The notes beneath the pieces were generated by a model. The model did not search any database and was not told the origin of the DNA. It saw only the letters and a list, made by a program, of their open reading frames with translations. Shown piece after piece: positions 1 through 64,000 of a DNA stretch of 64,000 bases. The translations under genes were made by a program, and so were the position numbers. Within the stretch, counting starts at the first letter, position 1. Each line of letters begins with the position of its first letter. This DNA is from Roseburia rectibacter (lineage in GTDB: Bacteria; Bacillota; Clostridia; Lachnospirales; Lachnospiraceae), in the NCBI RefSeq assembly GCF_014287515.2, contig NZ_CP092473.1, positions 3,259,501-3,323,500 on the forward strand. The letters are read 5' to 3'.

Positions 1-57
1 AAACCGGACTCTTTTCTTCAAGGGATATCTGTCTTAAACAATGTTACAATTCACAGT

Positions 58-225
58 TTAGTTCTGATGTCCTGCTGACAATGCTCCATCTACCGGAATG
101 GCTGCACAGACTACTTTCATTCCGTTTTCACCAAAAATTTCTGCAATTGACTCCCCAATACCTCTGCTTGCACCTGTTACAATTGCTACTTTTCCTTCTA
201 CACTTGAAAAATTCACTTTACTCAA
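58..225 (-). pseudogene. Short-chain dehydrogenase remnant with internal deletion
   Basis: The reading frame opens with a classical SDR N-terminus (EGKVAIVTGASRGIGESIAE, the TGxxxGIG nucleotide-binding motif). About 15 residues later it passes directly into a typical SDR C-terminus (PVDGALSAGHQN, stop). Full-length SDRs have roughly 250 residues, so the whole core, including the YxxxK catalytic site, is missing while the frame stays open. I chose the TTG at 225 because AAAGGAAGGA lies just before it. An ATG at 279 in the same frame would overlap the preceding reductase gene. It sits at the 3' end of the leftward regulator/reductase group and cannot be an active dehydrogenase. Confidence 0.75.
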
Positions 226-245
226 ATCCTTCCTTTTGATGCTAT

Positions 246-1259
246 TTATGCCGACACCCTGTGTTCTTCTTTTAACCATTCTACTTCGTCATAAATTGTA
301 TCAGCAAATGGTCTTGTCTGATACCCCAGTTCTTTCTTTGCCTTGCTACTATCATATGCATTATTTCGTACTAAGTTGTATAGCATTAATTCTGTTATCA
401 ATGGGGCCTTGTTTGTTAGTCTTCCAATTGTCTCACTTACTTTTACAATAATCCTTGTTAATGGCATTGGAAGAATTATTTTCGTCATTTTCACACCACT
501 TGCATGACTGATATAAGCAAACATATCTTTCATCCAAACCACATCATTGCCCAATATATAGCCTTCTCCAATTCTCCCCTTATCTACCGCAGCAATTGTT
601 CCTGCAGCCAAATCTCTTACATCTACTGAATTGAATGACCCCGGAAATCCTACCTTATTTCCCCCATTACAATACTGTTCAATAAAAGTCGATACCGGTC
701 CACCAGCGTAATCATTTGGTCCACATATACCTGTAGGATATACTACGCACGCCTTTAATCCTTTTTCTTTTACTGCATCAAATACTAACTGTGTTGCCAT
801 AGCTTTTGTTTTTCCGTAATATCCAACTATTTTATCCAGGTCAAATTTTTCCGGTTCTCTCATAAATTCCCCGTGCGGAAGCTCTGCCACGGTTCCTGTC
901 GAACTTACATATACAAGTTTTTCCACGTTTTTTTCCAAACAAAAATCAATAATATTTTGGGTTCCCTCAACATTAACCCGATATACCAGTTCACTGGGTT
1001 CTTCCTTTAAATACACAATACTTGCACAGTGAATACAAACAAGTTGTTCCTTTTCCACATCAAAAAAATTTTCCAAAGAAGTCTTATCTGTCAAGTCACC
1101 ATACACGATTTCTACTCCTTCCGGAATGTGCTTGACAGCCTTATCCCCCTGCAACACGAGTCCTCGCACCCGGCATCCTTTTTCAACTAACTGCCTGGCA
1201 ATATTATTCCCAAGAAAACCAGCCGCACCTGTCAATAAATATATTCTGCTATCCTCCAT
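246..1259 (-). CDS. Extended-SDR NAD(P)-dependent epimerase/reductase
   Basis: A 337-residue atypical/extended short-chain dehydrogenase. The Rossmann motif TGAAGFLG is at residues 10-17, a YVSST segment carries the catalytic Ser/Thr near 117-121, and the YxxxK pair is Y148/K152 (YGKTK). The overall look is that of the dihydroflavonol-reductase/3-beta-HSD/NAD-epimerase group, so the substrate could be a nucleotide sugar or a small ketone and cannot be settled from sequence. The start at 1259 is supported by AAGGAGGAA seven bases upstream. It lies downstream of a histidine kinase and upstream of a deleted SDR, probably in one transcript with the regulators at 1332-3036. Confidence 0.85.
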   Translation of the reverse strand: MEDSRIYLLTGAAGFLGNNIARQLVEKGCRVRGLVLQGDKAVKHIPEGVEIVYGDLTDKTSLENFFDVEKEQLVCIHCASIVYLKEEPSELVYRVNVEGTQNIIDFCLEKNVEKLVYVSSTGTVAELPHGEFMREPEKFDLDKIVGYYGKTKAMATQLVFDAVKEKGLKACVVYPTGICGPNDYAGGPVSTFIEQYCNGGNKVGFPGSFNSVDVRDLAAGTIAAVDKGRIGEGYILGNDVVWMKDMFAYISHASGVKMTKIILPMPLTRIIVKVSETIGRLTNKAPLITELMLYNLVRNNAYDSSKAKKELGYQTRPFADTIYDEVEWLKEEHRVSA

Positions 1260-1331
1260 CCTGATATTCCTCCTTCTTTTCCTGTTCTTTGCATACCTTA
1301 ACAAAGGAAGATAAACGCAGTATAAACTTTT

Positions 1332-2372
1332 TCAAATTAATTTTAAAAATATAGTGACAGTGGTTCCCTTTCCCAATGTACTTTCCACCCATATGGTTCC
1401 CCCGCTAAGCTCCACAATGCGTTTAACTATTGGCAATCCCATACCAAATCCACTGGTTTCGTGGGACGCATCCCCCTGATAATAACGTTCAAACAAATGC
1501 TGCTTTGTCTGCTCATCCATCCCCTGCCCCTCATCTCTCACAGTAATCCATAGATCATCCTGTGTTACCTTTCCTTCTACAAAGACAAGGTTTCCTTCTG
1601 ATGAATATTTTCTGGCATTGTCCAATAAATTTACCCAGACCTCTTTCATTAATTCCTCATTGCCATAGAATTTCATTTCTGGCAGCTCAGCTTCAAGCTG
1701 AATATTTTTTTCTTCAAAAGATGGCATCAGTAATATCGCGCAGTCACGGATTTGAGAATCAAGCCGGAACTCTTCTTTTTTCCGAAGTACTTCCATATGA
1801 TCCAGTTTTGATAACAACAGCGTATTTTGCGATAACTGTGCCAGTCTCCCAGCTTCCTCCGCCATTACATTCAGATATTCTTTTTCCTCTTCTCTTGTAA
1901 TTTCATTATGCTGCAGATATTCTGCCATTCCCTTTATTGAGTGAATCGGTGTCTTAAATTCATGCGAAAAATCCTTCATAAATTGTTTCTGCTGCTCATC
2001 TGCATTTTTTAATTCTCTTACCATCTGGTTAAAATTCTCATATATGACTTTATATTCACCAGAATTTTCTATGGGAATCTCCACATCTAACTTTCCGTTT
2101 GCCACATCTTCCATTCCATTTAAAAGTTTTTCCATCCTGTGGTACAGCATAACTGAAATTATCGCAATCACGATTCCACATAAAGATCCCATAATCTGAT
2201 AAATTGCCACACTCCAGGCAAACACATTATCACCTGCATGACCGTAATAATAAAACCTGATTGCCATCGTAAGCAGGTACGATACAACGGAAAAAAAAGT
2301 AACAATAAAAGCTAATACGATTGCCCAGCGAATGGTTCCTATTTTCTTGTTTCTTTTTGCCCCGTTACTCAT
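1332..2372 (-). CDS. Membrane sensor histidine kinase
   Basis: A 346-residue class I sensor kinase. It has two membrane segments (about 15-38 and 55-77) with a very short external loop, a HAMP linker (about 78-130), the HisKA dimerisation helix with phospho-accepting H137 (FSHEFKTP) and a C-terminal ATPase with N-box (NLLDNARKY) and G-boxes (DEGQGM, GFGMGL). The small sensor loop suggests that the signal is sensed in the membrane or through a partner. Its start overlaps the end of the response regulator gene by 8 bases, so the two are translationally coupled and surely a pair. The ligand is unknown. The adjacent reductase is a plausible target. Confidence 0.93.
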   Translation of the reverse strand: MSNGAKRNKKIGTIRWAIVLAFIVTFFSVVSYLLTMAIRFYYYGHAGDNVFAWSVAIYQIMGSLCGIVIAIISVMLYHRMEKLLNGMEDVANGKLDVEIPIENSGEYKVIYENFNQMVRELKNADEQQKQFMKDFSHEFKTPIHSIKGMAEYLQHNEITREEEKEYLNVMAEEAGRLAQLSQNTLLLSKLDHMEVLRKKEEFRLDSQIRDCAILLMPSFEEKNIQLEAELPEMKFYGNEELMKEVWVNLLDNARKYSSEGNLVFVEGKVTQDDLWITVRDEGQGMDEQTKQHLFERYYQGDASHETSGFGMGLPIVKRIVELSGGTIWVESTLGKGTTVTIFLKLI

Positions 2373-3036
2373 TCAGTTTCCCTCTATAACCCAATCCACG
2401 AATCGTAACAATTTCAAATTCATTCCAGTCTGCAAATTTCTTTCTCAGACGGTTGATATGTGTTCTTACCGTTGTCTCATCTGAATTTGAATCATATCCC
2501 CAGATATTGTCTAAAATCTGGGATACCGTAAAAATTTTATTTGGATATGAAAGCAGTTTAAACAGTAATTCAAATTCCTTTTTCGGCAATGTTATCTTCT
2601 CTTCCCCTCTGACTACCATGTTGAAATCCTCACTGATTACCACATCTCCAATAATAATCTGTTTCTCATTGCTTATCTTTGCCCTCCGGAGCAATGCCCT
2701 GATCCGCCACTGTAATTCCTCATAGTTCACGGGTTTCGTCATATAATCATCAATTCCAATAGCAAATCCCATTTTTTTGTCCTGCCATTCTTTTTTTGCT
2801 GTTAAAAGAAGAACCGGTGTGTTCTTATCCATCATCCGAAACTGCTCCACAAATTCATAGCCATTCATTTTTGGCATCATAACATCTGCAATGATCAGAT
2901 CTACTGACTGATGCTTTAACAGTTCCATTGCCTCCATTCCATCCGATGCTTCTACTACCTGATATTCGTTTCTCAAATGCAGTTTTGTCACCAGTCTTGC
3001 GCTGCTGTCATCTTCAATAATTAATACCTTCACCAT
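2365..3036 (-). CDS. OmpR-family response regulator
   Basis: A 223-residue regulator with a receiver domain (acidic pocket E8/D9/D10, phospho-acceptor D51 in IADVMMPKMNG, conserved T79 and K101) and a winged-helix output domain ending in the usual TIRGLGYR segment. Start 3036 follows AGGAGA with good spacing. An in-frame upstream ATG at 3066 would run into the terminator of the previous operon. It is the first gene of the unit that continues with the kinase, reductase and SDR remnant. Confidence 0.94.
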   Translation of the reverse strand: MVKVLIIEDDSSARLVTKLHLRNEYQVVEASDGMEAMELLKHQSVDLIIADVMMPKMNGYEFVEQFRMMDKNTPVLLLTAKKEWQDKKMGFAIGIDDYMTKPVNYEELQWRIRALLRRAKISNEKQIIIGDVVISEDFNMVVRGEEKITLPKKEFELLFKLLSYPNKIFTVSQILDNIWGYDSNSDETTVRTHINRLRKKFADWNEFEIVTIRGLGYRGKLNE

Positions 3037-3057
3037 ATATTTCTCCTGTAAAGCAAA

Positions 3058-3087
3058 ACTTGGCATCAGAAATATCTGATACCAAGT
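3058..3087 (-). terminator. Rho-independent terminator of the glycoside operon
   Basis: A 13-base-pair stem (ACTTGGTATCAGA against TCTGATGCCAAGT, with one G-U pair) and a 4-nt loop, read leftward and followed by TTTTGCTTT. It separates the GH78 gene from the regulator genes downstream. Confidence 0.8.
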
Positions 3088-3110
3088 CTCCCATTCCGTT
3101 ATTTTGTCAT

Positions 3111-5654
3111 TTACAATGAATATCTTCCTGAATCTAACACTTCTCTTCTTCCATCGGGTAAAATCACCTCTGCATGCGTATTTGACGGGATTTCAAACTC
3201 ATATGTGACTTTGTCCCCATCATATTTCCAGCCGCTTTCAATTCTGCCATATGGCGACTGATAGGAAGCCTTCGCATAGCCAAGGACTTTATCGGGATGC
3301 GGACAGATTCTGATTTTTCCATCTGAAACCTGTATTCCGCATACGGCATCCAGGATCCATCCACATATTGCGCCATAAGAATAATGGTTTAACGATGCCT
3401 TTACCTCGCCCTTTTCATTAATACCATCCCATGTTTCCCAGATCGTTGTAGCTCCTTTTTTCACCTCATAAAGCCAGCCCGGTCTTGTATCCTGCAGCAA
3501 CAGCTTATATGCAGTATCCTCATATCCGTAATCACACAGTACCCTTGTCAGATTCGGGGTAGATAAAAATCCGGTATTTAAATGATATCCACATTTTTTT
3601 ACCAGTTCATTCAGATCGGCTGCTGCCTGCCTTGCTTCATCCCCATCTAAAAGTCCAAACGCAAGTGCCCTCACATAATCAGCCTGTCTGTCTGAAGAGA
3701 TCTTTCCATCCTCTGTTGCTATAAAACGCCATGCCTTCTTTGCCATCTCTGCGGTTTTACTGTAATAAGCAGCGTCATCTTCTTTTCCGAGAATCGCTGC
3801 GATCTCTGCTAACATCCGCCCTGAGTATGCAAAAAATGCTGTGGCAACTTTGCCCTGTGGTGTGCGCATAGCGGAAGTACTTTCCACATCAGGCTCACAC
3901 CACTCACCATAATCAACTCCTGTTTCTATCGTATATCTGCGGTATGGATTTCTCTTAAATCTTTTTACAGGGTTCACTGGACGCTTTTTTGCACGCTCTT
4001 CGAGAAATACATACCATTTCTTCATCATCTCATAATTTTCGGATAAAATCCTTGCATCACCATACCGCCTGTACATCTCATATGGAACAATGATACATGC
4101 GTCCCCCCATCCTACGGAACCGGCAAGAAGCCCCGAGAAAAAAGATGACTTGTTATTCTTTGGTGCAATATTTGCAATTTTTCCATCATCAAACTGCGAT
4201 GTTCTGCACTCTGCAAGCCATTTTCGCATTACCGGATAGGCATCCATAAGATACAGTCCTGTATGGGCAAATACTCCCATATCCCCAGTCCAGGCTGCCC
4301 GTTCTCTTGTAGGACAATCGGTAGGAACATCACAAAAGTTGGATTTCTGGCTCCAGATACTGTTTTGCACCAATCTGTTAATATCGTCATTTCCACACTC
4401 AAAAATTGTCAGTGTATCCATCTTTGAATATACTGCAATTGCAGTAAATGATGCATCTGAGAGGTCAATCACTGTATCAGCCTTTGCATATCTGAACCCC
4501 CATATAGAGAACTTTGTCTTATAGTGATTTTCTCCCTCTGCACATGTATACACAACCTGCTGTTTCGTGCCACCTTCTTTATGACGTTTTCTGTCCTGAA
4601 AATTTTCCTGCGTGAAATTACCATTTTCGTCTAAAGTCTCTCCATGTGTCAGGACAATTGTATCTCCTTCATGGGCATTCAGTGTAAACTCCACATATCC
4701 TGCAAGATTCTGTCCAAAATCTATAACCGTCTCTCCATTTGGCGTCGTTATAATCTTTCCCTTAAAATACTCCATTTCACATACAGGAACACAATCAGAA
4801 CATATCAACTGATCAAAAGAAAAATCCTCCACCTTTACCTCATGGTACTCTGACACCTCAGCCAGTCTTGCATCCACAATTTCCCCCTGCTGCATATCAT
4901 TTTGACGTATGGCACCATTTTGTGAAGCCTCCCATGTTTCATCCGAAACACATACAGCCCTGCCATCTGCCTCAAGCTGAAACAGCAGGGCAATATCTGT
5001 ACCATAAATATTCCTGTCTCCATCTACTCCAGAGACACTTCTGTACCAGCCATCACCAAGAATCACTTCTACTTCATTTCTGCCCTCACATAAAAGTCCT
5101 GACACATTATAGGTCTGGTATGCAAGTCTCTTATCATAATTATAGCTGCCTGGTGCAAGCACAAAATCCCCTGCTCTTTTTCCGTTAATCCAGACTTCAT
5201 ATAAACCATGGGCAGTTACATACAATCTTACACTTTTATTTAGGATTTTTTCATCACATTGAAAATGTGTTCTCAGATAGCTGGCTGGCTTATGTGCCTC
5301 CGGATTACATTCAGACTCTGGATTTATCCATTTTGCCATCCAGTCAGACTTATCTAACAACCCCATTTCAAAAAAGGCTTCCTCACTCCACTCACCAGCT
5401 TCATCCCTTTCGTCCCATAGTCGTATTTTCCAGGATATACGCTGTCTGCTTTTCAGCTCCAACGGACAATACGTATGCATACTGTCCGACTTTACCCGGC
5501 TACTGTCCCAAACCACACAATTTTCATCCATAGCCACGATCTCATATGCGGTCTGTCTCCTGCCATCTGCACAATTCCATGACAGATATGGCTCCTTTAT
5601 ATCAATTCCTATGGGATTTATCATATGTTCTGTTCTTAAATTAATTGCTCGCAT
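3111..5654 (-). CDS. GH78 alpha-L-rhamnosidase, cytoplasmic
   Basis: An 847-residue enzyme expected to release terminal alpha-L-rhamnose. N-terminal beta-sandwich domains (to about residue 400) lead into an (alpha/alpha)6 barrel. The GH78 signature is intact: D446, E451 and D458 (DCPTRERAAWTGD) have the same +5/+12 spacing as the catalytic triad described for Bacillus RhaB. The expected base E740 lies in TTIWETWDG, and a short beta domain closes the protein. There is no signal peptide, so it acts on imported glycosides. ATGAGGAAAAATT upstream supports the start. It is the last gene of the symporter/GH operon, and the rhaBAD genes nearby would take the released rhamnose. Confidence 0.93.
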   Translation of the reverse strand: MRAINLRTEHMINPIGIDIKEPYLSWNCADGRRQTAYEIVAMDENCVVWDSSRVKSDSMHTYCPLELKSRQRISWKIRLWDERDEAGEWSEEAFFEMGLLDKSDWMAKWINPESECNPEAHKPASYLRTHFQCDEKILNKSVRLYVTAHGLYEVWINGKRAGDFVLAPGSYNYDKRLAYQTYNVSGLLCEGRNEVEVILGDGWYRSVSGVDGDRNIYGTDIALLFQLEADGRAVCVSDETWEASQNGAIRQNDMQQGEIVDARLAEVSEYHEVKVEDFSFDQLICSDCVPVCEMEYFKGKIITTPNGETVIDFGQNLAGYVEFTLNAHEGDTIVLTHGETLDENGNFTQENFQDRKRHKEGGTKQQVVYTCAEGENHYKTKFSIWGFRYAKADTVIDLSDASFTAIAVYSKMDTLTIFECGNDDINRLVQNSIWSQKSNFCDVPTDCPTRERAAWTGDMGVFAHTGLYLMDAYPVMRKWLAECRTSQFDDGKIANIAPKNNKSSFFSGLLAGSVGWGDACIIVPYEMYRRYGDARILSENYEMMKKWYVFLEERAKKRPVNPVKRFKRNPYRRYTIETGVDYGEWCEPDVESTSAMRTPQGKVATAFFAYSGRMLAEIAAILGKEDDAAYYSKTAEMAKKAWRFIATEDGKISSDRQADYVRALAFGLLDGDEARQAAADLNELVKKCGYHLNTGFLSTPNLTRVLCDYGYEDTAYKLLLQDTRPGWLYEVKKGATTIWETWDGINEKGEVKASLNHYSYGAICGWILDAVCGIQVSDGKIRICPHPDKVLGYAKASYQSPYGRIESGWKYDGDKVTYEFEIPSNTHAEVILPDGRREVLDSGRYSL

Positions 5655-5673
5655 AATTTTTCCTCATGTATAT

Positions 5674-6531
5674 TTAAACAGTTCCAATATGTTCATTCAA
5701 AAATTTTGCAGATGCCTCAAATGATTTTATCGGCGACTTATCTATCCAGTTTTTGTGACTTTCCAGCACGACCGCCTCCACTCCTGACGACAACGCCTGC
5801 CCACATAAGGCTTCAAGATTCATGTTACCATATCCAAGTTCACAGCTGTCTGACTTAAGAATCGGTGTCATTACAGGCTTTGTAAGCTTTGTTCCTCTGT
5901 CATTAATGTGGTACAGCTTCATTCTGCTGCCCAGCATTTTCATAACATCCAGTGCGCACACACCAGCCTCTGTCGGCCAGTAAGAGTCAAACTCAAAACC
6001 TACATATTCTGGATCTGTATTTGAGATAATATATTCATACGCATTCTGTCTGCCATCCACTTTTTGAAATTCGTAATTATGATTGTGATATAAGAGATTT
6101 ATACCCTCTGCTTTCAGTTTTTTTCCAGCTTCATTGAGCCTTTTACACAGGTCTGTAACCTGCGTCTTATCGCGATAATCAAAGCGGTACATTCCTGTAA
6201 TAACAACATTGGTGGTATTGTATTTTTCTGCTTCCCTCACTGTCTTGGCAAGTTCTTTTTCTATACCACCTAAATCCTTATGCAGACTGACAACAGAAAG
6301 TCCTGCCTCCTTCACCAGCTTTGCCCAGTCAAGATTGCCTCCTTTTCCTGTAGGCATGCCCGCAGCCATCGTGAGCATCCGCACCATAAATGGGGTAGGA
6401 TTAACCATAAAGCTGTTTAGTTCGATTCCATTATATCCGGCATTTACCATCGCCTGCAGTGTCTCTTTTGCCTTTGCTTCACTGCCTGTCACTGTTCCAA
6501 GCATAATCTGTTGTACTGCTTTGATCGCCAT
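5674..6531 (-). CDS. Sugar phosphate isomerase/epimerase-like TIM barrel
   Basis: A 285-residue protein of the xylose-isomerase-like/AP-endonuclease-2 TIM barrel superfamily. Metal-ligand-like segments are visible: LLYHNHNYEF, GFEFDSYWPTEAG, KLYHINDRG and AVVLESHKN, giving the usual Glu/Asp/His set on successive strands. Members isomerise or epimerise keto sugars, inosose or 3-keto glycosides, so the substrate is open. Start 6531 has AGGGAGAAAATTC upstream. It sits between the GH43 and GH78 genes with gaps of about 20-25 bases and belongs to the operon. A role in processing an oxidised or unusual sugar from the imported glycoside is inference. Confidence 0.82.
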   Translation of the reverse strand: MAIKAVQQIMLGTVTGSEAKAKETLQAMVNAGYNGIELNSFMVNPTPFMVRMLTMAAGMPTGKGGNLDWAKLVKEAGLSVVSLHKDLGGIEKELAKTVREAEKYNTTNVVITGMYRFDYRDKTQVTDLCKRLNEAGKKLKAEGINLLYHNHNYEFQKVDGRQNAYEYIISNTDPEYVGFEFDSYWPTEAGVCALDVMKMLGSRMKLYHINDRGTKLTKPVMTPILKSDSCELGYGNMNLEALCGQALSSGVEAVVLESHKNWIDKSPIKSFEASAKFLNEHIGTV

Positions 6532-6556
6532 GAATTTTCTCCCTGTTTTTCTTATC

Positions 6557-8377
6557 TTACAAATTTTCTACAAACTGAAGTTTTCCTTCCGTAATTCCAT
6601 TTTCATTAAATGTATCCACTCTTACATAGTAAGATTCTCCGTCAACAAGAGCTCCTATTCTCTTTTTCGTGTCATATGCGAGATAGCTGTGATACAGCTT
6701 ATCCGGTTTAAGTCCCCAGAGAATATTGTATCCTGTCGTCCCATCCGCTTCATCCTTCTCCTGTGAATCAATCACAATCTCCATGTCTATTCCGGAAATT
6801 CTTGCTGCTTCATATGATGCCTGTTCCGGCAAACTGCCTGCACCTTTACCGAACACTCTGAGTCCACTGACACATGGCTTTTGACCGTAAGGTACTTTCA
6901 TATCAGACAACCTTATGTAGCGAACCTCGATGCCGTTCTCATATACTAAAAAGTCATGGCTTAAATCCGTATCTGCTTTTGTCTTATCTTCTAATACAAA
7001 GAAATTTTCCCCATCCACAGAACCCTCTAAAAGGTACTGGGTAGCAATATCTGCTTCCTCAATATATCTTGCCTGCGTTGTTCCTCTAATCTGACCAGGA
7101 ACAGGAATATTTATTTCATCATCTGCAAAATTAATCTGAATCGCATGCACATCCATAGCTTTTCCCAAATCCATCATCAGCCATTCTTTTCTATCGGACG
7201 ATGAAGCCTGCCACCAGTTCTGCACATTTTCATTGCAGGCAAGTTCTGGCGATTTTCCTTCTGTATAGGATGACGCTGTCATTTTCTTACCATAAGATAA
7301 CAGCATCCACTCTGGGTTTTCCCATATATCATTTTCTTTATTATCTGATACATGAACCGGCCAGTCCCCATACCTCTGATTACAGCACAACTCACCTTCC
7401 TCATCATATGCAGCCTTCCAGATGCCGACTCTTCTCTCAAAATCATGGTTTACGCTGATCCGCATTGTAGCCGCATGCCACAGATTCCCCTTATAATCCT
7501 CCATCGTAGAACCATGACCGGCACCTGGCATAAATCCACCTGGATGATAGGAATATGGATTGTTTTTTGCCGGTGTGAATGGTCCTAACGGCTTGTCTGA
7601 GACATATACTCCATCTCCATAGGTATTATACTGTGTACCGGCAAATGCATACTGCAGATAATATCTGCCTTCATGCTTATCCATCCAGGCACCCTCAATA
7701 TAAGGTTTATCTGTGAACATTCCCCTGATCATCGGGATATACATTTGCGGGATCTGCTCCACAGGTGTCCCCTGGGATTTCATGAAATTGTCAAAACAGG
7801 CGTCCACCTCTTCCTTTGAGCGTGGCAGCTTACCGTTATCATCACCAATCCGCTCATATCCATATTTATAAGGATCGGCATATATCAGTTCTTTTTTCTC
7901 TCCCTTTGGATTCATGGTCTGTGGGTCTAACTCCACTCCCCACATAGGGGTCTCATTTGAACAGCCCCAGTAAAAATAAACCTTTCCATCATCATCCACA
8001 AACAGATTCGGATCCCAGAAATCAAAGGTTCCCTCTATCTTCTCATATGGTCCGTTTAAGATATCTTTTGTGCGGTACCTGTCGCATTTTTCCCCTTTTT
8101 TTGAGGCACAGAAATATACATATTCCCCCATCACACGCACATCCGGCGCATAATCATACAACGGAAGTTCTGATGGCAGTTTATGATTTTCCCATTTTAC
8201 CAGATCATCCGAAACCCATACACCAAGAGTCATGGATGCAAATATGTAATATCTGCCTTTAAACGTTATCATGGATGGGTCTGCTGCTTCGCGGCAGACA
8301 GCAATTCCGTTTTTCCTCTGATCCGCATTGAACTGATATCTGTAATTTATATTTACCGGATTACAATAATACTTCAT
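6557..8377 (-). CDS. GH43-like glycosidase with discoidin and FN3-like domains
   Basis: A 606-residue protein. The five-bladed GH43-type propeller occupies residues 1 to about 340, with the probable base D33 (AADPSM), the pKa-modulating D122 (DFWDPNLF) and the acid E228 (PYIEGAWM). A discoidin/F5-8 type C carbohydrate-binding-like domain follows (about 350-495), then an FN3-like C-terminus. Expected activity is on alpha-L-arabinofuranosides or beta-D-xylosides. There is no signal peptide, which is unusual for an enzyme with a binding module and fits cytoplasmic oligosaccharide trimming. It lies inside the symporter operon with GGAGTG before the ATG. Confidence 0.88.
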   Translation of the reverse strand: MKYYCNPVNINYRYQFNADQRKNGIAVCREAADPSMITFKGRYYIFASMTLGVWVSDDLVKWENHKLPSELPLYDYAPDVRVMGEYVYFCASKKGEKCDRYRTKDILNGPYEKIEGTFDFWDPNLFVDDDGKVYFYWGCSNETPMWGVELDPQTMNPKGEKKELIYADPYKYGYERIGDDNGKLPRSKEEVDACFDNFMKSQGTPVEQIPQMYIPMIRGMFTDKPYIEGAWMDKHEGRYYLQYAFAGTQYNTYGDGVYVSDKPLGPFTPAKNNPYSYHPGGFMPGAGHGSTMEDYKGNLWHAATMRISVNHDFERRVGIWKAAYDEEGELCCNQRYGDWPVHVSDNKENDIWENPEWMLLSYGKKMTASSYTEGKSPELACNENVQNWWQASSSDRKEWLMMDLGKAMDVHAIQINFADDEINIPVPGQIRGTTQARYIEEADIATQYLLEGSVDGENFFVLEDKTKADTDLSHDFLVYENGIEVRYIRLSDMKVPYGQKPCVSGLRVFGKGAGSLPEQASYEAARISGIDMEIVIDSQEKDEADGTTGYNILWGLKPDKLYHSYLAYDTKKRIGALVDGESYYVRVDTFNENGITEGKLQFVENL

Positions 8378-8404
8378 TTATTTTCACTCCATATATTTTC
8401 CAAG

Positions 8405-9721
8405 TTATAGTTGTCCCAGAAAATAGAGACTCTTTTTCGGCATACGCTTCATGGTGGATCTGTCTACTGCTATCAGTCCGAATTTCATTGAAAAGCCCTT
8501 TTGCCACTCAAAATTGTCCAGCAGCGACCAGTGGCAATAGCCTATCACCGGTATATGATCCGCAATACATGCTTCCACTCCCTTTGCTGCCTCATCAATA
8601 AATGCAACCCTTCTGGTATCGTCCTCTGTTGCTATGCCATTCTCTGTGACCATGATCGGCATATTTTTCTTCCCAGCTTTTGTATACTCCTCATGCACTC
8701 TTCTGATCACATGTTCCAATGCCTGTGGATAAAATTCATACTCCATCTGTGTAATCTCTGCCCCCTCAGGCACAGGACATATTCCATCTGGTCCAATAAG
8801 GCTTCTGGTATAATTCTGAAGTCCAAAAAAATCATCATCCTTTATATAGGGAAGATAATGTGTAAATTCCTCCTCCCACTCATGCTTTGCAGCTGCATCT
8901 CCACCATCAACAGCCTGAATATCATGAAGTGACAATGACAATCCTATCAAAAGTTCTGGATGAACCTTTTTCATCGCATCTCTTGCAGCCTGATGCGCAC
9001 GCATTACAAGGATATCTCCTTCTGGTGTTCTTGCACTGACAAAGATCTGCGGTTTTTTTGTTCCAAAAACTTTTTTGTTTTCAAATCCCTGCCAGAACAT
9101 ATTTTTCAGCATTTTATTAAAATTCATGCCAACCTGAGCGGTGCCTTCCATGTTCTTATCTTTTTTACTCTTTTTTCCTTCCCTGCGCTTCGCCATCATC
9201 TGACGCTTATAACGCTCTGCGATCGCAGCTACCTGAAGTCCCATATTTGCTTCATTGATTGTGATGACATAATGCATGAGGTCTCCAAGTTTTTCTGCCA
9301 GATATGCACAGTATCTTACAAAATACTTTACGGTTGACTCACTTTCCCATCCGCCTTTTTGTATCAGCCATACTGGTGATGTAAAATGCATCATGGTAAC
9401 AACCGGTTCTATTCCATGATTCCTGCAGCATTTGAGCACCTTTCTGTAGTGCTCTGTTTCTGCTTCATCAAATTTTCCCTCTTCCGGCTCTATACGTGCC
9501 CACTCTATGGAAAACCGATAAGTATTCAGCCCAGCCTCTGCCATCAGACGGATATCCTCCTCATAACGGTTATAATGGTCAACTGCGTTTAAAGATGGCT
9601 CATTAAAGTTCGTATGCTTTAAGTGCTCCATTGCCCAGTAATCACTGTTTGTATTGCTGCCCTCTACCTGGTGCGCCGCAGTTGACGCACCAATCATAAA
9701 TTTGTCTGGAAATCTGCTCAT
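8405..9721 (-). CDS. GH1 beta-glycosidase
   Basis: A 438-residue family 1 glycosidase. The start region has the usual FMIGASTAAHQVEG. The acid/base is E157 in TINEAN, where the family usually has NEP, and the nucleophile is E360 in VTENG. The conserved WSLLDNFEW segment near residue 398 is present. An unusual lysine-rich loop (KRREGKKSKKDKN) sits at about residues 178-190. The ATG at 9721 is chosen because GAGGT lies eight bases upstream. A TTG 33 bases earlier has no ribosome site. Expected to hydrolyse beta-glucosides, beta-galactosides or their 6-phosphates. Since the importer is a cation symporter, unphosphorylated substrates are more likely. Confidence 0.92.
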   Translation of the reverse strand: MSRFPDKFMIGASTAAHQVEGSNTNSDYWAMEHLKHTNFNEPSLNAVDHYNRYEEDIRLMAEAGLNTYRFSIEWARIEPEEGKFDEAETEHYRKVLKCCRNHGIEPVVTMMHFTSPVWLIQKGGWESESTVKYFVRYCAYLAEKLGDLMHYVITINEANMGLQVAAIAERYKRQMMAKRREGKKSKKDKNMEGTAQVGMNFNKMLKNMFWQGFENKKVFGTKKPQIFVSARTPEGDILVMRAHQAARDAMKKVHPELLIGLSLSLHDIQAVDGGDAAAKHEWEEEFTHYLPYIKDDDFFGLQNYTRSLIGPDGICPVPEGAEITQMEYEFYPQALEHVIRRVHEEYTKAGKKNMPIMVTENGIATEDDTRRVAFIDEAAKGVEACIADHIPVIGYCHWSLLDNFEWQKGFSMKFGLIAVDRSTMKRMPKKSLYFLGQL

Positions 9722-9785
9722 TTCATCTGACCTCACTTCACTGCTCTCTCTCAATTAACTACCATAATTTTCCATTTAAAGAACC

Positions 9786-12050
9786 TTATTTCTTTGGAAT
9801 CTTTCCAAGTGCTGCTGCAAGTATCTTCGCCTGCTCTCCATCTGCATCGATTCCTCCCTGTGCCAGAAGTTTCTTTAACGGCTGTCTTGCAATCATAGCC
9901 ATCATTGTCTCTGGTATCTTTACATTCTTACCCATACCTCCAGCCACTGAACCCTGCATCTGCTTCATCATCTGCGCAAGAAGTGCCGCTCCCGCCGGTA
10001 CAGCCTGAATCTCTGCCATCGTGCTGTTTAACGAGAGATATCCGCCTTCTTCCTTTTCAGACTCTTCCTGTGGTTCTTCAAACCAGTTACAAACCTTTGT
10101 GGCATCCATAAAATACGCCGGATTTGGTTCACTGACCTTTTGGATCGTCATTTCATCGCTTAATGCCTCATGATCTGTACAGACAGCTTTTATCGTATGC
10201 TCTCCACAGATTGGAACCTCAAATTTAAATATATGCTCACCTTCCTGCTCCCCAAAGAGTTTTCCATCCACATAGAGGGCTATCCTTTTCTGGTTAGAGT
10301 AAACCTTAATCTCTGTGACCGTTTCTATACGGTCTGCATATCTTCTTCCGCAAAGATGAACGAACGGTTCATCGCTCCACCATGCCTTGTAAATATAGTA
10401 AGCATCCTTTTTCTCTTTTCTGTCAAAGGTGATAAGTCCCTTGTGATTTTTACCAGGGTCGCCCGCCTCATCTCGTCCTGCAGCAGCAAATTCAAACATA
10501 TTCCATACATAGGTGCCCCACAGGTATGGTCTTTGGGAAATCATCTCAAGCATATGCTCATGGTACACTGCCATATAGCTTTCTGTATAATCACCTTTTT
10601 GCGGCTTTGGTGACTGCAATTTAATTACCGAATCAGCACCATACTCTGTCAGTCCGATCACTGTATCCGGATGTTCTTTGTGGAACTGGTCAAAAAATGC
10701 ATCATTGTCTTCCATCTCCCCCACATACCATCCATAGTAGAGATTATAGCCTCTGATATCCGGGAGACTTACAAGCGGACTGTCTGTCTCAAGCATAAAC
10801 AGATTTGCCATTGCAGATACGCGGCTCTGATCCATTCTGTGAATCATATCGTTTAATATTCTATGATTTTCTAACAGATCCTCCGTTACCCCCTGTAAAG
10901 ATATTTCATTTGAGATAGCCCAGCAAATAATAGACGCATGATTATAATTCTGGACAATCAGTTCTTTCATCTGTGAGATCGTGTTTTCTCTTCCACCATC
11001 CATATGTACTGTGATATACGGTATCTCAGCCCATGCCACAATTCCTTTTTCATCGCACAGATCATAAAAATACTGGTCATGCTGATAATGTGCAAGCCGG
11101 ATTGAATTAGCTCCCACTGACAATATCAGCTCCATATCTTCCTCATGCATCTCTTTTGTAAGTGCATTTCCAACGCCCATCCTGTCCTGATGGCGTGATA
11201 CTCCCCTGAGCGGATAGCTCTCTCCATTCAGGAAAAATCCTTTTTCAGGGTCAAAGTAATAGTTCCGGCATCCAAATTTTGTGGTAACTTCATCAATTAT
11301 ATCACCGTTTTTCTTAAGTTCTGCTGCCGCTGTATATAAAAATGGATCTTTTAATCCATTCCACAGATGAGGATTATCAATGATAAGCGTTCCTGTATAA
11401 TGTCTGATTCCACAAAGTGCGTCCTCATCATAAATTGTCTGTGTGTCATCTTCCGGGATATAAAGTGTTACACTCTGCGAACCAGAATCTCCATTTACCA
11501 AAACACTGATCTCATCTGCATCACCACATACATATGCATCAAATCTGACCTCTGCGCTGCCATCCTCTTTCACTTCTGGTGTCACATAAAAACCTTTTCC
11601 ACCATAATAATCAAGGTCAAAATGGTTCTTTGGCACAGTGATAAGCCTCACATCCCTGTATAAGCCGCCATAAAATGTAAAATCTGCTTTCTGTGGATAT
11701 ACGTGGTCATTTGGGGAATTATCCACCTTGATTTCAAGCTCATTTTCATCCATAAGTCCATCTGTCAGATTTACATGATATGTAGAATAGCCTCCGTCAT
11801 GTGACGCAAGCTCCTTCCCATTCAGGCTTACCTTTGATGATGAATTTGCTCCGGTTATTTCAAGATATAACTGCTCTCCATCCTTAAGTTCCGGTTTTGC
11901 AAATTTCTTTGTGTAAATGCACTCTCCTCTGTAATAATCGGATGCGCTCTGTCCATCTGCTGCATTCCAGGTATGCGGAAGAGTCACTTTTTCGGTGACT
12001 CCCTCCTTTTCAAATATATAATTATCATTAAATAAATTTATTTTTCTCAT
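9786..12050 (-). CDS. GH2 beta-galactosidase/beta-glucuronidase family enzyme
   Basis: A 754-residue GH2 enzyme: N-terminal sugar-binding beta domain, immunoglobulin-like domain, then a TIM barrel with acid/base E382 (IICWAISNE) and nucleophile E469 (IGLTEYGADS). After the barrel comes a beta domain (about 540-640). A long extra tail rich in Met, Ala, Lys and Glu follows, with PLKKLLAQGG at 724-733, which resembles the tail of the GH3 enzyme at 38596. No signal peptide. It starts 2 bases after the stop of the symporter gene, whose 3' end carries the AAAGGAG ribosome site, so the two are tightly coupled. Its exact specificity cannot be read from sequence. Confidence 0.92.
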   Translation of the reverse strand: MRKINLFNDNYIFEKEGVTEKVTLPHTWNAADGQSASDYYRGECIYTKKFAKPELKDGEQLYLEITGANSSSKVSLNGKELASHDGGYSTYHVNLTDGLMDENELEIKVDNSPNDHVYPQKADFTFYGGLYRDVRLITVPKNHFDLDYYGGKGFYVTPEVKEDGSAEVRFDAYVCGDADEISVLVNGDSGSQSVTLYIPEDDTQTIYDEDALCGIRHYTGTLIIDNPHLWNGLKDPFLYTAAAELKKNGDIIDEVTTKFGCRNYYFDPEKGFFLNGESYPLRGVSRHQDRMGVGNALTKEMHEEDMELILSVGANSIRLAHYQHDQYFYDLCDEKGIVAWAEIPYITVHMDGGRENTISQMKELIVQNYNHASIICWAISNEISLQGVTEDLLENHRILNDMIHRMDQSRVSAMANLFMLETDSPLVSLPDIRGYNLYYGWYVGEMEDNDAFFDQFHKEHPDTVIGLTEYGADSVIKLQSPKPQKGDYTESYMAVYHEHMLEMISQRPYLWGTYVWNMFEFAAAGRDEAGDPGKNHKGLITFDRKEKKDAYYIYKAWWSDEPFVHLCGRRYADRIETVTEIKVYSNQKRIALYVDGKLFGEQEGEHIFKFEVPICGEHTIKAVCTDHEALSDEMTIQKVSEPNPAYFMDATKVCNWFEEPQEESEKEEGGYLSLNSTMAEIQAVPAGAALLAQMMKQMQGSVAGGMGKNVKIPETMMAMIARQPLKKLLAQGGIDADGEQAKILAAALGKIPKK

Positions 12051-12052
12051 AC

Positions 12053-13537
12053 TTACACATACTCCTTTATTACTTTTTCTTTCATCTCATTCTTCTTTGC
12101 CTCTATCCTCTTTTGTACCTGAACCATTTCCTCTTTTGTAAGTTTACAGTTTTTCATAGCTATAAGTGTCACAATCCATCCAAGAATTGGCATCCCAAAG
12201 TATATTATCATTGTCACCACAAAAATAGGGGTTGTAAGCGGCTCGTTCGGCTGTGGCATAGTATTTGTATATCCGATAATCGCCACGGCACCGGTTGCAA
12301 TGAGTGCTGCTAAGGAAGAGATCAGTTTATCAATGAAACTGTAAGTACCTGTAACAACGGCTGGTACATATCTTCCACTTCTGTCAAGCTCATAGTCAAT
12401 GATATCTGCCATAAATGATACATCCGCTGTGGTAACACACATTTTCGCTCCGTTCAGCACAAGAGTGAGTATGACATAAGCTATCATTGTAAATCCAAAT
12501 GTTGAGATTGTGCCCGGATCAATTACGATAAAGAATACAAGTGATATTACTGCAACTGCCATACATATCTTTGTCCATGTCACAATCGCATTTTTGCTGC
12601 CATATTTTCCTGCATATCTGGCTCCAAAGCCGGCAAATACGATCGAAGGAAGCATGCTTATCACAGAAAGCATTGTGGCAAGACTCATATTTCCAATAAT
12701 AATACCAAAAAGCATTGTTGTAATCACTGCCTGTGATGCTGTCTGCTGTGCAATTTTATCAGATGCCTGAGCGACAATGTATGCCTGTAATGGTTTATTT
12801 CCCTTTAATACATCAAGCATATCCTTTACTTTAAGTGGCTCCTGTTTCTTAATTCCCAGATAATATTCCGGCTTGTCATATTCTGAAATTCCTATGCATA
12901 CAAGCACAATGCCTGCTGCTGCCACAATCATGCTTACTCTCACTGCAGCTGACAAGAACTCCTGATTATATGTCCCTCCAAATTTCGGAAGTAATACCAT
13001 GTTAAGTATAACCGTCATTATCATAGGAACAAGATAGTTAAATGCTGTCTGCCATACTCCGATTGTAGGACGCTGTTTCGGATCATTTGTCATAATTGCC
13101 GGTAATGTCTGCGCTGTCATATTTGTAATTGTATAACCAATAACGTAAATTACATATAACAACGTAAACACAACGATTCCATGGCCCTTTGATGAGAACA
13201 CATCAAACATGGCAAGAAGTGCAATTGCTTCAATAACAAATCCTCCCAAAAGCAGTACCCTTAATCTTCCAAATTTCGTGTCCACCTTGTCATATATAAT
13301 TGCTAAAACAGGGTCTGTCACACCATCAAAAATACGTGTACATGTCAGAATAATTCCTATGACAGCTGTTGAAATTCCATATCCAACACTTGCACTATAG
13401 CTTGCCATACCAATTAAAGAATAAACCGTCATTCCAACCATTGCATTACATGAGTACAAAATAATCTGCCATAATTTTGCACGACGGTATTGCACACCGT
13501 CAATTTCACTTTGCGTTAATTTCTTTTCCTTCCTCAT
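12053..13537 (-). CDS. GPH-family sugar:cation symporter (MFS)
   Basis: A 494-residue membrane protein of the glycoside-pentoside-hexuronide:cation symporter family, with about 12 hydrophobic segments. Family-like features are the N-terminal cytoplasmic lead into the first helix, the RIFDGVTDPVLAIIYDK segment near residue 68 and FMADIIDYELDRSGRY around 370-385. It would import a glycoside or oligosaccharide with Na+ or H+. It is the first gene of the glycoside operon, with GGGAGG before the ATG, and is divergent from the AraC regulator at 13720. Placement at the head of a set of signal-less glycosidases suggests that its substrate is what they cleave. Confidence 0.92.
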   Translation of the reverse strand: MRKEKKLTQSEIDGVQYRRAKLWQIILYSCNAMVGMTVYSLIGMASYSASVGYGISTAVIGIILTCTRIFDGVTDPVLAIIYDKVDTKFGRLRVLLLGGFVIEAIALLAMFDVFSSKGHGIVVFTLLYVIYVIGYTITNMTAQTLPAIMTNDPKQRPTIGVWQTAFNYLVPMIMTVILNMVLLPKFGGTYNQEFLSAAVRVSMIVAAAGIVLVCIGISEYDKPEYYLGIKKQEPLKVKDMLDVLKGNKPLQAYIVAQASDKIAQQTASQAVITTMLFGIIIGNMSLATMLSVISMLPSIVFAGFGARYAGKYGSKNAIVTWTKICMAVAVISLVFFIVIDPGTISTFGFTMIAYVILTLVLNGAKMCVTTADVSFMADIIDYELDRSGRYVPAVVTGTYSFIDKLISSLAALIATGAVAIIGYTNTMPQPNEPLTTPIFVVTMIIYFGMPILGWIVTLIAMKNCKLTKEEMVQVQKRIEAKKNEMKEKVIKEYV

Positions 13538-13606
13538 AAAAAAACCTCCCTGGTATCTTTTTGTTAAATATGTTTTGATCTGTATTTACATTAACATATG
13601 ATCCAT

Positions 13607-13651
13607 GATATAGTTAGAGTAAATTTGATATAAATAGTATTATTTTGATAT
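13607..13651 (-). promoter_or_regulatory. Candidate AraC-controlled promoter of the glycoside operon
   Basis: Two identical TTTGATAT boxes (13624-13631 and 13644-13651 on the + strand) are exactly 20 bp apart, that is two helical turns, as expected for the tandem half-sites of an AraC-type activator. Read leftward, the near box lies where a -35 element should be, and TATATC (13612-13607) is a possible -10. The weak -35 fits an activator-dependent promoter. The region lies between the symporter gene and the divergent AraC gene. Confidence 0.5.
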
Positions 13652-13719
13652 TTGTATAAAAATCACAGTCTGCCGCCCGCAGCGGTATCTGATAACATAT
13701 ACATGACGGGGGATATCTA

Positions 13720-14910
13720 ATGAATGAGAAAATTTTCATGGGATTTGTAGCAAATATACTGGGCATCAGAATCTGCAGTATTGCAAATGATAATGCCTCT
13801 CTTGATTCATTTGAACAGCAAAATTGCTTTGAAAAAACGCTTCAGCCGATGTACACCGCAGAATATCTGCATTATCTGCTGGAAAATGCAAAAAAAGACG
13901 TATTTTATGAGATTACAGACTATCTGAATACAAATCTGATTCTATTTTGTTTTGATAATACCTGTTACCTGCTGGGTCCCTATGTAAAAAATACTTTTTC
14001 ATCACTGGAAATGCAGGAATTATTAGCATCCCACAAACTACCTGCAAGCATTCTGCTGCCACTGAAGCTATACTATGATCAGTTTCCACAGCTCAGCTAT
14101 TCCATGATCCACGGTACCGTACTTGCTGCCATGCGTACCTTTATCCCAAATACACCTGAATTTTCTTACAGAAAGCTGACCGGATTCCATGAGGAGCTCA
14201 AGACAGATAAGCTGATTTTAGAATCCAATAATACCTATTATCAAATCATAGACAGATATGAAACGGAGAATTATTTTCTCAGAAAAATATCAGATGGGGA
14301 TATAGACGGTGTCCGTATGGCTTTTGAGAGTATAGCAAGCAATTACTATGCCAACACCTCCCAATCACAGCGTTCTCTATATTCTACCGACTGGAATGGT
14401 TTTGCCATCCTTAGAACTCTTGCCAGAAAAGCCGCTGAGGCCGGTGGCTGCCCTGTGGTAAAAATAGATGAAATAGCACAAGAAAGTATCCAGAAATTTG
14501 CCTCCGCAAGAACCGGATCTGAACTGGATAAGATTCAAAAAGATATGCTGATCAGACTGACCCAGGCTGTTCATGATACAAAGCATATGTCACAATACTC
14601 TCCCGTTATCCGAAATGTACTAAACTACATCTCCATCAACTATTCACAGGACATTTCCCTGCACGAATTATCGGATACAAATCATGTAAGCGAAGAACAC
14701 CTGTCCCGTCTGTTTAAAAAAGAAATGGGTATCACCCTGACCGCATATATAGCAGATTTACGCACAAAAAAAGCTGCCGAACTCTTAAAGACCTCCATGC
14801 TTTCTGTTGCGGAAATTGCAATGTATGTAGGATATCCTGACAGCAATTACTTCGTGAAAGTATTTAAAAAGCGATATGGGATGACACCATCCGCATATCG
14901 CTCGTACTAG
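13720..14910 (+). CDS. AraC-family transcriptional regulator
   Basis: A 396-residue regulator. The last 100 residues form the double helix-turn-helix domain (DISLHELSDTNHVSEEHLSR, then SVAEIAMYVGYPDSNYFVKV and RYGMTPSAYR). The N-terminal 290 residues are an unclassified sensory region typical of long Firmicute AraC proteins, with no clear cupin. GGGGGATATCTA precedes the ATG. It is divergent from the symporter/GH operon and convergent with rhaD (a 3-base gap, no terminator seen), so it probably activates the operon and perhaps rhaBAD in response to rhamnose or a rhamnoside. Confidence 0.92.
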   Translation: MNEKIFMGFVANILGIRICSIANDNASLDSFEQQNCFEKTLQPMYTAEYLHYLLENAKKDVFYEITDYLNTNLILFCFDNTCYLLGPYVKNTFSSLEMQELLASHKLPASILLPLKLYYDQFPQLSYSMIHGTVLAAMRTFIPNTPEFSYRKLTGFHEELKTDKLILESNNTYYQIIDRYETENYFLRKISDGDIDGVRMAFESIASNYYANTSQSQRSLYSTDWNGFAILRTLARKAAEAGGCPVVKIDEIAQESIQKFASARTGSELDKIQKDMLIRLTQAVHDTKHMSQYSPVIRNVLNYISINYSQDISLHELSDTNHVSEEHLSRLFKKEMGITLTAYIADLRTKKAAELLKTSMLSVAEIAMYVGYPDSNYFVKVFKKRYGMTPSAYRSY

Positions 14911-14913
14911 CTT

Positions 14914-15735
14914 TTATTTTTCATATAAAAATTCTTCTGGCAGTGTAACATGAAAGTCTTTCGCAAGATGACGGAAATTATCCGGTGTGATGGTCTGCAG
15001 CTTATCCGGTCTCATGGAAAGCATTTTTACCAGAATCTCCGCGGATTTTTCTGCGGTGTGCATCAGACCAAACGTCAGGTCAAAATCTTCCCCGGCCGCA
15101 AACATACCATGATGTGCCCAGACCGCAAGATCATATTTTTTCATCAGTTCACTGGTTGCAACTGCGATCTCCCTGCCGCCCGGTACCATCCACGGAACTA
15201 CGCCAATGCCTGCCGGGAATACGACCGGACATTCGGTTGCCATCTCCCAGAGTTCTCTCGTAAACACTTTATCTTCCAGCGGCAGAACAAACGTCAACGC
15301 AATGATGTTCGTGGTGTGCGCGTGGTATACGACACGGTACTTCGGGTTCTGTATCTTCTTCACTTCCAGATTCATCAGATGGCTTGGCAGTTCTGATGTC
15401 GGTCTGCCTCCATTTACCAGTCCCCATACGATGCGGTAATTTTCGCCTTTTTCATCCAGTTCGATCATACAGATGGAATCTTCCGGTTTAATGATGACGT
15501 TGCGGAAATATTTGCCGCTTCCGGTCACAAGAAAATATTCTCCCGCCAGATTTGGAACGGATGTCCCGATCGGCTGCCACTTCTTTGCCTCAAAGTTTTC
15601 TTTTACGGATTCTATTTCCTCCGGTTTGACACGATAGGACAGATTTCCGCCATTTCTCTCATGCCATCCCTGCTCCCATCCGTCGTTCGCCATACGGATA
15701 AATCCTTTTACAAATTCTGCATCTATAAATTTCAT
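14914..15735 (-). CDS. rhaD: Rhamnulose-1-phosphate aldolase
   Basis: A 273-residue class II aldolase that cleaves L-rhamnulose 1-phosphate to dihydroxyacetone phosphate and L-lactaldehyde. Zn ligands and catalytic residues are recognisable: E115 in RPTSELPSHL, H138 and H140 in VYHAHTTN, and the His pair in VWAHHGMF near 208. The length matches Escherichia coli RhaD (about 274). AGAGGGAAACGAAC precedes the ATG. It is the third gene of rhaB-rhaA-rhaD, separated from rhaA by 75 bases in which I see no clear hairpin. Confidence 0.96.
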   Translation of the reverse strand: MKFIDAEFVKGFIRMANDGWEQGWHERNGGNLSYRVKPEEIESVKENFEAKKWQPIGTSVPNLAGEYFLVTGSGKYFRNVIIKPEDSICMIELDEKGENYRIVWGLVNGGRPTSELPSHLMNLEVKKIQNPKYRVVYHAHTTNIIALTFVLPLEDKVFTRELWEMATECPVVFPAGIGVVPWMVPGGREIAVATSELMKKYDLAVWAHHGMFAAGEDFDLTFGLMHTAEKSAEILVKMLSMRPDKLQTITPDNFRHLAKDFHVTLPEEFLYEK

Positions 15736-15810
15736 GTTCGTTTCCCTCTTCTCTGTAATTTTCAGGTATTCACAAATCCCCGTCTAATTTGCTATATGCT
15801 ATTTTTTCAG

Positions 15811-17061
15811 CTATGCTCTCTTTACTAACACTTCGCGCTCATATTTTTCAATCTCATCATAGAAATGAAGATCATCACACACGCCTTCCCTACGGCAGTA
15901 TTCTTCCCAGACTTCTCCGATCGGGAGCATTTTCACAGCCTCATTCATCACCATGAGTTTCCCCATCTGATTGGTATCCTGAAGTTCCTTTAACATCTCA
16001 TTCGGTGTGCACAGAGCCATCAGAAGTGCTTTCTGCCAGCTGCGGAAACCGGTTGCAAGTGCTGACACACGGTTAATGCTTGCATCAAAGTAATCTAATG
16101 CCATGTAAACACGGTCTAATGCGTGATCTCTTACGATCTCTTTTGCCATCTCTTTTGTCTCATCATCCAAAATCAGCACATGGTCGGAATCCCAGCGCAC
16201 ACCCCTTGTAATGTGAAGTGCAAATTCTGGGTAAAAACAGAGCATTGCCGGGATCTTATCGGACACATACTCTAACGGATGATAATGTCCGTTGTCCATA
16301 AGCGGCATACATCCATCGTGCAGTGCCGCAAAGCTCAGCGTAAACTCCGCAGAACCTACCGTATAAGACTCCACACCTATTCCAAACACTTTTGATTCCA
16401 CACACGGTTTTACAAGATTTTTATCATACGGCTCTGAGAGGATCTGCTCGATCGAATCCTTATAGCGGAGACGCGGTCCCATACGGTCTGCCGGAACATC
16501 CTTAAATCCATCACCGGTCCAGATGTTCATCACACACGGCATTCCGGTCTCTTTCGCAAAATATTCCGAAATACGGATACATGCTTTTCCGTGGTTGATC
16601 CAGAACTTTCTCGTCTCCTCGTCCGGGCTTGATAAGGTCAATCCGTCCTTTACTTTTTCATGGGAGAAAAATGTAGGATTGAAGTCAATTCCCATGTTGT
16701 GTTTCTTTGCAAATTCTACCCATTTTGCAAAATGCTTTGGCTCTAAGGCATCGCGGTCTGCAAATTCTCCCGATCCAAAAATCGCATAAGATGCATGGAT
16801 ATTCAGCTTTGCCGTTCCAGGCATCAGTTTCATTGCCTCTTCCATATCTACCATGAGCTGTTCCGGTGTCTTCGCACGTCCCATATAATTTCCGGTTGTC
16901 TGGATTCCTCCGGTCAGTCCTCCGTCATTATCAAACCCGATCACATCATCAAGCTGCCAGCAGTGCAGTGATACCGGAACCTTTTTCAATATCTCAATTG
17001 CCTGATCTGTATCCACACCTAATGCTGCATATTTTGCTTTTGCTGCTTCGTAACCTGTCAT
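15811..17061 (-). CDS. rhaA: L-rhamnose isomerase
   Basis: A 416-residue isomerase converting L-rhamnose to L-rhamnulose, close to the usual family length of about 418. Family segments visible include the N-terminal SLHCWQLDDVIGFD, LMDNGHYHPLEYVSDKIP and the metal-binding VRWDSDHVLILDDE. AAAGGAAAAG stands before the ATG. The gene follows rhaB by 16 bases and precedes rhaD. All three enzymes of the phosphorylated rhamnose route are therefore present. A rhamnose mutarotase (RhaM) is not in the window. Confidence 0.97.
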   Translation of the reverse strand: MTGYEAAKAKYAALGVDTDQAIEILKKVPVSLHCWQLDDVIGFDNDGGLTGGIQTTGNYMGRAKTPEQLMVDMEEAMKLMPGTAKLNIHASYAIFGSGEFADRDALEPKHFAKWVEFAKKHNMGIDFNPTFFSHEKVKDGLTLSSPDEETRKFWINHGKACIRISEYFAKETGMPCVMNIWTGDGFKDVPADRMGPRLRYKDSIEQILSEPYDKNLVKPCVESKVFGIGVESYTVGSAEFTLSFAALHDGCMPLMDNGHYHPLEYVSDKIPAMLCFYPEFALHITRGVRWDSDHVLILDDETKEMAKEIVRDHALDRVYMALDYFDASINRVSALATGFRSWQKALLMALCTPNEMLKELQDTNQMGKLMVMNEAVKMLPIGEVWEEYCRREGVCDDLHFYDEIEKYEREVLVKRA

Positions 17062-17077
17062 ATTTTACTTTTCCTTT

Positions 17078-18496
17078 CTATTCTGTATCCTGATTACTTG
17101 TAAAAATATTTATTTCAAACGACTCTGCAATACATGCCCTTGCTGCCTTTAGGTCTTTTAGTTCTCCCGCCGCGATCATCTGTGCAGCAAAGTTTCCGAC
17201 TGCTGTTGCCTCTGTCGGCCCCGCATATACGTTTTTCCCTGCATACTCTGCCGTCAGTTCATTTAAATAATGTGCGTTTGCCCCGCCGCCGACAATCTGT
17301 ATTCTGGAATAATCAATACCTGTCAGTTTTTCTATTTCCTCTGCCGTTTTTGCATAATACTTTGCAAGGCTGTGATAAATGACCGCGGCTAATTCACCAA
17401 TTGTCTGCGGAATCTGTTCCCCTGCTTCTTCGCATGCCGATTTTACTTCCGCTGTCATATTTTCCGGTGCAAGAAATCTCGCATCATTGACATCTACAAA
17501 GGATCTGATCGTTTCTTTTGATGCAAGTGCACAAATTTCTCCAAATCCCATATCCGGTGCGCTTTCTTTTTTCACTGACTGTATCATCCATAATCCCATG
17601 ATATTTTTCAGATAGCGGAATCTGTAATCATAACCGCCTTCATTTGTCATGTTATGCTGCATACTGACTTTGCTGCAATCTGCCTCTTTTAACTCTGTTC
17701 CCATCAATGACCATGTGCCGGAACTGATATAAAGTGCATGCTCCTCCTGCGTTGGAACTGCCATCACCGCAGAAGCAGTATCGTGCGTTGGCGGAAGAAC
17801 TACTTTACAATCAAATCCAACCCTGTTTTGAATATCTTCCGTCAGTCTGCCTAATTCATATCCCGGATTTTGAATTTTATGGAAAATTCTTCGAGGATAT
17901 CCAAGCATATCTATCAATTCAATATCCCAATCTTTTGTCACAGGATTCACAAGCTGGGTCGTTGTCGCATTTGTATATTCCTGTACCTTTTTCCCAGTTA
18001 ATAGAAAATGAAAATAATCCGGTATCATTAACATACTTTTTGCCCACTCAAGCTGCCCCGGCTGCTGCTCTTTGACTGCCATCAGCTGATAGATCGTATT
18101 GAAAATCTGTTTCTGTATTCCAGTTCTTCCGTATAAATCGTCTTCCGGTATAAACTCATATACTTTCCTGCCCATATCTTCCGTCCGTCTGTCCCGGTAC
18201 GCCACTGCATCCCCGATACGTTCATCATTTTCATCCAGCAGAACAAAATCGACTGCCCATGTATCAATACCCATACTATATGGGATTTTTCCTACCATGG
18301 CACATTTTTTCATCCCAGTCAGAATCTCTTGAAATAACTGGTCCACATCCCATACTTTGTGACCATTTTTTTCAATCATGCCATTTGGAAAACGATATAT
18401 CTCTTCCAAAACAATTTTGCCGTTCTCCAGGTGCGAAAGCATATGCCGTCCGCTTGAAGCACCGATATCCACAGCCAGATAATATTTTGTATTCAT
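17078..18496 (-). CDS. rhaB: Rhamnulokinase
   Basis: A 472-residue FGGY-family carbohydrate kinase phosphorylating L-rhamnulose at C1. It has the N-terminal ATPase fold motif DIGASSGRHML, the substrate segment SMGIDTWAVDFVLLD, YISSGTWSLMGTE in the middle and the nucleotide-binding GGGANAHYLNELTA near the C-terminus. AAAGGAGTAAGG precedes the ATG. It is the first gene of rhaBAD. A conserved 65-bp hairpin element begins 34 bases upstream of its start, leaving little space for a conventional promoter between the element and the gene. Confidence 0.96.
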   Translation of the reverse strand: MNTKYYLAVDIGASSGRHMLSHLENGKIVLEEIYRFPNGMIEKNGHKVWDVDQLFQEILTGMKKCAMVGKIPYSMGIDTWAVDFVLLDENDERIGDAVAYRDRRTEDMGRKVYEFIPEDDLYGRTGIQKQIFNTIYQLMAVKEQQPGQLEWAKSMLMIPDYFHFLLTGKKVQEYTNATTTQLVNPVTKDWDIELIDMLGYPRRIFHKIQNPGYELGRLTEDIQNRVGFDCKVVLPPTHDTASAVMAVPTQEEHALYISSGTWSLMGTELKEADCSKVSMQHNMTNEGGYDYRFRYLKNIMGLWMIQSVKKESAPDMGFGEICALASKETIRSFVDVNDARFLAPENMTAEVKSACEEAGEQIPQTIGELAAVIYHSLAKYYAKTAEEIEKLTGIDYSRIQIVGGGANAHYLNELTAEYAGKNVYAGPTEATAVGNFAAQMIAAGELKDLKAARACIAESFEINIFTSNQDTE

Positions 18497-18529
18497 CCCT
18501 TACTCCTTTCCTTCTCTTTTGCTGAATTT

Positions 18530-18594
18530 AAGATATCAAAAATAAGGACAGTTTTTTAGACTCTCATTCGACTAAAAAACTGTCCTTATTTTCT
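18530..18594 (-). repeat. 65-bp hairpin repeat, copy 1 (terminator or leader of rhaBAD)
   Basis: A near-perfect copy (63 of 65 bases) of the element at 31901-31965. The core is a perfect 21-bp stem (18539-18559 with 18572-18592; arm AATAAGGACAGTTTTTTAG plus AA) around the 12-nt loop ACTCTCATTCGA. Leftward, the stem ends in TTATTTTTG, so it can end the chemoreceptor transcript. It also lies 34 bases in front of rhaB. The loop and flanks are conserved too, which a plain terminator would not need. The flank contains TTTGATAT, the box found at the glycoside promoter. Confidence 0.8.
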
Positions 18595-18630
18595 CTTCGT
18601 AATACTTTTCGTCTTTCTTTTATTTTGTCT

Positions 18631-20364
18631 TTAAATTTGCTGAAAACTATTCAACTCTTCCAACAGATATTTCGAAGAGTCAACATTTTTTATCACTTGC
18701 TCGTGAATATTTAAAATTGAATTTGCAAGTTTGGTCACATTTTCTGTTGCATTGCTTACTCCACGCACATTTTCCTCTACTACAGCTGATATATTTGTAA
18801 TGCCATCATTCATCTCTGCCATAATATTACGAAGAGACATAATATTTTTATTGAAAAGACCTGTAATAGTATCCATATGATCTGCCTTTTCATAATACAT
18901 ATCTGTTGCAGCCTCAAATTCAACATAATCATTCATTATCTGATTTTGTATGAAATTCATGAGATCTTGTGCATTTGTCATCAATTGATTGACTGCCGCA
19001 ATAACACGAACACTGATACCCTGAATGTCATTTGCCGTATTCTTACTGTTTTCTGCCAATTGACGAATTTCCTCTGCGACAACAGCAAATCCCTTGCCAA
19101 CTTCCCCCGCTCTTGCAGCTTCGATAGAAGCATTTAATGCAAGCAAATTCGTCTGACTTGCGATCTCAAGTATATCGTTAGTTAAATTATTAATACTGCT
19201 GATTTGCCGACTTTCTTCAATGGATAAAGATAATGCCTGACTCTTTTCGTTAATAATATCAGAAATGTCTGTTTTCTTCTTCTCTGTCTCCTCTTTAACA
19301 CCAACCGCTAATGCTTTAATATCAGAGGCAATTACAACACCTTCATTAACTTGATTTCCAACATCGTTAATTGAACTCACTATATCATTGGTGTTCCCGG
19401 TAATTCCCTCTATAGAAGATGATATTTCTTCCATACTCGCAGTAATTTCTTCCATGGTAGACGCAATATTATCTGCATTTTCATTTGAATTGTTTACTTC
19501 TTCATTCATTAATCCAAGTGAACTTTGCATTATTTCTGACTGCTTTCGTATTTTTTGCATAGCATTCTGTAACTGAATGATAAAATTGTTAATTCCATCC
19601 GATAACTGACCAATTTCATCCCGCGAACTAACAGTAATACGCTGCGTAAGATTTCCCTGTTTCTTATTGATACCATCAATAATATCATTTAGCTGCCGGC
19701 TGGCTTCACTTGCCGGTCTACTTACAGTCTTACTTATAACCAAAAAGACAACTACTGATACCAAAGCAAAAAAAGAAAATAGAATTTTTGTCATTATTAA
19801 ATTTGTCTCAACAGCTTGATTATATTCCTTCGATAAATCAGAAATTCCCTGCTCAAGCTCCTCTGTAAGCTCCTTTTCCGTTGTTTCTCCCATATCAACC
19901 ATCAGATTCTGAAAATCTACACCAAGAGCTATACCAGCCTGCACAAAATCCCCCTTGTCAACATACCCTTGTATTATGGCAAATTGCGAAATAACCTCTG
20001 TTAAAAAATCCTCATATGTATGGATTTTATCTTTTAACTCTACATTATCGATATTTTTCAGATATTCATCCATCTTACTCTCACTTGCCGTAATCGTCGA
20101 AATTTCCTCTGCTAGTGAACTTTCCAACTGTTGACGTAGCTCTGCATCATCATACAAACTGATAATGTTAAGATATTTCTGACCTCGTTCCATACTTTTT
20201 TGGATAGTGAAAATCTCTGTCTGAATCGGAATATACTGTTTCGTTATCTGCAATCCAGCCTGTTTTATACTATTCTGCATTCTTATAGAAAACACTGTAT
20301 TTAATCCAAATATCAAAACAAATATAATAATCATTAAAAAAACTTTATTTCCAATTTTTTTCAT
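18631..20364 (-). CDS. Methyl-accepting chemotaxis protein
   Basis: A 577-residue chemoreceptor. It has TM1 at about residues 8-27, an extracellular four-helix-bundle-like sensor (to about 190), TM2 at about 193-213, HAMP and a long coiled-coil signalling domain. The conserved hairpin tip is [20 protein letters not shown], followed by [20 protein letters not shown]. It starts 15 bases after the GH78-like gene and so is the last gene of the ABC importer operon. That placement implies that a ligand related to the imported sugar is detected and that the cell is motile. Confidence 0.95.
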
Positions 20365-20379
20365 ACAAATACCCCACTC

Positions 20380-21864
20380 TTATTTTTCAGAATAATATTT
20401 TCGAAGAAAATAAGCAGGCGCACAACTCCAGGCATGACAGTAACTATTAACAATAGTCCCACCATAAGGTGATTCATCCGGATTATTTGGATTATATAAC
20501 TCCCAAAACGTATCCGCACCAAGTCGTGCCATACCTCCCCAATATTTCTCCATAACACTAAGAGCCTCTGTTTTATCACCACATTTAAGTAATGCTTCTA
20601 TATAATAGTGATACATATATGGGGTAATCATTTCAATTGCCTCTGTCTGTGTCGCAACATCATGTAAAATTCGAATTCCACTCTGCTCATCTACAACATC
20701 ACCAAGAATCATCCATACCTGGCTTGCGTAGGAAATCTGCCTGCAATCACCACTGACAAATAGTCCTTTTTCTTCATCATAAAAATGCATCTTAGCAGCT
20801 TTTCTATAAAGTTCATAAGTTTTCATTATGCATTCTGCATCATGGTCTTTTCCGATTTCTTTTGCAATGGCAACGGCACTTTTCATCGCATACAGCAAAA
20901 CACCCTGTGCACCTGCCTGCTTATTTAATTCCAGTGACCAGTCAAGAAAACACCAGCCGAGTTTATTGCAGTCTTTTACCACACCATCATTACCGACCTG
21001 TTTCTGTGCCAATACAATCTGCATTTTTGCTGTTTCCCACAAATCTTCAAGGGCCTCACGATCCTTCGTTTCTACATAATAATCCCACAGGGCTGCCACA
21101 AACAATAAAGAGTAATCAAACATACTGGTATCATCTACTTCCGGTTCTGGCTCTAAAAATACACATGCACCCACCTGTCCATTTTGCATCGGTAATGCAG
21201 CAAATAAATATAAACACCCCTTTACCATATCATTCATCTGATATGTCTCATAGTTTGCCAATGCCTGTAATCGAAGATCTCCCATCCAAAGTCGCCGATC
21301 ACGTTTTGGTCCATCTTCAAAAACTTTCTGCATACAATCATGCAGTGTATGGCACGCAATATGATCAATCTGCTCCAATTCTTTATGCACATTATGATAT
21401 GGTTTTAACTTACTATCATCTGCAGAAGATAATGCGATTGCCATGACATCTTCAATAACCAAATTAAATTTTGAACTGATATCAAGTATATCAATTTTCA
21501 CATAGCGAAACGAATAACGCCTCGGCAAAGTATACTCTCCCGGAATCAGATCAAAATGAAGTTGTTCCTGTTGTACCCACGCTGAACAGATCCATCCCTG
21601 ATAATTCTCCACATTTTCTTCAAATTCTTTCAAATTCTCTGCAAAGGAAAATCTAATCCAAACCGGAGCATCTGGATGTGAATTGACATAACCCATTTTT
21701 ACTTGAAGATGTCCTACCAAATGTTTCCCAAAATCAATTGTTACCGAATCGCCTTTTCCTAAAGGTTTTGAAAAAAACTGTCCCTCTTTTGGAGGAACCA
21801 GTGTCTCCTTAACTTCCGGCAATAAACTTAATGCCTTACTTAAAAATTCTAAATTTTTTTTCAT
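20380..21864 (-). CDS. GH78-like six-hairpin glycosidase
   Basis: A 494-residue protein with a short N-terminal beta domain and an (alpha/alpha)6 barrel. The motif DGPKRDRRLWMGD gives D184, D189 and D196 with the +5/+12 spacing of GH78 catalytic residues; Asp replaces the usual Glu at the middle place. E455 lies in DTFWELY, the position of the GH78 base, before NSYCHAWSCAPAYFL. It lacks the extra N-terminal modules of the 847-residue rhamnosidase at 3111. Probably an alpha-L-rhamnosidase or relative acting on an imported glycoside. It follows the GH3 gene by 21 bases with only a weak AGAGAAG ribosome site. Confidence 0.82.
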   Translation of the reverse strand: MKKNLEFLSKALSLLPEVKETLVPPKEGQFFSKPLGKGDSVTIDFGKHLVGHLQVKMGYVNSHPDAPVWIRFSFAENLKEFEENVENYQGWICSAWVQQEQLHFDLIPGEYTLPRRYSFRYVKIDILDISSKFNLVIEDVMAIALSSADDSKLKPYHNVHKELEQIDHIACHTLHDCMQKVFEDGPKRDRRLWMGDLRLQALANYETYQMNDMVKGCLYLFAALPMQNGQVGACVFLEPEPEVDDTSMFDYSLLFVAALWDYYVETKDREALEDLWETAKMQIVLAQKQVGNDGVVKDCNKLGWCFLDWSLELNKQAGAQGVLLYAMKSAVAIAKEIGKDHDAECIMKTYELYRKAAKMHFYDEEKGLFVSGDCRQISYASQVWMILGDVVDEQSGIRILHDVATQTEAIEMITPYMYHYYIEALLKCGDKTEALSVMEKYWGGMARLGADTFWELYNPNNPDESPYGGTIVNSYCHAWSCAPAYFLRKYYSEK

Positions 21865-21885
21865 GTATTTGTTCTTCTCTCACTC

Positions 21886-23571
21886 TTACCATTTTAAGTA
21901 TTCTTTTCCACAAAACGGATCTACCGGACTCTTGCCAGTAAAATTGCTTCTTCCCATAAGTTTTTCCATCACACTATCAATTACATACTCACTATTGGAA
22001 TAGCCATTGATAAAGGTTTTTATCATGGGTACATCCACAAGATGATATGGATTAGCAAGGCTGATAAACACAACCGGTCTCTCAGCAGCAAACCATGGAA
22101 CGTTATTTCCATTTCCCCAGAATGTATACCATGAAAGTCGGTTTGTCACTTTATTGGATGCATTTTCTACATTTCCAATATAAATGACCAGATCATAATT
22201 CTTCCGGAATGTGCCAACATCAAATTTTGCTGTTTCAAAGTTCTCCTGTTCATATACGTTAACTTCGAACCCCTCCTCAACCAATCGCTTACGAAAGCTT
22301 TCCAAAACACGCTCATTTGATGGAAACCCACCTATGATTTCCAGCAACACCTTTTTGGTCTTATGCGGATTCAACGGTAAAATTCCATCTATATCCTTTA
22401 CAAGTGTAACTGCCTTGTCTGCGCTCTTTTTAGCCCATGCAACATGCTCATCAGCCTGCAGAATACAAAGTGCACTTTCCGAAGGCACAATTTCACACTT
22501 TGCTTTTCTGTGAAGTCCAAGCGAAGCTTTAGTTGCAAGAATTCTTGTGATTGCTTCATCTAATCGCTGTTCCGAAAGGATTCCCTGCTTGTATCCATTC
22601 AGCATATACTGATAATCTTCCTCAAGATCCTTATTAAAAAGGAACATATCACATCCTGCCTCAATCGCATAAGGAACTGCCCTTTCTCTGTTCATTGCAC
22701 AGCTAAAACCTACCATGCAGGTAGAATCCGTTACAATCAGACCGTTAAATCCCAATTTTTTACGGAGCAAACCTTTTAACAATTCCGATGAAAGTGTTGC
22801 CGGTATTAATTTATTTGGAAAATCTGTATTATACGATTTTTGATATGCCGGCTGTGCAATATGTCCGACCATCACTGTCTGTGCCCCCGCCTGAATCAAG
22901 CCGCTATATATTTTTCCATATGTCGCATCCCACTCATCACAGGAAAGATTATTTACGCTTGTAAGAATGTGCTGATCCACTTCATCGCAGCCATCCCCTG
23001 GGAAATGCTTAATTGCAACAAGAACATTTTCTTCCTTAGCTGCCCTCATGTAATTGAGACCACATGCAAGAACACGATCCGGATCATCCCCATATGTACG
23101 CACGTTTGTAATCGGATTTCTCCAATTTCTATCAATATCAACCACAGGTGCAAAAGCCCAGTTACAACCAACCGCTGCACCTTCACTACAGCTTACTTTT
23201 CCGAGCCGATATGCATCCTCCGTGTCTCCAGTTGCCGCAACCTGCATTTGTTTTCCGTACTGTGTTCCATCTGTTGCAATTCCGCAGCCTCCATCCTCAA
23301 GATTAGCTCCAATAAGAAGTGGGATCTTACTGTGTTCCTGCAGATAACGGTGTGTCCGCTGCATTTCCTTCGCCTCACCACAACGATACATAATTCCACC
23401 AATGTGATGTGCGAGCATGACATGTTCCAGATATTGCGGATCTCCGGAATACCCGATTGGGACAAACAACTGACCTATTTTTTCTTCTAATGTCATTGAC
23501 TTTTTTGTATTTTCAACCCATTCAATGTCTTCCCCTGAAAGGAAGAATGGATTCTTTGTTAAGTTGATCAT
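21886..23571 (-). CDS. GH3 glycosidase, two-domain NagZ-like type
   Basis: A 561-residue family 3 hydrolase without the FN3 domain of beta-glucosidases. The TIM barrel contains IKHFPGDGCDEVDQH (residues 187-201), the motif region where NagZ-type enzymes carry a His/Asp acid-base, and the nucleophile D282 in GLIVTDS. An alpha/beta sandwich domain follows. Beta-N-acetylhexosaminidase activity is the family expectation but beta-glucosidase is possible. I set the start at 23571, since GGAGG is 8 bases before this ATG but only 2 before the ATG at 23577. Cytoplasmic, in the ABC importer operon. Confidence 0.87.
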   Translation of the reverse strand: MINLTKNPFFLSGEDIEWVENTKKSMTLEEKIGQLFVPIGYSGDPQYLEHVMLAHHIGGIMYRCGEAKEMQRTHRYLQEHSKIPLLIGANLEDGGCGIATDGTQYGKQMQVAATGDTEDAYRLGKVSCSEGAAVGCNWAFAPVVDIDRNWRNPITNVRTYGDDPDRVLACGLNYMRAAKEENVLVAIKHFPGDGCDEVDQHILTSVNNLSCDEWDATYGKIYSGLIQAGAQTVMVGHIAQPAYQKSYNTDFPNKLIPATLSSELLKGLLRKKLGFNGLIVTDSTCMVGFSCAMNRERAVPYAIEAGCDMFLFNKDLEEDYQYMLNGYKQGILSEQRLDEAITRILATKASLGLHRKAKCEIVPSESALCILQADEHVAWAKKSADKAVTLVKDIDGILPLNPHKTKKVLLEIIGGFPSNERVLESFRKRLVEEGFEVNVYEQENFETAKFDVGTFRKNYDLVIYIGNVENASNKVTNRLSWYTFWGNGNNVPWFAAERPVVFISLANPYHLVDVPMIKTFINGYSNSEYVIDSVMEKLMGRSNFTGKSPVDPFCGKEYLKW

Positions 23572-23590
23572 ATTCATACCCTCCTGCTTT

Positions 23591-24595
23591 CTATTTTCGT
23601 TTTCCGTTAAAAAGACTTACCAATAAATGTTCATTACTCAAATAAATCAAAAAGACTACAAGCAGTACTGCATTAATGATTGCCTGCATTGATGCATTTA
23701 CCTCATTGGAGAATACAGCAAATGTTGAATTAAGCATGGACATACATAAAGCAGCTAAAAGGAATCCAATTTTTTCGTTTGTAAAGCGACTGATATAGGA
23801 GCCTATGAACATTGGAAGAAACGCCGTAAACATAATGCTGATAGAGGAAAAGTTCAACTGACCACCGTTGATTGTTGTGCTTCTTGTCGCATTTAAAAAT
23901 CCTACAATTCCCATCAATCCGCCACAGATCACATAACATCCAATGGCATTTGATATCTCTTTTATACCGGTATTTACCGCAACCTTCTGACCATTTTTGA
24001 GTGCATTATAATCATATCCAAACTTTGTGTAATCAAAGATTGCTATACAGACAGCTAACACAACCACAATAATGATTGCTGCATAAATCCAGCTTCCTGT
24101 AAAAGCTGTCATAGATGGATTCTGCACTTCCTTCATCACATAACGTCCTTCCGTGATTGTAAAAAGAATTCCCTCATAGATCAGTGTCACTCCAAGAGAT
24201 GTAATGATTGGCGGCAGATGCAGCACCACATACATAAGTCCTGAAACAAGTCCAAGTAACATACCAAATAAGATCGTCAATATCAACATCATCAATGCAC
24301 TGTTACTTCCACCACCTAAAATGGAATATGTAATTTTAGCTCCTAATACAGAAGAAAGTGCTGCCATTGATCCCAAGGAAAAATCAAAACGACCACTATT
24401 TAAATTAATGGATAATGCTATTGTTGTAATCATCACAATTGCAATATATACAACAAAGTTATCAAAACCTGTCATGTTTGAAATCATTGTTTTTCCATTG
24501 AACATGCAGATTCCCTGCAATAATACAGCCACCAGTACCGGTATTGTTAATGTACCAATTACATTCTTTACCAAATGTCTATTTTTATTTTTCAT
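23591..24595 (-). CDS. Sugar ABC transporter permease (RbsC family), second permease
   Basis: A 334-residue polytopic permease of the CUT2/ribose type, with hydrophobic helices throughout and the family segment LNSGRFDFSLGSMAALSSVL. The ATG at 24595 follows AAAGGAGAGGACAAC. An earlier ATG overlaps that ribosome site. It is distinct from the permease at 26007 and would form a heterodimeric channel with it. A pair of strong hairpins separates it from the binding-protein gene. Confidence 0.92.
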   Translation of the reverse strand: MKNKNRHLVKNVIGTLTIPVLVAVLLQGICMFNGKTMISNMTGFDNFVVYIAIVMITTIALSINLNSGRFDFSLGSMAALSSVLGAKITYSILGGGSNSALMMLILTILFGMLLGLVSGLMYVVLHLPPIITSLGVTLIYEGILFTITEGRYVMKEVQNPSMTAFTGSWIYAAIIIVVVLAVCIAIFDYTKFGYDYNALKNGQKVAVNTGIKEISNAIGCYVICGGLMGIVGFLNATRSTTINGGQLNFSSISIMFTAFLPMFIGSYISRFTNEKIGFLLAALCMSMLNSTFAVFSNEVNASMQAIINAVLLVVFLIYLSNEHLLVSLFNGKRK

Positions 24596-24633
24596 GTTGT
24601 CCTCTCCTTTCATTTTTCAGGATATTCCATACC

Positions 24634-24702
24634 CTCTCCAAATAAATGAATTTTTAACTTTTCATTTATTTGGAGAGAGCACGGCTTCTAAATGAAGCCG
24701 TG
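24634..24702 (-). other. Two intergenic hairpins downstream of the binding-protein gene
   Basis: Leftward, a 9-bp GC-rich hairpin (24702-24680, arm CACGGCTTC, 5-nt loop) is followed two bases later by a perfect 17-bp hairpin (24677-24634, arm CTCTCCAAATAAATGAA, 10-nt loop). No U-run follows, so full termination is unlikely. Position between binding protein and permease fits a 3'-end stabiliser that raises binding-protein levels over permease. Confidence 0.75.
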
Positions 24703-24721
24703 ACCTAACTGTAAAAATGAA

Positions 24722-25936
24722 TTACTTCGATGTTACAAGTTCATTGATCTCATCAAAAGTAACAGACTCACCAATAATCTGGTCTAATGTTTCTTTATTG
24801 TAAATTGGATTATCTCCGTTATCTGACTTATAAAACTCATCAAATGTAGCCTCGTCAGTTGCAACCTGATAGTTTTGGCTGAGTGAGACTGCATTTCCCT
24901 GTTCATCACGGATTACATTTCCATTGATGGCATTTAAAACTAATGCAAATGCAGGACCTACAGAAGATGAATATTTACCGGCAAGATAGACAAGTTTTCC
25001 ATTTGTGATAGCTTCTCCATTACTCTGTGTAAAGGAATCAATATCTGAGAACTCAATACCAGCAGCATTTAACTGCTGTGTAAAAAATGTTGTTGCCATT
25101 CCCACTGAAATAAATGCTTCCGGTTTTGCCTGAATTGCTGCATTGATCTCATCTGTTGTTGTATCACCATAGCCCTGCAGATAAGAAACAATCTGGATAT
25201 CCCCAGAAATCTTAGACAAATCCACGCTCTGATCAGTAAAAATCTTGCCCACTACTTCTCCCTCTTCTGTAGCACCATCATAGGAAAGTCCCAGACCGGA
25301 AAGTACACCCGCTACACGGTATACATGCATAGGATTTGGAATAAATGCCCCATAGATAGCAGCTGTCTTAATGCCTTTTTCCGCAAAGAACCTGCCCATT
25401 TCTACACCAGCTTCATACTCTGTATCCATGCTTGGTCCAACCTGACCAAGGAAGTACTCATTTGTCTTATATTTTTCAAACTGCTCCTGATCAAGAGTTC
25501 CAGCAGCAACCGCATAATAAATCTGATTTTCCTCACAGGTTTCAATCTGCAATGCACGATCATTACTTGAAAGAGAGATGACTGCCTGATATCCCTGTGA
25601 AGCGAATTTTTCTATAGCAGACTTCTCGCTTGCCGCATCTTTAAGTTCATCGGTATAAGTAAATGTCACACCATACTGATTCGCAACATAATCTTCATAA
25701 TAAGTACGGAACCCTAATGCTTCCTCGCCACTAACATCCTGAACTAAAACACCAATCTTAGCATTCTCTGCTGTCTTTGTCTCCTCCTTGACACTTGTAT
25801 CACTCGTATCATTTGCTGTGTTGTCGCTGGCTGTATTGTCAGCTGTTTCTTTGCTGTTTCCACAACCAACCAGCATTGTCAACGATATGGCAGCAACCAG
25901 TCCAAGGCTTACCATTTTCTTCATTGTACGTTTCAT
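24722..25936 (-). CDS. Sugar ABC transporter substrate-binding lipoprotein
   Basis: A 404-residue periplasmic-binding-like protein anchored by a lipobox: charged N-terminus, hydrophobic stretch, LTMLVGC with lipidated Cys25, then a Thr/Asp/Asn-rich linker. The remainder has the two-lobed fold of the RbsB/type I sugar-binding family (KIGVLVQDVSGEEALGFRTY at the start of lobe 1). GGGAGGAATAATTT precedes the ATG. The sugar bound is not deducible. It is the receptor of the importer encoded by its neighbours and a candidate partner of the chemoreceptor at 18631. Confidence 0.92.
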   Translation of the reverse strand: MKRTMKKMVSLGLVAAISLTMLVGCGNSKETADNTASDNTANDTSDTSVKEETKTAENAKIGVLVQDVSGEEALGFRTYYEDYVANQYGVTFTYTDELKDAASEKSAIEKFASQGYQAVISLSSNDRALQIETCEENQIYYAVAAGTLDQEQFEKYKTNEYFLGQVGPSMDTEYEAGVEMGRFFAEKGIKTAAIYGAFIPNPMHVYRVAGVLSGLGLSYDGATEEGEVVGKIFTDQSVDLSKISGDIQIVSYLQGYGDTTTDEINAAIQAKPEAFISVGMATTFFTQQLNAAGIEFSDIDSFTQSNGEAITNGKLVYLAGKYSSSVGPAFALVLNAINGNVIRDEQGNAVSLSQNYQVATDEATFDEFYKSDNGDNPIYNKETLDQIIGESVTFDEINELVTSK

Positions 25937-25973
25937 AAATTATTCCTCCCATTTCTCTTATTAAAATTTTATT

Positions 25974-25994
25974 TTTAACACGTTATGTGTTAAA
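25974..25994 (-). other. Small intergenic hairpin between permease and binding-protein genes
   Basis: A perfect 8-bp stem (TTTAACAC with GTGTTAAA) and a 5-nt loop, followed leftward by AATAAAATTTT. It could be a weak terminator or a processing site before the binding-protein ribosome site. Confidence 0.4.
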
Positions 25995-26006
25995 TTCATA
26001 TTTCTG

Positions 26007-26972
26007 TTATCGCGGCAACATCTGCGAACGATAATTTGCACTTGCAACATAAACAACTACCAGAAAAAAAACAGCACTGACAATCTGTGTAATTCCATAT
26101 CCAGATGTTGAATCAATCAGCAGATCCAGAATATTATTTAAAATAATATAGGAAAATCCACCGACTACAGCCGCATAAATTTTCGATCTTGCACCTCCTG
26201 AGATTGGCATACCTCCAAACACGATAGCAACCATAATGTTCATCCCTATATCCCCCGCTGTCGTTGTTGTAACAGATGGGGTATAAACCAGCGTCATAAA
26301 TGCGCCGATTCCAACGCCGATTCCCGCCAGAAGGAATCCAAGTATTGCATATGTATTGTATTTAATACCGGAAAGCTGGGCGCAGATTGGATTTCCCCCA
26401 ACAAACTTTTCACGTCTTCCAAACTTGGTGTAATCAAAGATGAACGCACATACTACCACCCATATTACCAAAACTATAATTTTAAATGCGGATGTATCCA
26501 AATGTTTCACTACCTCACTCGGAATGCTGATTCCGCCTACTGCACCACCTTTTGTGGTAATGATCTGTGATGCAATTGCAGACAAAACAGACATCATTGC
26601 CACCGTTGTAACAAACACCGGAATATGAAAAATGGATGCCAGCACAGAATTTAACAAAGAACAGACAATTCCAGACAATAAAATCACAACAATCATTAAT
26701 ATAAAATTTTCAGTTGCATTATATGTCATTACCCCAAGTGTTGCTGAAAAAAGCGTTGCCGCACCCAAGCTGATATCAAACGAACCTAATGTATAAATAA
26801 ATATTGCACCTGTTGCAACAATGGATAATACAATACCTTCATTAAATATAATCTTGATATACATATCCAGGCGATATCCCTTACTGCTTACAATTCCACA
26901 AAATACTGCAAACAATACGATAAGTGCTGCAAACGGCAATGCACCTATCATTATTTTTTTACTTTTTGTCAT
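26007..26972 (-). CDS. Sugar ABC transporter permease (RbsC family), first permease
   Basis: A 321-residue polytopic inner-membrane permease of the ribose/galactose class, with the family segment YTLGSFDISLGAATLFSATL and several Gly-rich helices. TAGGAGG is 9 bases before the ATG. It lies 13 bases behind the ATPase gene. Two different permeases in one operon indicate a heterodimeric membrane part. Confidence 0.92.
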   Translation of the reverse strand: MTKSKKIMIGALPFAALIVLFAVFCGIVSSKGYRLDMYIKIIFNEGIVLSIVATGAIFIYTLGSFDISLGAATLFSATLGVMTYNATENFILMIVVILLSGIVCSLLNSVLASIFHIPVFVTTVAMMSVLSAIASQIITTKGGAVGGISIPSEVVKHLDTSAFKIIVLVIWVVVCAFIFDYTKFGRREKFVGGNPICAQLSGIKYNTYAILGFLLAGIGVGIGAFMTLVYTPSVTTTTAGDIGMNIMVAIVFGGMPISGGARSKIYAAVVGGFSYIILNNILDLLIDSTSGYGITQIVSAVFFLVVVYVASANYRSQMLPR

Positions 26973-26985
26973 CTTTCCCAGCCTC

Positions 26986-28488
26986 CTATATCATGTACTC
27001 AATAATCTGTGAGTCAGAAAGATTTTTATTTCTCTCAAATTCTGCCGTAATCTCTCCGTCCTTCATGATCAAAATCCGATCACTCATTCCAATGAGTTCC
27101 GGCATTTCCTCGCTGATCATCAGAATGGATTTTCCTTCATTTTTCAACTTAACCATAAGCTGATACATTGCCTGCTTTACACCAATATCCACGCCTCGTG
27201 TCGGGCAGTCCAGTATAAGAATTTCACTTCCGCAGCCAATCCATTTTCCAAATACGACTTTCTGTTTATTTCCTCCCGAGAGTTGTGATACCGCCTGATC
27301 TCTTCCAGAACATTTAATGGACAATTCCTCAATCTGTTGATTTACATATTTTTTTTCGCGATTTTTTAAAACAAGAAAATCTTTTACGGCAAATTTGCTC
27401 ATTCCCGCAATTGATATGTTGTCTTCAATACTTGCATTCAAACATAATGATTCCACATCTCTATCCTTAGACACATAACCCATACGTTTCTTCATCGCTT
27501 TTGCCGGACTGTCAATTACCGTTCCATCTGCCACTGAAACATTTCCTTCTTCTGGCTTTACTGCACCAAAACATACCTTTCCAAGTGTATGCATTCCACA
27601 ATGTGCCAGACCTCCGACTCCAACAATTTCTCCCCTTCGCACCTGGAAGGAAACACCTTTCAGTCTATCTGTATAAACAAGATTTTTAACATTCAACGCA
27701 ACTTCCTGCTGTGCGCTTGCTTCAAAATCACTTCGATAATAATCCCCCTGCAGTTCTCGTCCGATCATGCTTGAACGAATTGCACCCGCTTCAAACTCTT
27801 CTTTATTAAATGTTCTGATTATTTTTCCATCTCGAAGAACCGTTAAAGTATCACACACCTCCATAATCTCATCCAGATCATGTGAAATAAAAATCACTGA
27901 CTTATTTTCTTTGCGGAAACGATTCATAATATCATATAAAATTTCCCTTCCATCATGAGATAAGGCAGTGCTTGTCTCATCAATTACCAAAATCTGAGGC
28001 TGTTTCATCACGACCTTTGCAATCTCTACAAGCTTTCTTGTCTGAAAATCCAGCTGTTGCATAAGCATATCGCCAGTAATATCATTTACCCCAATTTTTT
28101 TCATGACTTCAGTTGCATCTGCATTCATCTTCCTGCGATTGATCAATCCAAACCTGTTTTTATACCTCTCTGTCTCTGCCAGAAAAATATTTTCCGCAAC
28201 TGTAATTCCCGGTATTGTTCCGCTTTCCTGAACGATCATTCCAATCCCCTTGTGAAGTGCATCAATCATACTAAGAGGTTTCCAGTCCTGATTTTTAAAT
28301 ATCATCTTACCACTATCGCATGCCTGCATTCCTGCTACAATGGAAGTAATGGTTGACTTTCCTGATCCATTCTCCCCAATTAATCCCCGAATTTCCCCCG
28401 GATATACAGAAAGTGACACATCTTTTAAAGCCACTGTACTTCCGAATCTTTTATTCATGTTTTCAACTTTTAATATTGGTTCACTCAT
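26986..28488 (-). CDS. Sugar ABC transporter ATPase with two nucleotide-binding domains
   Basis: A 500-residue RbsA/MglA-type ATPase made of two fused NBDs. The first has Walker A GENGSGKST and Walker B ILVIDE with the switch His in VIFISHD. The second has a degenerate Walker A (GLAHCGMHTLGK), the signature SQLSGGNKQKV and Walker B EILILDCPTRG, as is normal for the family. The start at 28488 follows GAGGTGATAAAC. It is the first gene of the importer-GH3-GH78-like-chemoreceptor operon and is divergent from the AraC-GH39 regulator across 237 AT-rich bases. Confidence 0.94.
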   Translation of the reverse strand: MSEPILKVENMNKRFGSTVALKDVSLSVYPGEIRGLIGENGSGKSTITSIVAGMQACDSGKMIFKNQDWKPLSMIDALHKGIGMIVQESGTIPGITVAENIFLAETERYKNRFGLINRRKMNADATEVMKKIGVNDITGDMLMQQLDFQTRKLVEIAKVVMKQPQILVIDETSTALSHDGREILYDIMNRFRKENKSVIFISHDLDEIMEVCDTLTVLRDGKIIRTFNKEEFEAGAIRSSMIGRELQGDYYRSDFEASAQQEVALNVKNLVYTDRLKGVSFQVRRGEIVGVGGLAHCGMHTLGKVCFGAVKPEEGNVSVADGTVIDSPAKAMKKRMGYVSKDRDVESLCLNASIEDNISIAGMSKFAVKDFLVLKNREKKYVNQQIEELSIKCSGRDQAVSQLSGGNKQKVVFGKWIGCGSEILILDCPTRGVDIGVKQAMYQLMVKLKNEGKSILMISEEMPELIGMSDRILIMKDGEITAEFERNKNLSDSQIIEYMI

Positions 28489-28725
28489 GTTTATCACCTC
28501 GTCTTTATAGATATTATAAGTTTTCATTAATTTTCATGTGATTTTGTTTTTTATCTGTTTCACTTTAATTTTTAACTTTTTTATGTCTGCTCTTCTTTTC
28601 TTTCCACATCTTTTCAATCCGTCATACAAAACAGATTAAAAATTCGATGTTTTTATTGATTTTTTCATTACATTTATGTTTTAATCATTACAATATCTTA
28701 TTTAGTTTTAAATGGGGGATTTTTT

Positions 28726-31221
28726 ATGTCAGAAAATTACGATCTTATTTCAGAAAATGATATGCACATGCCCATTCGCTGTATAATGCAGCGTTTTGAT
28801 CATATTCGTTCACAAATGCATGACTATTTTGAATTATCAATGATTGTTTCCGGGAACTGTACATTGCAACTGGATGATCATATATACAATTTAACAGAAG
28901 ATGACGTGTTCTGTGTTAATCCACTCTCGCTTCATGAACTTCATGGTGTCAACTGTGTGATTGTAACCGTTTTATTCAACCAGACTTTGTTTGAACAGAT
29001 TCTACCCGTTCCATTCCATCCTCGCTTTTTCTTTATCAGTACGATGACCGATAATCAGGAAGCTATTGTCCAACTCCGCACTCTGATAGCGCACATTATC
29101 AAAACAAATGTTGATAAAAAAGATGGGTATGAATTACGAAACTGGTCTTATATCTACAATATTATGGATGTACTGTATCGGAACTTCCGCATCAAACTCT
29201 CTACTGCTAAAGAAAAGAAAAATCACAAGTATGCTTTACGTATTTCCGAAATCTCACAGTTGATCCAGCAGCATTACACGGAAAATATAACCTTACAAGA
29301 ACTTGCTGATGCAGTCCATTTGTCCGTTCCATATCTTTCTAAGTTTTTTGTGGAATATTACGGAATGAATTTTTTAAGCTATCTTAACCAATACCGCCTT
29401 ATGCACGCAGTACAGGAACTCTCAACCACTGATAAGAATATTGATGAAATAGCGATTGACAGCGGTTTTTCCAACAGTCATGCCTTTGTAACTTTTTTTA
29501 AAAAGCAATACGGGATGTTACCAAAAGACTATCGCCGTGAACAAAAAAAGAAGAAAGAGAATACTGCCCAACGTGTAGAACAACATAACTATATTTACGG
29601 ATTAAAAAAATATTTGAAAGAAGATACATTTTTTCAGGTTGTATCTCCTGTGAAAAAAACTGAAATTGAGATTTCTGTAAACGGAAGTTCCTATACTCTG
29701 CTTCACACCTGGAAAAAAATGATGACCGTTGGGCGGGCAAGTGATGTACTAATTTGTGATGTTCAAAAAATGTTAACACAGATTCAGGAAACAGTTGGAT
29801 TTGAATATATTAAATTATGTGGCATCTTTTCTGATGATCTGCATATATACAATGAAACTGCAAGTAAAGTCCCGGTCTATAGCTTTTCTTATCTTGATAA
29901 GATTTTGGATTTTGTTATCGTCAATCACCTAAAACCCTGGCTTCAATTATCCTACATGCCGGAAAAACTTGCAAAATATCCAAACAGACGATTGTTTGGT
30001 GCAAATGTCAGCCAGCCCCACTCTGTCAGTGCATGGTGTCAGCTGGTCCATGAATTTTTGCTTCACATCACTGACCGTTACGGGTTAGATACCATAAAGA
30101 CCTGGAAATTTGGTCTATGGAACCAACCGAATACTTCTTCCGACCTATTTGGCTTTACAAACGAAAATGACTTTTTTCTATTCTATAAAAGCACTTATGA
30201 TTGTATTAAAGATTTTTGCCCTGATATCGAATTTAGTCTTCCTCCAACCTACTACATTGTAGGCGAAAGCTATGAAAACTGGTATCTGAACTTTTTGGAA
30301 TGGTGTAAAAAAAATTCCTGTCTTCCAGACTGTTTAAGTTTTACATACTACGACACTAAAATGATTTCCGATAAAAATCATTCCAAGGAATCGTTTGGTT
30401 TTGTGTATGCAATGAGTCTTTCTGAATCTCCTGATGGGTTAAAAGATTTTGTTATGCAGGTTCTCCGTGAACGACGCCAGCTTGGACTTGGTAATATGCC
30501 AATCTACCTGTCAGAATGGAACAACACACCAAGCCAGCAGGATTTGCTCAATGATACATGTTTTAAATCGTGCTACATTGTAAAAAATATTTTGGAAAAT
30601 TATGACCGACTAGATAGTTTTACTTATCAGGCTCTTACCGATCTTATGGCAGATGACGCTCTGCCCAACAAACTCTTTTTCGGTGGACTAGGTCTGTTCA
30701 CGGTAAATGGAATTCCAAAAGCAAGTTATTATGCTTATACTCTCTTACGGCAGTTAGGAGATCAGTTTTTAGGACGAGGAGACGGTTATTTCATTACCCG
30801 TAAACACAACAGTTATCAGATTATGTTGTACAATTACAAACATTTTAACTATCTTTATGCCAACGGAGAACGTTTTGATATGACAGAAACAGATCGCTAT
30901 ACTGTATTTGCAGATTCTGATCCAGTCACAATCGAACTATGTCTTTCTAATATTCCGCAAGGTACATACAAAATTTCTGAGACTTATGTAAATCGAACAC
31001 ATGGGAGTTCTTATGACCAATGGGTTTCCATGGGTGGATTAGAACTTACCACTCCTTATGAATTTGACTTGTTAAAAAAAGCATCCTCTCCAGGATTCCA
31101 TCAGAAGCTGATGCATATCGCTTCTGATGAAACCCTAAGATTGAATGCAGAATTAGAACTATTAGAGATTCGACTTATTCAAATCACACCTGTCATCTGC
31201 CCATCTGACGTTAGCAGATAG
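28726..31221 (+). CDS. AraC regulator fused to a GH39-like domain with mutated acid/base
   Basis: An 831-residue fusion. Residues 1-100 form a cupin-like sensor and about 170-272 the AraC double HTH (ITLQELADAVHLSVPYLSKF and IDEIAIDSGFSNSHAFVTFF). From about 310 to 800 runs a GH39 beta-xylosidase-like TIM barrel and beta domain. The acid/base signature reads WNQPN (W465-N466-Q467), where active GH39 enzymes have WNEPN; the codon is CAA at 30124-30126. The nucleophile E597 (IYLSEWNN) is kept. The domain therefore probably binds rather than cleaves a glycoside and serves as the inducer sensor for the divergent ABC/GH operon. AATGGGGGATTTTTT precedes the ATG. Its 3' end overlaps pgmB by 11 bases. 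Confidence 0.9.
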   Translation: MSENYDLISENDMHMPIRCIMQRFDHIRSQMHDYFELSMIVSGNCTLQLDDHIYNLTEDDVFCVNPLSLHELHGVNCVIVTVLFNQTLFEQILPVPFHPRFFFISTMTDNQEAIVQLRTLIAHIIKTNVDKKDGYELRNWSYIYNIMDVLYRNFRIKLSTAKEKKNHKYALRISEISQLIQQHYTENITLQELADAVHLSVPYLSKFFVEYYGMNFLSYLNQYRLMHAVQELSTTDKNIDEIAIDSGFSNSHAFVTFFKKQYGMLPKDYRREQKKKKENTAQRVEQHNYIYGLKKYLKEDTFFQVVSPVKKTEIEISVNGSSYTLLHTWKKMMTVGRASDVLICDVQKMLTQIQETVGFEYIKLCGIFSDDLHIYNETASKVPVYSFSYLDKILDFVIVNHLKPWLQLSYMPEKLAKYPNRRLFGANVSQPHSVSAWCQLVHEFLLHITDRYGLDTIKTWKFGLWNQPNTSSDLFGFTNENDFFLFYKSTYDCIKDFCPDIEFSLPPTYYIVGESYENWYLNFLEWCKKNSCLPDCLSFTYYDTKMISDKNHSKESFGFVYAMSLSESPDGLKDFVMQVLRERRQLGLGNMPIYLSEWNNTPSQQDLLNDTCFKSCYIVKNILENYDRLDSFTYQALTDLMADDALPNKLFFGGLGLFTVNGIPKASYYAYTLLRQLGDQFLGRGDGYFITRKHNSYQIMLYNYKHFNYLYANGERFDMTETDRYTVFADSDPVTIELCLSNIPQGTYKISETYVNRTHGSSYDQWVSMGGLELTTPYEFDLLKKASSPGFHQKLMHIASDETLRLNAELELLEIRLIQITPVICPSDVSR

Positions 31222-31858
31222 AACAAATAGAAAGCAGATCTTTAAATGCCTGAATCGGATATGTCACTTGGCTATGACCTGCGGCATCTCCGATTCCAGC
31301 ACTCTGAAAATCACCAGCATAAGCAGCATCAATACCGGCAAGCGCATCCTCTACGACCAGACAATTTTCAGGTTTTTCACCAAGCATCTCAGCCGCTTTC
31401 AAAAATACTTCCGGATCCGGCTTTGATTTCGTAATATTCGTTCCGTCACTAATTGCATCAAAGTATCCGTTTAATCCAATCTGTGTCAGAATCTTTTTCG
31501 TATTTTTACTGCTTGATCCAATCGCAAGCTTATACCCTCGCTGACGTAATATTTCCAGTGTCTTTTTTACCTCCTGCGACAGATCATCCGGAGACATCTT
31601 TTCCAACAGACGAACATAACTTTCATTCTTCCTTGCGGCAAGTTGTTCTTTTTCCTCCTGTGTATATTCTCTTGATGCTTTCTCCAAAATAATGTCCAGA
31701 CTTTCCATACGACTTACTCCCCGTAGTCTGCCATTAATTGTCTCATCGAAATAAATTCCTTCTGCGTCTGCCATTTCTTTCCATGCCTGATAATGATACT
31801 GATCCGTAAAGCATATAACACCATCCAAGTCAAAAATAATTGCACGTATTGTATTCAT
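31211..31858 (-). CDS. pgmB: Beta-phosphoglucomutase-like HAD phosphatase
   Basis: A 215-residue HAD hydrolase with the beta-phosphoglucomutase look: nucleophile and acid D10/D12 (FDLDGVICFTD), a small helical cap containing GVSRMESLDIIL, motif II IGSSSKN, motif III lysine and the acidic pair VVEDALAGIDAA. It would interconvert beta-glucose 1-phosphate and glucose 6-phosphate. No disaccharide phosphorylase is in the window, so its partner is unknown. Another sugar-phosphatase role is possible. AAGGGGGTATCCT precedes the ATG, and copy 2 of the hairpin repeat begins 43 bases upstream. Confidence 0.85.
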   Translation of the reverse strand: MNTIRAIIFDLDGVICFTDQYHYQAWKEMADAEGIYFDETINGRLRGVSRMESLDIILEKASREYTQEEKEQLAARKNESYVRLLEKMSPDDLSQEVKKTLEILRQRGYKLAIGSSSKNTKKILTQIGLNGYFDAISDGTNITKSKPDPEVFLKAAEMLGEKPENCLVVEDALAGIDAAYAGDFQSAGIGDAAGHSQVTYPIQAFKDLLSICSIC

Positions 31859-31900
31859 AGGATACCCCCTTGTAAACTTATAGACTATGTATCTTTTTTT

Positions 31901-31965
31901 AAGATAACAAAAATAAGGACAGCTTTTTAGACTCTCATTCGACTAAAAAACTGTCCTTATTTTCT
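31901..31965 (-). repeat. 65-bp hairpin repeat, copy 2 (upstream of pgmB)
   Basis: The same element as at 18530-18594, differing at 2 of 65 bases. Arms 31910-31930 and 31943-31963 flank the loop ACTCTCATTCGA. The one stem change (C at 31923) breaks pairing in a rightward RNA but leaves a G-U pair in the leftward RNA, which points to function in leftward transcripts. It lies 7 bases after the AraC gene at 31973 and before pgmB. Confidence 0.8.
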
Positions 31966-31972
31966 GCATTGT

Positions 31973-32941
31973 CTATCTTTTATAATGTTCTAACCGATAC
32001 TTTCGCGGTGTCATTCCATATCTTTCTTTAAACTGCCGGAAAAAATAGCTCTGATTTTCATAACCAACATCTAACGCAATCTCTTCCACTGACAAATCTG
32101 TCTCCAATAATAAATGTTCAGCTGTCTCAAACCGCCTGTGCTGCAAAAGTTCCTGAAAATTATATCCGGTCTTTTGCTTGATGAGTCTGCTAAGTACCGT
32201 CATGGACTGATGCGTATCCGCAGCGATCTTTGTCAGATTCGCATTTTTGCAGTCACTGTTAATGTACCGGAGCACCGCCTGTACCACTGTTTCTTTATAA
32301 TCCATCGAAGAATTATGACTTAAATTTTCAAGATGATTTAACAGATACAAAAATACAAGTCCCATGGAATACTGATTGATCGCATCCTCATTTGCATGTT
32401 CGTGCAGCATGGAGACGATCATATTTTCCATAAGATTTTCCACCTGCGGATCTTCCTGCAGCTGGAACAGCAGGTAATGTGAAACGGGATCTTTCTGCCG
32501 GAACGCACCGACAATAAATTCCGCCAGTACATTTTTCTCATGCAGCATGGAGAGCGGGATTTCAAAAAACTCCGGTAGCGCAATAAAATTGATCCCGATA
32601 TCCTCATATTCCGCCCGCCGGATCGCATGACGCACCTGCTGGTTTAACATCAGCACATCTCCCTTGTGAAGGGTCAGCTCTTTTCCCTCAATGATATGTG
32701 TGATGTTTCCCTGCACCACATACATCATCTCCACATAATTGTGCCTGTGCTCCGGGAATTCCACAAAACGGCTGTGCGGGCGCACCGTGACGAGCCGTCC
32801 TCTCTCTAACAGCAGTTCCCGGTCGATCTCACTGATCGAATCTTTCGCATATAACTGTTTTTCGATGTTTCCCTGTCCTGACTGATACTTCTTTTCTTCT
32901 TCTGATATGAGTTTCAGTTCCTGTAAAAGCTGTTTGCGCAT
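31973..32941 (-). CDS. AraC-family regulator with N-terminal cupin
   Basis: A 322-residue regulator. A cupin-like sensor (about 50-130, with FPEHRHNYVEMMYVVQG) is followed by a C-terminal AraC domain (ANLTKIAADTHQSMTVLSRL, SVEEIALDVGYENQSYFFRQ, RYGMTPRKYR). The His-rich strand HRHNYVEM is typical of sugar-responsive members. The ribosome site is weak (AGGA, 11 bases before the ATG). It starts 30 bases after the spermidine-synthase-like gene, so it may be co-transcribed with it. Its targets are not evident; pgmB downstream is one candidate. Confidence 0.92.
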   Translation of the reverse strand: MRKQLLQELKLISEEEKKYQSGQGNIEKQLYAKDSISEIDRELLLERGRLVTVRPHSRFVEFPEHRHNYVEMMYVVQGNITHIIEGKELTLHKGDVLMLNQQVRHAIRRAEYEDIGINFIALPEFFEIPLSMLHEKNVLAEFIVGAFRQKDPVSHYLLFQLQEDPQVENLMENMIVSMLHEHANEDAINQYSMGLVFLYLLNHLENLSHNSSMDYKETVVQAVLRYINSDCKNANLTKIAADTHQSMTVLSRLIKQKTGYNFQELLQHRRFETAEHLLLETDLSVEEIALDVGYENQSYFFRQFKERYGMTPRKYRLEHYKR

Positions 32942-32971
32942 GCGCTTGATTTCCTGTCTTCTAAAATCTTT

Positions 32972-34573
32972 TTATAGTGACTCCAGCAGTCCGTTGATCC
33001 CGTCTTTTTCAAAAATATCCTTATAATATGCAACTTCCCCCTGGATCAGCTGGTCGATCACCTGCATGCCGAGAAGCTCCACAGGCGCCTTGTCGTCCGT
33101 CATGATATAATCTCCCGCCTCATACACACTGCTGGTGTCTGCCACATGAAGCATCATATCGCGCAGATCGGAATGTCCGGTCTCATTTGCGTTATTCTCT
33201 AATGTCTTTACCATGTCTGCATTGGAGGAAGCATACAGCTCCCGGTTTGTGGAACCGTCCACATCCACGGTCACGATATGGTCAAATACGGATGCAATGG
33301 TATCCGACAAATACTGGTTGATATTGCCCTCATTGTTTCCGCGCATATTCATGTTTACGACCATCACGCCGTTCTCGTTTAAATGCTCTTTGACCATCGT
33401 AAAAAATTCGACCGATGACATCTGAAACGGGATGGTGATATCCTGGTAGGCATCCACCATGATAACGTCATATTTCTCGTCGATCGCCTGTAAATATGCC
33501 CTGCCATCATAGGTCGTCACTTTGACATCGTCCGGCAGGGAAAAATATTGTCTGGAAAGCGCCGTGATCTTATCGTCGATCTCCACGCCCTCGATTGACA
33601 TATCACCGAAATATTTTTTACACTGGGTCGCGTAAGTTCCGGTTCCCATTCCAAGGATCAGAACATTCATATCCTCTGCCTTTTTATCCGGGATCATGAG
33701 CGGCGCCGCCATCGCATAATCGTAATACATTCCGGTCAGACCGCCGTCTTTCATGTAGAGTGACTGCACACCGAACAGGACATTCGTGGATAAGATCACG
33801 CGCCTGTCATCCTCGGAGACCTGTAAATAATTATAAATGGATTCCCCTTCGTAACTTAAGTCATTCTGCCAGAATGCAAAAGAATCCGAATAGCCAAGTC
33901 CACAGCAGAGTACGAAAATAACTGCCGATACTGCCACCTTCTTCTGTCCCCTGTGGCTGCTCAAAAAATACACTGCGGCTAATGCGATCAGAATTCCCGC
34001 AAAAATGAGAAACGTGATAGAGGTTCCGACTGCCGGAATCGTCACAAAAGTCGGCACAAATGTTCCGATAATGCTTCCGATCGTGTTGAATGCTCCCAGC
34101 GTTCCGACCGTTTTTCCACTGTCGTCAAGACTGTCCACCGAGTATTTCACAAGGGATGGCGTCACTGTGCCGAGTAAAAACAGTGGGAATACAAAAATCA
34201 CCATACATGCCACAAATGCGGCAATAATGAGGAAATTGCTGCTGACGGTAAAGATCAGCAGTGCCGATATTCCAAGGATAATGTATTTTCCGACGACCGG
34301 TATCAGTGCGATCCAGATCGCAGCGATCAGTATTCTGCGGTACAGTTTGTCCGGGTCCGGCGACCGGTCCGCACTTTTTCCTCCATAAATATTTCCAAGC
34401 GCCATTGCGATCATGATCGTTCCGATGATGATCGTCCACACGATCTGCGACGAGCTGAAATACGGCGCCAACAGCCTGCTCGCACCCAGTTCTACTGCCA
34501 TCACGGACATTCCGGCAAAAAATTCCGTGAGATACAAAAACAGCTTATTTTTTAAAATTCCTGACTTTTCCAT
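32972..34573 (-). CDS. Membrane-bound spermidine synthase-like protein
   Basis: A 533-residue fusion. About seven hydrophobic segments in residues 1-225, opening with TEFFAGMSVMAVELGASRLL, lead into a Rossmann methyltransferase-like domain of the polyamine-synthase type (VLILGMGTGTYATQ, IEGVEIDDKI, DVIMVDAYQD). Similar proteins are annotated as spermidine synthases or fused MFS/spermidine synthases, but their true substrate is rarely known. AAAGGAGAATT precedes the ATG at 34573. The promoter has a 19-bp spacer typical of MerR-family control. Confidence 0.82.
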   Translation of the reverse strand: MEKSGILKNKLFLYLTEFFAGMSVMAVELGASRLLAPYFSSSQIVWTIIIGTIMIAMALGNIYGGKSADRSPDPDKLYRRILIAAIWIALIPVVGKYIILGISALLIFTVSSNFLIIAAFVACMVIFVFPLFLLGTVTPSLVKYSVDSLDDSGKTVGTLGAFNTIGSIIGTFVPTFVTIPAVGTSITFLIFAGILIALAAVYFLSSHRGQKKVAVSAVIFVLCCGLGYSDSFAFWQNDLSYEGESIYNYLQVSEDDRRVILSTNVLFGVQSLYMKDGGLTGMYYDYAMAAPLMIPDKKAEDMNVLILGMGTGTYATQCKKYFGDMSIEGVEIDDKITALSRQYFSLPDDVKVTTYDGRAYLQAIDEKYDVIMVDAYQDITIPFQMSSVEFFTMVKEHLNENGVMVVNMNMRGNNEGNINQYLSDTIASVFDHIVTVDVDGSTNRELYASSNADMVKTLENNANETGHSDLRDMMLHVADTSSVYEAGDYIMTDDKAPVELLGMQVIDQLIQGEVAYYKDIFEKDGINGLLESL

Positions 34574-34597
34574 AATTCTCCTTTCTTTTTCCCCTCT

Positions 34598-34628
34598 AGT
34601 ATAGCTCATAAAGTGGACTCCAAGTCAA
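34598..34628 (-). promoter_or_regulatory. Long-spacer promoter with MerR-type dyad
   Basis: Leftward, TTGACT (34628-34623) and TATACT (34603-34598) are separated by 19 bp instead of 17. The spacer begins TGGAGTCCACTTTA, an imperfect dyad of the kind bound by MerR regulators, which untwist such promoters. It drives the spermidine-synthase-like gene. No MerR gene is in the window. Confidence 0.55.
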
Positions 34629-34643
34629 GTTTTTTATCCCGCA

Positions 34644-36338
34644 TCAGGATTTTTCCCCAATCATTACCCTGCATCTCTTTTTATAAAATGCGATTCCATA
34701 TTTCAGAATCTTTTCCACACCATCCTCTTCAAGAATGTCTATATAATTGTTCCCACCGATCTGTTCTAACGCAGACTGGCATGCCGTTTCCAAATCTCCA
34801 TCCTGTGCATACTTAAGTTCCAGAATGATTCCCATTTCACCGTCATCCGTCTCGATCACAATATCACTGTAACCATCGCCTGATTCTTTATTCGAAGAAA
34901 CACTCCACGATTCCTCATACCCGAGAATTCCAAGTAAGATACCGTGATAAAAGTTTTCTTTCATCTTTTTTCTCACAAAAGTATCCCGGATACTGATGGC
35001 CCGCCGCAGATAATCACACAGGCATTTTTCTATCGTTTCTGTTTCTCCGTTTCTTAATGCTTCACAGAATGTATTTAACAGCACGCCATTCTTCGGTACA
35101 TTTTCTTTAAAAAAATCCATAATCTGGTCTGTAAAAATCTTCCGGATCTCCATATTCGGAATCACCAGCTGGAACGTATCCCCCGCTGCCCGTCCTCTTT
35201 GTGTAAGATATCCTGTTGTAAATAATACACTCCATAGATTGTCAATACTGTCATACATTTCTTTATAAGTCAGTTCCTGATGGATTTCTTTCTCGATCAC
35301 TTCACCTGCAACAAGCCGCTCTATCTCACGCCTTAGCGTTACTTTATCCGATTCCCTGATAAATCTTTTGACCGCCTCATTGCTGCTTGTATTTGACCAG
35401 TAATTTTTAGGCTCTGCCAGCGGGTCCGCCCGCAACGTGTCCACATAATTGATTACATCCCATGGACAATAAACTTCTGCTTTTCCGAACTGATATCCGT
35501 CATACCACTCCCTAATATCCTCGTAATGATCGGAAAGTTCATAGTATTCCAGCATCTCCCTTACTTCTTCATCGGTAAATCCGAAATACTCGTCAAACTG
35601 TACATCTGCAATGGAAAGAACTTTCAGATTATTCAGTCCTGTAAAAATACTTTCCTTGGAAATGCGCATACATCCAGTCAGCACCGCAAATTTCAGGCTG
35701 TCATTTGTCTTAAGCGCATACTCAAACAGGTTGCGGATAAAGATAACCATCTGATCATAATATTCCCGTTCAAGTGCTTTTGCCAGTGGAACATCATATT
35801 CATCGATCAGAATAATTACTTTTTTCCCATAATGCTTTTCAAGAAGTTCGGAAAGCACTTTTAAACTGCTGCATAGTGTTCCCTCATCCACATCCGTTTC
35901 AAGTAATGCCGTATATGCTTTTTTATCATATTCCGTGAGCCTGCTGCTTTCTAACAGATATTGAAACCTTCTTGCCTCCCCTTTGATAAGCTGGACCGTC
36001 ATCTCTATTGCTTTTTCATAAGTCTGCGCATTGATTCCTTTTAAAGAAACAGATATCACCGGATATTTTCCCATGTACTCTTCACACAGCCTGGTTTCTT
36101 GTGCAATCTTTAAATGATTAAAAATTTCCTTATTTCCGTTTATGTCAAAGAAATTTTTTAACATACTCATATTCAGGGACTTTCCAAACCGCCTTGGACG
36201 GGTAAAGAGTGTGACTTTTGCCCAATTTTCCAGAAGTTCTTTGATCAAATAGGATTTATCTATATAGTAAAATCCAGCTGTCTGTATTTCTTCAAAATTT
36301 TCTATTCCAATCGGTAATTTTTTCTTCTCATTTTTCAT
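34644..36338 (-). CDS. AAA-ATPase-like protein with C-terminal PD-(D/E)XK nuclease domain
   Basis: A 564-residue protein of the widespread gut-bacterial family with an N-terminal AAA-ATPase-like domain and a C-terminal DUF1703/PDDEXK_9 domain. It starts with the family signature PIGIENFEEIQTAGFYYIDK. The P-loop is degenerate (TRPRRFGKSLNMSML), a Walker B-like ILIDEYDVPLAKA is near 190, and the nuclease core is GYSDIVIETDDGEMGIILEL with YAQDGDLE following. Such genes occur in many copies in Bacteroidetes and Clostridia and may derive from mobile or defence elements. Their function is unknown. GGGGTG is the only ribosome-site-like sequence. Confidence 0.85.
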   Translation of the reverse strand: MKNEKKKLPIGIENFEEIQTAGFYYIDKSYLIKELLENWAKVTLFTRPRRFGKSLNMSMLKNFFDINGNKEIFNHLKIAQETRLCEEYMGKYPVISVSLKGINAQTYEKAIEMTVQLIKGEARRFQYLLESSRLTEYDKKAYTALLETDVDEGTLCSSLKVLSELLEKHYGKKVIILIDEYDVPLAKALEREYYDQMVIFIRNLFEYALKTNDSLKFAVLTGCMRISKESIFTGLNNLKVLSIADVQFDEYFGFTDEEVREMLEYYELSDHYEDIREWYDGYQFGKAEVYCPWDVINYVDTLRADPLAEPKNYWSNTSSNEAVKRFIRESDKVTLRREIERLVAGEVIEKEIHQELTYKEMYDSIDNLWSVLFTTGYLTQRGRAAGDTFQLVIPNMEIRKIFTDQIMDFFKENVPKNGVLLNTFCEALRNGETETIEKCLCDYLRRAISIRDTFVRKKMKENFYHGILLGILGYEESWSVSSNKESGDGYSDIVIETDDGEMGIILELKYAQDGDLETACQSALEQIGGNNYIDILEEDGVEKILKYGIAFYKKRCRVMIGEKS

Positions 36339-36373
36339 TTCAACACCCCAAATAGATTTTTACATTTTTGTTT

Positions 36374-37693
36374 TCATATAACCTTATCTCTCATCGGGAT
36401 CAGGATCTTTAAATCAAACCAGTTCTCTTTTGTATCAATGCTGACCGCACCGTCATATTTGTTGACCGTATAGCGGATACTTTTGAGTCCGTACCCGTGA
36501 TATTCTTTCTCTTTTTTGGTCGTGACCAGTTTTCCCTCCTGATACTCTAAGTTCCCTTCGTAATAATTTTCAAACCGGAGGAGCAGGAAATTTTTCTGTT
36601 TTGAAACCGTCACATGCACGAGCCGCTTCTCTTTATCCGGTATTTTCAGTTCACACTCAATCGCGTTATCGAGCGCGTTTCCAAAAATGCTGCAGATATC
36701 CATCACATCCATAAAATCAAGCAGTGTGCCGTCCGCAACACAGGTAAACGTGATCCCATGTTTCGCACAATAGAGGCTTTTGGTAGTGAGCACCGTATCG
36801 AGCACTTTGTTTCCGGTCTTATTCTGTGCCTCATACTGTCTTATCTCATCTTCCATGCGGTTTAAATATTCTTCACGCTTTTTCGGATCATCCTCACTCC
36901 TAAGGACTGCGATCTGATGTTTTAAATCGTGATATTTATAATTGATCAGTTCGATGCTCTCTCTCGACTGCTTGTACTGCACATACTGATTCTGCAGCAC
37001 ATTCTGCACGGATTCGAGTTCTTTTCTCACACGCAGTTCCCGGCACTGGATCAGATGTGCATAAAGGATCGCGATACCGCCAAGATCTACTAATGTACGG
37101 ATATTTCCGATCTCAAACGAATAGCGACCGGAAAATGGCGTATTTTCCGTGAGAAAACTCATGTTGCTAACAGCAAACACCGCAACTGCGATCAGTCCGG
37201 CGGAAATATATTCCCGGTGGCTGATATTCATTTTCCCATCTTTAGGCATATGTACCCGCAGAATTTTATACAGGATCAGTGCGATCGCACCATAGATCAG
37301 AACCAGAAGACCTCTGCAAAGCCACCAGTTTGTCATCGCCTCGTCGAAAAAGTAACATACAACCTGCCATTCGAACGATGCCATAAATTCCGCGACAACA
37401 AATGCGATCATCCCAAAATAGGCAGCATCAGTAAAAGTAATTTCGCAGCAGCTGTAGATAAATACGATCATTAAAAATACAGCCACGATCATACAAGGAA
37501 TCCAGAAATAAATCTTAATATCATCCGTCATGACTAAAAACACACTCTGTATCAGAAGCACAGCCGCCATAATGCCTGCCGTCTGCCATTTTTGAAATCT
37601 CTTTTTGACCGGCAGGATAAATAACATGCATGCCATCCACTCTGCGACCGCTGTGTAGATTCTTGGTATATCCGGCATAATATGTTCCATCAT
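36374..37693 (-). CDS. GHKL sensor histidine kinase of the Agr/LytTR type
   Basis: A 439-residue kinase. An N-terminal sensor with about six membrane helices (residues 10-210) is followed by a dimerisation helix with the likely phospho-His in NYKYHDLKHQIAV and a GHKL ATPase (SIFGNALDNAIE as N-box, GYGLKSIR as G-box). This is the architecture of AgrC-like receptors. Its ATG overlaps the TGA of the response regulator gene and takes its GAGAGG ribosome site from inside that gene. No AgrB or AgrD-like peptide gene is visible nearby. Confidence 0.9.
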   Translation of the reverse strand: MMEHIMPDIPRIYTAVAEWMACMLFILPVKKRFQKWQTAGIMAAVLLIQSVFLVMTDDIKIYFWIPCMIVAVFLMIVFIYSCCEITFTDAAYFGMIAFVVAEFMASFEWQVVCYFFDEAMTNWWLCRGLLVLIYGAIALILYKILRVHMPKDGKMNISHREYISAGLIAVAVFAVSNMSFLTENTPFSGRYSFEIGNIRTLVDLGGIAILYAHLIQCRELRVRKELESVQNVLQNQYVQYKQSRESIELINYKYHDLKHQIAVLRSEDDPKKREEYLNRMEDEIRQYEAQNKTGNKVLDTVLTTKSLYCAKHGITFTCVADGTLLDFMDVMDICSIFGNALDNAIECELKIPDKEKRLVHVTVSKQKNFLLLRFENYYEGNLEYQEGKLVTTKKEKEYHGYGLKSIRYTVNKYDGAVSIDTKENWFDLKILIPMRDKVI

Positions 37694-38400
37694 TTGATAA
37701 CCTCTCCCCAGTATTTTGTCAGTTCTTCCATAAATTCTTTTTTGCGCGCACGGCTTAATACCAGCTGCTCACCTTTTACCATGGCACAGCCGTCCGTGAT
37801 CCCGTCCACATGCGCTAAATTGATGAGATACCCCTTGTTACCACGGCAGAAGTTCATATCAGCTAATTTTTCTTCCATCTCTTTCATTGTGCCTGTTGTC
37901 TCATAGTCGCCAAGAATTGTGTGCAGGATCAGCGTATGCCCCTGGCTTTCGATATAATAAATATTTGCGATATTGATCCGCACCGTCCCGCCTTTCATGC
38001 TGACCATGATCATCTTTGTCTCTCTTTTTTTCATGCGCCCGATCGCACGGCTCAGTCTCTGTGAAAATGCAAAATAAGACACCGGTTTTAATACATAGTC
38101 GAGTGCATCCACCGCATAGCCGCGGATCGCATACTGTGCCATGTTTGTGATAAAAATGATAACGACCTCCGTGTCCACTTTTCGGATCTCCTCCGCTGCC
38201 GACATGCCATCCATAAATTTCATTTCCACATCCATAAGAATAATGTCATACTGGGACTGATACTTATTAACGATCTGATCCCCGTCCGAATAGATCGTGA
38301 TATCAAAAGCCTCCCCATTTTCTTTTTCATATTGATGTAAAAATTCCTCAAGCTGCTTTGCATACATCGCTTCATCTTCTACGATTGCAATTTTTATCAT
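37690..38400 (-). CDS. LytTR-family response regulator
   Basis: A 236-residue AlgR/AgrA-type regulator. The receiver domain has an acidic pocket at E8/D9 and phospho-acceptor D57 (IILMDVEMKFMDG). The LytTR DNA-binding domain follows (about 135-236, MVSMKGGTVRINIANIYYIE). The start at 38400 follows GGAGAAAAATAT. The reading frame extends 138 bases further upstream but without a ribosome site. Paired with the GHKL kinase by overlapping stop and start. Confidence 0.93.
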   Translation of the reverse strand: MIKIAIVEDEAMYAKQLEEFLHQYEKENGEAFDITIYSDGDQIVNKYQSQYDIILMDVEMKFMDGMSAAEEIRKVDTEVVIIFITNMAQYAIRGYAVDALDYVLKPVSYFAFSQRLSRAIGRMKKRETKMIMVSMKGGTVRINIANIYYIESQGHTLILHTILGDYETTGTMKEMEEKLADMNFCRGNKGYLINLAHVDGITDGCAMVKGEQLVLSRARKKEFMEELTKYWGEVIK

Positions 38401-38524
38401 ATATTTTTCTCCATTTTCTTTTCCAGTGTACCTGCTCCAATTCGCCGTTCGGCAATCATGTGAACATGTTGACTCACCTGCGCTCATGATATCATCCCCC
38501 ACAAACGTTTTGTGAACGCAAATG

Positions 38525-38559
38525 GGGACCTGCACCAAATTTATTTTAGTACAAGTCCC
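38525..38559 (-). terminator. Possible weak terminator hairpin after the GH3 gene
   Basis: An 11-bp stem (GGGACTTGTAC with GTGCAGGTCCC, two G-U pairs in the leftward RNA) around a 13-nt AU-rich loop. No U-run follows leftward, so it may attenuate rather than stop. The rest of 38401-38595 holds the presumed promoter of the LytTR pair, which I cannot place firmly. Confidence 0.4.
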
Positions 38560-38595
38560 TGTTATTTACCACTTTTTTATCTGATTACATTTTAC

Positions 38596-40992
38596 CTAAT
38601 CACGTTTCACTGCCGCTTTGATCAGGTGCGCTGTTCCCTTAATGCGGTGTCCGTTTGCCATCTCGGTCAAAGCTTCTGCCATCTTCATTGTGACAAAACC
38701 ACCTGTCATTTTTGCATAGCCGCGGATCGGCATATTGTAATTAAACAATACGTTCAGATTCGGTTTTCCCTGCCATTCGCTGATCTTTAACAAAATACGC
38801 AGTACCCCGTAAAACAGTTTACCAAAAATTCCTTTTCCATAATAAAGCTGGCAGACTGCATCATTCATACGGATTTCTCCGCTCCAGCTTCCATCCGGGA
38901 TCTCTCTGCCATACAGTCTGCGGAATGTATCATCAGAAATATTTTTGATCTCACCATTAAAATATTCCGGCAGGCTTTCTCTGCTGTAACCACCCTCTGT
39001 GACAGTTCCATTTACCGCAAGTGATCCCGCAAGCAGCATTTCTTCCGCATTGCTTCCGATCATGATCTGATAGGTTCCCGTTTCCACTTCCCAGCTGTCT
39101 GTCCGTGTATCATAAAAACGAAATGTCTTATCGTCAAATAAAATCCTTATTTCTTTTTCTTCTCCCGGAGCCAGTTCCACCCGCGCGAAGCCTTTCAGTT
39201 CGCGCAGCGGACGGAACACGGAATCAGATTCTTTTCCGACATAAAGCTGTGCAATCTCTGTTCCGGTCACATCTCCGGTATTTTTAATTTTAAATGTCAC
39301 ACCATCCTGATCTACCGCCAGATCACGGTATGTAAATGTGGTATAACTGAGTCCGAAACCAAACGGGAAACGCACTTTTTTACCTACTGTCGTGTAGTAG
39401 CGGTATCCTACATAAAGTCCCTCCCGGTATTCGCTGCTTCTCTCTTTGCTCGGATAATATTCATACGCCGGTGTATCTTCATAATGAAGCGGATAGGTCT
39501 CATTCAGTTTTCCGGACGGGCAGACTTTTCCGGTCAGAACGTTAAGAATCGCTGACGCACCCGCCTGACCGCCGAGGTAACCGTGCACAATTCCTTTGAC
39601 ATACGGATACCACGGCATTTCCACGGAAGATCCCGCTGAAAGAACTACGATCACATTTTTATTTACCGTGGTAAGTTCATTGATCAATTCGTCCTGTGCT
39701 ACAGGCATATGCATATGGGTACGGTCGAGTCCCTCCGACTCGCTGATCTCGTCAAGACCTCCGAAAAACAGCACCACATCCGCATTTTTTGCTGCATCAA
39801 CAGCTGCCTTTACCAGTTTAGCATTTGGTTTTCTGTTTCTGATATACCCCTGTTCATAGGCTGTCATCGTAAGTCCGCTGTCTTTTATCTCCTCTAATAT
39901 GGACTCCGGCGGCATTGCCGGATTCACTAAGGAAGATCCTGCTCCCTGATATCGCGGAGTCTTTGCAAAGTCTCCGATCACAGCCACTTTTGTCCCCTGT
40001 TTTAATGGAAGGATCTGCTCTTCATTTTTTAAAAGGACGATGCTCTCCTCGGCCGCTTTGCGTGCAAGTTTATGATGCGCTTCCTTATTGAAAGTAGTTC
40101 CTTTTCCATCCACGGTCGCCTGATGCGTCGCAAAAATGACACGGAGCAGTTCATCTAAGCGCTGATCTAACACACTCTCCTCTAATGTTCCGTTTTTGAC
40201 GGCATTTACGATATCATGCATTCCTGATTTTCCGGTGCCCGGCATCTCAAGATGACTTCCGTTTTTCACTCCGAGTGCGTGATCATTACTTCCACCCCAG
40301 TCGGATACCACATATCCGTCAAAACCCCATTCATCGACTAAGATTTCCTGTAACATGTGGCGGTTCTCATTGGCATAGACACCGTTTACTTCATTATAAG
40401 AAGACATGATCGACTTCGCTTTTCCTTCTTTTACCGCAATCTCAAATCCGGTCGTATAGATCTCGCGGAAGGTTCTCTCATCCACAACGGAATCATTTGC
40501 CATACGACGCAGTTCCTGGCTGTTTGCTGCAAAATGCTTCGGGCAGGCTGCGATTCCTTTGCTCTGGATTCCCCTTACATAGGCTGCCGCCATTTTTCCT
40601 GCATGGTACGGATCTTCAGAAAAATATTCAAAATTTCTTCCACAGAGCGGGCTTCTCTTGATGTTTAATCCCGGTCCTAAGATCACATTGACATCCATGG
40701 TCACGGCTTCCTCTGCCAATGCCGTTCCGATCTCCTCGCCTAATGTTTCATCCCAGCTGTTTGCAACCGAGGCTGCGGTCGGAAAACAGGTCGCAGGGAG
40801 ACTTGCATTTAATCCCAAATGGTCTCCGGCTCCCGCCTGTCTTCTCAATCCGTGCGGTCCGTCAGACATTGCCATGGACGGGATTCCGTATTTTTCAAAA
40901 TCCACTGTCTCCCAGGTGTTTTTGCCGGACATCATCAGGGCTTTTTCTTCGAGTGACATCTGTTTTATGATAGATTCGTATTTTAAACTCAT
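38596..40992 (-). CDS. GH3 beta-glucosidase with extra C-terminal tail
   Basis: A 798-residue enzyme with GH3 barrel (nucleophile D231 in YVVSDWGGS; KHF at 152-154), alpha/beta sandwich domain and FN3-like domain (about 555-660, starting after FGFGLSYTTF). About 135 further residues follow, ending in an amphipathic segment containing MPIRGYAKMTGG (754-765). Expected to remove terminal beta-glucose, xylose or similar from short glycans. No signal peptide. GAGAGGATCAATC precedes the ATG at 40992. It appears monocistronic. Confidence 0.93.
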   Translation of the reverse strand: MSLKYESIIKQMSLEEKALMMSGKNTWETVDFEKYGIPSMAMSDGPHGLRRQAGAGDHLGLNASLPATCFPTAASVANSWDETLGEEIGTALAEEAVTMDVNVILGPGLNIKRSPLCGRNFEYFSEDPYHAGKMAAAYVRGIQSKGIAACPKHFAANSQELRRMANDSVVDERTFREIYTTGFEIAVKEGKAKSIMSSYNEVNGVYANENRHMLQEILVDEWGFDGYVVSDWGGSNDHALGVKNGSHLEMPGTGKSGMHDIVNAVKNGTLEESVLDQRLDELLRVIFATHQATVDGKGTTFNKEAHHKLARKAAEESIVLLKNEEQILPLKQGTKVAVIGDFAKTPRYQGAGSSLVNPAMPPESILEEIKDSGLTMTAYEQGYIRNRKPNAKLVKAAVDAAKNADVVLFFGGLDEISESEGLDRTHMHMPVAQDELINELTTVNKNVIVVLSAGSSVEMPWYPYVKGIVHGYLGGQAGASAILNVLTGKVCPSGKLNETYPLHYEDTPAYEYYPSKERSSEYREGLYVGYRYYTTVGKKVRFPFGFGLSYTTFTYRDLAVDQDGVTFKIKNTGDVTGTEIAQLYVGKESDSVFRPLRELKGFARVELAPGEEKEIRILFDDKTFRFYDTRTDSWEVETGTYQIMIGSNAEEMLLAGSLAVNGTVTEGGYSRESLPEYFNGEIKNISDDTFRRLYGREIPDGSWSGEIRMNDAVCQLYYGKGIFGKLFYGVLRILLKISEWQGKPNLNVLFNYNMPIRGYAKMTGGFVTMKMAEALTEMANGHRIKGTAHLIKAAVKRD

Positions 40993-41087
40993 GATTGATC
41001 CTCTCTTTATTTGTGATCTGCACATCTTTCACTTTCGTAATTTCAGCATAGCACAAACAAAAGATGAAGAGGGAATATTTCACAAAT

Positions 41088-41140
41088 GGGGGCATTTTTT
41101 GCATAAACTGTCAAAAATGCCCCCGAAGAGCTTTCGCTCT
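41088..41140 (-). repeat. Inverted repeat with half of the hsp20 terminator sequence
   Basis: A perfect 12-bp inverted repeat (GGGGGCATTTTT at 41088-41099, AAAAATGCCCCC at 41113-41124) with a 13-nt loop. It is joined to the palindrome AGAGCTTTCGCTCT (41127-41140). Bases 41112-41140 are identical to 44267-44295, which is one side of the hsp20 terminator. It lies directly behind the Ig-like protein gene and probably ends its transcript. Confidence 0.7.
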
Positions 41141-41149
41141 CAATCATGC

Positions 41150-41869
41150 TCAATCATAGTCATCATAATAGTCATCATCGTAGTCATCATCCTCGTAGTC
41201 ATCATCATCATCCGCAATAACATTCACGGTATATACTACTTTTTTACCCTTTGCCTTACCACTTGTACATGTACAGGTTACCCGTACTGTTCCTGTCTTT
41301 TCCGCATAAAACTCAACGTCCGTTCCGGTTGTTTTTCTTTCTGCAAACGAGACAATACTTGTATCACTGATCTCCCATTTTAACTGACTGTTCTTTATTG
41401 AGGATCCTTTTTTGACCTCTAAATCAAAATCATCCCATGCTTCTACATATTTGACTGATTCTCCAACCTTTGCCAATGAATAATCACTCTTTTTCTTCGT
41501 CACAGTTACAGTTATTGTATCACCATATTTCTTCTTACTCTTTCCCTGTACATAACACCGGATTTTTGCTTTTCCTGGTTTTACGGCAATGAAATCCATT
41601 TCATCGCCTGTGCGGTCACGATCCTCAAATTTTACATATTTTTTTCCTGAAATAATTTCCCAGCGGATATAATCGTCCTCAGCATCTATTGGAGTTACTT
41701 TCGCTCTGATTTCAAACTCCTTTCCCTGAGAAACCTTTTTTGCCGACTGCGCTATGGAAACCTTCTTCGGTTTCCAGTTATAATCTGCCTGTGCTGAAAT
41801 GTTTCCCGTACCAATTACCGCTATCACAACCAAAAGTACAATTAAAACCTGTTTTGCTGCTCTCTTCAT
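41150..41869 (-). CDS. Secreted Ig-like (BIG2-type) protein with Asp/Tyr-rich tail
   Basis: A 239-residue protein: signal peptide (hydrophobic residues about 8-24, cleavage plausible after SAQA), then two repeated beta-sandwich domains of the bacterial Ig-like type (about 35-120 and 125-215, each with a GxxxxF/V-PGKAKIRC or KTGTVRVTC strand). The last 20 residues are almost only Asp and Tyr (ending DDDYYDDYD), encoded by tandem AGTCATCAT units. No cell-wall anchor is visible. The ATG at 41869 is set by AAAGGAGG. Function unknown; adhesion, cation binding or wall association are possibilities. Confidence 0.8.
   Translation of the reverse strand: MKRAAKQVLIVLLVVIAVIGTGNISAQADYNWKPKKVSIAQSAKKVSQGKEFEIRAKVTPIDAEDDYIRWEIISGKKYVKFEDRDRTGDEMDFIAVKPGKAKIRCYVQGKSKKKYGDTITVTVTKKKSDYSLAKVGESVKYVEAWDDFDLEVKKGSSIKNSQLKWEISDTSIVSFAERKTTGTDVEFYAEKTGTVRVTCTCTSGKAKGKKVVYTVNVIADDDDDYEDDDYDDDYYDDYD
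41158..41205 (-). repeat. Short tandem repeat encoding the acidic tail
   Basis: Four copies of AGTCATCAT on the + strand at 41158, 41170, 41182 and 41197 (spacings 12, 12 and 15), all in one reading frame and translating to Asp/Tyr units. The spacing is a multiple of three throughout, so slippage would change tail length without a frameshift. Confidence 0.75.
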
Positions 41870-42011
41870 AAACAAATCCTCCTTTTTTCATGAGAGTTTC
41901 TCATTTCTAATTGTTTTGCTTTGTACTTTGATTATATCATGCATTTATTAGAACATTATTAATACGACAAATTTTTTATAATCATTATTGATTTCCATAT
42001 GTCTGCTTTTA

Positions 42012-43412
42012 TCAAAGCGGCAGTTTTACCTGAAAAACACTCCCACTGCCTGCCTCACTTTTCACTTGGATTTTTCCTCTGTAAAACTTCACAATTTCAT
42101 AAACCATGGCAAGCCCAAGTCCACTTCCCTCGCCTCCTCGCGATACATCAGTCTGATAAAACCGCCGGAAGATCTTTTCCTGCTCTTCTTCTGCAATTCC
42201 TATCCCATCATCCGTTACAGACAAAACAAGTTCCGTTTCTTCTTTCTTTAATTTCACAAAGATATGCCCATTCTCTTTCCCATAACGATAGGCATTGCTG
42301 ACAAGATTAACGAGAATTCTTGATAAAAGTTCACGATTTCCATAAAACACTGCCTGCTCCGTCTCATAATCAAGCATAATTTCCTTTTCTCTTATCAGCT
42401 TCATATCAGAGCAAATAGATGCCACCAGTTCTTCCATATCAACAGTTTCCTCTGCATATTTTCCTGATTTCATTTCCAGTCTGGCAAAGTCCAGCATATG
42501 ATCAATAAGTTTTGTCATTTTCCGCGCCTGACGCCTGATTACCCGCAAGGCATCTTCATATTCCCCTACGCTTCTTTCTTTTTCAAGTGTATACTCACAC
42601 TGTGCTGAAATGACAGCCATCGGTGTTCTTAGTTCATGTGAAACGTCAGATGTAAATTGTTGTTCCTTTTCAAATGTACTTTCCAGTCGTTCAAACATCT
42701 CATTAAATATATCCGCAAGCTGGTGCAGTTCATCATTCCCTTTTCCAAGATTGATCCTGCATTTCAAATCATTTTCTTCTCCAATCTTTCTTGCAGTCCC
42801 AGCTATTTTCTGAATTGGATTTAATGTACGTCCAGCAATAAAATATCCTCCCGCAGATGCTATTACGACCAGAACCGGCAGAAGAACCAGTGCAATCCGC
42901 ATAATCCCAAAGCTCTGACGCTCTCCCTGTTCCTCTGATACCACTCCACGAAGCCATAATCCGTTAAGTCCTTCTGCTGTGAGTTTCCGGTCAAAAATAT
43001 AATACCCCGTTCCATCCTTCATTACTTTTTGAATCTCGGAATCCACAAATTCCAGATCTGCCACTTTTGCAGCTATTGGATTTTCTCCATAAATAAGCCT
43101 TGACTTTTCATCATACAATCCTGTATAGACTTCATTTACCTTGCTCAGAAAATCGTCGTCAATTTCCAGATACCCTTTCCGGTAATCAATCAAATAATCA
43201 ATATCCGCATCTGTACGGATTTCACCCATCCCAGAAAAATATTCAATCTCATCCACATTATTTTCCACTGTCTCCACCAGACTATCCTGTATTGTTTTTA
43301 TCAAAATCTGACGGCTGACGACAAAAATCATCAGATATGCAAATAGTACTATTACCACCAATGCTGCAGTAAACCAGATTGTTATTTTCAGACGGATTGA
43401 GAATCTCCCCAT
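42012..43412 (-). CDS. Membrane sensor histidine kinase
   Basis: A 466-residue kinase with TM1 (about 11-33), an extracellular sensor of about 135 residues, TM2 (about 170-194), HAMP (about 195-250), HisKA with H259 (DVSHELRTPMAVIS) and a complete ATPase domain (NLVSNAYRYG, DDGIGI, GSGLGLAM). It starts 3 bases after the stop of its response regulator gene. The stimulus is unknown. The neighbouring Ig-like secreted protein is a conceivable envelope target. Confidence 0.94.
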   Translation of the reverse strand: MGRFSIRLKITIWFTAALVVIVLFAYLMIFVVSRQILIKTIQDSLVETVENNVDEIEYFSGMGEIRTDADIDYLIDYRKGYLEIDDDFLSKVNEVYTGLYDEKSRLIYGENPIAAKVADLEFVDSEIQKVMKDGTGYYIFDRKLTAEGLNGLWLRGVVSEEQGERQSFGIMRIALVLLPVLVVIASAGGYFIAGRTLNPIQKIAGTARKIGEENDLKCRINLGKGNDELHQLADIFNEMFERLESTFEKEQQFTSDVSHELRTPMAVISAQCEYTLEKERSVGEYEDALRVIRRQARKMTKLIDHMLDFARLEMKSGKYAEETVDMEELVASICSDMKLIREKEIMLDYETEQAVFYGNRELLSRILVNLVSNAYRYGKENGHIFVKLKKEETELVLSVTDDGIGIAEEEQEKIFRRFYQTDVSRGGEGSGLGLAMVYEIVKFYRGKIQVKSEAGSGSVFQVKLPL

Positions 43413-43415
43413 ATC

Positions 43416-44090
43416 TTAAATTTCCTCTCTCATTATAAATCCTCTTCCACGGACTGTATGAATCAGCTTTTTGTCATATCCACCATCAATTTTTTTTCGA
43501 AGATAGCTGATATAAACATCCACTATATTCGTGCCCCCTTCGTAATCAAAATTCCAGACATGATCCTCTATCATCTCACGAGACAGCACACGCCCCTGAT
43601 TGTACATGAAATATTCCAGCATGGCATATTCTTTAGCCGATAATGTGATCTCTTTTCCCCCCCGCATTACCCTGTGGGAAGTGCAATCCAAAGAAAGATC
43701 CGCAATATGCAAAACATTGTCAGTAACTCCGAAAGATCCCCTCATCATTGCGCGCAGACGTGCTGACAACTCTTCAAACGAAAATGGCTTCACAAGATAA
43801 TCATTTGCCCCACTGTCTAATCCCTTTACTCTGTCCGAAACAGCATCCTTTGCTGTCAGAAATAGCACCGGTGTTGTCTTTCCCATTCCCCTCAGCGCAC
43901 GCAGCACTGTAAATCCATCTGCTTTTGGCATCATAATATCAAGAATCACTGCATCATACTCCGTACAGGAAAGGATATCTATTGCTGTCCTGCCATCAAA
44001 ACAATGATCCACACTGTAACCATCCTCAGTCAGTTTTTGAACAATAATGGCATTTAAATCCTGTTCATCTTCCGCCAAAAAAATTCTCAT
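43416..44090 (-). CDS. OmpR-family response regulator
   Basis: A 224-residue regulator with a receiver (E7/D8, phospho-acceptor D51 in VILDIMMPKADG, K in LVKPFS) and a winged-helix domain ending HTVRGRGFIM. AAGGAGAAGGAAATAAAC precedes the ATG. It is the first gene of the pair with the kinase at 42012, transcribed from a good sigma-A promoter. Confidence 0.95.
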   Translation of the reverse strand: MRIFLAEDEQDLNAIIVQKLTEDGYSVDHCFDGRTAIDILSCTEYDAVILDIMMPKADGFTVLRALRGMGKTTPVLFLTAKDAVSDRVKGLDSGANDYLVKPFSFEELSARLRAMMRGSFGVTDNVLHIADLSLDCTSHRVMRGGKEITLSAKEYAMLEYFMYNQGRVLSREMIEDHVWNFDYEGGTNIVDVYISYLRKKIDGGYDKKLIHTVRGRGFIMREEI

Positions 44091-44124
44091 GTTTATTTCC
44101 TTCTCCTTTGTTTTTTACCGCGTC

Positions 44125-44154
44125 ATTATAATCCCCTTTAAATCCAATTGTCAT
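44125..44154 (-). promoter_or_regulatory. Sigma-A promoter of the two-component genes
   Basis: Leftward, ATGACA (44154-44149), an 18-bp spacer and a consensus TATAAT (44130-44125), about 35 bases before the regulator ATG. Confidence 0.6.
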
Positions 44155-44266
44155 ATAATGAAAATAACGAAACCAACATTTATAACATTCACGAAAGAAG
44201 ATATTTCTTGCAGATACTATACAACATTCATTTCTCATATACAACCTGTAAAAATCTTCTTACGCG

Positions 44267-44305
44267 CAAAAATGCCCCCGAAGAGCTTTCGCTCTCCGGG
44301 GGCAT
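44267..44305 (-). terminator. Terminator of hsp20
   Basis: Leftward, a 15-bp stem (ATGCCCCCGGAGAGC against GCTCTTCGGGGGCAT with one G-U pair), a GAAA-type loop and TTTTTG. Very stable. It starts 12 bases after the hsp20 stop codon. Half of it is repeated at 41112-41140. Confidence 0.9.
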
Positions 44306-44316
44306 CCTCTCATCTG

Positions 44317-44763
44317 TTATCCCTCAATGGATATGTATCGTTTTTCCGGAACTTTCTTTGCTTCTTCCTTCGGGACATCCAGTGTTAAAATACCATTTTC
44401 GTATTTTGCGTGGATATCGTTTTCGGTAACACTCTCGCCTACATAGAAGGTACGGCTCATACTTCCGGCGTAACGTTCACGTCTGATGTATTTGTCTTTC
44501 TTATCCTTCTCTTCCTTGTCGAGACCCTTCTCAGCGCTGATTGTAAGGTAACCATCGTTTAACTCAAGCTGGATCTCGTCTTTCTTAAATCCTGGAAGAT
44601 CAACGGCTACTTCGTAACCTTTCTCGGTCTCCTTTACATCTGTCTTCATCATGTTCTTTGCATGTTTACCATACAATGTTTTATCAACATCCGGAATCTC
44701 TGGGAATGAGAAATCCATCCAGTCATCAAATAAGTTTTCTCCAAAAATGCTAGGCAGTAACAT
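44317..44763 (-). CDS. hsp20: Small heat-shock protein, Hsp20/alpha-crystallin family
   Basis: A 148-residue holdase chaperone. The alpha-crystallin domain occupies about 37-140, with the start VKETEKGYEVAVDLPGFKKD and the conserved YENGILTLDVPKEE near the end, and the short C-terminal tail is present. AAAGGAGAGATGACTT precedes the ATG. It has its own promoter overlapping a CIRCE operator, so HrcA repression is expected, and a leader of about 130 bases. Confidence 0.96.
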   Translation of the reverse strand: MLLPSIFGENLFDDWMDFSFPEIPDVDKTLYGKHAKNMMKTDVKETEKGYEVAVDLPGFKKDEIQLELNDGYLTISAEKGLDKEEKDKKDKYIRRERYAGSMSRTFYVGESVTENDIHAKYENGILTLDVPKEEAKKVPEKRYISIEG

Positions 44764-44812
44764 AAGTCATCTCTCCTTTTTCTACCGGTCCACTTTCTGT
44801 GGAACCTCCCAT
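44750..44812 (-). other. Possible 20-codon upstream ORF overlapping the hsp20 start
   Basis: In the hsp20 leader, ATG at 44812 (AAAGG eight bases before) opens a 20-codon frame. It runs through the hsp20 ribosome site and ends at TAG 11 bases past the hsp20 ATG. If translated, it could influence hsp20 initiation. This is weak evidence. Confidence 0.25.
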
Positions 44813-44900
44813 GTTTTTTACCTTTGTTTTGGAACCTCAGACGAAGGAACTCTGGGGAATCATCTTCTCTTTTTGTTCCCTCTTCCTTTGTTCTGACTAT

Positions 44901-44943
44901 GTTATACCACCACTTATTAGCACTGTCAATAGGTGAGTGCTAA
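44901..44943 (-). promoter_or_regulatory. hsp20 promoter with CIRCE operator
   Basis: The inverted repeat at 44917-44943 (arms TTAGCACTG and GAGTGCTAA, 9-base spacer) is CIRCE with a single mismatch to the consensus. Leftward, the -35 TTGACA (44929-44924) lies inside CIRCE, a 17-bp spacer follows, and the -10 is TATAAC (44906-44901). HrcA bound here would block the polymerase. Confidence 0.93.
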
Positions 44944-45016
44944 TTTTCTGTGAACTTTTTGTGAAATCATATTTTAGCTGATATTTTTATCAAAAAAGTC
45001 CCTTATATCTCGCTTT

Positions 45017-46138
45017 TCAAACGTTATTCCGTTGTTTCCGAATCCCCAAAATCCAGTATCTAAGCACCGGGATCCGACGTATCACTTCATATAATAAGAT
45101 TGAAACCACAAATCCACCCACCAATTCAATACCATAGACTACAGTCAGTGGCAGCTCCTTTCCAGCCAGAAGATAATTGATCACTAAAAGTACCGGGATA
45201 TGTAATACATAGATACCGAAACAGCATTTTCTCATATAATTCGTAAAATTATTGGAAAAATCAAGCCATTTTGGACCTGCACCAAGCACGAGCAAAACCA
45301 TAAAAAATGCATACAGGTTTAAATCCCATCTTGACAGTACATCTTTGTCCGTATATGCCATTCCATAACATCTTACGATATAAAATATGCCGCTTACAGC
45401 TGCACAAATGCCCAATAGGAGCACTGCATTTTTTATTTTTTCCATGACACTTTCATTCGAAAACAGGTAATATCCGGCTAAAAATGCCGGAATATAAATG
45501 CCGTTCCGGTAGGACGTGATAAGGGGCATATTAAGGATATGCGAACCGCCCCAGAAAATAAAATACACTGCTGCCATTACGATTACAAATGGGATTCCGT
45601 GACTCAATTTCTGATCGATCCATCCACAGATTTTTTCATCATCAGCGCTGCATTTTCCTGCAATTTTCCGGAACAGAAGCAAAATCAGTGCTGCCACAAA
45701 CAATACATGGCAAAACCACAATGCCCCGATACCACAGCATAAGATGATAATGACTCTCACAAAAGCCGGTACACTCTCCGGCATATTGCCACGCGCAGTG
45801 TGAAGATAGATCACATATCCACCGATCCAGCCAAATGCCAGAACACCAAGTGTCGACGGCGCCAGAATCTTATCCACCCTCTCTTTCAAAAACTGTCTTT
45901 CTGTCCTCTTTTCCAGTGCATATCTTGCACTGATTCCGGCGACTACAAACAGCAGTAACATAAACCACGGGTATACAAAATACTGGTAAATCCCCGCAAA
46001 TGTAACTGCTCCTTCATACGGTTTTAAACCGGCAAACATCGCCTCGGTTCCAATATTATTGTAATAAAAATAAACATGAAAGATCACAACAAAAAAAATC
46101 GTCAGAAACCGGATATTATCCAGATAATGTTTTCTCAT
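45017..46138 (-). CDS. Acyltransferase family 3 membrane protein
   Basis: A 373-residue protein with about ten membrane helices and the family opening RKHYLDNIRFLTIFFVVIFH, whose His is the expected catalytic residue. Such enzymes O-acetylate or otherwise acylate cell-surface polysaccharides or lipids. The start at 46138 (ATGGAGATTTTT before it) is preferred, though an ATG 12 bases upstream is possible. It lies 47 bases after the XRE-AbrB gene in the same direction and may be its regulated partner. Confidence 0.85.
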   Translation of the reverse strand: MRKHYLDNIRFLTIFFVVIFHVYFYYNNIGTEAMFAGLKPYEGAVTFAGIYQYFVYPWFMLLLFVVAGISARYALEKRTERQFLKERVDKILAPSTLGVLAFGWIGGYVIYLHTARGNMPESVPAFVRVIIILCCGIGALWFCHVLFVAALILLLFRKIAGKCSADDEKICGWIDQKLSHGIPFVIVMAAVYFIFWGGSHILNMPLITSYRNGIYIPAFLAGYYLFSNESVMEKIKNAVLLLGICAAVSGIFYIVRCYGMAYTDKDVLSRWDLNLYAFFMVLLVLGAGPKWLDFSNNFTNYMRKCCFGIYVLHIPVLLVINYLLAGKELPLTVVYGIELVGGFVVSILLYEVIRRIPVLRYWILGIRKQRNNV

Positions 46139-46185
46139 AAAAATCTCCATTTCCTCCTGCAGTGTTTTCCTCACTTTTTTGCGTC

Positions 46186-46620
46186 TTAGTTCTTATCCTT
46201 TTGATTTGCCATTTTTAATGCCTGCTGCACAAAATCTATCATATCATCTGCTTTGACCAGGGCAATCCCCTGTGCTTCATCACCTAACACCATGATCGTA
46301 TCTCCCGCTTTAATCTGAAAAACTTCTCTCGCCTTCTTTGGCAGAACGATCTGTCCTCTCGCTCCGACTGTAACCGTTCCAAACATATGCTTCCCTTTTG
46401 GCGGAAGTGGAAGACTTTTATTTTTTTCCTCATAATGCAGCATATCCTCCAACGCCACACCAAATGCTTCTGCCATCCTGTCACAGGCGATCACATCCGG
46501 AATACTCTCCCCAGATTCCCATTTTGAGACCGTCTGTCTGCTCGTTTCCGTCAGTTCCGCTAACTGCTCCTGTGACATTCCTGCCCGTTTTCTAAGTAAC
46601 TGTATATTATCTGAAAGCAT
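46186..46620 (-). CDS. XRE-AbrB two-domain transcriptional regulator
   Basis: A 145-residue protein. The N-terminal XRE helix-turn-helix is about 1-65 (GMSQEQLAELTETSRQTVSK) and the C-terminal AbrB/SpoVT-type swapped-hairpin domain is about 85-130 (GTVTVGARGQIVLPKKAREV). Both halves can bind DNA. The ATG at 46620 follows GGGAGGAAAAAC; the longer upstream reading frame contains the promoter. Three tandem 9-bp repeats just before the ribosome site look like its own operator. The acyltransferase gene follows. Confidence 0.9.
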   Translation of the reverse strand: MLSDNIQLLRKRAGMSQEQLAELTETSRQTVSKWESGESIPDVIACDRMAEAFGVALEDMLHYEEKNKSLPLPPKGKHMFGTVTVGARGQIVLPKKAREVFQIKAGDTIMVLGDEAQGIALVKADDMIDFVQQALKMANQKDKN

Positions 46621-46649
46621 GTTTTTCCTCCCATCTCCTCTCGTGTTCT

Positions 46650-46676
46650 CATACATTTCATACTTTTCATACTTTA
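46650..46676 (-). repeat. Three tandem 9-bp repeats, candidate operator
   Basis: CATACATTT, CATACTTTT and CATACTTTA stand head to tail on the + strand, 30 bases before the XRE-AbrB ATG. Upstream, read leftward, TTTACA (46684-46679) could be a -35. Tandem sites of this kind suit autoregulation. Confidence 0.5.
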
Positions 46677-46723
46677 TTGTAAACATACGAAACATCATTT
46701 TCCAGCAAAAGATATAACAAAAA

Positions 46724-46762
46724 GAGACCACATATGTTATTTTTTTTAACATGGGTGATCTC
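46724..46762 (-). terminator. Terminator of the GH43 gene
   Basis: Leftward, a 16-bp stem (GAGATCACCCATGTTA against TAACATATGTGGTCTC, with a 2x2 internal loop and one G-U), an A8 loop and TTTTTG. It makes the GH43 gene at 46878 a separate unit. Confidence 0.8.
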
Positions 46763-46877
46763 CTGAAACATGTTTTGTTTTTCCTCTGCTTCACTATACA
46801 ATACCGTTGTAAAAACCAATGTCCAAAGTAGGAAAAATTTGAGTAAATTCCGACACTTATTTTATGCAGTTCTATCT

Positions 46878-48374
46878 TTATGAGATTTCATCAACATCAT
46901 AATACTTAAAATCCCGGAAGCAGGCACTTCCTCCTGTTTCCTCTGCCGCATAGCAGAACAGACCAAACCGGCAACCAGTAAAATGATCCAGTTTGAAGTA
47001 CAGCTTATGCACGTTTCCGATGGGTAGCCAGTCTCCCTTATTTACCCGGTAATAGCAGCGTGCTTCATCCTTCATGTTACAGAAATCTGCTTCAAGGCGA
47101 AAATCCATCTGATGTGATTCAACAACAGTTCCTTCCGTCATATCCAATATACCATCTTCTTTTTTATCCAGCATAAGGACTTCATATTTTCCATGATGTT
47201 TTGTAATGCCAACTGCAGCATAACAGCTCTGCAACGCACACAAACCTGCGACATCGCCCTCTTTCAATGCAGAAGCATCAACAGTAACCTCAGCTGCGCA
47301 GGACGGATAACTCATCCTTTGCGTAAGCGTATTTACTGCCTGTGTAAGCTCTGTACAAACTTCCCGTGTTGTAATTGTATAGGTTCCCTGCAATGCATCC
47401 AGATGATAGTACCGTGGATCTGGATCATGATTAAACTGCCAGCGCGAAAGCAGCCCATTACAGAAATCATCACTTCCCACTAATGGCTGATAAATATATC
47501 CTGGTCTGGTACTGTGAACCTCTATTTCTTCCGGCACATGTCCGTTCTGTCCAAAAAACGGAAAATGATCCTTCCAGGTAACCGGAAGCAGAATAGGAAT
47601 CCGTCCAACTGCTCCGGAATCCTGAAACAGCATTGCATACCACTTTCCATCCGGCGTATCCACTATTCCTCCCTGTGCCACGCCCTGCCCACAATATCCA
47701 CGATCATCACAAAGTACATCTCCACCCGTGAATTCTCCTTCCAGAGAATCACTGTAAAAGCATGCTTCCGTCCGCATCCAGCGGTCTCTCAGGGAATGAA
47801 CCAGAAAAATATAATAATAGCCGTTTATTTTTTGAATATGAGAACCCTCATAGCCTAGCTCCGGGTTCTTATGATCACTGACTAAAAGACGATGTAATCC
47901 GTCCTTCTTTGGTGCAGTCAAATCTTCATTCAATTCTGTAATCCAGATTTCATCATTTCCATATACAATATAGTTTCTGCCATCCTCATCAAATAATAAG
48001 GAGCCGTCATGATAAAAGCCTTCTATCAGCTGCTTTTTCCATGGACCATCTATTTTTTCCGAAGTATACAAATAAGTCTTACGGGTATCATTTGCCACAA
48101 AGCAGATATAAAATCGGCCTTCATGATAGCGCAGGGAAGCTGCCCACATGCCCTGTCCGTAAATATTCTGACCGCTTTTCAGTTGCTGCGCATCCGTATG
48201 ATCCAACGTCTCATAGACATAAGTCACATGCTCCCAGTGCACCAGATCAAAAGACTGCAGAATCTCACAGCCCGGCATAAAGTGCATGGTTGTGGATACC
48301 ATATAATAGGTGTCTTCTACGCGGATCACGTCCAGATCTGGATAATCCAATCTTGTTATAGGATTTACATTCAT
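46878..48374 (-). CDS. GH43 beta-xylosidase/arabinosidase-like enzyme
   Basis: A 498-residue enzyme. The five-bladed propeller begins NPITRLDYPDLDVIRVEDTY with the catalytic base Asp in YPDLDV, a Glu in LGYEGSHIQKINGYYYIF as likely acid, and the D of GFYHDGSLLFDEDG as pKa modulator. The C-terminal 180 residues form a beta-sandwich of the DUF1349/GH43 C2 type (FCNGLLSRWQFNHDP onwards). Expected on xylo- or arabino-oligosaccharides. No signal peptide. AAAGGAATAAACA precedes the ATG. Monocistronic with its own terminator; a possible LacI-type operator lies about 155 bases upstream. Confidence 0.9.
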   Translation of the reverse strand: MNVNPITRLDYPDLDVIRVEDTYYMVSTTMHFMPGCEILQSFDLVHWEHVTYVYETLDHTDAQQLKSGQNIYGQGMWAASLRYHEGRFYICFVANDTRKTYLYTSEKIDGPWKKQLIEGFYHDGSLLFDEDGRNYIVYGNDEIWITELNEDLTAPKKDGLHRLLVSDHKNPELGYEGSHIQKINGYYYIFLVHSLRDRWMRTEACFYSDSLEGEFTGGDVLCDDRGYCGQGVAQGGIVDTPDGKWYAMLFQDSGAVGRIPILLPVTWKDHFPFFGQNGHVPEEIEVHSTRPGYIYQPLVGSDDFCNGLLSRWQFNHDPDPRYYHLDALQGTYTITTREVCTELTQAVNTLTQRMSYPSCAAEVTVDASALKEGDVAGLCALQSCYAAVGITKHHGKYEVLMLDKKEDGILDMTEGTVVESHQMDFRLEADFCNMKDEARCYYRVNKGDWLPIGNVHKLYFKLDHFTGCRFGLFCYAAEETGGSACFRDFKYYDVDEIS

Positions 48375-48526
48375 TGTTTATTCCTTTCTGTTTTATCTCC
48401 ATATTCTTTCTTTGTTCTATTCTATTTTTACTATTTTATCTTTGTTTCTTATCCGTCTGCCTTTTCAACTCTTCTCTGCCCCATTTCACTATTGCTAATA
48501 TCACAATCTCACAGTAAAATATAATA

Positions 48527-48538
48527 ATCGAAAACGAT
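48527..48538. promoter_or_regulatory. Candidate LacI-type operator upstream of GH43
   Basis: The palindrome ATCGAAAACGAT has arms ATCG and CGAT around AAAA. Read leftward, it lies just before TTATTATATT, which could be a -10. No good -35 is visible. The only basis is symmetry and place. Confidence 0.3.
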
Positions 48539-48610
48539 CCTACACCATGTTATTCATCAGAAATTTCCGGTTTGCACAGATTTACCGGGAATAAACAGAA
48601 GGAGACCAGC

Positions 48611-48649
48611 ATGAAGGAAAATATAACACTTAATTCTGCAATACAATGA
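48611..48649 (+). other. 12-codon ORF with strong ribosome site
   Basis: AGAAGGAGACCAGC precedes ATG at 48611. The frame reads MKENITLNSAIQ and stops at 48649, one base before the stop codon of the GGDEF gene on the other strand. It may be the leftover 5' end of a lost gene or a leaderless chance match. Confidence 0.25.
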
Positions 48650-48650
48650 T

Positions 48651-49985
48651 TTATCTGCGCCGTTTCAGTCCGTGTTCCTTATAATACCGGTCTTTATCCT
48701 CATACATCAGGCGCTCCGATTCGTTTAAAAGCAGATCGATATCCTTAGGGCCGCGTTCTTTCCATATCATGCCAACCGCCATCGTAACCTGATGTTCTTT
48801 CATATCCATGCGCAGTTTCTCAACGTGTTCCCTCAGGTCTTTTTCCTCTATTCCAAGACAGAGTACTAAAAGTTCATCGCCGCCGATCCGATACAGACCA
48901 TACCCCTTAAATACACCCGCTAAGCACTCACATGCCCTGATGATCAACCGATCTCCGGCTTCATGCCCCTGCTCATCATTGACCTTTTTCAGCCCTGTGA
49001 TATCGCAGTACACTACACCGATCTGTTCCCCATTCCACTCATGCTCCACAAACCAGTCGACCGCATAACGATTGCCAAACTGAGTGAGCTGGTCATGATA
49101 ACTCATGCGTTCTAACTGACGGAGCAGATTTCTTCTCCGAATGGAGGAAACAATAAAAGATCCCATGATATGAAGCATATCGGAAACATAATCTAATGAT
49201 TCTGCCGGTGGATTATCCACTCCGTAAAATCCAATGATCTTTTTCTCCCAATAAAGTGGAACAACCACCAGTGAATGGATATCCTGACGTTTCAGATTCT
49301 TATACTGTTCCGAATCTTCCTCTCTGATGTTCTCCAGATTTTCAATTACAATGTTTTTATCTTCTTGAAAATTCCGATACCAGTTGGCACATAATTCTGG
49401 TGGAAGGTTCTGTAAATTATCTTTCTCCGGCTTGATTCCATTTGCAACCCACTCGTAAGTGTTGTCATCGTACCCATTCTCATTATGCTCAAAAATATAT
49501 GTTCTCTCTCCATCTAATGCCTTTCCTATATATTCCAGAATGATGTCCAGCGATTTATCCGCAGAAGATGTTCCAAGGGCAAGACGCAGTCCCTCATTAA
49601 CGATTTTTTCCAGTTTTTCGTAGCGGCGTACCACATTTTTCTGATGTTCCTGAGAACTTATATTCAGAGCAATCTCTATTCTATATCGTCTGCCATTGTC
49701 CTCCACAACAGTATCCTTAATTTTAAAGTATTTATTTAAAAGCGGGTTAAAATACCGCCACTCCTTAAACTGTCCTTCCTGCAGTTCATCATTATTGCAG
49801 ATCGTACAGGGCAGGCTTGAATTCTGAAGCAATTCATAACATTTTTTGCCGGCAAGTTCCTCTTTTGAATGTATCCCATAAGTATCTCTCATCTTTTTAT
49901 TCATATAAACCAGTTCATGGGTATCCGCATCTGCAACATATACATATTCATTCATATTTTCAAAAAAATTCCAGATTCTTTCCAT
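48651..49985 (-). CDS. PAS-GAF-GGDEF diguanylate cyclase
   Basis: A 444-residue cytoplasmic protein: PAS domain (about 5-115, EYVYVADADTHELVYMNKKM), GAF domain (about 130-285) and GGDEF domain (about 290-440). The active-site loop is GGDEL (YRIGGDELLV), a tolerated variant, and DITGLKKVNDEQGHEAGD is intact, so c-di-GMP synthesis is likely. No RxxD inhibitory site is evident before it. The start at 49985 has GGGGAATGGT. Together with the HD-GYP protein at 53401 it gives synthesis and breakdown of the messenger within 5 kb. Confidence 0.9.
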   Translation of the reverse strand: MERIWNFFENMNEYVYVADADTHELVYMNKKMRDTYGIHSKEELAGKKCYELLQNSSLPCTICNNDELQEGQFKEWRYFNPLLNKYFKIKDTVVEDNGRRYRIEIALNISSQEHQKNVVRRYEKLEKIVNEGLRLALGTSSADKSLDIILEYIGKALDGERTYIFEHNENGYDDNTYEWVANGIKPEKDNLQNLPPELCANWYRNFQEDKNIVIENLENIREEDSEQYKNLKRQDIHSLVVVPLYWEKKIIGFYGVDNPPAESLDYVSDMLHIMGSFIVSSIRRRNLLRQLERMSYHDQLTQFGNRYAVDWFVEHEWNGEQIGVVYCDITGLKKVNDEQGHEAGDRLIIRACECLAGVFKGYGLYRIGGDELLVLCLGIEEKDLREHVEKLRMDMKEHQVTMAVGMIWKERGPKDIDLLLNESERLMYEDKDRYYKEHGLKRRR

Positions 49986-50207
49986 ACCATTCCCCATTTC
50001 GTGCTTAAAAAAACAATATTCTCATTCCTGACAAGCCTGAATACAAATATAAACTTGTTATCTATTATAACTCAAAATTCGACAATATACAGTATATTTT
50101 TTCTTTTAACCAGAAAAAGGAAGTATGAAAAATAAAAAATCATTTTTCACACCCCCTTTTCTCATTCAGGGCGACAGAAAGGTTTCCAAAACATTTATTT
50201 TATTGAT

Positions 50208-51788
50208 TTATCCAAGGATCTCTGCTAAATCTGCTTCCGGTGTCGCAATCGGTGCAATGCCGTAATTTTCTACCAGATAATTTAAAATATTCGGTGAGAT
50301 AAATGCCGGCAGTGTCGGTCCTAGCTTTATATTTTTGATACCAAGGTGGAGCAGTGTCAATAAAATGCAGACTGCTTTCTGTTCGTACCAGGAAAGCACC
50401 ATGGAAAGCGGCAGCTCATTCACGCCACAGTCAAATGCCTCCGCAAGTGCCACTGCGACACGGATCGCACTGTAGGCATCGTTGCACTGTCCCATATCAA
50501 GGATTCTTGGCAATCCGCCGATCGTTCCAAGATCAAGATCGTTAAAGCGGTATTTTCCACATGCAAGTGTTAAGATCATGGTATCCTTTGGCGTCTGTTT
50601 TACAAACTCTGTATAATAATTTCTTCCGACCCGCGCGCCATCACAGCCGCCGACTAAAAAGAAGTGACGGATATCACCGGATTTTACGGCTGCGATCACC
50701 TGATCTGCCACGCCAAGTACAGTTCCGTGACCGAATCCGGTCATGACCTTTGTACCGCCATTGATACCGGTAAACTGTGTATCCTCTTTGTAACCGCCAA
50801 GCTCTAACGCTTTTTCGATAACCGGGGTAAAGTCTTTATCTTCCCCGATATGCACCATTTCCGGATAAGAAACCACTTCTGTTGTAAATACACGGTCTGC
50901 ATAACTTTCTTTGACCGGCATCAGGCAGTTTGTTGTGTAAAGAACCGGTGCCGGAATATGATCAAATTCCTTCTGCTGATTCTGCCATGCAGTACCAAAG
51001 TTGCCTTTTAAATGCGGATATTTCTTTAATTCCGGGTAAGCATGTGCCGGCAGCATCTCACCGTGTGTATAAACGTTGATTCCCTTGTCTTTTGTCTGCT
51101 CTAACAAGAGCTTCAGATCATAAAGATCATGTCCGGTAATAACGATAAATGGTCCCTTTTCCACCATCAGAGGCACTTCCGTCGGTACCGGTGTTCCAAA
51201 TGTTTCTGTGTTAGCACGGTCTAACATCTCCATGCAGGTAAGATTTACTTTTCCTGTTTCTAACACGAGTGGTAGCAGATCCCCCATCTCGAAATCTTCA
51301 CCGACTGCAAATAAGGCACGATAGAAAAAGTCATTTACTTCCTCATTTGTATATCCGAGTACCATTGCATGATAAGCATAAGCTGCCATACCACGGATGC
51401 CAAATAAAATTAAGGATTTTAAGGAACGGATATCCTCATCTGCCTCCCACATCCGCTTCATATCATAATCATTGGTATTGCCGCACGGTGATATGCAAGT
51501 CGTACATCCAGGTGCAACTTTCGCTTTTTCTTCTCTGACACGGGCGATCATTTCACGCAGTGTCTCATCATTAAAATTCACATTTGTGATGGTTGTAAAT
51601 AAACCTTCTATTATAATGCGGTCCGTCTGCTCTGTCTTTGGGTTGTTCATGCAGGCATGTGCAAGTCCCACAAGTGCTCCTGTCAGTTCATCCTGCAGAT
51701 CCGCTGTTGCACTCTTCTTTCCACATACACCGGCAGCTCCCGTACATCCGCTGCATCCCGCTGTCTGCTCACACTGAAAACAAAACAT
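50208..51788 (-). CDS. hcp: Hybrid-cluster protein (hydroxylamine reductase)
   Basis: A 526-residue Hcp. The N-terminal cysteine motif MFCFQCEQTAGCSGC with a later Cys in GVCGKK binds the first Fe-S cluster. Hybrid-cluster ligands are found in the second half (CTTCISPCGN, TTNCLMPV, LTLACGKYRF, QCNDAYSAI). The protein reduces hydroxylamine in vitro and acts on NO in vivo. GGAGGATGATAT precedes the ATG. It follows the ferredoxin-like gene by 57 bases and shares its promoter. A weak A/T-rich hairpin at 50126-50149 may end the transcript. Confidence 0.96.
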   Translation of the reverse strand: MFCFQCEQTAGCSGCTGAAGVCGKKSATADLQDELTGALVGLAHACMNNPKTEQTDRIIIEGLFTTITNVNFNDETLREMIARVREEKAKVAPGCTTCISPCGNTNDYDMKRMWEADEDIRSLKSLILFGIRGMAAYAYHAMVLGYTNEEVNDFFYRALFAVGEDFEMGDLLPLVLETGKVNLTCMEMLDRANTETFGTPVPTEVPLMVEKGPFIVITGHDLYDLKLLLEQTKDKGINVYTHGEMLPAHAYPELKKYPHLKGNFGTAWQNQQKEFDHIPAPVLYTTNCLMPVKESYADRVFTTEVVSYPEMVHIGEDKDFTPVIEKALELGGYKEDTQFTGINGGTKVMTGFGHGTVLGVADQVIAAVKSGDIRHFFLVGGCDGARVGRNYYTEFVKQTPKDTMILTLACGKYRFNDLDLGTIGGLPRILDMGQCNDAYSAIRVAVALAEAFDCGVNELPLSMVLSWYEQKAVCILLTLLHLGIKNIKLGPTLPAFISPNILNYLVENYGIAPIATPEADLAEILG

Positions 51789-51845
51789 ATATCATCCTCC
51801 ATTTATGTGTGTAAAAATGTTATTTTCACACTATCTTCGTTTTTC

Positions 51846-52556
51846 TTAATCTAAAATTTTTCCGTCAATTGAGATCGTCACAACATTCCATGGAATGAAT
51901 TTTCCGCTGTTCTTTAATGCAGTCACTGCTGCATGCTCGATTCCTCCACAGCAAGGTACTTCCATTCTCACGATCGTCACGCTCTTAATATCATTATTTT
52001 TAATGATCTCTGTCAGTTTTTCACTGTAATCCACATCATCTAATTTCGGACATCCGATCAGTGTCACTTTTCCACGGATAAAATCCTGATGGAAATTACC
52101 ATACGCATATGCGCTGCAGTCTGCCGCGATCAAAAGTTTTGCCCCGTCAAAATAAGGCGCATTGACCGGTGCAAGTTTGATCTGTACCGGCCACTGACGT
52201 AATTCTGAACTGACCGGTGAAGCTGCACTCTGATTTTCTTCTGCAGGTTTTCTTTCAAGCTGACGCATTCTTGCACCCGGACATCCACCGGAAAGTGCCT
52301 GTCCCATTGCCTGCATTTTTTTCTTTTTATTTTCCTGGACTGCTGCCTCATCATAAGCTGCCGCCTCACGCTCTATAAAAGAGATTGCTCCAACCGGACA
52401 GTTTGGCAGACAATCACCAAGTCCGTCACAATAATCATCACGAAGCAGTTTTGCCTTTCCGTCCACGATGCCGATCGCACCTTCATGACAAGCCTCTGCA
52501 CAAAGACCACATCCGTTGCATTTTTCTTCGTCTATCTGTATTACTCTGCGTACCAT
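51846..52556 (-). CDS. 4Fe-4S ferredoxin-like protein associated with Hcp
   Basis: A 236-residue protein. Two 4Fe-4S motifs lie in residues 1-65 (CNGCGLCAEACHEGAI and CDGLGDCLPNCPVGAI). A linker containing CPGARMRQLE follows, then a C-terminal domain with ADCSAYAYG, LIGCPKLDD and VPCCGGIEHA, whose cysteines suggest another metal site. Probable electron donor or assembly partner of Hcp. The start at 52556 is set by CAGGAGGAATTTAT. It is the first gene of the operon driven from the Crp/Fnr-type site at 52625. Confidence 0.9.
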   Translation of the reverse strand: MVRRVIQIDEEKCNGCGLCAEACHEGAIGIVDGKAKLLRDDYCDGLGDCLPNCPVGAISFIEREAAAYDEAAVQENKKKKMQAMGQALSGGCPGARMRQLERKPAEENQSAASPVSSELRQWPVQIKLAPVNAPYFDGAKLLIAADCSAYAYGNFHQDFIRGKVTLIGCPKLDDVDYSEKLTEIIKNNDIKSVTIVRMEVPCCGGIEHAAVTALKNSGKFIPWNVVTISIDGKILD

Positions 52557-52582
52557 ATAAATTCCTCCTGTTTTCTGCGCTC

Positions 52583-52642
52583 TTGACATTACTCGTACAC
52601 TATACTAGAATTTTTCTCAAAAGTATGTTGTCATAACAACAT
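52583..52642. promoter_or_regulatory. Overlapping divergent promoters and Crp/Fnr-type operator
   Basis: Rightward (regulator gene): TTGACA 52583-52588, 17-bp spacer, TAGAAT 52606-52611. Leftward (ferredoxin-hcp): -10 TATAGT at 52604-52599 with no good -35. The palindrome ATGTTGT-CATA-ACAACAT (52625-52642) is centred at 52633.5. That is -41.5 for the leftward start expected near 52592 (class II activation) and about +16 for the rightward start (autorepression). Confidence 0.7.
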
Positions 52643-52675
52643 TAAAAAAATTTTAAAAAAGAAGGTTTCTCTTTT

Positions 52676-53356
52676 ATGGATTATCAGTTTTTAAGTCAGA
52701 CAATGCTGTTTTCGGGCGAATCGCCGGAAGAAATTAAAGAAATGCTCTCCTGTCTTGGAGCAGTCACAAGAAGTTACGGAAAAGGCGAGATCATCTATCA
52801 CGCCGGGGAATGTGTTCATTCCATGGGACTTGTACTGTCCGGAAATGTTCAGATTGAAAATGATGATGTATGGGGAAATCACAGTGTATTAGATGACATA
52901 GCCCCCGGCTTTTTCTTCGCTGAAACTTACGCAAGCCTGTCAAAAGAACCTCTGATGGTCAATGTTGTCTCTGCATCCGCAAAGACAGAAGTATTGTTTT
53001 TAAATATAGGACGGCTGCTCACAACCTGCAATAACAGTTGTTCACATCACAACCGCCTGATCCATAATATGTTTTTTATTTCGGCACGGAAAAATCTGCT
53101 TCTCTCCCGCAGGATCTTCCATACCACACCAAAATCGATCCGCGGACGGCTTCTCTCTTACCTTTCTGCACAATCTGCCGCTGCGAAAAGCCTTGATTTT
53201 ACGATACCATTTAACAGACAGCAGCTTGCCGACTACTTAAACGTAGACCGCAGTGCCCTGTCTGCAGAACTATCAAAAATGCAGCGGGAGGGACTCCTTA
53301 AAACGGAGCGCAATCATTTTATTCTGCATGAAGATTCCCTCGACTCTGATCTCTGA
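52676..53356 (+). CDS. Crp/Fnr-family regulator of the hcp operon
   Basis: A 226-residue regulator. The cyclic-nucleotide-binding-like beta roll is residues 10-120. The dimerisation helix contains TTCNNSCSHHNR with two cysteines and two histidines that could bind heme or Fe-S. The C-terminal winged helix has recognition helix NRQQLADYLNVDRSALSAEL. Its divergence from ferredoxin-hcp matches the HcpR arrangement known for nitrosative-stress control. AGAAGG is the ribosome site. Confidence 0.88.
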   Translation: MDYQFLSQTMLFSGESPEEIKEMLSCLGAVTRSYGKGEIIYHAGECVHSMGLVLSGNVQIENDDVWGNHSVLDDIAPGFFFAETYASLSKEPLMVNVVSASAKTEVLFLNIGRLLTTCNNSCSHHNRLIHNMFFISARKNLLLSRRIFHTTPKSIRGRLLSYLSAQSAAAKSLDFTIPFNRQQLADYLNVDRSALSAELSKMQREGLLKTERNHFILHEDSLDSDL

Positions 53357-53400
53357 TCATGCTGCAAGTGAATCCACTGCATGATAGGACATCACGATTC

Positions 53401-54489
53401 TTATGCCATATGCACACAGTACCAGTCTTCGTCTACCTGTCTTGCTTCTTCTCCGACGGAGACGATCGGATGATCCATATCATTTAACGGAATATATTCA
53501 ACGCATCCTTCCCTGCCATCCGACATAATAACCTGCTGATGTCTGTATACTTTTACCATATTTTTTATAAATATATTGAGAAGATTCTGGTCAAGTCCTT
53601 TGTACCCCGCAGTTACAAACCACTGCAGCACATCAAACGGTATCTTCTCTTTTTTATAACTGCGCGCAGAAAGCATTGCATCATAAATATCCGAAATTGA
53701 TGTAATTCTTGCAAAATAAGAAATGGAGCTTCCTTTTAAACCATCCGGATAACCGCTTCCATCTAATTTTTCATGATGCCAGCGTACTGCATAGCGTACA
53801 TCCTCGCTGATATCCTCCCCCAGCAGTTCAAAAGAATAAAGCGGATGTCTTTTCATAATTTCAAACTCTTCCTGCGTCAGTTTTCTCGGTGCATTTAAAA
53901 TTTCTTCCGGTATCTTTGTTTTTCCGATATCATGAAGTACTCCTGTTAAGATCAGGTTCCGGACATCTGTTTCGTCGAGTCCTAACCACTGTCCCATGAT
54001 ACCGTTTAAAAGTGCAACATTTAGTGAATGTCTCTGCAATGCCTCATCAACAGGCCGTGGCACGGTAATACACTGGAAAATCTCTCCGGCATCCACGGAT
54101 ACCATTCTGCTGTATACTTTCTCCATCATACCTTCCACTTCAGCATGATTGACAAACATCACATTTTTGCTCATCTGAAGCACATGGTCGACGCCTTTGC
54201 GCAGTTCTGTATACCCGGTTCTGTTTTCCAACATTTTCTGCTGTATTTCAGCCGGACGGTCTTTTCCCTTCATGATATACTCGTAAGATCCGCGGAATGT
54301 TGTAATATAATTATTGCCTTCGCTGAAATTGATCAGTTTATCAAGTTTGCTTTTCGTGATAACTTCTCCGCTCGGCACTAAAAGTACACTTCCATTATAA
54401 TTGTAAAGATTATCTGATAAAACAAGTCCTTCCCACAAGTACTCCATCGGTACTTTTTCGAGACGTTCTGTTTTTTCGTATTTTGCCAT
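53401..54489 (-). CDS. HD-GYP domain cyclic-di-GMP phosphodiesterase
   Basis: A 362-residue protein. The N-terminal 120 residues are unclassified. The HD-GYP domain (about 150-310) has HDIGKTKIPEEILN and RWHHEKLDGSGYPDGLKG with all metal ligands plus DIYDAML. Expected to hydrolyse c-di-GMP. GGAGGACCGGTT fixes the ATG at 54489. Convergent with the Crp/Fnr gene across 44 bases. The HAD gene upstream (54540) is 50 bases away in the same direction and may be co-transcribed. Confidence 0.92.
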   Translation of the reverse strand: MAKYEKTERLEKVPMEYLWEGLVLSDNLYNYNGSVLLVPSGEVITKSKLDKLINFSEGNNYITTFRGSYEYIMKGKDRPAEIQQKMLENRTGYTELRKGVDHVLQMSKNVMFVNHAEVEGMMEKVYSRMVSVDAGEIFQCITVPRPVDEALQRHSLNVALLNGIMGQWLGLDETDVRNLILTGVLHDIGKTKIPEEILNAPRKLTQEEFEIMKRHPLYSFELLGEDISEDVRYAVRWHHEKLDGSGYPDGLKGSSISYFARITSISDIYDAMLSARSYKKEKIPFDVLQWFVTAGYKGLDQNLLNIFIKNMVKVYRHQQVIMSDGREGCVEYIPLNDMDHPIVSVGEEARQVDEDWYCVHMA

Positions 54490-54539
54490 AACCGGTCCTC
54501 CATTCATATATGAATGTATCGGCATTTTTTTCTATCACA

Positions 54540-55304
54540 TTAATCGGAAATCAGGATCTGCCGCACTTTTGCCAGATCCATCTGCATCAGTACATAATCT
54601 GCGTCCGGTTTCTTTTTTATGTCCGGTGAAATATTTGAATGGATGTAAAATGTATGCAGTCCGACCTCTTTTGCTCCCTTGATATCACTGACTGCATCAT
54701 TTCCGATCATAATGCTCTCTTCCGGTACCATGTGATGTTTGTCGAGTAATAAATGAAAGAAACGCGCATCCGGTTTTTTTACTTTGCACGAAGATGACAG
54801 TAAAATATCATCAAAATAAGGCTCTAACCCCAAAAGTCTCATTTCGTACGCCGTAAAAATACGCTGTGCATTTGAGAGCAGATATACCTTTTTCCCTTTT
54901 TCACGCAATGCTGTAAGAAGTTCCTCTGCCCCATCATAAAGTCTGATATATTCTGTGGAAAGAATCCGGAAAAACTGCCCCGCATGAATGGCAAGTTCTA
55001 AGTCTGCCTGCACTCCTTTTTCCTGAAACAGCGCAAGAAAAACTTCCTCAATCTCTATCTCCGGATGTGCTTCATGGGTATCATCTTTTTTTATATCCGC
55101 CTCTGATCCCATCTCCTGCCGCAGGGCATCCTCTTTCTGTCCTGTGAGGCGTGCATATGCATTTTTCAGTTTCTGCGCTGTATAAGCTGCACCGTAATAT
55201 CCGTAAAACTGCGCAAGTTTTTCCCATAACTCCGGTTTTTCCTCATCCGTGTGAATATCCACTAAAGTTCCATATAAGTCAAATATATAATTTTCGTATT
55301 TCAT
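54540..55304 (-). CDS. HAD-family phosphatase (YjjG-like)
   Basis: A 254-residue HAD hydrolase with nucleophile motif FDLYGTLVDIHTDEE, motif II YLLSNAQRI, lysine in SCKVKKPDARFF and motif IV IGNDAVSDIKGA, and a helical C1 cap. Closest in look to pyrimidine 5'-nucleotidase/house-cleaning phosphatases; the substrate is unknown. GGGAGAATTAAC precedes the ATG at 55304. The 209 bases between it and sigF hold no gene I can support. Confidence 0.85.
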   Translation of the reverse strand: MKYENYIFDLYGTLVDIHTDEEKPELWEKLAQFYGYYGAAYTAQKLKNAYARLTGQKEDALRQEMGSEADIKKDDTHEAHPEIEIEEVFLALFQEKGVQADLELAIHAGQFFRILSTEYIRLYDGAEELLTALREKGKKVYLLSNAQRIFTAYEMRLLGLEPYFDDILLSSSCKVKKPDARFFHLLLDKHHMVPEESIMIGNDAVSDIKGAKEVGLHTFYIHSNISPDIKKKPDADYVLMQMDLAKVRQILISD

Positions 55305-55513
55305 GTTAATTCTCCCTCTTCTGCACCAAAATCCTTTTTCACTTTTGCACAAAATTCTTATTTTTTCACACTGTTTTCCACTTTGCACAGCCTTGTCATG
55401 TTAATTTCTCTGCATTTTATAAAAAAATAACATGTTTATATGGGAAAATCAACCGGATGTGGCATAATCATTACAATTTGCCCGTTTTTTTAATATATTC
55501 CCCCTGCACTTTT

Positions 55514-56248
55514 CTATCCTAAATTTTTTCTAAGACCAATCAGAATCTTTTTTTCAAGCCTGCTGACCTGCACCTGCGTCATTCCAAGTTCTTTTGCAGT
55601 CTCGCTCTGCGTCCGGTTTTCAAAATAACGGCACCGGATTAGATTTTTTTCCCGCTCATCCAGTAGTGCTAACAACTGCTCGATCACCATCCGGTTTAAG
55701 ACCGCTTCCTTTTCCGGTTCATCTATGCCGTTTTCTTCTCTTTCACACAACTGATCGACCATTAAAAGCTCGTCCCCGTCTTTCTCATAGACCGGCTGAT
55801 AAATAGATTCCACATCCCTTGCTGATTCCATTGCCATAATGATCTCGCCACAGCTTAACCCTGTCCGCTCTGCAATCTCAACCATTCCCGGCTCTCTTCC
55901 AAGTTCTCTCCACAATTCCTCTCGTGCCCGTCCTGCCTTATAAGCATTTTCCTTTAACGTCCGGCTTACCTTCACCATACCGTCATCCCTTAAAAACCTG
56001 CGGATTTCCCCCATGATCACCGGAACAGCATATGTAGAAAATGCAAGATTTAATGAAAGATCAAATTTATCTACCGCCTTCATAAGTCCGATGCATCCGA
56101 TCTGGAATAACTCCTCCCTGTCATGCCCACGGTTTTCAAACCGGTACACGATCGTATGTACAAGTCCAAGGTTTCCTGCGATCAGTGCATCCCTCGCACT
56201 TTTATCCCCCTCATGTGCCTGCTGCATCAGTTCCTTAAAATGCTCCAT
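55514..56248 (-). CDS. sigF: Sporulation sigma factor SigF
   Basis: A 244-residue sigma-70 family factor of the SigF type. Region 2 contains GNLGLVHTIVYRF and DREELFQIGCIGLMKAVDKF. Region 3 follows, and region 4 has the HTH ENRTQSETAKELGMTQVQVS. It directs early forespore transcription. It begins 1 base after the spoIIAB stop with only a weak ribosome site, so it is translationally coupled to its anti-sigma factor, as in Bacillus. No spoVA genes follow. Confidence 0.97.
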   Translation of the reverse strand: MEHFKELMQQAHEGDKSARDALIAGNLGLVHTIVYRFENRGHDREELFQIGCIGLMKAVDKFDLSLNLAFSTYAVPVIMGEIRRFLRDDGMVKVSRTLKENAYKAGRAREELWRELGREPGMVEIAERTGLSCGEIIMAMESARDVESIYQPVYEKDGDELLMVDQLCEREENGIDEPEKEAVLNRMVIEQLLALLDEREKNLIRCRYFENRTQSETAKELGMTQVQVSRLEKKILIGLRKNLG

Positions 56249-56249
56249 A

Positions 56250-56699
56250 TCAGACGCCCATCCCTGCGCCGATCTTTTTTTTCATTATCACTGTAGTCCC
56301 TTTTCCGGGTGCCGAATGTACCTCCACATCATCCATAAAGGCTTCCATAAAGGCAAATCCCATACCGGAGCGCTCCAGTTCCGGTTTTGTTGTAAAAAAA
56401 GGTTCCATGGCTTTTGGTACATTTTCAATTCCATGACCATGATCCTTTACCGTGATCTCAGCGCAGTTTCCACACAGTTTACAGGATACTTCCACCTTTT
56501 CCTTTGGACTGTCGTACCCGCGGATAATCGCATTGGTCACCGCCTCCGAAACAGCAGTCTTAATATCTGAAATTTCATCCAGTGTCGGGTCTAATTCCGC
56601 TACAAACGCAGCTACTGCCATTCTTGCAAACCCTTCATTTACTGACCTTGCATCAAATTCGAGTTTCATTTCGTTCTCATTACTATGATCTGTCTGCAT
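56250..56699 (-). CDS. spoIIAB: Anti-sigma F factor / serine kinase SpoIIAB
   Basis: A 149-residue GHKL-fold kinase with SDIKTAVSEAVTNAIIRGYD (N box), VKDHGHGIENV (G1) and ERSGMGFAFMEAFMDDV (G2). It binds SigF and phosphorylates SpoIIAA. The start at 56699 is chosen for GGAG eight bases upstream; the family core begins at EMKLEFDARSVNEGF. Middle gene of spoIIAA-spoIIAB-sigF. Confidence 0.97.
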   Translation of the reverse strand: MQTDHSNENEMKLEFDARSVNEGFARMAVAAFVAELDPTLDEISDIKTAVSEAVTNAIIRGYDSPKEKVEVSCKLCGNCAEITVKDHGHGIENVPKAMEPFFTTKPELERSGMGFAFMEAFMDDVEVHSAPGKGTTVIMKKKIGAGMGV

Positions 56700-56735
56700 A
56701 TTGATTCTCCATTTCATTTTCTGATTTTCACTTTT

Positions 56736-57071
56736 TTAATCCTGCATGTCCCATTCTTTTCTGACCAGATCCGTCCGGATCAGCTTCTGCAGTCCTGACA
56801 CCATAAATATTTTTTTTACACGCTCGTTCATATTCATCGCCATCACTTCCCCACCGGAAAATCCCATACTCTTGCACCTTCCAATGATCACACCGATCCC
56901 TGAACTGTCCATGAACTCCGTCTCCCGAAAATCAAATACAAGCCGTCTGACATGGTATGCCCCGATCAGATAATCTGCTTCCAGCTTAAGTCTGCCCGCC
57001 TCATGATGATCAAGCTCTTTTGGCATCTGAATCGTTAAACACCCTTCCTTTAATTGATATTTTTCTTCCAT
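56736..57071 (-). CDS. spoIIAA: Anti-anti-sigma factor SpoIIAA
   Basis: A 111-residue STAS-domain protein with the phosphorylation motif FMDSSGIGVIIG; S57 matches Ser58 of the Bacillus protein. In its unphosphorylated form it displaces SigF from SpoIIAB. AAAGGAGTATTT precedes the ATG. First gene of the operon, with a possible sigma-H promoter just upstream. Confidence 0.96.
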   Translation of the reverse strand: MEEKYQLKEGCLTIQMPKELDHHEAGRLKLEADYLIGAYHVRRLVFDFRETEFMDSSGIGVIIGRCKSMGFSGGEVMAMNMNERVKKIFMVSGLQKLIRTDLVRKEWDMQD

Positions 57072-57097
57072 AAATACTCCTTTCCCAGCGTTCCCTG

Positions 57098-57124
57098 ATT
57101 CGTGATATCATTGATAAAATGCCT
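57098..57124 (-). promoter_or_regulatory. Possible sigma-H promoter of the spoIIA operon
   Basis: Leftward, AGGCATT (57124-57118), a 14-bp spacer and ACGAAT (57103-57098) resemble the AGGA/GAAT pattern of sigma-H promoters, which drive spoIIA in Bacillus. The -35 deviates from the consensus. Confidence 0.35.
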
Positions 57125-57136
57125 TTTTGTGAAATA

Positions 57137-57168
57137 AAAAGACGCCTGATATTATCCAGACGTCTTTT
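57137..57168 (-). terminator. Terminator of the TPR gene
   Basis: Leftward, a 12-bp stem (AAAAGACGTCTG with CAGGCGTCTTTT, one G-U), an 8-nt loop and TTATTT behind. It separates the TPR gene from spoIIAA. Confidence 0.75.
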
Positions 57169-57213
57169 GTATAATGGCATTGCTGATATTTAATTTTGTT
57201 TATTCCAAATATC

Positions 57214-58578
57214 TTATTCCTCAATATTAAGATAATTCTGTGCATTTGCTGCACGCTCTGTACCAGGATAGAGTTCTACGATCTTCTGGTAATAAATCTT
57301 TGCTGTCTCAAGATCATTGTTCTTGCGGTATGCCTGTGCCAGATAATACAGTGCATATCCGTCTTTGTAGGTCTCTTCCATGTCTACAACTTTCTGTAAA
57401 CTTGTGGCAGCCTCCTCAAACTTCTGGCTGTTATAATCGCTGTATCCCTGATTATATAAGGACTCTAAATAGTCTGCATTGACCTGTGCATTGATCGTCT
57501 CATAAACACTCTTAGCACTGTCACTTAAATATTCCTCATTGACATTGCCAAGTGCATTCCCTGCCGCCTCAATATTACCATCCGAATAAGATGCATAGGC
57601 AGAGAGCAGCTGATCATATGTGCTGATCTTGTTCTCCGATCCTTCTGCACTGTCCTTGACCTCAGTCATCTGACTTGTCAGATCGTCGATCTGTTTCTGC
57701 AGAGTGCTGATTTCCTGATTCTTTGATGAAACTGTGTTATTCGCATCAAGCACCTGCGCTTTTGCATCATTCTGAACCTGACGGCGCACACCCGGCACAA
57801 CCAGAAATCCAGTAATTGCCGCACCGATTGCGATTCCTATGACCATATTAAGGATTGTTCCCATCGCAGAATTATCTTTTAAATACTTTGGCTGGATGAT
57901 CGTCTCATTGCCACTCTGATAGGAAATCTGTTCTTCTTTTGGTTTTTTCCCGGAGGTATTATCCTTTAATCCTGCATTCACTTCTTTCAGATAACGGAGT
58001 GTGATCGTATTATTTGCATCGACCTTTCCTGCATTGCGTAAAGACTTCTTTGCGAGATCATACTTGCCCTCCTGAATGTAAAGCAGTGCTAAAAGCTGAT
58101 GCCCGCTGACTAATTTCGGATTCAATGACAATACTTTTTTTAACTGGATAATTGCCAGATCGCGGCTGTCCTGTCTGCAGTATAATAATGCCTGATTGTA
58201 TTTTTTGATGGTCTGATTGATCGTCTCAAGCCTTGACCTGTTATTCTGTATCTCATCCAGATAACGGCTTGCAGCATTATCAGACGGCTGATAGTTCTTA
58301 CTGATCACCCACTCTGTCAACGCCTCCACGACTTCGCCCATCTCAAAATAGACCAGTCCAAGCAGATTTCTTGCATCTATATTTAATTTATTGAATTTTA
58401 AGCTTGTTTTCAGACTTTCAATTGCTCCTGAAAGATCACGAACCCCCGCCTTTGCCAGTGCATCATTATAATATTCATTGGATGCCATGACAATTTTTTT
58501 ATATATTTTTACATTTACGCCACATTCAGGGCAGATATTTTCCCTTCCAAGCTTTGCTCCACAATTATAGCACTTCAT
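57214..58578 (-). CDS. Zinc-ribbon TPR membrane protein
   Basis: A 454-residue protein with an N-terminal zinc ribbon (CYNCGAKLGRENICPECG), TPR repeats (about 35-210), one membrane helix (about 243-263, MVIGIAIGAAITGFLVVPG), a coiled coil (about 280-325) and further TPRs outside (about 335-454). The arrangement suggests a scaffold spanning the membrane. No catalytic site is seen. The start at 58578 has GAGGGAAAGA. A 47-aa gene lies directly upstream in the same direction. Function unknown. Confidence 0.85.
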   Translation of the reverse strand: MKCYNCGAKLGRENICPECGVNVKIYKKIVMASNEYYNDALAKAGVRDLSGAIESLKTSLKFNKLNIDARNLLGLVYFEMGEVVEALTEWVISKNYQPSDNAASRYLDEIQNNRSRLETINQTIKKYNQALLYCRQDSRDLAIIQLKKVLSLNPKLVSGHQLLALLYIQEGKYDLAKKSLRNAGKVDANNTITLRYLKEVNAGLKDNTSGKKPKEEQISYQSGNETIIQPKYLKDNSAMGTILNMVIGIAIGAAITGFLVVPGVRRQVQNDAKAQVLDANNTVSSKNQEISTLQKQIDDLTSQMTEVKDSAEGSENKISTYDQLLSAYASYSDGNIEAAGNALGNVNEEYLSDSAKSVYETINAQVNADYLESLYNQGYSDYNSQKFEEAATSLQKVVDMEETYKDGYALYYLAQAYRKNNDLETAKIYYQKIVELYPGTERAANAQNYLNIEE

Positions 58579-58625
58579 TCTTTCCCTCACTTCATGAACT
58601 TACATTTGACTTTTCAAAAGATATC

Positions 58626-58769
58626 TTACATATTATGCTTTAATTCCTGCATCATCTCTTTTAAAACATCTGTCATATCTGTTAATTCATGATTATATAT
58701 CGCCTGCTCTGCCTCTTCTACCTCTAAGCTCGGTTTAAAATTCTTTAACTCTTCTTCAAAATTAATCAT
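58626..58769 (-). CDS. Small acidic 47-aa protein
   Basis: ATG at 58769 (AAGGAATGG upstream) opens 47 codons starting MINFEEELKNFKPSLEVEEA and ending QELKHNM. It is strongly acidic, without Cys or membrane segments, and predicted mostly helical. It lies 47 bases before the TPR gene and after the FapA-like gene terminator, so it is probably co-transcribed with the TPR gene. Not a family I recognise. Codon pattern and ribosome site favour a real gene. Confidence 0.65.
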   Translation of the reverse strand: MINFEEELKNFKPSLEVEEAEQAIYNHELTDMTDVLKEMMQELKHNM

Positions 58770-58856
58770 AATCGACCATTCCTTTTCTGCCAAATTTTAT
58801 GGCAACATCTATTTTAATATTCTTCGCTCCGTCGCACAATTTCGGGGCAAAAAGAA

Positions 58857-58884
58857 TCACCACTATATTATAATATAGTGGTGA
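58857..58884 (-). terminator. Terminator of the FapA-like gene
   Basis: A perfect 28-base palindrome (each arm TCACCACTATATTA), folding leftward with a small central loop and followed by TTCTTTTTG. Confidence 0.85.
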
Positions 58885-58946
58885 CAATAATCAAGTAAAT
58901 TTATATTAAGTTTTTCGTAAAACTTCTGCCATATTCGACAGCAGTT

Positions 58947-60323
58947 TTATGAGCATTCTCTCGTCTTGATCTTATCCTGCAGCTTGTAAAACTCCGCTGA
59001 TTTTACATTGTTCTGTACAAGCAGCTTGGTATCCTCGATCTGGATCACCACTCCCGGATAAGTCTCCCGCAAAACGGTAACACATGCACCGCTCGCACTC
59101 TCGATCAGATTACGAATCCGTTTTGCCTCTTCTTTGCTGTTTGCTAACGTTGCAGTATCACGGATCTTGACACGGAGCAGTGTTACTCTTCTCGGATCAT
59201 CTTTATAGCTGACTCCACGAGCTTTTTCGAGTTCTTCAAACTTTCGCAGTCCCTCATCGATCTGCACTAATCCCTGACTCAGCTCCTGAATCGTCTTCTC
59301 TAACTGTTTGAGCTTTGCATATTCCTCCGGACTTGCACCAGCCATAATAACGGTTTTCTTCTCGGCATCGTTCCCTAATGTCGTAACCTCGATTCCACAC
59401 ACTCCATGTGTAAGGCCACCGATGATGCCTCCGCGTTTTCCATTCATGATGATCTTTCCAAAGCACTGTACCTGGCAATCCATCAACACATCTGCACGGA
59501 TATCGCCTGCACATTCAATACGAGTAAATTCAAAAAACTTTGCGGTAATACTGCCTTTTGTCTTTACTGATGCCTTATTTCCACCGAGCATTCCACTTCT
59601 TAAAATAATATCTTTCCCTGCCTCTAACGTGCATGCCTCGACGATTCCATCCACTGTGATCGTACCGCTTGCTTTTACTATAACGCCGCTTTCCACGCTT
59701 CCGTGGATCACAACATCACCATGAAAATCAATGTTGCCACTGGAAAGATCTGCATTGCCGGACAATTCATGTACCGGAAGGATCACAACCCTGTCATTCT
59801 GTGTCTCAATCTTACCACTCATCAGCGCAACATAGGTATTATCATCCCTGCGTTCAAATCCTTTTCCTTTCAGTGGAAGCTGTTCTCTTCCCCGCTTTGC
59901 AGGTATCGGCTTTCCAGTGACTGTCTTGCCGTCTGTTCCCTCCACACAAGGATGGTACTCCGCGATCACCTGATCCTGCACCACAGACTCTATCGACTTT
60001 ACAGACCAGTAATCCACGGTTCCATCCGGTTTTATCAACGGTTTTTTATCAAAGTTGCAGTTAAAATTGTAATCATAATAACCGTCTTTTCCATCTACCG
60101 CCTCTGTGCCCCGTGCTATTAATGTCTCCAGTCCATACTTTTTTTCATCAGCCAGCTCTTTCAACGCTGATTCATCTATTCCGTACTTGACACCTCTCTC
60201 ATCCAGTGCTTTCTGCAATGATTCAACTGTATATTCTCCCCCATCGTCCGGCGTTACAAGCATAATATAAGCTTCCATGCCATCCGCCGTGATCTGTACG
60301 ATTGGCTTTTCTTCTGTTACCAT
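58947..60323 (-). CDS. FapA/DUF342 family protein
   Basis: A 458-residue cytoplasmic protein of the DUF342/FapA family: N-terminal domain (about 1-150), a central right-handed beta-helix of Gly/Val-rich short turns (about 165-330: GDVVIHGSVESGVIVKASG and similar), and a C-terminal coiled coil. Homologues act as polymerising or regulatory scaffolds, some tied to flagella or c-di-GMP; the exact role is unclear. GGGGAGCACGCCT fixes the ATG at 60323 against a TTG 15 bases earlier. It has its own promoter and terminator. Confidence 0.88.
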   Translation of the reverse strand: MVTEEKPIVQITADGMEAYIMLVTPDDGGEYTVESLQKALDERGVKYGIDESALKELADEKKYGLETLIARGTEAVDGKDGYYDYNFNCNFDKKPLIKPDGTVDYWSVKSIESVVQDQVIAEYHPCVEGTDGKTVTGKPIPAKRGREQLPLKGKGFERRDDNTYVALMSGKIETQNDRVVILPVHELSGNADLSSGNIDFHGDVVIHGSVESGVIVKASGTITVDGIVEACTLEAGKDIILRSGMLGGNKASVKTKGSITAKFFEFTRIECAGDIRADVLMDCQVQCFGKIIMNGKRGGIIGGLTHGVCGIEVTTLGNDAEKKTVIMAGASPEEYAKLKQLEKTIQELSQGLVQIDEGLRKFEELEKARGVSYKDDPRRVTLLRVKIRDTATLANSKEEAKRIRNLIESASGACVTVLRETYPGVVIQIEDTKLLVQNNVKSAEFYKLQDKIKTRECS

Positions 60324-60392
60324 AGGCGTGCTCCCCAATTCTTTCTCATGTATGTATATATATATAGTAACGTAGAATATTCCTTATCTTAT

Positions 60393-60421
60393 ATAATACT
60401 AGTACTTTTATGCTTTTTCAA
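60393..60421 (-). promoter_or_regulatory. Sigma-A promoter of the FapA-like gene
   Basis: Leftward, TTGAAA (60421-60416), 17-bp spacer and TATTAT (60398-60393) with an upstream TAG extension. The leader to the ATG is about 63 bases. Confidence 0.75.
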
Positions 60422-60465
60422 GTAAATTCTTTAACAAAATGTTTGTTTTTTGGTGCTATTTTACT

Positions 60466-60535
60466 AAAAAGAGCTATGACAGGCAGGCTCCTTTCCGACT
60501 CGCCGGTAAGGATGAAACCTGTCATGCATAGCTCC
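60466..60535 (-). terminator. Terminator of valS
   Basis: Leftward, the arm GAGCTATGCATGACAGG pairs with CCTGTCATAGCTC (4-base bulge) around a GC-rich inner region and ends in TTTTTAG. Confidence 0.8.
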
Positions 60536-60605
60536 TTTTTACTTATATCATGTACAAAATCAGCACATAATCCAATTCGCCATTCTTGCGCTCATTATCT
60601 TGCAA

Positions 60606-63269
60606 TTATTTTGACATCTGTGCCAAACGTTCTTTGACCTGTGCCATCATCTGCTCATATCCGGCAAGTTTATCTTTTTCCTCCTGCACTTTTGCTTCCG
60701 GTGCTTTGCTTAAGAATTTTTCATTGGAAAGCATTCCCTTAGAACGTGCAAGTTCTTTCTCTAAACGTGCCTGTTCTTTTAACAGACGTTCTTTTTCCTT
60801 TTCAAAATCAACCAGATCTTCCAGTGGCAGATATAATGTTGCACCAGGTATTACAACAGATACGGCATCCTCCCCGATTCCTGTCTTATCCTGCTGCACC
60901 ATGACCTCACTTGCGCCGGCAAGGTTTGCATAAGCCTCTTTCGTCAGTTCAAAGGAATCACGCAAAGCGGCATTTTCAGCAACAATAAAGATTTTTGCTT
61001 TTCTTGATGGCGGAACATCCATCTCTGTGCGCAAATTACGGACACCTTTTACCAGATCCTTACAGTGCTCTAACATTTCTTCCTCTGCCGGGAAATTCCA
61101 GTCAGCACGGTACTCCGGCCATTTTGCAAGCATGATCGTATCTTCTTCCGGATGCAGTGTACAGAAAATCTCTTCTGTGATAAACGGCATGAACGGATGA
61201 AGCAGTTTTAATGCCTCTGTCAATACGGTCTTTAACGTCCAGAATGCTGCATTTGCAGATGCAGGATCATTTTCTTTATTATAAGTACGTGTCTTCGTGA
61301 TCTCGATGTACCAGTCACAGAACTCATCCCAGATGAAATCGTAAACTTTCTGTACGGCGATTCCCATCTCGTACTTATCCATATTTTCTGTCACATCTTT
61401 TGCAAGTGTGTTTACTTTGGATAAGATCCATTTATCTGCCGGTTTTAACTCGTCAAGTGATGGGGTTTTGATCTCACTTCCCTCAAGGTTCATCATAATG
61501 AAACGGGATGCATTCCACACTTTATTTGCAAAGTTTCTGGATGCCTCAACACGCTCCCAGTAGAAACGCATGTCATTTCCAGGTGCATTTCCGGTGATCA
61601 GTGTCAGGCGGAGTGCGTCTGCACCGTATTTGTCGATAACTTCCAGCGGATCGATACCGTTTCCTAAAGATTTACTCATCTTACGTCCCTGGGAATCACG
61701 AACCAGTCCGTGGAATAATACGGTATGGAACGGTGCTTTTCCCATCTGCTCATAACCTGAGAAGATCATACGGATAACCCAGAAGAAAATGATATCGTAT
61801 CCGGTTACAAGTACGTCTGTCGGATAGAAGTAATCTAAGTCTTCTGTCTTTTCCGGCCAGCCTAATGTGGAGAACGGCCAGAGTGCGGATGAAAACCAGG
61901 TATCTAAGGTATCCGGGTCCTGCTCCATATGGTCACAGCCGCATTTCGGACATTTTTCCGGCGCAGTCTTTGCTACGACCATCTCACCACAGTCCGGGCA
62001 GTAATAAGCCGGAATACGATGTCCCCACCAGAGCTGTCTGGAAATACACCAGTCACGGATATTGTCTGTCCAGTTAAAATATGTTTTCTCCATGCGTTTT
62101 GGAAGTAACTGGATATCTCCATTTTTTACTGCCTCAACAGCAGGTTTGATCAGCTCATCCATCTTTACAAACCACTGCTGTTTTACCATCGGCTCTACGG
62201 TTGTGCCACAGCGGTCATGGGTTCCTACATTATGGGAATGTGGCTCTACTTTTACAAGAAGTCCCTGTTTCTCAAGATCTTCCACTAATGCTTTTCTGCA
62301 CTCATAGCGATCCATGCCCTCATATTTTCCGGCATAATGATTCATCGTTGCATCATCATTGATAACCGTGATTTCTTCTAAGTTATGGCGTTTTCCGACC
62401 TCAAAGTCATTCGGGTCATGTGCCGGTGTGATCTTTACGCATCCGGTTCCGAACTCTTTATCAACATACGCATCAGCGATCACCGGGATCTCGCGGTCTG
62501 TCATCGGAAGTTTTAACATTTTTCCAACAATATCTTTGTATCGGTCATCATCCGGGTTGACTGCAACTGCGGTATCACCAAACAATGTCTCCGGTCTTGT
62601 TGTTGCGATCTCGACAAATCTGCCTTCTTCACCGACAACCGGATAGTTGATGTGCCAGAAAAATCCGTCCTGCTCCTCATGTTCTACCTCAGCATCCGAG
62701 ATAGATGTCTTACATACCGGACACCAGTTGACGATACGGGAACCTTTGTAGATCAGTCCTTTTTCATATAATTTTACGAATACCTCAAGCACTGCCTCAG
62801 AGCAGCCTTTGTCCATGGTAAAACGCTCTCTCTCCCAGTCAGCGGAAGATCCCATTTTCTTTAACTGGTTGATAATGCGGCTGCCGTACTCATCACGCCA
62901 CTCCCAGCATTTTTCAAGGAAACCTTCTCTTCCGAGATCACGTTTGTCAATGCCCTGTTTTTTGATGTTCTCGATTACCTTAACCTCAGTTGCAATGGAA
63001 GCATGGTCTGTACCAGGCTGCCACAGTGCATTATAACCCTGCATTCTCTTATAACGTGTTAAAATATCCTGCATGGTGTTGTCAAGTGCATGTCCCATGT
63101 GAAGCTGTCCTGTGATATTTGGCGGCGGCATTACAATGGTAAACGGCTTTTTGCTACGGTCTACCTCGGCGTGGAAATAGCCGTTATCTTCCCATTTTTT
63201 GTATAAACGGTCTTCAATGCTTTTTGGATCGTAGGTCTTTGCTAATTCTTTACTACAATTCTGACACAT
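60606..63269 (-). CDS. valS: Valyl-tRNA synthetase
   Basis: An 887-residue class I synthetase. The HIGH motif is in PPPNITGQLHMGHALDN, a large editing domain is inserted, a CPDCG/CPKCG zinc-ribbon-like insert occurs in the barrel region, and KMSKS is in GRKMSKSLGNG. Anticodon-binding helices and the C-terminal coiled coil (about 810-887) typical of ValRS follow. AAGGAGAACAGATT fixes the ATG at 63269. The frame stays open 216 bases upstream only by chance, through the T-box leader that controls the gene. Confidence 0.98.
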   Translation of the reverse strand: MCQNCSKELAKTYDPKSIEDRLYKKWEDNGYFHAEVDRSKKPFTIVMPPPNITGQLHMGHALDNTMQDILTRYKRMQGYNALWQPGTDHASIATEVKVIENIKKQGIDKRDLGREGFLEKCWEWRDEYGSRIINQLKKMGSSADWERERFTMDKGCSEAVLEVFVKLYEKGLIYKGSRIVNWCPVCKTSISDAEVEHEEQDGFFWHINYPVVGEEGRFVEIATTRPETLFGDTAVAVNPDDDRYKDIVGKMLKLPMTDREIPVIADAYVDKEFGTGCVKITPAHDPNDFEVGKRHNLEEITVINDDATMNHYAGKYEGMDRYECRKALVEDLEKQGLLVKVEPHSHNVGTHDRCGTTVEPMVKQQWFVKMDELIKPAVEAVKNGDIQLLPKRMEKTYFNWTDNIRDWCISRQLWWGHRIPAYYCPDCGEMVVAKTAPEKCPKCGCDHMEQDPDTLDTWFSSALWPFSTLGWPEKTEDLDYFYPTDVLVTGYDIIFFWVIRMIFSGYEQMGKAPFHTVLFHGLVRDSQGRKMSKSLGNGIDPLEVIDKYGADALRLTLITGNAPGNDMRFYWERVEASRNFANKVWNASRFIMMNLEGSEIKTPSLDELKPADKWILSKVNTLAKDVTENMDKYEMGIAVQKVYDFIWDEFCDWYIEITKTRTYNKENDPASANAAFWTLKTVLTEALKLLHPFMPFITEEIFCTLHPEEDTIMLAKWPEYRADWNFPAEEEMLEHCKDLVKGVRNLRTEMDVPPSRKAKIFIVAENAALRDSFELTKEAYANLAGASEVMVQQDKTGIGEDAVSVVIPGATLYLPLEDLVDFEKEKERLLKEQARLEKELARSKGMLSNEKFLSKAPEAKVQEEKDKLAGYEQMMAQVKERLAQMSK

Positions 63270-63306
63270 AATCTGTTCTCCTTTTTTAGTTCTGATAGAT
63301 AGGCGG

Positions 63307-63343
63307 TTTTGATTCACAGGACATAATTTCCTATGAATCAAAA
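63307..63343 (-). other. Extra hairpin between T-box terminator and valS
   Basis: A 14-bp stem (TTTTGATTCATAGG with CCTGTGAATCAAAA, one G-U) and a 9-nt loop. Its 5' arm uses the U-run of the T-box terminator. No U-run follows, so it is more likely a 5' stabiliser of valS mRNA than a second terminator. Confidence 0.55.
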
Positions 63344-63345
63344 AA

Positions 63346-63648
63346 GCCCTTTGTATCCCATACGGAATACAAAGGGCGAATATGATCGCGGTACCACCTT
63401 TGTTGGTGCTTGTGTCCAGCCAGTCCATGCCTGACCGGTCATCCTGTAACGTAGATGAGTCGTGAATACCTGTGCATACCTGCAATACCTGTTCTTATGT
63501 CCTGTCATACAGCTATACTTTCTCAGTATTCCGGTTCAAAAGCTACCTTCCACATATCTTTCTCTGGGATGTCTTTCAGCCGGTGAACTTCCCTCTCTGC
63601 AAAGAGTTTATGTGTACTCTTCTTTCTCACAACCTTTGTTTTTTTGCT
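63346..63648 (-). ncRNA. T-box riboswitch leader of valS
   Basis: Leftward from a start near 63648, stem I contains ACACATA/TATGTG pairing, the motif AGAGAGGGAAGTTCACCGGC and a loop with AAGGTAGCTTTTGAACC, in which GTA is the likely valine specifier codon. The T-box GGTGGTACCGCG is at 63398-63387. The terminator GCCCTTTGTATTCC...GGGATACAAAGGGC plus U6 spans 63377-63346. Uncharged tRNA-Val would favour read-through into valS. Confidence 0.93.
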
Positions 63649-63654
63649 GTTTTT

Positions 63655-63683
63655 ATCATACGAGGGGACGCATGGTTTGTCAA
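63655..63683 (-). promoter_or_regulatory. Sigma-A promoter of the valS leader
   Basis: Leftward, consensus TTGACA (63683-63678), 17-bp spacer, TATGAT (63660-63655). The rest of 63684-63792 holds no gene that I can support. Confidence 0.85.
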
Positions 63684-63792
63684 CTGTTTTTTTAGATCTC
63701 TTCCTTGCAGCAAAGAATCCTCCCGTAAATGCAAGCGGGATCGTGAACATAATAATAAATGGCGACGATCTTCATCCATACCAGCTGTATTC

Positions 63793-63930
63793 CTATTCTT
63801 CCTCTGATTCCTCGTCATCCACGATCGCTGCCGCAGCGCCTGATACTGCTGACACTACTGCAACCACAGTTGCTATGAGCACTACTAAAAGTAAACAAAT
63901 CAGAAAAATCCATAATCCTGTCTCCGTCAT
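63793..63930 (-). CDS. Small single-pass membrane protein, 45 aa
   Basis: ATG at 63930 follows GGAGAGGAAT. The product starts MTETGLWIFLICLLLVVLIA, continues as a hydrophobic Val/Ala-rich segment to about residue 35 and ends in an acidic tail (DDEESEEE). The in-frame upstream extension lacks a ribosome site. It precedes the valS promoter. No family recognised. The clear topology and ribosome site make it credible. Confidence 0.6.
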   Translation of the reverse strand: MTETGLWIFLICLLLVVLIATVVAVVSAVSGAAAAIVDDEESEEE

Positions 63931-64000
63931 ATTCCTCTCCATTTCTATGTGTACTTTGCAAATGGTCAGCCTGTCCGATTTCAGCTGCACCTGTTGTACC

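Follow-up and report, generated by a model that had tools for sequence, protein, structure and literature searches.

An open reading frame of Roseburia rectibacter (28726..31221, + strand) encodes P0001, an 831 aa AraC-family regulator that probably controls a divergently oriented rhamnoside operon through a GH39 domain, the pocket of which is likely to be non-catalytic and to sense a rhamnoside or a product of one. Coordinates are those of the window, the whole 64,000 nucleotide stretch of DNA that was analysed. P0001 comprises an N-terminal AraC_binding (cupin) domain (residues 25-124, 28798..29097, + strand; Pfam PF02311, E 1.4e-8), an AraC-type double HTH DNA-binding domain (PF12833 and PF00165), within which HTH_18 spans residues 193-271 (29302..29538, + strand; PF12833, E 4.7e-23), and a C-terminal Glyco_hydro_39 domain (residues 314-790, 29665..31095, + strand; E 9.8e-63). 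The last is GH39 by fold as well as by sequence, matching 1w91 over 479 residues with an rmsd of 2.6 (structure prediction used 90 of 124 proteins), such that a glycoside hydrolase domain and a regulatory output are joined in one ORF. The Pfam matches bear out the original prediction of an AraC regulator fused to GH39 in its ORF, coordinates and domain order. Given its location within a DNA-binding protein, the GH39 barrel is most likely cytoplasmic. A comparison of P0001 with 397 genomes of the family of G008 matched 14 genomes, with a best identity of 46%, and found no near ortholog with DNA context among them.

Alignment to solved GH39 xylosidases places codon CAA (30124..30126, + strand), encoding Q467, at the acid/base position (E160 of 2bs9), and codon GAA (30514..30516, + strand), encoding E597, at that of the nucleophile (E278 of 2bs9). 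The codons TGG AAC CAA CCG AAT encode W465-N466-Q467-P468-N469, and both central claims of the original prediction, namely that the WNEPN signature reads WNQPN at Q467 and that the nucleophile E597 is kept, agree with the codons as read and with the alignment to 2bs9. When compared with an active retaining GH39 enzyme, P0001 retains the nucleophile Glu and lacks the acid/base Glu of WNEP as well as the catalytic His (H228 of 2bs9), replaced by T540; this His has been described as catalytic in GH39 (PMC8543862). The remaining equivalents, in 2bs9 numbering, are H54=C365, N159=N466, Y230=Y542, W316=Q635, E323=A642 and E324=D643. A second altered Glu, proposed to lie three residues before the Trp of the signature, is indeed Gly (G463), at a spacing of two residues. 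The suggestion that one base change could have produced the site from an active one stands in principle for the origin of Q467, though that origin is old, and fails for P0001 as a whole, which is more than one base from an active site because the equivalents of H54, H228, W316 and E323 are changed too and the loss is family-wide. A sequencing error or a recent point mutation was ruled out as the source of Q467, since Gln is common to the whole clade to which P0001 belongs (96 of 113 non-redundant fusions). As for an intact acid/base residue lying elsewhere, the candidate examined was the +2 Asp of WNQPD, which was rejected: P0001 has Asn469 at this point, and fusions retaining the acid/base Glu (E-type) also have Asp or Glu there.

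The acid/base and nucleophile positions have had very different fates among relatives of P0001. In an alignment of P0001 and homologs of at least 43% identity, containing 120 of 121 protein records (P0002, identical to P0001, was omitted), the acid/base residue is Q in 111 proteins, L in five, E in two, and A and T in one each, and the nucleophile Glu is present in 119 of the 120. Two protein searches gave 159 and 160 matches, each with 120 listed, and the locus collection retained 80 of 91 matches as 77 loci. A wider sample, taken from 222 loci and 123 protein records, brought in both AraC-GH39 fusions and GH39 proteins that stand alone. Searches of two families with PF01229 (E up to 1e-30) matched 31 of 200 genomes in the first and 45 of 148 in the second, and among the matches listed for each, 39 of 57 and 50 of 63, respectively, lie within open frames longer than 700 aa. 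After application of an HTH test, dropping of 31 duplicates, eight sequences with a short GH39 part and three weak matches, and setting aside of four fragments and 30 short proteins (24 with the acid/base Glu, all of which keep the nucleophile, and six resembling pieces of fusions), 272 fusions remained. Their acid/base residue is Q in 126, E in 86, L in 14, S, P and D in nine each, A in seven, V and N in three each, T and I in two each, and K and C in one each, a distribution in which the share of Q is inflated because sampling was seeded with P0001; their nucleophile is E in 265, D in four, and A, Q and N in one each. The acid/base Glu is therefore missing from 186 of the 272, and the nucleophile is kept in 182 of these 186 (the exceptions being P0113, L216, L127 and L204), an asymmetry independent of the share of Q.

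A FastTree phylogeny was built from 238 of 301 GH39 domain rows, following removal of those with at least 85% identity and exclusion of the columns around both catalytic positions, and drawn with 2bs9 as the outgroup. Standalone xylosidases, all with Glu at both catalytic positions (E/E), form its base. The remaining groups are mutually nested, namely the clade of P0001 (the Q-clade), the E/E fusions, and those with S, P, D, A or another residue at the acid/base position. The branch uniting the fusions has weak support (40), and a single AraC-GH39 fusion event is likely. At least 14 changes from E to another residue are required at the acid/base position; the nucleophile is other than Glu in five of the 238 rows, through five changes that hence lie at single tips. 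The Q-clade itself comprises 120 rows with a support of 100, and of these 113 are classed as fusions, with Q in 96, L in nine, E in six, and single cases of A and T. The rows sister to it (P0124, L031 and L033) are E/E. Gln at the acid/base position is old.

The rest of the substrate pocket was compared between 23 standalone proteins, 54 E-type fusions, 36 fusions outside the Q-clade without the acid/base Glu, and 113 Q-clade fusions, following an early classing in which some fusions were counted as standalone since their GH39 match began too early. Conservation of at least 80% in the standalone and E-type groups was seen at 46 positions, one of which (237) is an alignment gap column with no residue; the five least kept in the Glu-less and Q-clade fusions were N159, H228, H54, E323 and E160 (2bs9 numbering), the 0% at the last in the Glu-less group being by construction, as that group is defined by the absent Glu. 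The nucleophile is kept in 34 of the 36 Glu-less and 112 of the 113 Q-clade fusions, Y230 in 27 and 112, respectively, and an acidic residue at the position of E324 in 33 and 113. W316 is retained by 103 Q-clade fusions, P0001 and nine other members having lost this Trp, and the Asn of the NEP motif and the catalytic His are each found in only 36 of 113. P0001 keeps the former as N466, its pocket being less decayed there than in most of the clade. The -1 site of E-type fusions is largely preserved, with H228 in 48 and E323 in 44 of 54. Just past the nucleophile, P602, S603, D606 and L608 are each present in 113 of 113 Q-clade fusions, a pattern that favours selection for a new pocket over decay. 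The residues described at the substrate site of XacXynB include His61, Asn161, Glu162, His228, Tyr230, Glu279, Trp317 and Glu325 (PMC7242879), matched here, by type of residue and by order, to H54, N159, E160, H228, Y230, E278, W316 and E324 of 2bs9; the chain of XacXynB itself lay outside the alignment. E323, which adjoins E324, is not among the residues named. The idea that other pocket residues were lost jointly with the acid/base in independent lineages was dropped, as co-loss in ten independent pairs on supported branches reached no significance among the results listed.

Divergently from P0001, on the - strand, lies an operon that begins with a sugar ABC transporter ATPase (26986..28527; NCBIfam and Pfam), followed by a permease (26007..26972; PF02653), a putative substrate-binding lipoprotein assigned by position (24722..25936; no match in the Pfam or PDB sequence searches) and a second permease (23591..24613; PF02653). 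Beyond these are a GH3 enzyme (21886..23577), the closest solved relative of which is the beta-glucoside phosphorylase BglX (5vqd; E 5.5e-146), a GH78 alpha-L-rhamnosidase (20380..21864) closest to 4xhc (E 7.8e-137), and a methyl-accepting chemotaxis protein (18631..20364; PF00015, PF00672). The cluster continues into genes for rhamnose catabolism, all on the - strand: a rhamnulokinase (17078..18496; TIGR02627, 573.6 bits, over the cut-off of 527.95), an L-rhamnose isomerase (15811..17061; NF002203, 583.7 bits, over the cut-off of 572; TIGR01748, 528.8 bits, under that of 584.95) and a rhamnulose-1-phosphate aldolase (14914..15735; NF002963, 323.8 bits, over the cut-off of 170; TIGR02624, 332.3 bits, under that of 400.95). 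The structure 4xhc is presumably that of KoRha from Klebsiella oxytoca. This enzyme acts on rutin, a phenolic rhamnosyl-glucoside, from which it removes rhamnose (PMC4690510). The operon would suit the import of a rhamnosyl-glucoside and the stepwise removal of its rhamnose and glucose. A xyloside was rejected as the first-choice ligand, given that this is a rhamnoside cluster with GH78, GH3 and rhamnose catabolism genes; likewise, aryl beta-xylosides make a poor first assay because the cluster encodes an alpha-L-rhamnosidase, a rhamnulokinase, an isomerase and an aldolase.

Conservation of this arrangement was counted in 44 records of the Q lineage and 33 other AraC-GH39 records, restricted for each gene to those with enough upstream sequence; the records in both sets are related to one another and not independent. 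Of the Q-lineage regulators, 39 of 42 have the ATPase upstream, 35 of 36 the first permease, 32 of 34 the other permease and 33 of 34 the binding protein; GH3 is found upstream of 30 of 32, the GH78 of 25 of 28, and a homolog of beta-phosphoglucomutase of 17 of 27. Among the other records, the ATPase was found in nine of 33 (weak matches counted), GH3 in six of 28, and a GH78 of the window's type in none of the 28 eligible. Seven records outside the Q lineage also face an ABC/GH3 operon (L031, L033, L040, L044, L045, L048 and L052), with the acid/base Glu present in at least five. In the E/E sisters L031 and L033, the ABC genes and GH3 lie upstream of the regulator, an isomerase and a kinase lie downstream, and this GH78 is absent. 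Within flanks of up to 10 kb in either direction, homologs of the rhamnose isomerase occur in just three of the 77 related records (L006, L031 and L033), and close relatives of the window's rhamnulokinase likewise in three (L031, L033 and L038), further sugar kinase matches being weak (210-331 bits). Because few relatives have rhamnose catabolism genes nearby, confidence in P0001 as a rhamnoside sensor was lowered slightly, and it is still considered probable.

The divergent intergenic region contains a candidate operator, AACATCGAATTTTTAATCTGTTTT (28628..28651, - strand), which is the best match in the 64 kb to a weight matrix built without the window, scoring 30.9 where the next scores 16.4. 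The motif set consisted of 42 divergent intergenic regions (the window, 34 of the Q lineage and seven others), each with 60-base flanks, totalling 18.6 kb. The string TTTTTAATCT has 30 occurrences in 28 of these 42 regions, compared with 31 in all 777 kb of the 42 records; since the other 36 records, which lack such a divergent region, contain it 20 times in about 701 kb, the string is not specific by itself. The longer string ATTTTTAATCT was seen 22 times within the intergenic regions, with no further copy in 760 kb of these 42 records; when the regions were shuffled, at most one of 42 contained it. Within the window, AGATTAAAAATT with one mismatch was observed twice against 1.54 expected, making the core unremarkable there and marked only by comparison across records. 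Orientations of 18 and five among 23 motifs fit a protein site better than a promoter element; a sigma-70 scan of the intergenic region found three candidates against a mean of 2.4 in shuffles. A first, stricter motif pattern had matched only one of the 42 regions. The element at 28628-28651 is a putative binding site of P0001.

The most likely mechanism is that an ancestral GH39 barrel with both catalytic glutamates lost hydrolysis and became a ligand-binding domain, in which an imported rhamnoside, or a partial product such as a rhamnosyl-glucose or a glucoside, would occupy the old -1 region. E597, the former nucleophile, and the acidic D643 would hold the sugar hydroxyls, while Gln467 would hydrogen-bond the glycosidic oxygen without donating a proton, leaving the ligand unconsumed; replacement of Glu by Gln at the acid/base position is a change made by crystallographers to hold an uncut ligand. 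Occupancy of the pocket would then alter the seating of the AraC part at 28628-28651, presumably activating rather than repressing, and so increase transcription of the transporter, GH3, GH78 and rhamnose genes; the AraC part may perhaps also drive the gene for P0001 itself. This mechanism retains much of the original interpretation, in which the acid/base is lost, the nucleophile kept and the domain likely a sensor facing an ABC/GH operon, and departs from it on the one-base step and on the aryl beta-xylosides proposed for the assay. Against the mechanism stand the retention of N466 by P0001, where its pocket is less decayed, the six Q-clade members of 113 that have Glu at the acid/base position and the absence of the W316 Trp from P0001 and nine others, by which sugar binding itself may be altered. 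The N-terminal cupin could also be the true sensor.

That last point is the basis of an alternative in which the GH39 part binds no ligand and serves only for structure or oligomerisation, and the cupin senses the sugar, as in AraC. The recognisable AraC_binding domain of P0001 and its lack of the W316 Trp are in keeping with this arrangement, which is nonetheless improbable, as the old pocket is strongly conserved in the nucleophile, Y230, the acid at E324 and the loop 602-608, which would be unexpected for a scaffold. A narrower proposal, unlikely and touching only one step of the mechanism, is that E597 owes its retention only to folding, in which it would partner residues nearby, and is uninformative about a ligand, which would be compatible with a sensor: the ancestrally conserved D320, D291 and W153 are kept equally well, but the acid/base Glu and the catalytic His are freely lost while Y230 and the acid at E324 are kept.

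Residual chemistry in the pocket has also been considered. The original prediction raised covalent trapping, in which E597 would be glycosylated without an acid by a phenolic glycoside that is flavonoid-like and bears a good leaving group, and slow clearing of the adduct, with Gln at the base position, would give long-lived induction. Presence of the nucleophile in nearly the entire Q-clade, retention of N466 by P0001 and the fair leaving groups on phenolic rhamnosyl-glucosides, of which rutin is one acted on by KoRha (PMC4690510), are consistent with such a trap, as is the entry 2bfg, the title of which names a GH39 mutant with dinitrophenyl-xyloside and covalently bound xyloside, the mutation being given as E160A in PMC7242879. 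The scarcity of the NEP Asn and catalytic His across the clade nevertheless makes family-wide nucleophile chemistry unlikely, and natural sugar-sugar bonds are not expected to react without an acid, leaving this a very improbable account. The least credible of the alternatives, viewed as extremely improbable, is an enzyme active on activated or thio-glycosides, which would use Gln at the acid/base position with an external base, such that the regulator consumes its inducer. Plant myrosinases of GH1, with a natural change from Glu to Gln at the acid/base position and ascorbate as the base, provide a precedent, and the nucleophile of P0001 is kept; however, the equivalents of H54, H228, W316 and E323 are altered, and the operon suggests no such substrate. 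The role of ascorbate in replacing the catalytic base is stated in the title of a reference cited in PMC5991390. Myrosinase, though it has the Gln and the nucleophile in common with P0001, is an active enzyme of another family and not a regulator.

Viewed as a probable non-catalytic sensor, P0001 can be set beside a number of known systems. With the GH39 beta-xylosidases (XynB1, 2bs9 and 1w91; TsXynB, 1px8; XacXynB, 6uqj) it has in common the fold, the nucleophile Glu and Tyr230, and it differs from them in Gln at the acid/base, Thr at the catalytic His, altered equivalents of H54, W316 and E323, and the AraC part in front. Some GH39 xylosidases have been described as carrying an N-terminal AraC-like domain (PMC8543862), and AraC-GH39 fusions with both glutamates have the same architecture as P0001, the acid/base Glu being present in 86 of the 272; most of these E-type fusions, by contrast, keep the -1 site, and the window's type of GH78 is missing upstream of the 28 eligible. 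The anti-sigma factor RsgI6 of Clostridium thermocellum has as its sensor a GH10 domain described as almost inactive (very low activity) while still binding carbohydrate (PMC4711584). This too is a GH domain in a regulatory protein, but RsgI6 is extracellular, membrane-bound and of another GH family, whereas P0001 is a one-component regulator with a defined acid/base loss. The best NCBIfam match of P0001 is AryK of Staphylococcus (NF047455; 182.2 bits, below the cut-off of 850, with the best stretch at residues 28-407), and the words xylosidase and glycos- are absent from the main text of two papers on AryK and Rsp. Among the literature matches listed, none was, by title or start of abstract, a study of AraC-GH39 sensors or their acid/base loss. 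AraC-GH39 fusions and GH-derived sensors are already known; within the literature listed, the lineage-wide, one-sided loss of a catalytic pair in a one-component regulator appears to be new.

A bolder and highly improbable generalisation is that AraC-GH39 proteins have repeatedly passed from glycosidase to sensor by loss of the acid/base, with the nucleophile held as a ligand-reading residue, and that in the lineage of P0001 this residue is perhaps slowly or reversibly glycosylated by phenolic rhamnosyl-glucosides as a covalent memory. Annotation based on Pfam counts such regulators as GH39 enzymes; with 186 of 272 fusions lacking the acid/base Glu in this P0001-seeded sample, regulators may be mistaken for enzymes in CAZyme tallies. 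The family forms a natural series, running from E/E through Q/E to other residues, along which the conversion of an enzyme into a sensor can be traced, and it links a lineage of Clostridia, represented by metagenome-assembled or uncultured genomes, to plant rhamnosides, with a promoter motif that can be tested.

Among the products of the divergent ABC operon is a putative binding lipoprotein (24722-25936). It has a homolog in 33 of 34 records from the Q-lineage, the clade of AraC-GH39 fusions that mostly carry Gln at the acid/base position, and matched nothing in either a Pfam search or a sequence search of the PDB. The beta-phosphoglucomutase gene (31211-31858; TIGR01990, over the cut-off) is convergent to the AraC-GH39 regulator in the window, and of 27 Q-lineage records, 17 have a homolog upstream that shares its strand with the divergent ABC operon. 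The GH3 proteins of three clade members bearing Glu at the acid/base position (L003, L012 and L036) score 959-972 bits against the GH3 of the window; those of the remaining Q-lineage records having one score 506-765 bits.

Some genomes, namely those of L039, L041 and L065 together with G077, G120 and G303, each contain five to eight matches to the GH39 profile PF01229. Several of these lie in frames longer than 800 aa, suggesting that the sets of AraC-GH39 paralogs have expanded in these genomes. Several PF01229 reading frames of the Anaerocolumna sedimenticola genome (L065, L091, L106) are split or contain in-frame stops, and hence some of its paralogs appear to have decayed.

The window harbours another glycan cluster (3111-13537, - strand), comprising GH78, GH43 plus F5/F8 domain, GH1, GH2 and MFS_2 transporter genes, adjoined by an AraC-type gene (13720-14910). 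Within the rhamnoside cluster, a methyl-accepting chemotaxis protein is encoded (18631-20364) between the rhamnosidase and rhamnulokinase genes, on the same strand as both, and this placement suggests that chemotaxis is linked to rhamnosides.
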